DNA from: a virus
DNA length: 21,683 nucleotides
Direction: 5' to 3' (one strand)
Virus record (IMG/VR): IMGVR_UViG_3300037258_000817
Span: 1 to 21,683 of that record
Program-made: the position numbers and the translations under genes
Notes under the pieces: model-generated
Seen by the model: the letters and a program-made list of their open reading frames with translations, nothing else
Database searches by the model: none
Told to the model about the DNA's origin: nothing
Shown here: positions 1 through 21,683 of the stretch, piece after piece
Layout of the letters: each line of letters starts with the position of its first letter
Position numbering within the stretch: position 1 is the first letter of the stretch

Positions 1-370
1 CCTTCATCCTGGCTGGACGCTTGGTGAGGACCTGGAAGGTGTGCCAGCTCGCGGCCTCCATTACGTCGAAGATCCGGGTTATCTCAAGGTCGGTGACGTT
101 CTCGTGGAACAGGTCGGACATGCTGTTGACGAAGATGCGGCGCGGCCGCCTCCAGCGCAGCGGCTGACTCAAGGCTTTCTCCACAAAGAGGATCTCGCCG
201 TTCCAAGTCCCATGCTTATTCACCAGCCCCTCGTAGGGCTGGCCGGGTCCGCTGAAGCGCCTGGCCACGCCCTCGGCATAGCAGTGGACGCAACCCTGAG
301 AGACGCGGGAACAGCCCCGGATAGGGTTCCAGGTGGCATCGGTCCACTCGATGGCGGTCTTGTCGCTCAT
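1..370 (-). CDS. DUF5131 / phage Gp37-Gp68 family protein, partial at window edge
   Basis: The 3' end is cut by the window, leaving about 123 N-terminal residues. The visible protein starts with MSDKTAIEWTDATWNPIRGC and carries a cysteine cluster (GCSRVSQGCVHCYAE) followed by an RRIFVNSMSDLFHE segment and a TFQVLTKRPARM segment. This order is typical of the phage Gp37/Gp68 (DUF5131) family, whose CxxxxxxCxxC cluster resembles a radical-SAM iron-sulfur site; its biochemical role is not settled. The ATG overlaps the stop of the upstream gene (ATGA), so it belongs to the same leftward early operon and is its last visible gene. The family assignment is from recognised sequence pattern. Confidence 0.85.
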   Translation of the reverse strand, partial: MSDKTAIEWTDATWNPIRGCSRVSQGCVHCYAEGVARRFSGPGQPYEGLVNKHGTWNGEILFVEKALSQPLRWRRPRRIFVNSMSDLFHENVTDLEITRIFDVMEAASWHTFQVLTKRPARMK

Positions 371-564
371 CGGCCGGTCCTCGCTGCGATGATGGTGGCT
401 TCGATAGCAGGCATCGCTTCCCGGGCAGCGGCATTGAAACGGTGTTCGGCTGTATATTCTTGCGGCGTCTGGAAGCGGCCTGTTACAGCTTTCGCGGCCA
501 AGCATTCACGATGAAGCAAGACCAGGTCATGAAGAACTTCGATGGGCGATCTGGTGTCGCTCAT
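367..564 (-). CDS. Small hypothetical phage protein (65 aa)
   Basis: A 65-residue protein beginning MSDTRSPIEVLHDLVLLHRE. The start is chosen at 564 because ATGA overlaps the stop of the upstream ASCH-like gene, and its own stop overlaps the ATG of the DUF5131 gene. A longer in-frame extension to about 672 would run far back into the upstream gene and is rejected. The protein is predicted to be mostly helical, without cysteine motifs, signal peptide or membrane segment. I do not recognise a family. The tight coupling on both sides supports it being a real gene. Confidence 0.7.
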   Translation of the reverse strand: MSDTRSPIEVLHDLVLLHRECLAAKAVTGRFQTPQEYTAEHRFNAAAREAMPAIEATIIAARTGR

Positions 565-1148
565 GCCGCTTCCTTCAGGACTTGGTCCACGTTGGATTTG
601 ATGACTTCGAACTCGATGACCCAGACCCAGGGGTTTAGGCGCCAAGCTCCGTCGCCGTGTATTTCTTCCCAAGTGGCCGGGAAATAGTCGTGATGTAACA
701 ACTCAAGGGTGCGGCCCTCGGCCTTCGCATCGGCTTCGCTGATGTCATTCAGCTGCTCGACGCGGACGGACTTGATTGGCAGCGTAAGGCGCGAAGCCCA
801 GCGCAGCATGAAGATGGAAGGGCGCCACATAAGGCCGCCTCGTTCTTCTGAGGCAAGGCAGTGGATATTTGCTTCTTGTGGTATCAGCCGCGGCGGTAGA
901 TGGTCATAGGCATGAGGCGCAGCCCATGTCTCGCGCACCCACAGCAGATCTCCGACCTGGCCATGAGGACACAACTCCACGATGTTGTCGCAGTCCTGCC
1001 AGGCTTCCGGTAAGTCATCATCCATGACGAAGTACCGACCGTTATAGCCTTTTGGCTGATACCGCAGTGCACGCCTGGTCTGAGTCTTCTGACCCGCCAG
1101 CAGCGCGCGGACCATCGGGCCGCTGAAGAGGATGGGGCGAGCGGTCAT
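561..1148 (-). CDS. ASCH-domain-like phage protein
   Basis: A 195-residue protein starting MTARPILFSGPMVRALLAGQ followed by KTQTRR, a signature I associate with phage ASCH-fold proteins (PUA-related beta barrels predicted to bind RNA or modified nucleotides). A central GDLLWVRETWA segment also fits that family. The ATG at 1148 overlaps the stop of the C5-methyltransferase gene (ATGA), suggesting translational coupling. Because it sits directly behind a DNA methyltransferase, a link to recognising or handling modified nucleic acid is possible, but this is inference. Function remains unproven. Confidence 0.75.
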   Translation of the reverse strand: MTARPILFSGPMVRALLAGQKTQTRRALRYQPKGYNGRYFVMDDDLPEAWQDCDNIVELCPHGQVGDLLWVRETWAAPHAYDHLPPRLIPQEANIHCLASEERGGLMWRPSIFMLRWASRLTLPIKSVRVEQLNDISEADAKAEGRTLELLHHDYFPATWEEIHGDGAWRLNPWVWVIEFEVIKSNVDQVLKEAA

Positions 1149-2344
1149 ACGACCTGGCCGGGCATCGTCAACGCGATAGCCACGTCACGGACCCAGATGT
1201 CGGTATCGCTGAGCAGGAAGGTCTCGCCGCTCCAGGCCTGCAGCAGGGTCTGGCCCATGATCGAGGCGATGGCTTCGGCAGCCGGCGGCAGGCTTTCGCC
1301 TGACACAGCGCCAGCGGTTTCGTCCCAATTCAGGACGCCACGGCCACCTTTGAAGGTCTCGCCACGAGGGTCTGCGACAGAGAAAGCGCCATTGGTGGGT
1401 CCGCTGCGGCCCGCTACCGTGCCGCTGGGCTGTTCCCATGCGGTCACGCCATAGGGGCCCTGCCGATACTCCGTTTCAGGCATCAGGCCGAAGTCGCGCA
1501 TCACGCCGTTCTCGATGATGTACTTCTCCAGCGACCGCCAGTCGGATCCGGCTTCGACGAAGGCGAGGCGTACCCAAGTCTTCCATTGGAGGCGGGGGAT
1601 GCGGTGCATCGGCCCTGAACTCAGGTCGCCCGGGAGTGCGAAGCGTTCCAGAACGCGGCCCACGGGCAGCAACGGCTTCTTGCGTGGCTGGTAGAGGAAT
1701 GGGGGCACCTTCTCCTGGTGACGCGCCACCAGCAGGAACCGCTTCCGGCTCTGGCCAAGGCCGCCGAGCTCGCCGCAGTCGTGCGTCGTCAGCGCAACGG
1801 CGTAACCATAGTGTTCAAGCATGGACCGTATCTGCTCCAACAAATGGCGGCCACGGCTCTGGATCAGCGGGACGTTCTCGAGCAGGAAGAACTCGATGGG
1901 GTCGTCCTTATAGGCCTCCAGGGTCAGCCAGATGCCACGCAAGGTGAGACGGTTGAGCGCCTGATACTTGTCGCTGACGCTGCGGTTGCTGCTCAACAGC
2001 CCGGAGAAGCCTTTGCAGGGCGGCGAGGTGAACAGGATGTGTGGGCGCTCGCCACCGAAGGCGCGGATCACGTCCGCCGGCGTCGCCTCGTGCCAGTCCG
2101 CCGGCGGCTGATGGCCATGCCAAGCGACGTATTGCTCCCTATCGAACAGGTCCATGACGGTGCCGCGACCAGGACCGGCAGCGTTGAAGTCGGCGATGCA
2201 CGCCGGGACGCTGTCGATACCGCCGATACAACGGTACGTGCCGACCATATTGCCGACGCGGGCCTGTCCACGGTTGAATCCCTTCTTGCCGCCACCGAGG
2301 CCGCAGTAAAGGTGGGCGTGGCGGATCTCGCGGTAGTCGATCAT
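1145..2344 (-). CDS. DNA (cytosine-5-)-methyltransferase
   Basis: A 399-residue C5-cytosine methyltransferase, which transfers a methyl group from S-adenosylmethionine to cytosine C5 in a specific DNA sequence. Motif I-like HLYCGLGGGKKGF lies at residues 11-23 (SAM binding), the catalytic loop TSPPCKGFSG at 106-115 contains nucleophile Cys110, ENV is at 156-158, and LGQSRKRFLLVA around 196-207 matches motif VIII (QxRxR). The C-terminal half would hold the target-recognition domain and includes an SGTVAGRSGPTNGAFS stretch. No restriction endonuclease partner is visible, so it looks like an orphan phage enzyme, probably for self-protection against host restriction. The ATG overlaps the stop of the preceding small gene (ATGA). 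Confidence 0.93.
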   Translation of the reverse strand: MIDYREIRHAHLYCGLGGGKKGFNRGQARVGNMVGTYRCIGGIDSVPACIADFNAAGPGRGTVMDLFDREQYVAWHGHQPPADWHEATPADVIRAFGGERPHILFTSPPCKGFSGLLSSNRSVSDKYQALNRLTLRGIWLTLEAYKDDPIEFFLLENVPLIQSRGRHLLEQIRSMLEHYGYAVALTTHDCGELGGLGQSRKRFLLVARHQEKVPPFLYQPRKKPLLPVGRVLERFALPGDLSSGPMHRIPRLQWKTWVRLAFVEAGSDWRSLEKYIIENGVMRDFGLMPETEYRQGPYGVTAWEQPSGTVAGRSGPTNGAFSVADPRGETFKGGRGVLNWDETAGAVSGESLPPAAEAIASIMGQTLLQAWSGETFLLSDTDIWVRDVAIALTMPGQVV

Positions 2345-2667
2345 GCTGAACCTCTCAAGCTGCGGAGTGGATGCCGGTTATGCGTGAAGGTGCAATTGAA
2401 CCCCGAACCTTCATCCAGAAGTTTCATCAGGCGATCTGCTTCATCGCCGTAGTTGCTGCCGTTGCTGCGGACACGAATGTGATAGTTACGTGCTGAAGTC
2501 CTATGTGGGTAGAACACCAAGTGCACACCGGGTTTCCGATAGACGAACGCTTCATAGTCATGGATGCCCCACTCCAGAGTTCCACCGTCATCAGTCAACA
2601 GCTTCCGAGCGAGCTCAAACTCTCTCTTGTAGAGCTTGTGATACTTGCCGGCGTTCGCGTCAGTCAC
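2341..2667 (-). CDS. Hypothetical protein immediately downstream of the DGR reverse transcriptase
   Basis: A 108-residue protein starting with GTG at 2667; the GTGA junction overlaps the RT stop, so translation is probably coupled to RT. The sequence (YHKLYKREFELARKLL at the start, then GVHLVFYPHRTS and YHIRVRSNGS) suggests an alpha/beta fold rich in Tyr, His and Arg. I do not recognise the family. Its position between the DGR RT and a DNA methyltransferase raises the possibility of a DGR accessory protein, but there is no direct evidence, and the methyltransferase gene is equally tightly linked on its other side. Confidence 0.75.
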   Translation of the reverse strand: MTDANAGKYHKLYKREFELARKLLTDDGGTLEWGIHDYEAFVYRKPGVHLVFYPHRTSARNYHIRVRSNGSNYGDEADRLMKLLDEGSGFNCTFTHNRHPLRSLRGSA

Positions 2668-4088
2668 TGAGCTCTCCTATAGGTCTTGGTGATCTCGCCA
2701 TTGACCATGCGGCCGCGGCGTAATACGGCTCTGCCCAAGGCGATGCGGTCGTTGAGGCTGACCTCGGCCTGGCCGATGAAGCCGAAGTAGCTGTTGGCCG
2801 TCTCCATGAGCTCGTCATCGGGCACCGTGGCGATGGCTTGCACGGCCTTGCGGACGGTGCGCCGGCGGGTGATGCGGCCCTCGGGACGGATGACCTGGCC
2901 GACGAAGTCGATGCCGCGACGGCAGGGATAGAGCAGGGTCTTGGTGGGATTGAGTTCAAGACCGAGCGTGGGCAGGAACAGGTTGACGTCGGCCAGCACG
3001 GCATTGAGCCACTGCGGCGACTTGCCCAGGACTACGAAGTCATCGACGTACCGCACATAGTGCTTGGCCTTGGCGCGGTGCTTGAGCCGCTGGTCCAGCG
3101 GGTCGAGGATGACGTTGGCGAAGAACTGACTCGGCAGGTTGCCGATGGGCAGGCCGAAGCCTGCAGGCTGGTTGATGAGGCGCTTGTAGGTCGGGACCTT
3201 GTCCAGAACCTGCAGGTCGCCCCGGGTCTCGTAGTTCTCGCGGCAATCGTGCCAGAGGATGGTGCCGCAGAGACCGAGCCACCACGGCTCGTGGATCTTG
3301 GCCTTGAGCAGGTCCCATAGGACGCTCTTTTCGATGCGGTTGAAGAAGTTGGACAGGTCACACTTCAGGTACCAGGCCGGCACGGTCCAGTCCTGGGTGA
3401 TGCTGCGGGCATGGCGATCCAGGCGTTTGGCGGCATAGAGCGTGCCGCGCTCTTTCATGCACGCACTACTGCCGACCGCGAACGCGCGCTCGAACCGGGG
3501 CCCGATGCGGTTATAGAGCAGGTGGTGGACGATGCGATCGCGGAAGTCCGCCGCCCAGACCTCGCGGAACTTGGGCTGGCTGATGCCGAAGCAGATGCTG
3601 CGGCCGGGGCGGTAGGCCCCACTCAGCAACTCCTCATAGAGTTCGACCAGGTTGTGTTCGAGGCGGACCTCGAACCGGAGGGCGCTGTGTGTGTTGCGCT
3701 TGCGCTTCCGGCAGTCGTAATAGGCTCGGTAAAGCTCCTCGAAAGAAGGAGCAGCATGGCTGGCTTGGTGTGTCTCTTCGGACGACGAGTGCCCGGTTGC
3801 TGTTGTTCTTGTTCCAGTTGTTCGTGTTGCCGGAACTGAAGTTCTGGTTCCACGCGTAGTTGGACGAGTACTGCGTCTTGTCATGCTTTGGGCATCGCCG
3901 GGCAGAAAGCCTAAGCTGATCTGTCCGGAAACTGCGCCAGACCTGCCGGCAGAGCCGGTGGTATCTGGTTCTCGCGAGGCGGTGGCCACGGGTACCCGTT
4001 GGCCAGCGGCACGACCAGAGTCACTGTAAGCACGGTCCTGCTCGGCTTGCCGGTCAGGATGCTGGCTTGGTGATTTTTGCTTGTTCAC
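2664..4088 (-). CDS. Diversity-generating retroelement reverse transcriptase
   Basis: RT that copies the template RNA into adenine-mutagenised cDNA. The domain runs from about SFEELYRAYYDCRKRKR (residue 115) to the C-terminus. Motif A is LKCDLSNFF (Asp244), LPIGNLPSQ lies at 313-321, and the catalytic YVDD is at 347-350. The [ILV]GxxxSQ form of motif 4, instead of QGxxxSP, is a hallmark of DGR RTs over group II intron RTs; no maturase or endonuclease domain follows. The start is uncertain. GTG at 4088 overlaps avd by 35 nt and has a GGAAA-like site upstream. The ORF then runs through the template repeat (residues about 71-104), giving an unusual Thr/Arg-rich N-terminal region. An in-frame ATG at about residue 69 lies just before the TR; I see no ATG, GTG or TTG between the TR and the RT domain. 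Confidence 0.95.
   Translation of the reverse strand: MNKQKSPSQHPDRQAEQDRAYSDSGRAAGQRVPVATASREPDTTGSAGRSGAVSGQISLGFLPGDAQSMTRRSTRPTTRGTRTSVPATRTTGTRTTATGHSSSEETHQASHAAPSFEELYRAYYDCRKRKRNTHSALRFEVRLEHNLVELYEELLSGAYRPGRSICFGISQPKFREVWAADFRDRIVHHLLYNRIGPRFERAFAVGSSACMKERGTLYAAKRLDRHARSITQDWTVPAWYLKCDLSNFFNRIEKSVLWDLLKAKIHEPWWLGLCGTILWHDCRENYETRGDLQVLDKVPTYKRLINQPAGFGLPIGNLPSQFFANVILDPLDQRLKHRAKAKHYVRYVDDFVVLGKSPQWLNAVLADVNLFLPTLGLELNPTKTLLYPCRRGIDFVGQVIRPEGRITRRRTVRKAVQAIATVPDDELMETANSYFGFIGQAEVSLNDRIALGRAVLRRGRMVNGEITKTYRRAQ
3779..3876 (-). repeat. DGR template repeat (TR), 98 nt
   Basis: On the minus strand the TR reads ACGCAGTACTCG... and ends ...GCACTCGTCGTCCG. In the frame of the targets it contains ten AAC codons (Asn), the classical DGR template codon, whose first two positions can be mutated without ever creating a stop. 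Homology to the three variable repeats starts at ACGCAGTAC and extends to GTCGTCCG plus a few weakly matching bases (to about 3772). It lies between avd and the RT domain, inside the extended RT reading frame but in a different frame from the targets. Of 31 adenines in the TR coding strand, 11-13 are substituted in each VR. Confidence 0.96.
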
Positions 4089-4428
4089 TGTTTTTCCACG
4101 CCGTTGCTTGCTTCCCCATGCTCACCAGTAGAGGGATCGCCTGCTTGTGATGGCTAGGCGCACACAATCCCTTGTCCTTGACGAACCTGAGGATGGTCTC
4201 CATCCTCGACACGTGCTTCTGGATCTGCCTGAGGTGTTCCACGCGGACCTTATGGTCGGTCTCGGTGTTGACGTCGAAGATCAACGACATCGCCTCAAAA
4301 TGCTCGTCCTGGAGCTTGGTGCCGTAGCGCCGGTTGTATGGCCGGCGCATATTCACGGCAATGACATCTACTACGTCGAAGAGCTTGTAGCCCGTCTGAT
4401 AGATTTCCGTGTCGCTATGCAGACCCAT
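4054..4428 (-). CDS. avd: Avd-like DGR accessory variability determinant
   Basis: A 124-residue, mostly helical, basic protein, MGLHSDTEIYQTGYKLFDVV..., with NMRRPYNRRYGTKLQDE in the middle and a heptad-like C-terminal half (VEHLRQIQKHVSRMETILRF). Size, helical content, basic charge and position directly before TR and RT match Avd, which forms a pentameric four-helix-bundle barrel that binds DGR RNA and RT and is required for mutagenic homing. The ATG at 4428 has only a weak AAGG upstream, so translation may be partly coupled to the target gene ending 40 nt before. Its 3' end overlaps the GTG start of RT. Assignment rests on pattern and context. Confidence 0.88.
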   Translation of the reverse strand: MGLHSDTEIYQTGYKLFDVVDVIAVNMRRPYNRRYGTKLQDEHFEAMSLIFDVNTETDHKVRVEHLRQIQKHVSRMETILRFVKDKGLCAPSHHKQAIPLLVSMGKQATAWKNSEQAKITKPAS

Positions 4429-4448
4429 GCTGCTAAAACCTTAAAAAC

Positions 4449-4464
4449 CGAATGGATGAATTAC
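4449..4464 (-). repeat. Conserved element 3' of VR1
   Basis: On the plus strand this reads CGAATGGATGAATTAC. It lies 36 nt from the VR1 3' edge, just after the stop codon, and is repeated identically after VR3 and with one change after VR2, but is absent beside the TR. It may be part of the homing-site context that marks a recipient VR. Confidence 0.6.
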
Positions 4465-4468
4465 CGAA

Positions 4469-5098
4469 TTACCGCCAGACTCTGCGGACGACGAGTGCCC
4501 GGCCGCTGTAGTCCTTGCCCCAGTAGTCCGTGGTGCCGGAACTGAAGCCCTGGTTCCACGCGCAGTAGGACGAGTACTGCGTGCTGGACCAGTACACGTC
4601 CTTCTCGAACAGGTGGCCGACGTTGGCAAAGACCTGGTTGAGCTCACAGAGCGCGGGCAGGTAGCAGTCATGGGCGCCGGCGGCCTGGATGGCCACGACG
4701 TCCATGGCGAGCTGACTGCCGGCTTCGGCCATAGCCTTGGTATTGACGGTGCCGTCGCGGAGCGAATCCGCACCCTTGATCTCGGTGGGGTAGCAGCCCC
4801 ACTGACGGTCCTTGAGGACCACGGGCTTGCCATCGGCACCGGTGACCACCACGAGGTCGTAGATGCGGCCGTCCTCGGCGCGGCACTCGGCAGCGCGGAT
4901 GCCGCCCTGTGCGGGCCAGGGATCGCCCAGCGAGGGTAAGTCATCGATGGAGGCGATCGAGCAGAACATCGGCAGCAGCCTGCTGAGGCGCGGACCGCGC
5001 ACGTGCTCCATCAGAGCTTCGGCGACGACATCATGCGGCGCCTTCATGGCAACGCCGCGGTGGCTGAACTCGAAGACCTTTTCCTGTTCCTGATTCAT
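4469..5098 (-). CDS. DGR target protein 1, C-type-lectin-like (DUF1566-like) variable protein
   Basis: A 209-residue protein whose last 37 residues are the diversified segment. The ATG at 5098 is preferred (AAGGGAG 8 nt upstream) over an upstream TTG. Residues 1-58 are an extension unique to this paralog; from about 59 it shares with the other two targets a core containing GGIRA, YDLVVVTGADGKPVVL, DGTVNT and CYLPALCEL. The end, YWSSTQYSSYCAW... to GRALVVRRVWR, follows the WSST...W...F.SG...RxVR pattern of DUF1566/C-type-lectin folds used by DGR ligand-binding proteins. Variable residues fall in 173-205. It follows ssb and precedes avd, the usual place for a cognate target. There is no signal peptide or virion motif. 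Its ligand is unknown. Confidence 0.9.
   Translation of the reverse strand: MNQEQEKVFEFSHRGVAMKAPHDVVAEALMEHVRGPRLSRLLPMFCSIASIDDLPSLGDPWPAQGGIRAAECRAEDGRIYDLVVVTGADGKPVVLKDRQWGCYPTEIKGADSLRDGTVNTKAMAEAGSQLAMDVVAIQAAGAHDCYLPALCELNQVFANVGHLFEKDVYWSSTQYSSYCAWNQGFSSGTTDYWGKDYSGRALVVRRVWR
4485..4582 (-). repeat. DGR variable repeat VR1 (target 1)
   Basis: This 98-nt repeat aligns to the template at 3779-3876 without gaps. It has 13 differences, all at template adenines on the coding strand; for example AAC codons became TAC, GGC, ACC, GAC, TAC, GGC, GAC, TAC and GGC. One AAC (in AWNQ) is unchanged. The downstream bases CGCAGAGTC (against CGAAGAGAC in the TR) are shared with the other VRs and mark the likely initiation-of-mutagenic-homing boundary. 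Confidence 0.96.
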
Positions 5099-5115
5099 GT
5101 GTTGCTCCCTTGGGT

Positions 5116-5568
5116 TCAAAACGGAATGTCGTCGTCTACGAATTCGCCGCTGCCGGCGGGTTCGCTGGCTGGGGAAGCACTGCGGCTGGTTTCCTGGCGC
5201 CCAGTCGGTGCCCGGCTCTCGCCGTCCTGCTGCCCGCGACCGCCCAGCATCTGCATCTCGTCCACCATGATCTCGGTGACGTAGTGCTTCTGCCCTTCCT
5301 TCTCGTAGTCGCGGGTACGCAGGCGGCCCTCTATGTAGAGCTGAGAACCCTTGCGCACGTACTCGCCGACGATCTCCGCCAGGCGGTTATAGAAGGTGAG
5401 CCGGTGCCACTCCGTGCGTTCCTTCTTCTCGCCGGTCTGCTTGTCTTTCCACGACTCGTTGGTCGCAGCGGAGAGGTTCACGACGGCACCGCCAGAAGGC
5501 ATGTACTTGATCTCCGGATCCTTGCCGACAGTCGCCACCAGGATCACTTTGTTGACGCCGCGACTCAT
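5116..5568 (-). CDS. ssb: Single-stranded DNA-binding protein
   Basis: A 150-residue SSB. Residues about 4-110 form an OB fold: [20 protein letters not shown] near the start, then [28 protein letters not shown] and [17 protein letters not shown] Ser/Gly/Pro-rich linker leads to the acidic tip DDDIPF, the conserved tail that recruits replication and repair partners. It coats single-stranded DNA during phage replication and recombination. Its ATG overlaps the stop of the KTSC gene (ATGA). Together with the exonuclease and annealing-protein genes upstream it completes a phage recombination module. Length is slightly below bacterial SSB (about 178 aa). Confidence 0.97.
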
Positions 5569-5795
5569 GCCGGCACCTCCTGCGGTTCCACCTTGGTGCT
5601 GGGGAACTTGTTGCGGATGTTGGCCGAGAAATAGCCACCCACAGACGGTGCGGTGACCATGGCTTCGTGGATCTCGGATGACACGCCGTCGTAGCGATAG
5701 ACGGTGCCATTCTTGAACTCGACCTCAAGGACCTGCAGCACAGGGTCATAGCCCACGGCGGCGATGTTTGAAGATGTGACAGCAGCGCGGTTCAT
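5565..5795 (-). CDS. KTSC-domain-like small protein
   Basis: A 76-residue protein with [20 protein letters not shown] followed by [20 protein letters not shown] and [14 protein letters not shown]. The order 'SxxIxxVGYDxxxxxLEVxFxxGxxYxYxgVP...F...SxGxyFnxxIR' is the KTSC domain, a short beta-rich domain common in phages and sometimes fused to other enzymes; its function is not established. Its start overlaps the end of the exonuclease gene (ATGA) and its stop overlaps the ssb start, so it is translated within the recombination block. Confidence 0.88.
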
Positions 5796-7342
5796 GCGGC
5801 CTCCGATGAGATGATGTGGTGATCGCGCAAGACCGCCAGCAGGCCGTTGTAAGCCGATGGCGTGACCTTGTGCTTCTTCTTCCAGGTGTCCAGATCCGCT
5901 TCCAACGTCGCCGACTGGGCTGGCGCGGGGGCGGCCGCTATCTGGGATGGAGCGGCAGCAGCCGGTATCGGCGCAGCTGCAACGGCGGCCACCGGCGCGG
6001 TTGGCACAGGCTGGGTTGGCGCAGCCGCAGCTGCCGCGGCCAGCTGTTTCCGTTCCTCGGCAGACTTGTGTTCGGTGATGCGGCCCTTCACCACGGCTTC
6101 AAGGTCATCCGGTGCCTTGAACACCAACTGACCGCGATCTGCGAACAAGGTCTCGAACCCTGCCGAGAGATCATCCAGACGCTTGAAGTTGGAGCGCACC
6201 TTCTCGGTCAGCGCGTTCACCTCCAGCTTTAGCCTGGTGACTTCCTGGTCCACGGCGTCCCGCAGGCTCTTGATGGACTTCTTGCCCTTCATCACGCCGG
6301 CGAAGTCAGTCACCGGGATGTTCGATGGCGCCAGGACGCGGTGCGGCAGACCGTCATTGAGAGTCTTTACGTGGGTCTCATACCGGGTCTTGCCATCAGC
6401 CAGGATCTCTTCACGGATCGCTTGCTTACGCGAGGTGACCGACTTCTCCAGCAGCAACCGTTTGGCGCGGGCCTGCTCCTTGAGCTCGTCGATGGTGCGG
6501 AAGAGTTCGTCGATGGTGATGGTCTGCCCCAGTACGTTCTGCTTCACGCCTTCCAGCCGCTCCTCGACCTCTTTGCACCACTTGGTAGTGGCCTCGGCCG
6601 TGGCGAAGTCTTCATCGGTCTGCAGGTCGGTGCGGATGGCCGACAGGATCTCGGTGGCCTTGGCCCTGAACGCCACCAGGTTCGTGCCCGTGACTTCGCC
6701 CTTCACGTTGGCGAAGAGCATGGGCAGCGTCTCCGGGGCGGAGCCAACCACCACAGCGGCTTCGGGCGGCGGCGTATAGGCCGCCAGGTCCTGCTCGAAC
6801 AGCGCCCAGCCGGCACGGAGAGCGGCCTCGTCAGCCGGGTCCAACGTGACCCACATATGGACGGTACGTTCCTCGGTGCCATCGGATACCGTGTATAGGC
6901 ACTTGGTGGCGCGGCTGATTGCCAACTGCTGCACGACCTGCCACTTGTCTTCGATGGGCAGCTCGCCGGCACGGACACGACGCGCCTTGTCCTCGTTCCA
7001 CTGCTTACCTTCCCAGATCACTTCTTCTAGCAACGTGATGCCGTCGAAGCTGGCAGAGAGCTTGCCGTCGTCCTCACGCCCGGTGGCCGGGAACAGCTCG
7101 TCGCCGATGATCTTCTCGGCGATGACGCGCGCTAGGGGTTCGACCTCATGGCCACGGTCGAACACGCTCTGGGTGAAGGAATTGACCTCGCGCTCTGCGC
7201 CAGTCGCCTTCATCCGCAGCAGGTCGCTACGGCTCACATAGGGGCTCACTCCCATCACGGAAGGCGCTTCCGAGGCATTGAGATATTGGGCGCGGTGGGC
7301 GTGCCACTCCGGGCTGCCCTGGACCAGATTGAGGGTCTTCAC
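5792..7342 (-). CDS. YqaJ/lambda-Exo-type viral recombinase exonuclease with long C-terminal extension
   Basis: A 516-residue protein. Residues 1-190 are a PD-(D/E)xK YqaJ nuclease: GSPEWHAHRAQYLNASEAPS at 9-28, RGHEVEPLAR at 63-72, Asp100 in ASFDG, Glu111 and Lys113 in WEGKQW, then QLAISRATKCLY. The spacing of Asp100, Glu111 and Lys113 matches the lambda exonuclease D-E-K triad, so a 5'-3' double-strand exonuclease feeding the neighbouring annealing protein is expected. The protein is much longer than lambda Exo (226 aa). Residues about 230-430 look coiled-coil, followed by an Ala/Pro-rich linker and a small C-terminal module (LDTWKKKHKVTPSAYNGLLA). Its start overlaps the stop of the upstream gene. 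Confidence 0.93.
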   Translation of the reverse strand: MKTLNLVQGSPEWHAHRAQYLNASEAPSVMGVSPYVSRSDLLRMKATGAEREVNSFTQSVFDRGHEVEPLARVIAEKIIGDELFPATGREDDGKLSASFDGITLLEEVIWEGKQWNEDKARRVRAGELPIEDKWQVVQQLAISRATKCLYTVSDGTEERTVHMWVTLDPADEAALRAGWALFEQDLAAYTPPPEAAVVVGSAPETLPMLFANVKGEVTGTNLVAFRAKATEILSAIRTDLQTDEDFATAEATTKWCKEVEERLEGVKQNVLGQTITIDELFRTIDELKEQARAKRLLLEKSVTSRKQAIREEILADGKTRYETHVKTLNDGLPHRVLAPSNIPVTDFAGVMKGKKSIKSLRDAVDQEVTRLKLEVNALTEKVRSNFKRLDDLSAGFETLFADRGQLVFKAPDDLEAVVKGRITEHKSAEERKQLAAAAAAAPTQPVPTAPVAAVAAAPIPAAAAPSQIAAAPAPAQSATLEADLDTWKKKHKVTPSAYNGLLAVLRDHHIISSEAA

Positions 7343-8277
7343 GGTGCACCCCCTTGGGCCGGCGCGAGGCCGCGGATGGCGGTCTTCTGCTCCTCGGTGA
7401 GCGCGACCTTGGTATCGACCATGGCGATGATCTCGTCCGGTGTCTTTTTCTTACCGGCGATCAGCGGGCGCCATGTCTCCAGCTTCTCCTTGAACTCGGC
7501 TTCGGTGTAGACCGGACGCACTGCCTTGGTGCCCGTGGATTCGCCGAAGGTCTCTTCGACGGTCGTATCGCCCTCCTTGAGGGCGGTAACTAGGCCGCGC
7601 AGAGTGACCAGATCATCCCCGGTGATGTCCTGGATGCCGGCGCGGCCGAGCTTGGCCAGGACCTGAGCCTCGGTGGCGCCGAACTTCTGGAGGTAGGCCA
7701 CGGCATCGGCGCGGCGGTTGGCCAAGGTCTTGCTGTCGCCTACGACGACCTTGCGCGTCGCATTGTAGACCTCGTTCCAGAACGATTTGGGGATGCCCTT
7801 GAAGACGGCGTTACGCAGCGCTATGGAAGCGGCGGCGTTCCCGGTCACGGCAATCATGTCGGCTTTGAAGCGGCGACCGTGTTTATCCACGATGCGGCGC
7901 CTGACTTCGAAGGCGATGGCGACGTTCTTCTCCAGGTCGTGGAACACGCCCTGGGCAGTCACGAAATCGCCATCCTCGCCGATGACTCTGGCGCCAGCCC
8001 GGCAGTTGCCCCAGGCCGAGGCTGCGATCTCCGCGAGACGTGCTGACGGACCTTCGATGGTCTTGCCGTCACGCGGCAGCGCGTAGATGCACCCGGCCGC
8101 GATCTCTTCATTCAACGTGGCCATATCCGTGGCCTCGTCGATGAAGCGCTTGATGCTGCGCGGATAGGCATGGGCCGTGGCGATCTGCTGATCGATGTCG
8201 GCTCGTGTCATGGCCTGAAGCGCGCTGAGGTCCGGACCGGCCGAAACCTCGCGCACTTCGTCTTGTCTTGTACTCAT
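7339..8277 (-). CDS. Probable phage single-strand annealing / recombination protein
   Basis: A 312-residue protein; ATG at 8277 has GGGAGA 5 nt upstream, and the longer open frame extending upstream to 8532 antisense-overlaps target 2 in another frame and is rejected. Recognisable stretches are IEGPSARLAEIAASAWGNCR, GEDGDFVTAQGVFHDLEKN, ITGNAAASIALRNAVFKGIP-like and ADAVAYLQKFGATEAQVL. I recall these from a conserved phage family that accompanies YqaJ exonucleases and is taken to be a RecT-like annealing protein. The functional call rests mainly on that context, since no catalytic motif would be expected. The exonuclease gene starts 4 nt before its end. The C-terminal tail is acidic with a PDEIIAMVDTK segment. 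Confidence 0.7.
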   Translation of the reverse strand: MSTRQDEVREVSAGPDLSALQAMTRADIDQQIATAHAYPRSIKRFIDEATDMATLNEEIAAGCIYALPRDGKTIEGPSARLAEIAASAWGNCRAGARVIGEDGDFVTAQGVFHDLEKNVAIAFEVRRRIVDKHGRRFKADMIAVTGNAAASIALRNAVFKGIPKSFWNEVYNATRKVVVGDSKTLANRRADAVAYLQKFGATEAQVLAKLGRAGIQDITGDDLVTLRGLVTALKEGDTTVEETFGESTGTKAVRPVYTEAEFKEKLETWRPLIAGKKKTPDEIIAMVDTKVALTEEQKTAIRGLAPAQGGAP

Positions 8278-8296
8278 CTGAATCTCCCGGAATGAC

Positions 8297-8312
8297 CGAA
8301 TGGGTGAATTAC
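8297..8312 (-). repeat. Conserved element 3' of VR2
   Basis: Plus-strand CGAATGGGTGAATTAC, one base different from the copies after VR1 and VR3. It lies 37 nt from the VR2 edge and overlaps the stop codon of target 2, so it is kept although the codons between VR and stop differ from the other two targets. Confidence 0.55.
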
Positions 8313-8920
8313 TGAGCCTGGATGGGGACTCTGCGGACGACGAGTGCCCGGAGGCTGTAGTTCTTGTACCAGCGGTACGTGAGGCCGGAACTGAAGGTCT
8401 GGTACCACGCGTAGGTGGACGAGAACTGCGTCGAGGACCACAGCCATTCCTTGGGCAGCAGGTCACGGGCATGCGCGAAGGCAGCCTGCAGCTCGCAGAG
8501 CGCGGGCAGGTAGCAATCGTCACCGAGGGCACGTACGGCCTTGGCCAGAGGGCTGCCGGCGGCGATCATGGCGTCGGTGTTGGCGGCGCCGTCGTTGAGC
8601 GAGGTCGCACCGGTCACGTCCTGGCCGTACTCGCCCCAGCGCTGGCTGTTCAGCACGATGGGCTTGCCATCGGCATCGGTGGCCAGCAGCAGGTGGTAGC
8701 CGGGCTTGCCGTTCTCACCAGCGAACTCGCCGATGCGGATGCCGCTCTGGCCGTCCCAGGGCTTGCCGATGGCGGGCACGGCCGCAGAAGCCAGCACCAC
8801 CGCCGATGCGGCTAGGGGCTTGCTGACGCGCGCGCGGCGCTTGGCTACGGCACGCTTCTTGGTTGCATGCCGGCGGACCGTGGACTTCTTCTTGATGCGT
8901 TTCTTGGTGCTAGTGGTCAT
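8309..8920 (-). CDS. DGR target protein 2, variable lectin-like protein with Lys/Arg-rich N-terminus
   Basis: A 203-residue paralog of the other targets. The start at 8920 is well supported by AAGGAG 6 nt upstream. The first 34 residues contain 16 Lys/Arg (for example TKKRIKKKSTVRRHATKKR), then a hydrophobic Ala/Val stretch (LAASAVVLASAAVPAIG, 36-52), then the shared core (GKPWDGQSGIRIG, DADGKPIVL, CYLPALCEL) and the variable end (residues about 164-196), finishing RALVVRRVPIQAQ. The N-terminus could be a long signal peptide or membrane anchor, or a nucleic-acid-binding tail; I cannot decide. It lies between the MarR gene and the annealing-protein gene, 4 kb from the RT, so it is a remote target. 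Confidence 0.9.
   Translation of the reverse strand: MTTSTKKRIKKKSTVRRHATKKRAVAKRRARVSKPLAASAVVLASAAVPAIGKPWDGQSGIRIGEFAGENGKPGYHLLLATDADGKPIVLNSQRWGEYGQDVTGATSLNDGAANTDAMIAAGSPLAKAVRALGDDCYLPALCELQAAFAHARDLLPKEWLWSSTQFSSTYAWYQTFSSGLTYRWYKNYSLRALVVRRVPIQAQ
8334..8431 (-). repeat. DGR variable repeat VR2 (target 2)
   Basis: This 98-nt repeat aligns to the template without gaps. All 13 differences fall at template adenines: one TAC became TTC and AAC codons became ACC, TAC, ACC, CTC, TAC, CGC, TAC, TAC and CTC, while one AAC is kept. This codon spectrum differs from VR1 and VR3, consistent with independent mutagenic homing events. Confidence 0.96.
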
Positions 8921-8929
8921 GGCTACTCC

Positions 8930-9334
8930 TTAGGCGGCTGCGGCGAGTGCGCCGTGGATTTCGGGTGATACGCGCTTGAGGTTCTGGTTGTGGGCGTCGG
9001 CAAGCTGCTCCAGGGCCTCGGCGCCCTTCTCGGTGAGCGAAAGCGATGCCACGCGGCGATCCGCCGGCGTCCGCAGGCGCTGCACCAAACCCGCGCGCTC
9101 GAGGCGGTTGATGAGGCCGACGGCGCTGTTGTGCCGGACACCGACCTTGTCGGCGAGGGCGTTCATGTTCAGGTAGTGGTCGGTATCGGCCGTGCCGATG
9201 ACCAACATCGCCCGGTACTGCTTGGGCGTGACCTTGTGCTCGCGCAGGATTTCCCTGCTCGCGCTTTCGAAGTCGCGCAGAGCGGTGACGAACACGGCCT
9301 GGTGGCGTGTGGCTTTGCTGGCAGTAGCGTTCAT
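8930..9334 (-). CDS. MarR-family transcriptional regulator
   Basis: A 134-residue winged-helix protein. The ATG at 9334 has GAGGAA 4 nt upstream, and the ORF further upstream overlaps the preceding small gene. Recognisable MarR elements are KVTPKQYRAMLVIG (helix before the wHTH), MNALADKVGVRHNSAVGLIN (recognition region), RLERAGLVQRLRTPADRRVA (wing with the DxR motif) and SLTEKGAEALEQL. MarR proteins are dimeric DNA-binding regulators, often ligand-responsive. Its stop overlaps the ribosome site of target 2, so it may be co-expressed with, and possibly tuned to, that variable protein. What it controls is unknown. Confidence 0.9.
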   Translation of the reverse strand: MNATASKATRHQAVFVTALRDFESASREILREHKVTPKQYRAMLVIGTADTDHYLNMNALADKVGVRHNSAVGLINRLERAGLVQRLRTPADRRVASLSLTEKGAEALEQLADAHNQNLKRVSPEIHGALAAAA

Positions 9335-9341
9335 GGATTCC

Positions 9342-9533
9342 TCATGCCGCTTCAGGCGGCTCGGGTTGATGAGGCGCCGGTCGATGCCGACGCAGGAAAA
9401 GAGGGATGGGCGGCTCGTTGGCCGGCACCAAGCAGGGATGACCGTTGACCTGGCGCACGGTATGGCCGGTCTCTGCAGCCATGCGCTTGGCTTGGTCAGA
9501 CCGGACATGCGGCAAGATGCGGATCGTGGTCAC
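9342..9533 (-). CDS. Small hypothetical phage protein (63 aa)
   Basis: A 63-residue protein beginning with GTG at 9533 (MTTIRILPHVRSDQAKRMAA...), with AGGAG about 9 nt upstream. It ends 7 nt before the MarR start. The C-terminal part is Pro/His/Arg-rich (PLFLRRHRPAPHQPEPPEAA). No family is recognised. A 26-codon open frame ending at 9530 overlaps its start (GTGA) and a strong inverted repeat sits just upstream, which suggests regulated translation. Confidence 0.6.
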   Translation of the reverse strand: MTTIRILPHVRSDQAKRMAAETGHTVRQVNGHPCLVPANEPPIPLFLRRHRPAPHQPEPPEAA

Positions 9534-9610
9534 GTCATGCTCCTGTTAGAAATGGCGGCGTGGGTGCGTGAGGGGTACACGCGGGCCCAGAGGATGGGGA
9601 GAAAGGCCAT
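9530..9610 (-). CDS. Possible 26-aa leader peptide
   Basis: An ATG inside the inverted-repeat region opens a 26-codon frame (MAFLPILWARVYPSRTHAAI...) whose TGA overlaps the GTG start of the next gene. No clear ribosome site precedes it. It could be a translationally coupled leader or chance; the GTGA junction matches the style of this operon. Confidence 0.25.
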   Translation of the reverse strand: MAFLPILWARVYPSRTHAAISNRSMT

Positions 9611-9621
9611 CCCACGCCGCC
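9554..9621 (-). promoter_or_regulatory. Structured intergenic RNA candidate (11-bp inverted repeat with inner hairpins)
   Basis: GGCGGCGTGGG at 9554-9564 pairs perfectly with CCCACGCCGCC at 9611-9621. On the transcribed minus strand the 46-nt interior can form a GATGG/CCATC hairpin and a GCGTG/CACGC hairpin, giving a three-way-junction shape. It ends about 11 nt before the AGGAG of the next gene. There is no U-run, so it is not a simple intrinsic terminator. Pairing was found by eye only. Confidence 0.45.
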
Positions 9622-9630
9622 GTGGACCTG

Positions 9631-10086
9631 TCAGTGCGTGGCGTTTCCGCCCTCGCCGATGAGGGCGCGCTGGTTCGGATCCGGTTGGACCGCATCGGCA
9701 CCGCTCATATGGGCGTCAGCATCGATGAACACCACCAGCACAGATTTGCCGACGGCATCGGCGAGGAACTGGGTGGAACCCGTGTCCTTGGGAAGCTTGA
9801 GTACGGCCTTGATGCCGTCTTTGAGCACCAGCTGTTCGAGGGTCGCCATGGCATTGGCGCGGTCATCGCTGGCCAGGAGCTTCGTGGCCTTGGTTACGGC
9901 CTGGCGCAGGCTCATCTCGATGCGGTGGATGGCATCGGCCTGCTCTTCTTCGGTCATGGCCTGCCACGGTTTCTGCATTACCACGAGTTCCTGATGGACC
10001 AGTTGCATCAAGCTGCCGAGCAAGGTGTCGCTCGTCATCTTGTCGATGGTCTGCTGCTGGGACTGGGCGTGGGTCGTCTTTGACAT
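9631..10086 (-). CDS. Hypothetical phage protein (151 aa)
   Basis: A 151-residue soluble protein starting MSKTTHAQSQQQTIDKMTSD; ATG at 10086 follows CCGGGAGATCAGC. The N-terminal half is helical (LLGSLMQLVHQELVVMQKPW, then MTEEEQADAIHRIEMSLRQA); the C-terminal half has LVFKDGIKAVLKL-like and VGKSVLVVFIDADAHM segments suggesting a short alpha/beta part. I do not recognise the family with certainty. Its ribosome-site region closely resembles the one in front of the annealing-protein gene, which also follows a DGR target gene, so this junction may have been duplicated together with the target cassette. Confidence 0.75.
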   Translation of the reverse strand: MSKTTHAQSQQQTIDKMTSDTLLGSLMQLVHQELVVMQKPWQAMTEEEQADAIHRIEMSLRQAVTKATKLLASDDRANAMATLEQLVLKDGIKAVLKLPKDTGSTQFLADAVGKSVLVVFIDADAHMSGADAVQPDPNQRALIGEGGNATH

Positions 10087-10111
10087 GCTGATCTCCCGGG
10101 AATTATGAAAA

Positions 10112-10127
10112 CGAATGGATGAATTAC
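10112..10127 (-). repeat. Conserved element 3' of VR3
   Basis: Plus-strand CGAATGGATGAATTAC, 36 nt from the VR3 edge, identical to the copy after VR1. The identity with the VR1 side is continuous for 54 nt (10112-10165 against 4449-4502), running through the stop codons into the VR. Confidence 0.6.
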
Positions 10128-10131
10128 CGAA

Positions 10132-10626
10132 TTACCGCCAGACTCTGCGGACGACGAGTGCCCGGTGGCTGTCGTGCTTGTCCCAGTAGTCCGTGAAGCC
10201 GGAACTGAAGTACTGGATCCACGCGAGGTTGCCGGAGTACTGCGTGTTCGACCACAGGTCTTCGTCGTCCTCGACTTGGACCAGGTCAGGCAGCAGGGCG
10301 CGGACGATGTTGGACTCGCCGATGCTGGGCAACGTGCAGTCGGTCTGGCCGTCGACGGTCGCGATCGCGGCAGCGGCTTTGGAGAGCTCGTGGCCGGCGG
10401 CGAGCAGCGCCGTGTGATTGGCTGTGCCATCGGTGAAGTTGTCGGCGCCCTCGACCTCGGTGCCGTAGAGGCCCCACTCGGCGGCATCCAACAGCACCGG
10501 CTTGCCGGCGGCGTCGGTCACGACCACCAGGTCATAGCTACGGCCATCGGCCGTCGGGATCTCGGCGCCAGCGCGGATGCCGCCCTGACCCTGCCACTGT
10601 TCGCCAATCTTCGGTTTGTCGCTCAT
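10132..10626 (-). CDS. DGR target protein 3, minimal C-type-lectin-like variable protein
   Basis: A 164-residue protein, the shortest of the three targets. The ATG at 10626 is chosen because GGGAGA lies 5 nt upstream; a longer frame to 10692 would overlap the preceding gene. It starts almost directly with the shared core: GEQWQGQGGIRAG, SYDLVVVTDAAGKPVLL, DGTANHTALLAAG, then CTLPSIGES in place of CYLPALCEL, and ends LWSNTQYSGNLAW... to RALVVRRVWR. With no N-terminal extension, signal or anchor, it defines the minimal DUF1566-like diversified unit. Variable residues are about 128-160. It is the first target transcribed from PL, more than 6 kb before the RT domain. Confidence 0.9.
   Translation of the reverse strand: MSDKPKIGEQWQGQGGIRAGAEIPTADGRSYDLVVVTDAAGKPVLLDAAEWGLYGTEVEGADNFTDGTANHTALLAAGHELSKAAAAIATVDGQTDCTLPSIGESNIVRALLPDLVQVEDDEDLWSNTQYSGNLAWIQYFSSGFTDYWDKHDSHRALVVRRVWR
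10148..10245 (-). repeat. DGR variable repeat VR3 (target 3)
   Basis: This 98-nt repeat aligns to the template without gaps. Eleven differences are at template adenines (for example AAC to ATC, TAC, TTC, GAC, TAC, GAC, CAC, GAC, CAC). Four more, at 10227 and 10232-10234, are not at adenines and cluster near the 5' (coding) end of the repeat, where TCG-TCC became TCC-GGC. This end may lie outside the tract replaced in the last homing events. Confidence 0.94.
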
Positions 10627-10649
10627 CGTCGTCTCCCGGAGTGCTTGCG

Positions 10650-10868
10650 TCAGTGCGACGCGGTGTTGAGTAAGTCGGTGGACCGGCGCCAACCGCCGAA
10701 CGTATAGATTTCGAGGTGGCCGCCGCAGATACGACTGAACGGCACCTGGCGCGGGTCCTGGTTCTGCACGATGTAGTACGGACTGACCCGGGCCTTGCGC
10801 ACGACGGCGTTCACGAGGTCGGCGCGTTTCGCGGCATGGCCGAAGTCGTACAGCATGGGCGCGGCCAT
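10650..10868 (-). CDS. Small hypothetical phage protein (72 aa)
   Basis: A 72-residue protein starting MAAPMLYDFGHAAKRADLVN; the ATG at 10868 overlaps the preceding stop (TGATG) and has GGAGAG upstream, while a GTG one codon earlier is also possible. It contains KARVSPYYIVQNQDPRQV and GGHLEIYTFGGW, suggesting a small alpha/beta fold. No family recognised. It ends 23 nt before target 3. Confidence 0.65.
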   Translation of the reverse strand: MAAPMLYDFGHAAKRADLVNAVVRKARVSPYYIVQNQDPRQVPFSRICGGHLEIYTFGGWRRSTDLLNTASH

Positions 10869-11218
10869 CACGTCTCTCCGCCGTTGAAGAGATCCCAGGC
10901 CCGGCCCTCGAGATGGAGAGCCACGTATTCGGAACGGCGCACGTTCACGACTTCATCGCGGGCGCCTTGCAGGAGCCGCGCGATCTCGAAGTGCTGGTCA
11001 TTGGCCAGGGCGGCTTCGAGTGCGGAACTGCGGAGGCTGCTACCAGCCAAACGCTCCAAGACCTGAGCCAAGGCGACATCGGCAGCTGGGAATTTGGTGA
11101 TGGCTTCGGCAGCGAGCTCAGTGCGAGCCTGAGCGCCATGCACAGCGAATACGTGTTCGCGCAGCGACTCTCGGTCTTGGGCGGAGCGGATGGTTGCGGC
11201 TTTGGCTTCAGAGACCAT
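10868..11218 (-). CDS. Hypothetical phage protein (116 aa)
   Basis: A helical protein starting MVSEAKAATIRSAQDRESLR. The ATG at 11218 with AGGGAAG upstream is preferred; a GTG at 11311 would add an Ala-rich segment overlapping the previous gene by more than 100 nt. The body (LAAEAITKFPAADVALAQVL, ALANDQHFEIARLLQGARDE, EYVALHLEGRAWDLFNGGET) is amphipathic helix throughout. No family is recognised. It overlaps the upstream gene by 11 nt, in the same leftward operon. Confidence 0.65.
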   Translation of the reverse strand: MVSEAKAATIRSAQDRESLREHVFAVHGAQARTELAAEAITKFPAADVALAQVLERLAGSSLRSSALEAALANDQHFEIARLLQGARDEVVNVRRSEYVALHLEGRAWDLFNGGET

Positions 11219-11489
11219 GGCGGGCTTCCCTGGCCATGGCGTCGCTGCTGGGGCAGCCGCTGCCGCGGTGATCGCTGCGGCAATGCGGGCAGAAGCGTTT
11301 GCTGTCGTCACTCCAGTCCTGGGCGCCGTAGCACACGCGCTCGTAGTGGCTCATCTTGCCGATCTCGGCGACGCACTCGTCGACGGTGGCGGGGGCGCGG
11401 CCGAGACGGTCGTGGATGGCCAGGAACAGGGTGTCGTTGCGGCCATCTAGGGCGCGCGTGGCGACTTCTGTGAAATCCTGGTCTGCCAT
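11208..11489 (-). CDS. Small hypothetical protein with Cys/His cluster, first gene of the left operon
   Basis: A 93-residue protein starting MADQDFTEVATRALDGRNDT; ATG at 11489 is preceded by GGAGCAGGG. The C-terminal half carries ERVCYGAQDW and FCPHCRSDHRGSGCPSSD; the CPHC pair with further Cys and His could bind zinc. It is the first gene downstream of PL, so it would be among the first products made after infection or induction, a position where phages often place regulators or host-takeover proteins. The specific role is unknown. Confidence 0.65.
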   Translation of the reverse strand: MADQDFTEVATRALDGRNDTLFLAIHDRLGRAPATVDECVAEIGKMSHYERVCYGAQDWSDDSKRFCPHCRSDHRGSGCPSSDAMAREARHGL

Positions 11490-11527
11490 GTCCCTGCTCC
11501 AGGCCCGGTAACCCCAGGCATGGAGCA

Positions 11528-11555
11528 AGTATATACGCTAACGCATACTTGTCAA
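11528..11555 (-). promoter_or_regulatory. Leftward early promoter PL
   Basis: On the minus strand TTGACA (11555-11550) is followed after 16 nt by TATACT (11533-11528). The spacer contains the 20-bp operator. It points at the first left-arm gene (start 11489) and is the only clear promoter found for the whole left arm including the DGR. Confidence 0.85.
11529..11548. promoter_or_regulatory. Operator OL (20 bp, imperfect dyad)
   Basis: GTATATACGCTAACGCATAC, the exact reverse complement of the element at 12332-12351. The inner 16 bp is a partial dyad (TATACGCTAACGCATA, 12 of 16 symmetric). It covers the spacer and -10 of PL, so bound repressor would block transcription. CI is the likely binder; Cro may share it. 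Confidence 0.8.
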
Positions 11556-11579
11556 TGCAGAAACGTATAATTCAGGTGG

Positions 11580-11601
11580 TAAATTAACCCCCTTGCGGGG
11601 C
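11580..11601 (-). terminator. Possible weak terminator after the repressor gene
   Basis: On the minus strand CCCC-GCAA-GGGG followed by GTTAATTTA, a short GC stem with a GCAA tetraloop and a T-rich tail, about 23 nt after the repressor stop. The 4-bp stem makes it weak. Confidence 0.35.
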
Positions 11602-11623
11602 GCGGGGTCGGGGATGAAGCAGC

Positions 11624-12277
11624 TTATGGTTCGCCGCCGAACCAGACCACCACGCCAGCGATATGGGCGTATAGGCTGAGTTCGACGATTTCATACCTGG
11701 GGTTGATGGGCTTGAGGTACTTCTTGCCGCCATCGACGACGAGCTGCTTGAATGTGGCTTCGTTATCGTGATCGGTGCGGACGACTACGTACTTGCCATG
11801 CGCTGCCTGGACACCGGGGTCGCAGATGATGATGCAGCCTTCCGGGAACTTGGGCTCCATGGAGTCACCGTGGACCCGGAGCGCGAAGCTGCCAGGCCCT
11901 AACTTCTTCGGCACGTCGACCCATTTATCCGCCACCCCGGGCGTGAAAATGTCCATGACTTCCTGTCCTTTACCAGCCTGTACCCAAGAAATCAGAGGAA
12001 CCGAAGTCATAGGGCTGGCTACAGTGCTGGCGTTGAGTAATTCCTCTGTCCCCATCACCTGACCAATCGTGACGTCGAAATAAGCCGCCAAGGCTTCGAT
12101 GGTTTGGGGGTAGGGGCGCTTGCTCTCGCCACTCAGGATCCGTCCCACTGTTGGCTGTTCAAGTTTCGCCTCGGCCGCGAGCTGGGCCTGATTCACCGAG
12201 CCATCACGCTTCAGTAAATGCGGCTTCTTGAGGCGGACCAGGGTCTCGATTGCTGTAGCTGTCTGGGTCTTGGACAT
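11624..12277 (-). CDS. CI/LexA-type phage repressor (HTH plus S24 peptidase)
   Basis: A 217-residue lysogeny repressor. Residues about 28-76 form an HTH (NQAQLAAEAKLEQPTVGRIL...). Residues about 92-217 form a LexA/S24 autoprotease: Ala101-Gly102 in WVQAGKGQE is the probable RecA-stimulated cleavage site, Ser139 in HGDSMEP the nucleophile and Lys177 in TFKQLV the general base. All key residues are present, so SOS induction by self-cleavage is expected. It faces away from the Cro-like gene and is flanked by identical operators at PL and PR. No strong promoter of its own is obvious between 12278 and 12331, so activation or weak maintenance transcription is likely. Confidence 0.95.
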   Translation of the reverse strand: MSKTQTATAIETLVRLKKPHLLKRDGSVNQAQLAAEAKLEQPTVGRILSGESKRPYPQTIEALAAYFDVTIGQVMGTEELLNASTVASPMTSVPLISWVQAGKGQEVMDIFTPGVADKWVDVPKKLGPGSFALRVHGDSMEPKFPEGCIIICDPGVQAAHGKYVVVRTDHDNEATFKQLVVDGGKKYLKPINPRYEIVELSLYAHIAGVVVWFGGEP

Positions 12278-12324
12278 GACCTATTGTCCCGGGCCGACCG
12301 TGTCTTGAGAAATGCGGTAGTGAA

Positions 12325-12352
12325 TTGACATGTATGCGTTAGCGTATATACT
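12325..12352 (+). promoter_or_regulatory. Rightward early promoter PR
   Basis: TTGACA at 12325-12330 and TATACT at 12347-12352, spaced 16 nt, the same architecture as PL. The operator fills the spacer. It drives the Cro-like gene (12383) and the replication arm. Confidence 0.87.
12332..12351. promoter_or_regulatory. Operator OR (20 bp)
   Basis: GTATGCGTTAGCGTATATAC, reverse complement of the copy at 11529-11548. It overlaps the PR spacer and -10. Only one full site is visible at each promoter, unlike the triplet operators of lambda. Confidence 0.8.
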
Positions 12353-12382
12353 AAGGCTGTCATCAACATCAGCCCGGGACTC

Positions 12383-12586
12383 ATGAACGCCAGCCGCACC
12401 GTCAAAGCGATCCTCGATAAGGGCAAGACCCAGGAGGACATCGCGACATATGTGCGCAAGACCACCGGCAACCGTCGGTTCAGTCAGGCGACTGTTAGCC
12501 GGATAAAGAACGGTGCCGACACCAGCTTCACGGTAGGGCAGGCGCTCGAGAAATTGCATGACGAGGTATCCAAACAGGCGGCGTAG
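12383..12586 (+). CDS. Cro-like helix-turn-helix regulator
   Basis: A 67-residue basic protein, MNASRTVKAILDKGKTQEDI..., with an HTH: KGKTQEDIATYVRKTTGNRR then FSQATVSRIKNGADTSFTVG. The second helix SQATVSRIKNG is a typical XRE-type recognition helix. Being the first gene after PR, divergent from the repressor and of this size, it is the functional equivalent of Cro, expected to repress PL/PR during lytic growth. A GGGAC sequence lies just upstream of the ATG. Its stop codon lies within the loop of the following terminator hairpin. Confidence 0.88.
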   Translation: MNASRTVKAILDKGKTQEDIATYVRKTTGNRRFSQATVSRIKNGADTSFTVGQALEKLHDEVSKQAA

Positions 12587-12602
12587 TGCCGCCTCTTTTT
12601 TT
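12576..12602 (+). terminator. Intrinsic terminator overlapping the cro stop codon
   Basis: AGGCGGC (12576-12582), loop GTAGT, GCCGCCT (12588-12594), then C and seven Ts. The TAG stop of the Cro-like gene sits in the loop region. It resembles lambda tR1 in position: read-through or antitermination would be needed for replication genes. Confidence 0.87.
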
Positions 12603-12652
12603 ACCCAGAACGCGGCTTACAAGGCATTACAAGTTTCTTGGAGCGTATTGGA

Positions 12653-13051
12653 ATGGAACAGATCTCGCTCATCCATGAGGATATTTACGAGGCCATCCGC
12701 ACCGATGTCATGGCGCTCGGTGGCACCAAAAAGGTAGGCGTGATGCTGTGGCCGGAGAAGTCTGCCGACAAGGCCGGCGAACTCCTGGCGAATTGCCTCA
12801 ACCGCACCCGCAGCGAGAAGTTGGACCCAGAACAGGTCCTCTTCATCGTCTGTGAGGCGCGCCGCATCGGCGGTTATGCCATAGCGACCTTCCAGAACGA
12901 GCGCGCCAACTTCAAAGCCCCCGAACCCATCGAACCCGAAGATGAGCGCGCGCGGCTATACCGTCAGGTCGTCGGCGCTGCAGAAATCTTCAAGGACGCT
13001 ATGGCGCGCCTTGAGCGCCTGCCGCAAGCGAATCAGCCGGTGAAGAGATGA
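12653..13051 (+). CDS. Putative CII-like phage regulatory protein
   Basis: A 132-residue protein; ATG at 12653 has GGAG 9 nt upstream (a TTG at 12638 is an alternative). The stretch GGTKKVGVMLWPEKSADKAG followed by ELLANCLNRTRSEKLDPEQV and LFIVCEARRIGGY looks like an HTH with a helical tetramer-type region as in phage regulators of the CII class found in this position. The second half (YRQVVGAAEIFKDAMARLER) is a helix. Position after the Cro-like gene and terminator, before the replication genes, is where lambda cII lies. The assignment is mainly positional plus weak pattern. Confidence 0.6.
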   Translation: MEQISLIHEDIYEAIRTDVMALGGTKKVGVMLWPEKSADKAGELLANCLNRTRSEKLDPEQVLFIVCEARRIGGYAIATFQNERANFKAPEPIEPEDERARLYRQVVGAAEIFKDAMARLERLPQANQPVKR

Positions 13052-13236
13052 CCGCCGGCGCCCGCTTGCTCAAGGAGCCGGTCGATCTCGCTGCAGCGCC
13101 GAAGCGCCGCGACGGCACCTTCACCTGGACCGACTACAACGCCGAGAAGCAGGAGTGGATACGTCTGCATCCAGACGCCACGCCTGCCGAGATCCAGCAG
13201 TACGCGCAGCAGCTCACCTACGAGATGGGGCTGTAG
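13048..13236 (+). CDS. Small hypothetical protein (62 aa)
   Basis: A 62-residue protein beginning MTAGARLLKEPVDLAAAPKR and containing WTDYNAEKQEWIRLHPDATP and AEIQQYAQQLTYEMGL. The ATG overlaps the upstream stop (ATGA), and its TAG is directly followed by the ATG of the replication gene (TAGATG). No family is recognised; the acidic/aromatic helical composition suggests a small adaptor. Confidence 0.65.
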   Translation: MTAGARLLKEPVDLAAAPKRRDGTFTWTDYNAEKQEWIRLHPDATPAEIQQYAQQLTYEMGL

Positions 13237-14016
13237 ATGTACGGAAAAGTCTTCCGCCAGATGTATGACTCGACTGTGGCCACCAACTGGAAGGCCCTGG
13301 TCACGTTCCAGCAATTCATCATCCTCGCCGACTCCGATGGCGTCGTCGACATGACGCCCGAAGCCATCAGTCGCTACACCAACATCCCGTTGGAGATCAT
13401 CCAGGCAGGCATTGCTGAGCTCGAGAAACCTGACCCCAAGAGCCGGTCCAAGGAAGCTGAAGGCCGACGCCTGGAGCGCCTGGATCCTGACCGGGAGTGG
13501 GGCTGGTATCTCGTGAACTACGAGTACTACGCCAACCTCCGGACTCGCGAGGAAATCCGGGCCGGGAACCGCGAGCGGAAGCGGCGGCAGAGGGAGAAAG
13601 GGCGTCACGGTGAGTCACACGATGTCACGGATGTCACATCAGGTCACACAAAGTCACTACATATAGATAGAGAGGTAGAGGGAGATAGAGAGAGAAAAGA
13701 CATAAGCAGCACGGAGCCGGCTCTGCCGCCTCTCGTGCCCGTGATCTGCATTCCCCTGAACACTGGGCCCGAATACCCCATCTACCAAGGTCTCTTGGAC
13801 GAGTGGAACGCTCTATATCCAGCCCTGGACGTCCTGCAGGAGCTCAGGAAGATGAGGGCTTGGGTAGATGCCAACCCCAGCAAGCGCAAGACCAAATCCG
13901 GCATCAAGCGCTTCTGTGTGAACTGGCTGAACCGATCCCAGGACCGTGGTGGTTCCGGTGGCAGTGTTCCGCGTGGAACACCCGGCTCGACGCCGAGGGA
14001 CTTCCCTCGCCAATGA
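13237..14016 (+). CDS. Phage replication initiator / helicase-loader-like protein
   Basis: A 259-residue protein. The N-terminal part (TNWKALVTFQQFIILADSDG, MTPEAISRYTNIPLEIIQAG) is a winged-helix of the phage replisome-organiser type, and WGWYLVNYEYYANLRTREEI follows. Residues about 108-150 are highly charged and encode the phased GTCAC repeats. The C-terminal domain (YQGLLDEWNALYPALDVLQE to FCVNWLNRSQDRG) resembles the DnaT/phage primosome C-terminal region that contacts DnaB or ssDNA. It overlaps the dnaB start by 4 nt (ATGA). An initiator with an internal origin next to a replicative helicase parallels lambda O and ori. Confidence 0.82.
   Translation: MYGKVFRQMYDSTVATNWKALVTFQQFIILADSDGVVDMTPEAISRYTNIPLEIIQAGIAELEKPDPKSRSKEAEGRRLERLDPDREWGWYLVNYEYYANLRTREEIRAGNRERKRRQREKGRHGESHDVTDVTSGHTKSLHIDREVEGDRERKDISSTEPALPPLVPVICIPLNTGPEYPIYQGLLDEWNALYPALDVLQELRKMRAWVDANPSKRKTKSGIKRFCVNWLNRSQDRGGSGGSVPRGTPGSTPRDFPRQ
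13604..13705 (+). other. Candidate phage replication origin: six phased GTCAC repeats plus purine-rich tract
   Basis: GTCAC occurs at 13604, 13614, 13624, 13633, 13643 and 13653, with spacings of 10, 10, 9, 10 and 10 bp, so all repeats face one side of the helix. A repetitive AT/purine-rich tract (about 13658-13705, GATAGAGAG-type repeats) follows directly. The pattern resembles initiator binding sites next to an unwinding element inside an initiator gene, as in lambda O. Confidence 0.75.
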
Positions 14017-15359
14017 ACGCCGTCCGCCAAGCCAACATCCAGCAGCCACCGCATAGCATCGAAGCCGAGCAGTCGGTCTTGGGCGGACTGCTGCTGGACA
14101 ACGCGCGCTGGGATGATGCCGTCGAGCATGTGGGCGAGGACGATTTCTACCGCGCCGACCACCGCCTGATCTGGCGCGCCATCGCCGCCTGCCACCAGAA
14201 CAACGTGCCCGTCGACAGCGTGACGCTCTCAGAGCTCTTGCAGCGCCGCGGGCAGCTGGAGAGCGCCGGCGGCTTGGCCTATCTCGCGACCCTGGTGCGC
14301 GACACGCCGACGGCCGAGAACGTAGGGCCCTATGCCCGCATCATCCGCGAGAAGAGCAACGCCAGGCAGGCGCTGGGCATCGCCGGGCGGCTGCGTGAGT
14401 CCGTGACCGCCGAGGACGATGACGCCATCGACAACGCCATCAAGGCGCTGATGTCGCTCAACCAGTCCCAGGAACGACACGAATACGGCATCGCCGAGGT
14501 CATGTCCAAATCCCTGGACTCCCTGGACCGGCTGCATGCCGCTGAAGGGCGGCTAGTGGGTGTGAGCAGCGGCCTTTCCGATCTCGACGCCTGTCTTGGC
14601 GGCTTCCAGCCTTCGGATCTGATCATCGTCGGAGCCCGGCCGAGCCTCGGAAAGACGGCGCTGCTTCTGAATTTCGCCGCCAGGTGCGGCGTGCCCAGCG
14701 GCATCATGAGCGCCGAACAAGGGCACGAGCAGATCGGCATCCGCTTCATCGCCATCAACGGGCACGTCAGCGTGCACAGGATGCGCACCGCCAACCTCAA
14801 CGACGACGACTGGAAGCGCATCAGCGCTGGCAGCAGTGCCACGGCCAAGCTCCAGATATGGCTCAACGACCAGGCATCGCCGACGCTCTCCGACGTCGTG
14901 CGCCAGGCCCGCAAGTGGAAGCACCAGTACGGCATCAAGGTCCTGTACTTGGACTACCTGCAGCGCATCCGCAGCGACAACCCCAAGCTCAACTTCCGCG
15001 AGCGCACAGCCGACGTGGTCATGGGCCTCAAGAGCTTGGCCCGTGAGCTCGGTATCCCCATCGTCGCCCTGGCCATGGTCAACCGCGACGTGGACAAGCG
15101 CGACGACAAACGGCCGTTCATGAGCGACCTCAAGGAAGCCGGCGACATCGAGCAGGAAGCCGACCAGATCCTGATGCTGTATCGCCACGAGGTCTATTTC
15201 CCCAACGATGAAGCCTCCAAGGGCATAGCTGAGATCAACGTCGGAAAGAACAGGCATGGCCCCATCGGCGTCATCCGGTTCGCGTGGCTGGCCGATTACA
15301 TGCGGTTCGAGAACTTGGCCAAGGAAGCGCCGCGCGATGCCTGGAGTCCGCCGGCATGA
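14013..15359 (+). CDS. dnaB: Replicative DNA helicase, DnaB family
   Basis: A 448-residue hexameric 5'-3' helicase for the phage fork. The N-terminal domain (about 14-125) starts PHSIEAEQSVLGGLLLDN with a DDFYRADHRLIWRA segment; the RecA-like domain has Walker A GARPSLGKT (207-215), Walker B around VLYLDYLQRI (310-319), VALAMVNRDVDKRDDKRPFM (351-370, equivalent to the LSQLNR motif, with Ala/Met in place of Ser/Gln) and SDLKEAGDIEQEAD (371-384). ATG at 14013 overlaps the initiator stop. Length is close to bacterial DnaB (about 470). The Leu for Met in Walker A (PSLGKT) is conservative. The open frame extends upstream but only through the initiator gene in another frame. Confidence 0.97.
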   Translation: MNAVRQANIQQPPHSIEAEQSVLGGLLLDNARWDDAVEHVGEDDFYRADHRLIWRAIAACHQNNVPVDSVTLSELLQRRGQLESAGGLAYLATLVRDTPTAENVGPYARIIREKSNARQALGIAGRLRESVTAEDDDAIDNAIKALMSLNQSQERHEYGIAEVMSKSLDSLDRLHAAEGRLVGVSSGLSDLDACLGGFQPSDLIIVGARPSLGKTALLLNFAARCGVPSGIMSAEQGHEQIGIRFIAINGHVSVHRMRTANLNDDDWKRISAGSSATAKLQIWLNDQASPTLSDVVRQARKWKHQYGIKVLYLDYLQRIRSDNPKLNFRERTADVVMGLKSLARELGIPIVALAMVNRDVDKRDDKRPFMSDLKEAGDIEQEADQILMLYRHEVYFPNDEASKGIAEINVGKNRHGPIGVIRFAWLADYMRFENLAKEAPRDAWSPPA

Positions 15360-15724
15360 AGACCGCCGTCCGCGACACCAGCATCGAGACTTACTACGCC
15401 AGCATCCTGGCGCCAGGGGTCGAACTGTCTCAGGCCAATCGCATCGTGGCCTATGTGCTGAGCCATCCCTGCTGCACGCGCCGCGAGATCGCCGCGCACT
15501 TCAAGGCGCTGAATGCCGATGACCCGCTGGGCCAAGAGGCCCGAGTCAGTGCGCGCGTCAACGCGCTGCTCAAGCGCCGGTGGCATGGCCAGACGCTTGT
15601 CATGGAGAGCGATGCCGCGGTGACCGATGCCAAGACCGGCGAGCGTGCTTACCCGCTGTACCCATCGAACTATGGCCGCCAGAAGGCGCTGTTCCCTCAG
15701 ACCGAGGCGAGGCCAGCGCCATGA
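15356..15724 (+). CDS. Hypothetical winged-helix-like protein (122 aa)
   Basis: A 122-residue protein starting MKTAVRDTSIETYYASILAP; ATG overlaps the dnaB stop. The segment NRIVAYVLSHPCCTRREIAA followed by HFKALN and ARVSARVNALLKRRW reads like a winged helix (HTH then wing), usual in small phage regulators or replication accessory proteins. No family is named. It is coupled on both sides by ATGA junctions. Confidence 0.7.
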   Translation: MKTAVRDTSIETYYASILAPGVELSQANRIVAYVLSHPCCTRREIAAHFKALNADDPLGQEARVSARVNALLKRRWHGQTLVMESDAAVTDAKTGERAYPLYPSNYGRQKALFPQTEARPAP

Positions 15725-16206
15725 AGATCGTCAAGTATCCGGATGGTCGCCTGAAGCAGGTCTGCACGCCGGTCACGGCCGAGGAACTGCAGCGCGGAAT
15801 CCTCGATGACTACGGCCAGGACCTGGCGACCATGGGGCAGGAGATGTTGAAGACCTGCGCGGCTACCGGCGGTATCGGCATGGCCGGCCCTCAGGTCGGC
15901 ATCATGCGTCGCGTCATCGTCATCAACCTCTCCGGTCAGCAACATGTCCTCGTCAATCCGGTCATCACGAGCCGTCACGGCAAGTTAGGTGGCAAGGAAG
16001 GCTGCCTGAGCTATCCCGGGCGCCGCGTCTACATCGAACGCTCACGGATGGTGCGCGTCGTCGCCCATACCGACATCTATCGCGACGGCTTCACGGTGTG
16101 GGAACCGATGAACTTCAAGTTCTCGAAGCTCATGGCCGCCGTCGCCCAACACGAGATCGACCACCTGGACGGCCTGTGCCAAGTCGCCCCAAAGGAGAGC
16201 GCGTGA
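15721..16206 (+). CDS. def: Peptide deformylase
   Basis: A 161-residue enzyme that removes the N-formyl group from nascent peptides using a metal ion. All three motifs are visible: GIGMAGPQ at 51-58 (GxGxAAxQ, with Gly for the second Ala), EGCLS at 93-97 with metal ligand Cys95, and HEIDH at 144-148 with two His ligands and catalytic Glu145. The N-terminus MKIVKYPDGRLKQVCTPV is also standard. It is slightly shorter than E. coli Def (169 aa). Phage deformylases are known from cyanophages and some others; it probably supports rapid processing of phage or host proteins during infection. The ATG overlaps the upstream stop. Confidence 0.95.
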   Translation: MKIVKYPDGRLKQVCTPVTAEELQRGILDDYGQDLATMGQEMLKTCAATGGIGMAGPQVGIMRRVIVINLSGQQHVLVNPVITSRHGKLGGKEGCLSYPGRRVYIERSRMVRVVAHTDIYRDGFTVWEPMNFKFSKLMAAVAQHEIDHLDGLCQVAPKESA

Positions 16207-16919
16207 ACGCCCAACCCATGCCCTGCATCGTCGCTATCTGCTGCTGCCTGTACATAGCAACCCTGATGATCTGGTTCTTCCGCACACACTGGGACGACAT
16301 CGGTGGCCCGAGCCTGGTGGCGTGGTTGAACCGAGATCCACGCGGTGGCGCGAACCGCGAGGGCTGGTTCCCGAACTGGATGCAGCTCAGCCTCTATCCC
16401 GATTTCATCATCGGCGGTGCCGAGAACCCTTACATCAAGCGCCGGTATATCTGGCCCCGTATGCAGCTGTTGTGGCAGTTACTGATCGCGGCCGGTGCGC
16501 TGTACTTCCACAGCGGGTGGTGGTTGCTGGCGCTGCTCTCGCCCTATCTGCACGTCATCATCCGCAGTGACGATGACCGGGCATTGCATACCCATCCCTC
16601 CTGGAACTTCTCCATCATCCTGTTGGGAGGTTATGTCGAGGTCGTACCCGACTACGCCGCCATCATGCCGGGCGAGATCATCACGCCGGATAGTCCGATG
16701 CTCTACCTGCGTCGCAACCCCGGCAACGTCGTCTTCCGCCGCGCTAAGTCGCCGCATCGCCTCGTCATCGAACCCGGCGCCGAGCCTGCCGTAACCATCT
16801 TCATCTTCGGCCCAAAGCTGCAGACCTGGGGCTTCCTCTGCCCACAGGGCTTGCGGCATTGGCTTGAGTTCACCGGCGGCGAGAACGACCCAGGCCACAT
16901 CGGCCGGGGCTGCGACTGA
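16203..16919 (+). CDS. Membrane-anchored cupin-like phage protein
   Basis: A 238-residue protein with GTG start overlapping the deformylase stop (GTGA). Residues about 8-26 (CIVAICCCLYIATLMIWFF) form a membrane helix, and about 88-120 (LLWQLLIAAGALYFHSGWWL and onward) form one or two more. The second half contains HTHPSWNFSIILLGGYVEVV and FRRAKSPHRLVIEPG, with His pairs and Gly turns that fit a small cupin barrel. I recall similar phage proteins of unknown function. It would sit in the inner membrane with the cupin probably cytoplasmic. Its function cannot be stated. Confidence 0.7.
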   Translation: MNAQPMPCIVAICCCLYIATLMIWFFRTHWDDIGGPSLVAWLNRDPRGGANREGWFPNWMQLSLYPDFIIGGAENPYIKRRYIWPRMQLLWQLLIAAGALYFHSGWWLLALLSPYLHVIIRSDDDRALHTHPSWNFSIILLGGYVEVVPDYAAIMPGEIITPDSPMLYLRRNPGNVVFRRAKSPHRLVIEPGAEPAVTIFIFGPKLQTWGFLCPQGLRHWLEFTGGENDPGHIGRGCD

Positions 16920-17083
16920 TGGGCCCGGTCTGGTGCGAGCCCTGCAAGCGCATCAAGACCGTGGCCTGCGCCCGCTGCGTCGAGGCAGCAAGTAACCAGG
17001 ACAAGACCAAGACGACACCCGAAACCGTGACAGGAGGGAGCAATGGGAACCATCGAAGAGCGCATCACCAAGATCGTAAGTGA
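16919..17083 (+). CDS. Small zinc-ribbon-like protein (54 aa)
   Basis: ATG at 16919 overlaps the previous stop (TGATG) and opens a 54-codon frame [20 protein letters not shown]... with two CxxC pairs (CEPC, CARC) nine residues apart, a typical small zinc knuckle. The C-terminal 13 residues overlap the start of the acyl carrier protein gene. The cysteine spacing and the overlap style make it likely real, but the tail is probably not structured. Confidence 0.55.
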
Positions 17084-17291
17084 CCACCTGGCGGTGAAGC
17101 CGGAGGCGGTGACTACGGACGCAAAGTTCGACGAGGACCTGGGCGCTGACAGCCTGGACCAGGTCGAACTCGTCATGGCCATGGAGGAAGAGTTCGAGTG
17201 CGAGTGCCCGGATGAGGACGCGGCCAAGATCAACACCCTTGGTAGTGCCGCCGCCTACTTCCGCCAGCACATGAGCGGCGCCGACGATTGA
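17043..17291 (+). CDS. acpP: Acyl carrier protein
   Basis: An 82-residue acidic [23 protein letters not shown]..., with the phosphopantetheine site DSL (Ser37) in [20 protein letters not shown], which matches bacterial AcpP closely. The second half is shortened and altered relative to AcpP ([20 protein letters not shown]). AGGAGGGAG precedes the ATG. It carries acyl chains on a pantetheine arm in fatty-acid or related synthesis. An ACP in a phage early region is uncommon; it may be a decoy or redirect host lipid or modification chemistry. No acyltransferase is visible in the window. Confidence 0.95.
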
Positions 17292-19861
17292 TGGAACAGG
17301 CATACCGCCAATTCCTGGAGCGCAAGATCGCCGTAGCCCCACAGCGGGGCTTCGACGTGAGCGAATCGGAGATCAGCGAGAAGCTGAAGCCGATGAACCG
17401 CCGCGTGGTGTGGTGGGGGCTCCGTGGCGGCCGGCGTGCGTTCTTCATGCGGTTCGGCCTGCACAAGACCGTGACGCAGCTCGAGGCGGCACGTCAGGTG
17501 CTGGCGAGGGAGGGCGGTATGGCCCTCATCGTCTGCCCTCTCAACGTCCGTCAAGAGTTCATCCGCGATTCACGCCAGCGCTTGGGATGGGAGACGCCGC
17601 CGCGCTTCGTCCGCACCACCGAAGAGTTCACTCAGCCCGGCATCTACCTGACCAACTATGAGAGCGTGCGCGAAGGCAAGATCGACATCCAGGCCCTGAT
17701 CTCGAAGGGTCTCATCTTCGTCAGCCTGGACGAGGCCTCCATCCTGAGGGGCTTCGGGGGCACCAAGACCTTCCGTGAGTTCATGGCCGTTGTGGCCGGC
17801 GACGACCGCCGCCAGGGCGCAGCCATCAAGACCGATGGTGTGAAGTACCGGTTCGTGGCCACGGCCACGCCGGCGCCCAATGAGTACATCGAGCTCCTGG
17901 CCTATGCAGCCTTCCTCGGCATCATGGATGTGGGGCAGGCCAAGACCAGGTTCTTCAAGCGCAACAGCGAACAGGCGGACAACCTCACCCTCCATCCGCA
18001 CAAGGAAGAGGAGTTCTGGAGGTGGGTGGCGTCCTGGTCGGTATGGGTTACCAAGCCCTCCGATGTGGACCCGAGCTTCAGCGACGATGGCTACGAGCTG
18101 CCGCCTATGGACGTGCACTGGCACGAGCTGCCGAGTGATCACCGCGGTGCCGGCGCCGAGAAGGACGGCCAGAACCGACTGTTCAGCAACGTCGCCGCCG
18201 GGATCCAGGACGCAGCCCGCGAGAAGCGCGAGAGCCTGGAGCCGCGCATCGCCAAGATGCTGGAGCTGCGTGCCCTAGACCAAGACGCTCACCGCTTGCT
18301 CTGGCACGACTTGGAGGCAGAGCGCCATGCCATCGAGGCCGCCGCGCCATCCAGCGTCAGCATCTACGGCAACCAAGACCTGGAAGAGCGCGAGCAGGCC
18401 ATCCTCGATTTCAGCGATGGCAAGATCCAGGAGCTAGCCGCTAAACCCGTCATCGCTGGCAGCGGTTGTAATTTCCAACGCCACTGCTCGTGGGCGATAT
18501 TCCTGGGCATCGGCCACAAGTTCAACGACTTCATCCAAGCCGTGCACCGCATCCAGCGGTTCCTGCAGACCGAGCGCGTGCGCCTCGATCTCATCTACAC
18601 CGAGGCCGAGCGCCCAATCCGCCAGAACCTGGAGCGGAAGTGGCAGCAGTACGACCGGCAGATGGAGAAGATGGTCGCGATCATCAGAGCGTATGGACTC
18701 GGCGCCATCGCTGGTGACGGCATGACCAGGAGCCTCGGAATCGAGCGGGCCGAGGCTTCGGGTGCGAACTGGACCTGCGTCAACAATGACTGCGTAGACG
18801 AGCTCTCGCGCATGCCCGACAACAGCGTCGGGCTGATGGTCTCCAGCATCCCCTTCGCCACCCAGTATGAGTACACGCCGAGCTACAACGACTTTGGTCA
18901 CACCGACAGTAACGACCATTTCTGGGAGCAGATGGACTTCCTGACGCCGCAACTGCTCAGAGTGCTGCAGCCAGGACGCATCTGCGCCATCCATGTGAAG
19001 GACCGGATCACGCCCAGCGGGCTGTCCGGGTTCGGCTTCCAGACCGTCACGCCTTTCAGCGATGAGTGCATAGCCCACTTCAGGAAGCACGGTTTCGCCT
19101 TCCTGGCCAGGAAGACCATCGTCACGGACGTGGTGCGCGAGAACAATCAGACCTACCGGCTGGGATGGAGCGAGCAGTGCAAGGACGGGACCCGCATGGG
19201 CGCCGGCATGCCCGAGTACCTGCTGGTGTTCCGCAAGGGCAACACCGACCCCAGTAACGGGTACGCGGATCTGCCGGTGGTGAAGGACAAGGGCGCCTAC
19301 ACTCGCGGCCGCTGGCAGTACGACGCTCATGGCTTCATGCGTAGCAGTGGCAACCGGCTGTTGCTATCTCCCGAGCTTCGCAAGCTCACCCAGGCCGACA
19401 TCTTCAAGCTGTTCAAGAAGCACTCGCTCGAGGATGTCTACGACTTCCGTTTCGACGTGAGCGTCGCAGAGCACATGGATTCCCTGGGCTGGCTGCCCAG
19501 CACATTCATGCTGCTCCAGCCGCAGAGCCTACATGAGGACGTATGGACCGACGTCACCCGCATGCGGACTCTCAACAGCCTCCAATCCAGCGCAGGCAAG
19601 GAGATGCATCTCTGCCCGCTGCAGTTCGATGTGGTGGACCGGTGCATCGAGCAATACACCATGAAGGGCGAGACGGTGCTGGACTTCTTCGGGGGCCTGG
19701 CCACGGTCGCCTATCGCGCAGTGAAGCTCGGCCGTAAGGGCCTCAGCATCGAACTCAACTCAGGGTATTGGGCAGACGGTTGCACCTACTGCGCCGCGGC
19801 GGAGCGCGATGTCGATATGCCCGACATGTTCCAGCTTCTCGAACAGGAGGCCGCAGCGTGA
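17291..19861 (+). CDS. SNF2/SF2 helicase-DNA methyltransferase fusion protein
   Basis: An 856-residue protein; ATG at 17291 overlaps the ACP stop (TGATG). Residues about 1-470 form an SF2 helicase: FMRFGLHKT at 52-60 (altered Walker A, normally GLGKT), LDEAS at 146-150 (for DEAH), FVATATPAPNEYIEL at 188-202 and a motif VI-like QAVHRIQRF at 416-424. Residues about 495-856 form an amino-methyltransferase: VNNDCVDELSRMPDNSVGLM, SSIPF at 518-522 in place of DPPY, PEYLLVFRK, and motif I VLDFFGGLATVAY (797-809), giving beta-class order (motif IV before I). It probably methylates adenine N6 or cytosine N4 while moving on DNA. The methyltransferase half is of a type I recall from phage genomes. Confidence 0.9.
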   Translation: MEQAYRQFLERKIAVAPQRGFDVSESEISEKLKPMNRRVVWWGLRGGRRAFFMRFGLHKTVTQLEAARQVLAREGGMALIVCPLNVRQEFIRDSRQRLGWETPPRFVRTTEEFTQPGIYLTNYESVREGKIDIQALISKGLIFVSLDEASILRGFGGTKTFREFMAVVAGDDRRQGAAIKTDGVKYRFVATATPAPNEYIELLAYAAFLGIMDVGQAKTRFFKRNSEQADNLTLHPHKEEEFWRWVASWSVWVTKPSDVDPSFSDDGYELPPMDVHWHELPSDHRGAGAEKDGQNRLFSNVAAGIQDAAREKRESLEPRIAKMLELRALDQDAHRLLWHDLEAERHAIEAAAPSSVSIYGNQDLEEREQAILDFSDGKIQELAAKPVIAGSGCNFQRHCSWAIFLGIGHKFNDFIQAVHRIQRFLQTERVRLDLIYTEAERPIRQNLERKWQQYDRQMEKMVAIIRAYGLGAIAGDGMTRSLGIERAEASGANWTCVNNDCVDELSRMPDNSVGLMVSSIPFATQYEYTPSYNDFGHTDSNDHFWEQMDFLTPQLLRVLQPGRICAIHVKDRITPSGLSGFGFQTVTPFSDECIAHFRKHGFAFLARKTIVTDVVRENNQTYRLGWSEQCKDGTRMGAGMPEYLLVFRKGNTDPSNGYADLPVVKDKGAYTRGRWQYDAHGFMRSSGNRLLLSPELRKLTQADIFKLFKKHSLEDVYDFRFDVSVAEHMDSLGWLPSTFMLLQPQSLHEDVWTDVTRMRTLNSLQSSAGKEMHLCPLQFDVVDRCIEQYTMKGETVLDFFGGLATVAYRAVKLGRKGLSIELNSGYWADGCTYCAAAERDVDMPDMFQLLEQEAAA

Positions 19862-20082
19862 GCTACAAGCGGACGCCGAAGGATAACTGCCGTGATTGCG
19901 GCAAGCCAATGACCGACCACACCAAGAGCTCGTTGGGCTCAGGCCGCTGCAGGTCTTGTTACAACGATTGGTTCAGTGCGTGGCTGGAGCGCTCTGCCGA
20001 GAACGGCACGCTCACCGGTGCCAGGGCCCATCTCAACAAGCCCAACTACAAGAAGCTTCTGGCATGGCCGGTGCCGGCATGA
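19858..20082 (+). CDS. Small zinc-finger-like protein (74 aa)
   Basis: A 74-residue protein with GTG start overlapping the methyltransferase stop (GTGA). It contains CRDCGKPM and GRCRSCYNDW, a CxxC...CxxC zinc ribbon, followed by FSAWLERSAENGTLTGARAH and a basic tail. Likely zinc-dependent nucleic-acid binding, but the family is not named. Confidence 0.7.
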   Translation: MSYKRTPKDNCRDCGKPMTDHTKSSLGSGRCRSCYNDWFSAWLERSAENGTLTGARAHLNKPNYKKLLAWPVPA

Positions 20083-20861
20083 CAGCAAGCCAGTTCACCT
20101 GTTCGCAGCAGATCAAGAGCGCCCTCGAGATGCAGCCCACGGGGATGTATCGGGGCGACCTGTACGCGAAGTGCAGCTATCCAGGTAAACATGACGCGCA
20201 CTTCGGCGGTGTCCTGAACGCCCTGGTCCAGGCCGGCGACATTATCGACCACATGGAGCAGGGCGGTAAGCATCGCTATTTCAGCCCCAAGGCCTATGTG
20301 CCTCAGGAGCCCATAGCCGAGGCGCCCACCGAGCATGTGAAGCCGGTCCGTATCGTCCTGGCCGAAGAGCGCCGCCGCATGCTGGTGACAAAGATCCGTG
20401 AGTATGGCCATCCCGTGGCTTCGACTCACGTCCTTGCCTTCGGCCTCCACACCCAGAAGCCGACGATCTATCCCGACCTGCTGGAACTGGTGAAGGAAGA
20501 GGTGCTGGAACGCCGCGACCTGGCCGATGGTAACTATGCTTCCCGCGCCTTCTGGTGGTTCCAGGGCGAGACATGGCCAGAGCTGGCAGTTGCGCCACAG
20601 CCCGAACCCGAGACGCCGGCGCCGGAAGCCAAAGCCAACAGGCTCGGTGCGGCCGCTGCGTTCACGCTCTCGGATCCTGTCGATGACACCGCGCCCCCGG
20701 ATCTGCTGACGGCACTCAACGAGGCCAAGGACGCGGCCCACGAGGCGCTCAACGCCTACATCAACAGCGTCTGCGATAAGCGGGTGATCGCCAGCCTCAA
20801 ACAGAACATCACCTTCGCCGAGAAGGCCCTGGCTACGCATCGCGCGGGGAGGAAGGCATGA
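20079..20861 (+). CDS. Hypothetical two-winged-helix-like protein (260 aa)
   Basis: A 260-residue protein; ATG at 20079 overlaps the previous stop. The N-terminal part (TGMYRGDLYAKCSYPGKHDA, FGGVLNALVQAGDIIDHMEQ, GGKHRYFSPKAY) reads as a winged helix, and residues about 100-165 (RRMLVTKIREYGHPVASTHV, ELVKEEVLERRDLADGNYAS) as a second. A Pro/Glu/Ala linker follows, then a helical C-terminus (LTALNEAKDAAHEALNAYIN). Two DNA-binding-like domains with a linker would fit a regulator or replication accessory protein. No family name. Confidence 0.65.
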   Translation: MTASQFTCSQQIKSALEMQPTGMYRGDLYAKCSYPGKHDAHFGGVLNALVQAGDIIDHMEQGGKHRYFSPKAYVPQEPIAEAPTEHVKPVRIVLAEERRRMLVTKIREYGHPVASTHVLAFGLHTQKPTIYPDLLELVKEEVLERRDLADGNYASRAFWWFQGETWPELAVAPQPEPETPAPEAKANRLGAAAAFTLSDPVDDTAPPDLLTALNEAKDAAHEALNAYINSVCDKRVIASLKQNITFAEKALATHRAGRKA

Positions 20862-21337
20862 CCGTCACCGTCCTGGCTTTCATGCAGAACCAGTGGTTCC
20901 GGGATCCGGAGCGCGTCGAGAAGCTTCTAGCCAGCGGCATCATCAAAAACCGTCGTGACTTTATCCGGCGCGCGCTGTTCGCGGGCTGCCAGAGTGGAAG
21001 AACTCTTCGGGCCGTCTTCGGCAAGGAGCTTTGCCAGCAGATGATCTGGGAAGAGGCCTCCCCTCGGATCGGCGGCTACGCCTCTTCGAAGTACGAGCCG
21101 GACCCGGCACACATCATGAAGGCCATCGTCGAGGTCAACCCGGTGGTGGTGATCGCCTTCGGTGTCGTCGCTCGCCGAGGCCTTGAGGGTATCCGACAGG
21201 ACGTGATCTATGCGCCGCACCCAGCGGCGCGCCACGCCACGGCCCGCGCCGAACTCGCGGATGCCCGTGATCGCTTGCTGCTGAGGATGCAGCGCCGCGG
21301 CACGCCAAGACAGAAGCATGCGGGGGTGATCGTATGA
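20858..21337 (+). CDS. Uracil-DNA-glycosylase-like superfamily protein
   Basis: A 159-residue protein with ATG overlapping the previous stop. The stretch VNPVVVIAFGVVARRGLEGI followed by DVIYAPHPAARHATA recalls the core strand and HPxxR loop of uracil-DNA glycosylases, and MQNQWFRDPERVEKLL near the start fits a phage variant. The usual motif I (GQDPYH) is not visible, so it may be a UDG-fold protein with another role. Confidence is limited to fold-level similarity. Confidence 0.6.
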   Translation: MTVTVLAFMQNQWFRDPERVEKLLASGIIKNRRDFIRRALFAGCQSGRTLRAVFGKELCQQMIWEEASPRIGGYASSKYEPDPAHIMKAIVEVNPVVVIAFGVVARRGLEGIRQDVIYAPHPAARHATARAELADARDRLLLRMQRRGTPRQKHAGVIV

Positions 21338-21683
21338 AGGCCGCCACCACAATGGCCATGGCTCTGTTGCTCGCTGCAGCCGCCGCGGCCTGGTCCTCGC
21401 CACCTGAGCTGAGCCAGCACCAGGTGTGGACGCTCCAAGAGGCGTCCCGCGCCGGGGGCGCCCATGAGACCTCGCGCAAGCTGGAGTTCAACTTCACGGT
21501 CACGCTGCAGGCCATCTTGGGCCAGGAGAGCAGCTGGTGCATCGACAAGCACCGGCGGGATCCGCTGGGCTGGGGCTGTGGCCAGCTGACCCTGGCGACG
21601 GCCCGGCTCTTCGACGCTAGTGCCACCACCAACAAGCTGATGGACAACGATCGCTACAACATCTGGTTGGCGGCGACCTACCT
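21334..21683 (+). CDS. Secreted lytic transglycosylase/lysozyme-like protein, partial at window edge
   Basis: About 116 residues are visible; the 3' end is cut by the window. ATG at 21334 overlaps the upstream stop. MKAATTMAMALLLAAAAAAW is a typical signal peptide, followed by a helical region and TLQAILGQESSWCIDKHRRD, in which GQESSW has the catalytic Glu-Ser of SLT-type transglycosylases, then LGWGCGQLTLATARLF, analogous to the GLMQLMPATA motif. It probably cleaves peptidoglycan in the periplasm, perhaps in lysis or during DNA entry. The domain is not complete enough to separate the subfamilies. Confidence 0.8.
   Translation, partial: MKAATTMAMALLLAAAAAAWSSPPELSQHQVWTLQEASRAGGAHETSRKLEFNFTVTLQAILGQESSWCIDKHRRDPLGWGCGQLTLATARLFDASATTNKLMDNDRYNIWLAATY

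Follow-up and report, generated by a model that had tools for sequence, protein, structure and literature searches.

Phage diversity-generating retroelements (DGRs) have been treated mainly as tail-borne host-range devices (in the available text of PMC8144416 and PMC10743442). What would such a system diversify when its targets sit among early genes? This question is raised by a 21,683-nucleotide (nt) stretch of viral DNA (IMG/VR record IMGVR_UViG_3300037258_000817, hereafter referred to as the window), in which Avd, a template repeat (TR) and a reverse transcriptase (RT) form the end of a leftward operon holding three C-type-lectin target genes. Our preferred explanation, which we hold to be somewhat better supported than its competitors together, is a DGR in a CI-controlled early operon that diversifies early lectin-like binders.

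A repeat search revealed a four-copy family of 104-nt repeats, comprising one TR and three variable repeats (VR1–VR3), and profile searches placed the RT and Avd beside the TR:

2664–4088, minus strand: DGR RT open reading frame (PF00078, 60.2 bits; phrog_1423, E 3e-104)
3774–3877, minus strand: TR, within the RT open frame and a member of the four-copy family
4054–4428, minus strand: Avd accessory protein (phrog_3206, 'Avd protein of DGR', E 8e-13)
4480–4583, minus strand: VR1, 15 changes at TR adenines and 0 others
8329–8432, minus strand: VR2, 18 changes at TR adenines and 0 others
10143–10246, minus strand: VR3, 13 changes at TR adenines and 4 others

These repeat and profile matches bear out the original prediction of one TR and three targets with the RT and Avd at the end of the segment. 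The RT frame starts with a GTG at 4088, and an in-frame ATG at 3884 lies directly ahead of the TR. The best PDB sequence match of the RT is 8ub7 (E 3e-34), the Bordetella DGR RT, and the Pfam bAvd model scores Avd at 31.8 bits, below its cut-off of 40. The TR core and the VRs were aligned without gaps, with the adenine bias itself as the control for TR/VR matching. The TR/VR pairs differ at TR adenines, which are replaced by T 16 times, by G 13 times and by C 11 times over the 104-nt repeats. The four non-adenine changes of VR3 cluster near its 5′ end; a VR scan allowing up to 25% non-adenine changes picks up VR3, and a setting of up to 20% loses it. As judged from the sequence, a single RT–Avd–TR cassette matches a separate VR in each of three paralogous genes, all of which carry it at the 3′ end. 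Conserved DNA was also seen after the VRs.

The target open reading frames confirm the predicted sizes of 209, 203 and 164 residues:

4469–5098, minus strand: target T1, 209 amino acids, N-terminal hairpin-helix module and C-type-lectin domain (phrog_4245; AlphaFold model)
8309–8920, minus strand: target T2, 203 amino acids, K/R-rich N terminus and C-type-lectin domain (phrog_4245, E 2.5e-25)
10132–10626, minus strand: target T3, 164 amino acids, C-type-lectin domain (phrog_4245; model pLDDT 94.9; PDB matches)

The phrog_4245 profile is matched by all three window targets and by 44 of 44 targets scanned. In the predicted models, the VR encodes the C terminus of a C-type-lectin fold. A first T1 model, with a low-confidence VR part, gave no convincing PDB match in a structure search. 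The T3 model, built from a deeper alignment, matched the C-terminal domain of Legionella Lcl with a Z score of 13.7 (rmsd 2.5 over 120 residues), and its rows at Z 6.6–8.4 were mostly C-type-lectin domains, in a range where the tool warns of chance likeness. The Pfam Lcl_C family scores the targets at 15 to 17.9 bits, far below its cut-off of 34.9. Since domains of this type are also used by virions and on the surface of cells, the fold leaves the place of action unfixed. A PADLOC search with the targets gave no match.

The other genes of the operon and its control region are as follows:

5116–5568, minus strand: single-strand DNA-binding protein (PF00436, E 3e-36)
5565–5795, minus strand: KTSC-domain protein (PF13619, E 3e-23)
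5792–7342, minus strand: RecE-like exonuclease (phrog_7655, E 1e-165; PF09588)
7339–8277, minus strand: phrog_3657 protein with no assigned function (start read by eye)
8930–9508, minus strand: MarR-type regulator open reading frame (PF12802, E 2e-10)
9631–10086, minus strand: phrog_6576 protein with no assigned function (PHROG match)
11528–11555, minus strand: pL-like promoter with an operator-like sequence, start of the leftward operon (TTGACA-N16-TATACT)
11624–12277, minus strand: CI-like repressor, HTH and S24 peptidase (PF00717, E 4e-24; phrog_4)
12325–12352, plus strand: pR-like divergent promoter with the same operator-like sequence
12383–12586, plus strand: Cro-like HTH protein, a weak match (PF01381, E 0.009, below the cut-off)

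The interleaved ssb, exonuclease and MarR genes are as originally described, but the annealing protein is not, its place being taken by a protein that matches phrog_3657 only. The CI-like gene lies between what appear to be divergent promoters with the same operator, the layout of a lambda-type pL operon. Because the 22-nt operator-like sequence at the pL-like promoter recurs, with one mismatch, at the divergent promoter past the CI-like gene, the target genes are likely to be early and under CI repression. The 28-nt promoter/operator motif (one free position) occurs twice, against 0 expected, and the operator-like inverted pair around the window CI reaches a score of 26, compared with 11 at most after shuffling. 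A different operator-like sequence occupies the same two places in the related contig L047 (19 against 12), and phage QDWS has another such pair (18 against 12). In a search of 11 phages with 30 shuffles each, the window and QDWS alone beat every shuffle; the pair was not evident in the other nine, of which the Burkholderia cenocepacia phage Magia (12) and Haboob (11) equalled their shuffled maxima and seven scored lower. The only sigma-70-like sites in 2300–12700 are the pL-like and pR-like ones, although a count of two is not notable, as shuffles average 2.2. Internal promoters for the RT, TR and Avd may have escaped the consensus scan. The early-type operon, with its promoter/operator repeated across the CI gene, strengthens the early half of the proposed early intracellular or envelope role; the binding partner is still something that we infer.

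The same position in the genome would also suit lysogenic-conversion or superinfection-exclusion proteins that are exported to the lysogen envelope, with the varied lectins obstructing or detecting other phages or surfaces there. In lambda, rex and sieB lie just after CI, as the target genes do here, and the nearest solved fold belongs to Lcl, a surface adhesin. Furthermore, T2 has a basic N terminus followed by a moderately hydrophobic stretch (hydropathy 1.48 over 19 residues), which might mediate export. However, neither T1 nor T3 has an export segment by hydropathy, and just 11 of 154 viral homologues reach at least 1.6 over 19 residues, with 10 of these stretches overlapping the conserved core and one (in locus L070) in the N-terminal module. 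The operon looks CI-repressed, and PA5oct-like Pseudomonas phages of 280 kb, which are known as strictly lytic, carry target homologues. We consider such an envelope function unlikely. Proximity to CI, together with a MarR gene alongside in the window or a winged-helix gene in Magia, could instead point to regulators or sensors of the lysis–lysogeny decision that bind variable small molecules or peptides. Yet the window MarR protein matched 0 other loci and the Magia winged-helix protein five, including its own, and such rare matches in the locus set indicate that this neighbourhood is not conserved. Since the targets also matched no DNA-binding family in Pfam and PHROG profile searches, a regulatory role seems quite improbable.

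The original prediction staked itself on VR variation against conserved flanks. The relatives compared show strong variation in the VRs and far less in the flanks. In eight of eight gene comparisons, relatives differ at 34–63% of TR-adenine positions and at 1–24% of the rest of the gene; in a ninth, between T3 of the window and L047, 14 of 34 TR-adenine sites differ, compared with 64 of 388 sites elsewhere (p 1e-3). This hypervariation, which is comparative evidence for mutagenic retrohoming, shows that related phages have diversified such VRs. A decayed DGR, inactive in the window phage and with only old VR differences, might explain the non-adenine changes of VR3 and the relatives that retain targets without an RT. 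This is very improbable, given that the RT, Avd and target frames are all open, that YVDD is present in the RT translation and that T1 and T3 of the window differ at TR adenines from contigs L002 and L047.

The arrangement is not the one-off that it was taken for. A search with the target sequences produced 146 matches; the best 80 of these fell into 77 loci, of which 76 were new. Among these best 80 of 146 matches, 54 of the 57 viral loci with an RT show two to four VRs (two in 35 and three in 18), which is no unbiased rate, as the loci were reached via target sequences; without the duplicates L052, L063 and L113, at least two VRs occur in 52 of 55 RT loci. Loci from the RT search have one VR each in L002, L006 and L007 (L002 and L006 being fragments) and two in L003–L005, and among L008–L030, one VR in 18 and none in 5 (L028 is the same locus as L007). 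An Avd homologue is present in 67 of 67 loci with an RT and VRs. By these sequence counts, two to four targets are common among the relatives found. The tree left out L005, L028, L052, L063, L113, L008–L030 and the RT-less loci, together with targets below 85 bits, domains shorter than 90 residues and the 38 residues of the VR-coded tail. RT relatives at E ≤ 1e-60 occur in 3 of 369 bacterial class genomes, including the centre genome G006, and none of the 369 yielded a prophage close to the window. A methyltransferase by the RT, considered as a general anti-restriction context, was rejected, as it occurs in only 14 of 41 loci holding 3 kb there.

These loci also bear on whether the targets are small virion or receptor-binding components and the DGR an ordinary multi-tip host-range device. 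The window targets align to the last third of the 583-position PHROG 4245 profile, so longer members exist, and one viral-model structural neighbour of T1 is a 594-residue protein with a peptidase-S74 domain, which occurs in tail spikes. Viral DGR targets of several clades are, moreover, mostly tail proteins (in the available text of PMC8144416). Nevertheless, in annotated isolates the targets lie in the CI-to-integrase arm, away from virion genes. Among the 76 viral loci from the best 80 of 146 matches, CI was recognized in 22, every time upstream on the target strand, and an integrase in 14 (downstream in 13, of which 11 have it on the target strand). In flanks of up to 8 kb at these 76 loci, a terminase was found in three, on the opposite strand, and portal, capsid, tape-measure and tail references had no match, in line with the original placement of the targets outside the tail. 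Outside the early targets, no VR was found in Cruim01 and LPPA56 (whole), Haboob (448–50033) or Magia (1–43679 of 44942). One Polaromonas prophage, the only one of 15 whole virus records searched with two RTs, has two DGRs with templates that do not match: one lies downstream of tail genes, with its own RT and TR and a target about 2 kb past the tape-measure gene, and the other has three small targets. Non-adenine mismatches number 0 between each TR and its own VRs, as against 37 of 76 and 34 of 72 for the best fits in the 13-kb stretch of the opposite DGR. We give a virion role of the window targets slightly less credence than the regulatory one.

Returning to early lectin-like binders, we propose that the DGR is carried in a lambda-type pL operon of a temperate phage. 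As is strongly indicated, this operon would be silenced by CI in the lysogen and turned on at infection or induction. The RT, Avd, TR RNA and three targets would be co-produced with the phage recombination genes during phage DNA copying, and each of the three VRs could receive mutagenic copies of the TR, giving progeny with different variants. The targets may be small C-type-lectin binders acting early, inside the cell or at the envelope, on a host or competitor molecule that differs from one host to another; candidates include a defence protein, a takeover target and the product of a superinfecting phage. Confidence is high in the diversification machinery and early control; an intracellular host-factor role of the targets is a tentative proposal, falling a little short of even. 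The shared layout of many related phages hints at a rapidly evolving contest within the host cell or at its envelope. A broader idea is possible though doubtful: in a widespread class of temperate phages, a CI-controlled DGR would use one template to vary two to four early lectin-like proteins side by side, none of them part of the virion. These would form an antibody-like repertoire of binders directed, within the infected cell, at variable molecules of the host or of rival phages. Phages lacking RT and TR (Aurca01 and Medea1) would in addition have their targets rewritten in trans, by a DGR with the same TR that resides in a different phage or prophage. If the class is early and non-virion, phages would aim targeted hypermutation at something encountered after entry, and the variable residues, which would mark the binding face, offer a handle on the identity of the bound molecule.

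Among known systems, the closest is Magia (MT701587; PMC7883833, as far as its available text goes), which, like the window, is temperate, has an early-arm Avd–TR–RT after CI and carries small lectin-fold targets spaced by RecT, nuclease and other genes. The available text reports target sequences in genes 47 and 57, and Magia is thus a published precedent for a two-target early-region DGR; we found a third VR, in gene 46. Its RT is 58% identical to that of the window over 76% of the query, and the intervening gene families differ. The mtd DGR of Bordetella phage BPP-1 shares the RT, Avd and TR, adenine-specific changes and a C-terminal VR in a C-type-lectin domain (partly from the available text of PMC6642488), but has a single target, a tail-fibre protein, and an RT 32% identical over 65% of the query. 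According to the available text of PMC10743442, two-target gut-phage DGRs with tentaclins likewise have one TR and more than one target per phage, whereas their targets are described as receptor-binding and one has its VR near the 5′ end; the same text cites up to eight DGR targets for Treponema denticola and Stenotrophomonas.

The isolated phages Haboob, LPPA56, Cruim01 and Magia, together with a target homologue in Pseudomonas phage D3, make the idea testable now. This homologue, orf68, belongs to the early arm, as the window targets do, and directly follows cI in the D3 annotation, but no RT is annotated in the stretch 26000–48000 of D3. The PMG1 and phi_D3 gene is identical to orf68 except where the D3 record shows a 2-nt gap.

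The window (21,683 bases, from an IMG/VR virus record) carries a DGR and three target genes (T1–T3, holding VR1–VR3) on its minus strand, in the following 5′ to 3′ order.

10132–10626, minus: T3, 164 residues, VR3
minus: phrog_6576 gene
minus: MarR gene
8309–8920, minus: T2, 203 residues, VR2
minus: phrog_3657 gene
minus: RecE-like exonuclease gene
minus: KTSC gene
minus: ssb
4469–5098, minus: T1, 209 residues, VR1
minus: Avd gene
3774–3877, minus: TR
minus: RT gene

The three-target DGR of the original prediction is borne out, as a repeat search of the window grouped the TR and three VRs into a single family, with changes concentrated at TR adenines. In gapless alignments with the TR core, VR1 and VR2 are changed at TR adenines only, and VR3 has four non-adenine changes, all in its 5′ part; over the 104-nt repeats, TR adenines are replaced by T (16), G (13) and C (11). 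The TR contains ten AAC codons; read by eye from four peptide rows, the VR peptides deviate from the TR peptide at 13 positions, 10 of which these codons explain. The earlier reading of the phrog_3657 product as an annealing protein was not confirmed. The N terminus of T2 has about 34 Lys/Arg-rich residues, and T1 and T3 differ there.

We compared target genes between related phages, including the relative contigs L002 and L047.

Differing sites in target genes of sister phages (TR-adenine sites; rest of gene)
T1, window and L002: 16/34; 87/535
T3, window and L047: 14/34; 64/388
Cruim01 and Aurca01, three genes: 11/32, 20/32, 15/32; 15/508, 122/514, 13/496
Aurca01 and Medea1, two genes: 15/32, 15/32; 5/508, 31/517
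Haboob and phPA-G, two genes: 13/34, 12/34; 29/386, 14/482

In all nine gene comparisons, the VRs are hypervariable and the rest of the gene varies much less, as expected from the prediction. Non-adenine VR sites differ at 4 of 70 positions in T3 of the window and L047, and at 0 to 3 per gene in the other comparisons. Fisher tests, which take sites as independent, gave p values of 6e-5 to 1e-16 for eight comparisons and 1e-3 for T3 of the window and L047. Hypervariation is thus concentrated in the VRs among sister phages, and single phages have had two or more of their targets rewritten.

The target sequences retrieved 76 new viral loci (from the best 80 of 146 matches), 57 of which contain a related RT within the examined stretch. 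Counting same-strand copies only, these 57 loci have two VRs in 35 cases, three in 18, four in 1, one in 2 and none in 1, a distribution that is not an unbiased rate, because the loci were fetched with target sequences. Among 23 loci from RT searches, 18 have one VR and five none. Avd is present in all 67 loci having both RT and VR. Within the 76 loci, again from the best 80 of 146 matches, CI was recognised in 22, always upstream and on the target strand, and integrase in 14, downstream in 13; neither was matched by the reference sequences used in the remaining loci. Exonuclease (7 loci) and annealing genes (6) lie mostly between targets, replication genes (9) are on the opposite strand in eight loci, and terminase (3) is on the opposite strand. 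The targets lie between the annotated repressor and integrase in Cruim01, Haboob, phPA-G, Magia and QDWS; in LPPA56, the integrase alone of these two landmarks is annotated. In another locus, L004, two targets precede lysis and head genes; judged by eye, this locus opens with genes for a Mu-like transposase and MuB.

In a FastTree phylogeny of 138 targets (117 columns; 27 of 135 inner branches starred), label changes numbered 24 for RT-adjacent targets versus 46 in shuffles, 15 versus 43 for second-position targets (each 0/500 as low) and 16 versus 19 for distal targets (4/500 as low). The tree shows that gene position reflects history. T1–T3 of the window and T1 of L002 form a separate clade (98), and the target family therefore seems to have expanded within the window's lineage.

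The stretch separating the CI-like repressor gene (11624–12277) from the first leftward gene contains TTGACA-N16-TATACT and, with it, a palindrome-like sequence of 22 nt; the same 28-nt motif (one free position) recurs in the opposite orientation past the other end of CI. These are the only two sigma-70-like sites in 2300–12700, where shuffles average 2.2; the chance expectation of the 28-nt motif is zero, and the inverted pair scores 26 against a shuffled maximum of 11. L047, which shares the metagenome number in its name with L002 and has a T3 75% identical to that of the window, carries a different sequence at the same two places (pair score 19 versus 12 in shuffles); read by eye, its first gene after the operator-like sequence has a protein start similar to the window's. 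Phage QDWS has another inverted pair (18 versus 12 in shuffles), and none stood out in the other nine phages tested. A weak terminator-like site lies within the operon (5648–5635, minus strand), in a scan that overall yields no more sites than shuffles. The plain reading of these sequences is a lambda-type layout in which CI would repress both arms, so that the DGR and its targets would be part of a pL-like operon. Both the architecture and its early placement in connection with CI have good support.

In four DGR isolates (Cruim01, LPPA56, Haboob and Magia), scanned over all or almost all of their length, all VRs of the TR lie inside early targets. The Polaromonas OV174 prophage, taken from its matching layout to be the same as IMGVR_UViG_2609459740_000002, carries a pair of related RTs separated by about 33 kb. 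One accompanies a 327-residue target about 2 kb past genes for minor-tail and tape-measure proteins, the intervening genes having no known function; the other accompanies three small targets following a ParB-like gene. Each TR has 0 non-adenine mismatches to its own VRs, whereas its best fit in the other DGR's 13-kb stretch has 37/76 or 34/72 mismatches. This prophage provides an internal control for tail-linked versus small-target DGRs. By context, the targets are probably not tail proteins.

The predicted T3 model (pLDDT 94.9) best matches, among solved structures, the Legionella Lcl C-terminal domain (Z 13.7); lower scores went to a Bacteroides fimbrial protein (12.5), to a Bdellovibrio domain (9.5) and then to C-type lectins. 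The T1 model has an extra N-terminal hairpin and helix relative to T3, and hydropathy did not point to an export segment in either T1 or T3, whereas T2, with a moderately hydrophobic stretch behind its basic N terminus, may have one. In the reading we favour, the targets would act early by binding a host or competitor molecule that varies.

DGRs with several VRs (271; PMC6642488) and phage DGRs with two targets (PMC10743442) appear in the available text of published reports. In that of Roux et al., viral targets are classed as structural or unknown, those of clades 1, 4 and 6 being mostly tail structure proteins (PMC8144416). Two targets are reported for Magia (PMC7883833); its record places them in the early arm. 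A third Magia VR (entry L033, 11254–11344), in gene 46, is not named in the available part of that announcement (PMC7883833). Early, CI-controlled multi-target DGRs are undescribed as a class in the titles and abstract openings searched, a set mostly outside subscription papers and preprints.

As in the window (3774–3877), the TR sits entirely within the open frame of the RT in 62 of 68 related loci, and in a single fixed phase in 61. The TR contains stops in the RT frame in 4/68 loci versus 27/68 in the frame unused by RT and target, although these loci, being related, are not independent. The template may encode the RT N terminus.

No RT match was found in target-bearing Aurca01, Medea1, U9 and PAN70 (a partial genome), and no TR in Aurca01 and Medea1, as every match to the Cruim01 TR there is a target VR. 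These VRs fit that TR at all, or all but 1–2, of 69 non-adenine positions, and differ between the two phages. These orphan targets are compatible with each of three routes: recent loss, gene exchange involving DGR phages, and rewriting in trans.

Phage D3 orf68 (entry L172, 18081–18641) is a target homologue adjoining cI; its frame is shifted in the D3 record, from which 2 nt found in PMG1 and phi_D3 are missing. Large Pseudomonas phages (PA5oct, Cassandra, Paride and others; entry L175, 6001–6564) have one homologue each, surrounded in Cassandra by many small unknown genes. Elsewhere in the window, an acyl-carrier-protein gene (PF00550; 17043–17291) lies near peptide deformylase and cysteine-dioxygenase-like genes, and a large open reading frame (17288–19861) encodes a DNA methylase domain and weakly matches a helicase.

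Follow-up and report, generated by a model that had tools for sequence, protein, structure and literature searches.

In the Bordetella phage BPP-1 (mtd / avd / TR / brt), a target gene, avd, the template repeat (TR) and the reverse transcriptase (RT) gene follow one another in this order, the TR is rich in AAC, changes are directed to adenines, and a lectin-fold gene ends in the VR, whose own 3' end carries an IMH. Diversity-generating retroelements (DGRs) with more than one VR have been surveyed, and in the accessible portions of these surveys one TR feeds several VRs, the targets are paralogous DUF1566 proteins, and a TR overlapping the RT 5' end is one known layout (PMC3521204, PMC6642488). 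Neither a multiplicity of VRs in one DGR nor targets of DUF1566 type is new, according to the same portions of these sources, in which the sparing of adenines before G and periodic repeats flanking the VR are not reported. The DGR analysed here shares the listed features of BPP-1 as well as the single TR with several VRs and the paralogous DUF1566 targets of the surveyed DGRs. It is of a known kind and belongs to a large proteobacterial phage and prophage family, of which about 170 loci were collected; its adenine pattern by itself is textbook.

The window, that is the whole stretch of 21,683 nt that was analysed, covers IMG/VR record IMGVR_UViG_3300037258_000817 from end to end and is possibly only a fragment of a phage genome. 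It carries temperate-phage genes for an S24 repressor, a RecE-like nuclease, SSB and a DnaB-like helicase. A DNA search of the whole window against phage records returned DUF5131 in mycobacteriophages as the sole match. A 41-nt inverted repeat (11528-11568 / 12312-12352, 85% complementary) stands on either side of the S24-type repressor gene, and its arms are possible operators. The window also encodes a peptide deformylase (15580-16206; PF01327, E 9e-30), an acyl carrier protein (17043-17291; PF00550, E 3e-13) and, adjoining the latter, a single 857-aa ORF (17288-19861) that combines a DNA helicase part with an N6/N4 DNA methyltransferase part.

On the minus strand, target 1, avd, TR and RT are laid out in this order, and targets 2 and 3 are codirectional at distances of about 4 and 6 kb. 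The conserved part of the DGR reverse transcriptase occupies 2664..3755 (minus strand; PF00078, PHROG_1423 'Reverse transcriptase', E 3e-104) in an open frame that reaches 4088. It contains IGNLPSQ, the DGR-type [IVL]GxxxSQ that replaces QGxxxSP, together with YVDD (YxDD), and its best solved relative in a profile search is BPP-1 bRT (PDB 8ub7, E 3e-51). Avd (accessory variability determinant), whose gene many but not all DGRs have, is encoded at 4054..4428 (minus strand; PHROG_3206 'Avd protein of DGR', E 8e-13); its match to Pfam bAvd, with an E value of 2e-7, falls under Pfam's curated cut-off. A covariance model placed the RT-15 RNA (Rfam RF03018) at 3874..4070 on the minus strand, where it stretches from around the avd stop as far as the TR 5' end, with a full-length match of 131.6 bits against a gathering score of 82 (E 3.5e-31). 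The RNA was found at the same position in 12 relatives and was not found in five more distant loci that were searched. It is filed in Rfam as a generic sRNA gene, whereas here the full-length match ends at the TR 5' end, and we infer that it is probably the 5' domain of the DGR RNA. The RT-15 RNA was reportedly defined by Weinberg et al. in 2017. Judged by start codons, the RT gene of this family seems often to start within its own template repeat: an in-frame ATG lies inside the TR in 126 of 166 scorable loci, and an ATG at most 75 nt after the TR is present in only 13. The window and its relative L011 have no in-frame ATG inside the TR, and their RT frame continues upstream across it without a stop (window 3774-4088).

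All three targets are encoded on the minus strand, and in each the VR codes for the final ~35 residues. Target 1 (209 aa, 4469..5098) was modelled by AlphaFold, from an alignment that omitted two rows taken from phage records, with a pLDDT of 89 as an Lcl_C/DUF1566-like C-type-lectin fold. The best PDB match of this model in Foldseek is 8q4e, the C-terminal domain of Legionella Lcl (E 5e-4), which a profile search also returned (E 7e-8), and the C-terminus is thus predicted to be a C-type-lectin-like fold. Targets 2 (203 aa, 8309..8920; PHROG_4245, E 3e-25) and 3 (164 aa from ATG, 10132..10626; PHROG_4245, E 7e-21) are homologues of target 1 with 49-53% and 51.5% identity, respectively, and pairwise identity among the three is 46-53% (BLASTP). 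The N-terminus of target 2 has a Lys/Arg-rich stretch followed by a hydrophobic segment, a possible export or membrane signal by its composition, and differs in this from targets 1 and 3.

The TR (3774..3877, minus strand, 104 nt with 34 adenines) belongs to a four-copy repeat family whose other members are VR1 (4480..4583), VR2 (8329..8432) and VR3 (10143..10246), located on the same strand at the 3' ends of target genes 1, 2 and 3. The first-pass annotation had counted 13, 13 and 15 differences from the TR over 98 nt, 37 of the 41 at TR adenines and none elsewhere in VR1 and VR2. An ungapped realignment with the minus strand as coding strand (TR 3779-3876, VR1 4485-4582, VR2 8334-8431, VR3 10148-10245) reproduced each of these counts, and differences at other bases, looked for specifically in VR1 and VR2, numbered zero. 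The 98 nt of TR consist of 31 A, as counted before, 32 C, 22 G and 13 T. With this composition, the hypergeometric probability that all 13 differences fall on adenines by chance is 3.8e-8 in VR1 and likewise in VR2, and that of 11 of 15 in VR3 is 3.9e-4. The copy at 3774..3877 is taken to be the donor because the VR differences lie at its adenines (37/41). Positions 1 and 2 of ten AAC codons hold 34 of the 37 adenine changes, in line with what had been described, and the other three are in TAC codons. The accompanying statement that no outcome can be a stop codon is right for the AAC and TAC codons and fails for one AAG codon, which could become TAG; this single AAG of the TR is unchanged in VR1, VR2 and VR3.

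The four non-adenine differences of VR3, at 3865, 3864, 3863 and 3858 in TR coordinates, are its 5'-most ones, and 3' of 3858 all 11 differences are at TR adenines, a clean boundary. From this distribution the last homing tract of VR3 appears to start at about 3858, and only under the assumption of such a short tract are the four 5' differences accounted for. A DGR survey has used a cut-off of at least 75% of VR differences at TR adenines (PMC8144416); the values here are 100% for VR1, 100% for VR2 and 73% for VR3, or 90% overall. Past activity at all three targets, as first proposed, is clear for VR1 and VR2 and, in the part 3' of 3858, for VR3 as well, the four non-adenine differences lying in the stretch from 3858 in the 5' direction. 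The reading as DGR mutagenic homing is also supported by the complete DGR anatomy of the window, in which RT, Avd, TR and three C-terminal VRs in Lcl_C/DUF1566-type, lectin-fold targets of ~200 aa are all present. DGR mutagenic retrohoming explains the observed pattern with a probability of about 95%.

Adenines were targeted as originally stated, with the refinement that the targets are adenines without a following G. In the window, adenines before G are changed in 0 of 15 cases and other adenines in 37 of 78 (P 2e-4). Over 340 distinct TR/VR pairs, changes affect the first A of AAC in 70% of cases and the second in 47%; the values are 36-41% for adenines elsewhere that precede A, T or C and 1.3% for those that precede G. 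Within the changed tracts (family interior), 6 of 691 adenines before G are changed. The same holds at fourfold-degenerate third positions, where changes hit 1 of 154 adenines that precede G and 52 of 199 in other contexts (P 1e-13), or 0 of 26 and 37 of 126 when only the tract interior is counted (P 7e-4). In other clades, which are labelled here and below by the query that found each locus rather than by a tree, the changed AG adenines are 12/23 (BPP-1-type), 14/68 (VHML-type) and 1/37 (Bacteroidota-type). A general rule for all DGRs was rejected on the BPP-1-type value. Every BPP-1-type AG change is A to G, equivalent to a misincorporated C, and these changes are compatible with error data for BPP-1 bRT in E. 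coli, whose errors depend strongly on which base follows the A, with G misincorporated at NAG at just 0.08% (PMC12875486). A strong enzymatic bias in the base placed opposite A has been argued against, and in the accessible portion of that argument neighbouring bases are not among the things tested (PMC3521204). Since sparing at silent sites is hard to obtain from selection on the protein, we ascribe the AG sparing mainly to RT fidelity, so that it would be largely enzymatic, and it is clade-specific. AAG codons in family TRs have their first A changed in only 19 of 245 cases, compared with 1642 of 2343 where an A precedes AC, which may reflect protein selection or a longer-range context effect.

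Both the adenine bias and its refinement might have other origins. The four copies could be diverged paralogous segments in which codon selection, rather than reverse transcription, produced the bias, and the three targets are indeed paralogous, with the changed sites mostly in AAC codons. This account is scarcely credible, as VR1 and VR2 have zero substitutions at C, G or T over 98 nt, synonymous sites included, third-position adenines not before G are changed often in the family (120/345), and RT, Avd and the RNA adjoin. Against it stands also the co-variation of TR and VR between the window and L011, whose RT is 83% identical to that of the window and whose TR has four differences from that of the window. 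In three of the four (T>G, G>A, A>T) L011's own VR agrees with the L011 TR, and the window VRs keep the window base; the one departure is a third base in VR3 at the T>G site, inside the unreplaced 5' end of VR3. Each VR thus tracks its own TR after the split of the two lineages, which is direct evidence for TR-to-VR copying and dates it after the split, as a single alignment could not. Adenines before G, in turn, could be spared because the lectin fold needs the residues concerned (Gln of CAG, the invariant Lys of AAG, Ser). The invariance of that Lys in the alignment and the rarely changed first A of AAG, where selection is possible, agree with such a need, but fourfold-degenerate third positions are equally spared and the sparing varies with the RT clade, and we regard a purely structural cause as improbable. 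RT fidelity, our preferred explanation, would make a sharper rule, A without a following G, readable from genomes through silent sites and clade dependence and open to biochemical tests.

The survey comprised 187 RT-bearing loci, 15 distant ones (L017-L031) included; they were picked by RT similarity, so that the sample is skewed to close relatives and relatedness makes the sequences non-independent. With flanks limited to 10 kb, which makes the counts lower bounds, 7 loci have no VR, 24 have one, 107 two, 47 three and 2 four, giving at least one VR in 180 of 187. TR adenines are the site of 4979 of the 5257 TR/VR mismatches. The VR-bearing ORFs have a median length of 201 aa and, in annotated family phages, are found close to genes for recombination, repressors and integration and away from tail genes; the other phage DGRs compared mostly adjoin tail or baseplate genes. 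A 17-nt TR pattern was found at ten loci in viral contigs, none with a TR/VR relative.

At its 3' end the TR carries an IMH*-like core, GTCCGAAGA (3775..3783, minus strand), and TR/VR homology stops just past this motif throughout the family. The IMH core of the VRs is GTCCGCAGA (minus strand, 4481-4489, 8330-8338 and 10144-10152). Beyond the 98 nt the single consistent TR/VR difference lies in this IMH-like motif, at 3778, with A in the TR and C in all VRs. The window and L011 share the TR form GTCCGAAGA; the conserved family form is GTCCGCAGA. The last 15 nt are identical between TR and VR in 219 of 289 pairs, and an IMH/IMH* difference was rejected on this count as a family-wide mark of donor and recipient.

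Each VR of the window is followed on the minus strand by an AT-rich direct repeat of about 20 nt with a period of 8, which begins a few nt past the IMH (about 6 in most of the family). After VR1 it reads ATTCGGTA ATTCATCC ATTC (4450..4469, 23.4 bits), after VR3 the same sequence recurs (10113..10132, 23.4 bits), and after VR2 it spans 8290..8317 in two registers, 8290-8309 and 8298-8317 (20.7 and 14.7 bits). These scores come from a matrix trained solely on prophages from other genomes' contigs, and the window and L011 are in the held-out set. Outside the three sites the best score in the window is 4.3 bits, the other strand reaches 3.0 bits and the TR flank -9.8 bits. In held-out loci the matrix matches 201 of 220 VR flanks, 0 of 105 TR flanks and 0.8% of random 45-nt stretches; 14 of the 19 missed VR flanks are from distant loci (L018-L031), and the in-family rate is 201/206. 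A first matrix, applied to both strands of 3.0 Mb at 14 bits or more, gave 431 matches near VRs and 31 elsewhere, several of them at contig edges. Matches away from recognised VRs in L112 (e.g. 1255, 3863, 4353), L114 and L178 possibly mark further or decayed targets. Among 62 representatives that share less than 65% identity, identity at lag 8 is 0.49, compared with 0.29 after shuffling with base composition alone preserved (z 18), and lag 16 gives z 12. Other clades show a period of 7-8 as well, at lag 7 in VHML-type (z 10.6) and, with 4-5 representatives each, 7 in Bacteroidota-type (z 7.0) and 8 in Lagaffe-type (z 4.0) and BalMu-type (z 3.7) loci; BPP-1-type VR flanks, tested for a 7-8-nt periodicity, had none. 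About 32 nt after VR1 (4449-4480) and VR3 (10112-10143) are identical while the proteins are only about 51% identical, and VR, IMH and repeat may travel between genes as one block.

With TR and VR identical over the last 15 nt in most pairs, the repeat is the best candidate for a recipient mark, and its position and specificity incline us slightly towards a role in marking the homing target. Alternatively, it could be a 3'-end feature of the target mRNA that provides multi-frame stops, RNA stability or termination. The target stop codon usually does lie in the first repeat unit (9 or 12 nt past the IMH core in 223 VRs), and some members have a GC hairpin further downstream, of at least 6 bp in 93 of 275 family VR flanks and by this criterion absent from the other 182. 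Stop codons in all three frames were dropped as an explanation, units 2 and 3 often being stop-free. We consider an mRNA feature rather doubtful, given also that the repeat is nearly exclusive to VR flanks across the 3.0 Mb, that other DGR clades have comparable 7-8-nt repeats after their VRs, and that in most VRs it is fixed at ~6 nt from the IMH, the position of the hairpin required for homing in BPP-1. There, the 24 bp after the VR, hairpin included, are required for efficient homing, and the term 'direct repeat' is never used (PMC3240598). GC-rich hairpins 3' of the VR are frequent among DGRs but do not define them. The repeat could also be a mere passenger in duplications of target genes or of their 3' ends, as the identical 32 nt following VR1 and VR3 would allow; a different sequence with the same period after VR2, and the period kept in the 62 diverged representatives, make this a poor prospect. 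No prior description of a VR-flanking period-8 repeat was found in the open-access literature, where absence proves little. As a homing element, a constant repeat present only at VRs would offer a testable answer to how donor and recipient are told apart and how several targets are recruited.

In the process that these observations suggest, a transcript would run from the end of avd through the structured 5' RNA (Rfam RT-15) into the TR, and RT and Avd, by carry-over from BPP-1, would reverse-transcribe the TR transcript. Errors would arise opposite adenines, bar those before G, and the mutated cDNA would replace the 3'-terminal VR in all three paralogous lectin-fold genes, which belong to the leftward early operon of a temperate-type phage. 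The repeat would help to define the recipient, with information flowing one way from TR to VR. A wider proposal, to which we give even odds, joins these points: repeats of period 7-8 just 3' of the VR would be a general target-recognition element in most phage DGR clades, steadier in this family than a BPP-1-like hairpin, and would let one TR feed dispersed genes without overwriting itself, and in this clade the RT would also have evolved near-faithful copying of A before G, shielding chosen codons such as CAG and AAG.

The closest named relatives are Burkholderia phage Magia, Pseudomonas phages Cruim01, LPPA56, Haboob and SC_8_H2H8, and Shewanella phage vB_Sb_QDWS, whose RTs are 57-59% identical to that of the window. 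Like the window they have the RT-15 RNA, and small proteins encoded close to recombination genes carry their 2-3 VRs; the annotators of Magia had already flagged lectin-fold proteins, with an IMH-like region, as possible targets of a DGR. Their TR motif is GTCCGCAGA (GTCCGCAGC in LPPA56), in contrast to GTCCGAAGA in the window and L011. Compared with BPP-1, which has one tail-protein target, the window has three small early-region proteins. BPP-1-type VRs alter AG adenines (12/23), whereas the window VRs do not (0/15). A hairpin lies 4 nt past the BPP-1 VR, which is without 7-8-nt repeats; a GC-rich hairpin (at least 5 bp, GC at least 60%) was sought within 90 nt of each window VR and not found, and in its place each of the three VRs is followed by the period-8 repeat.
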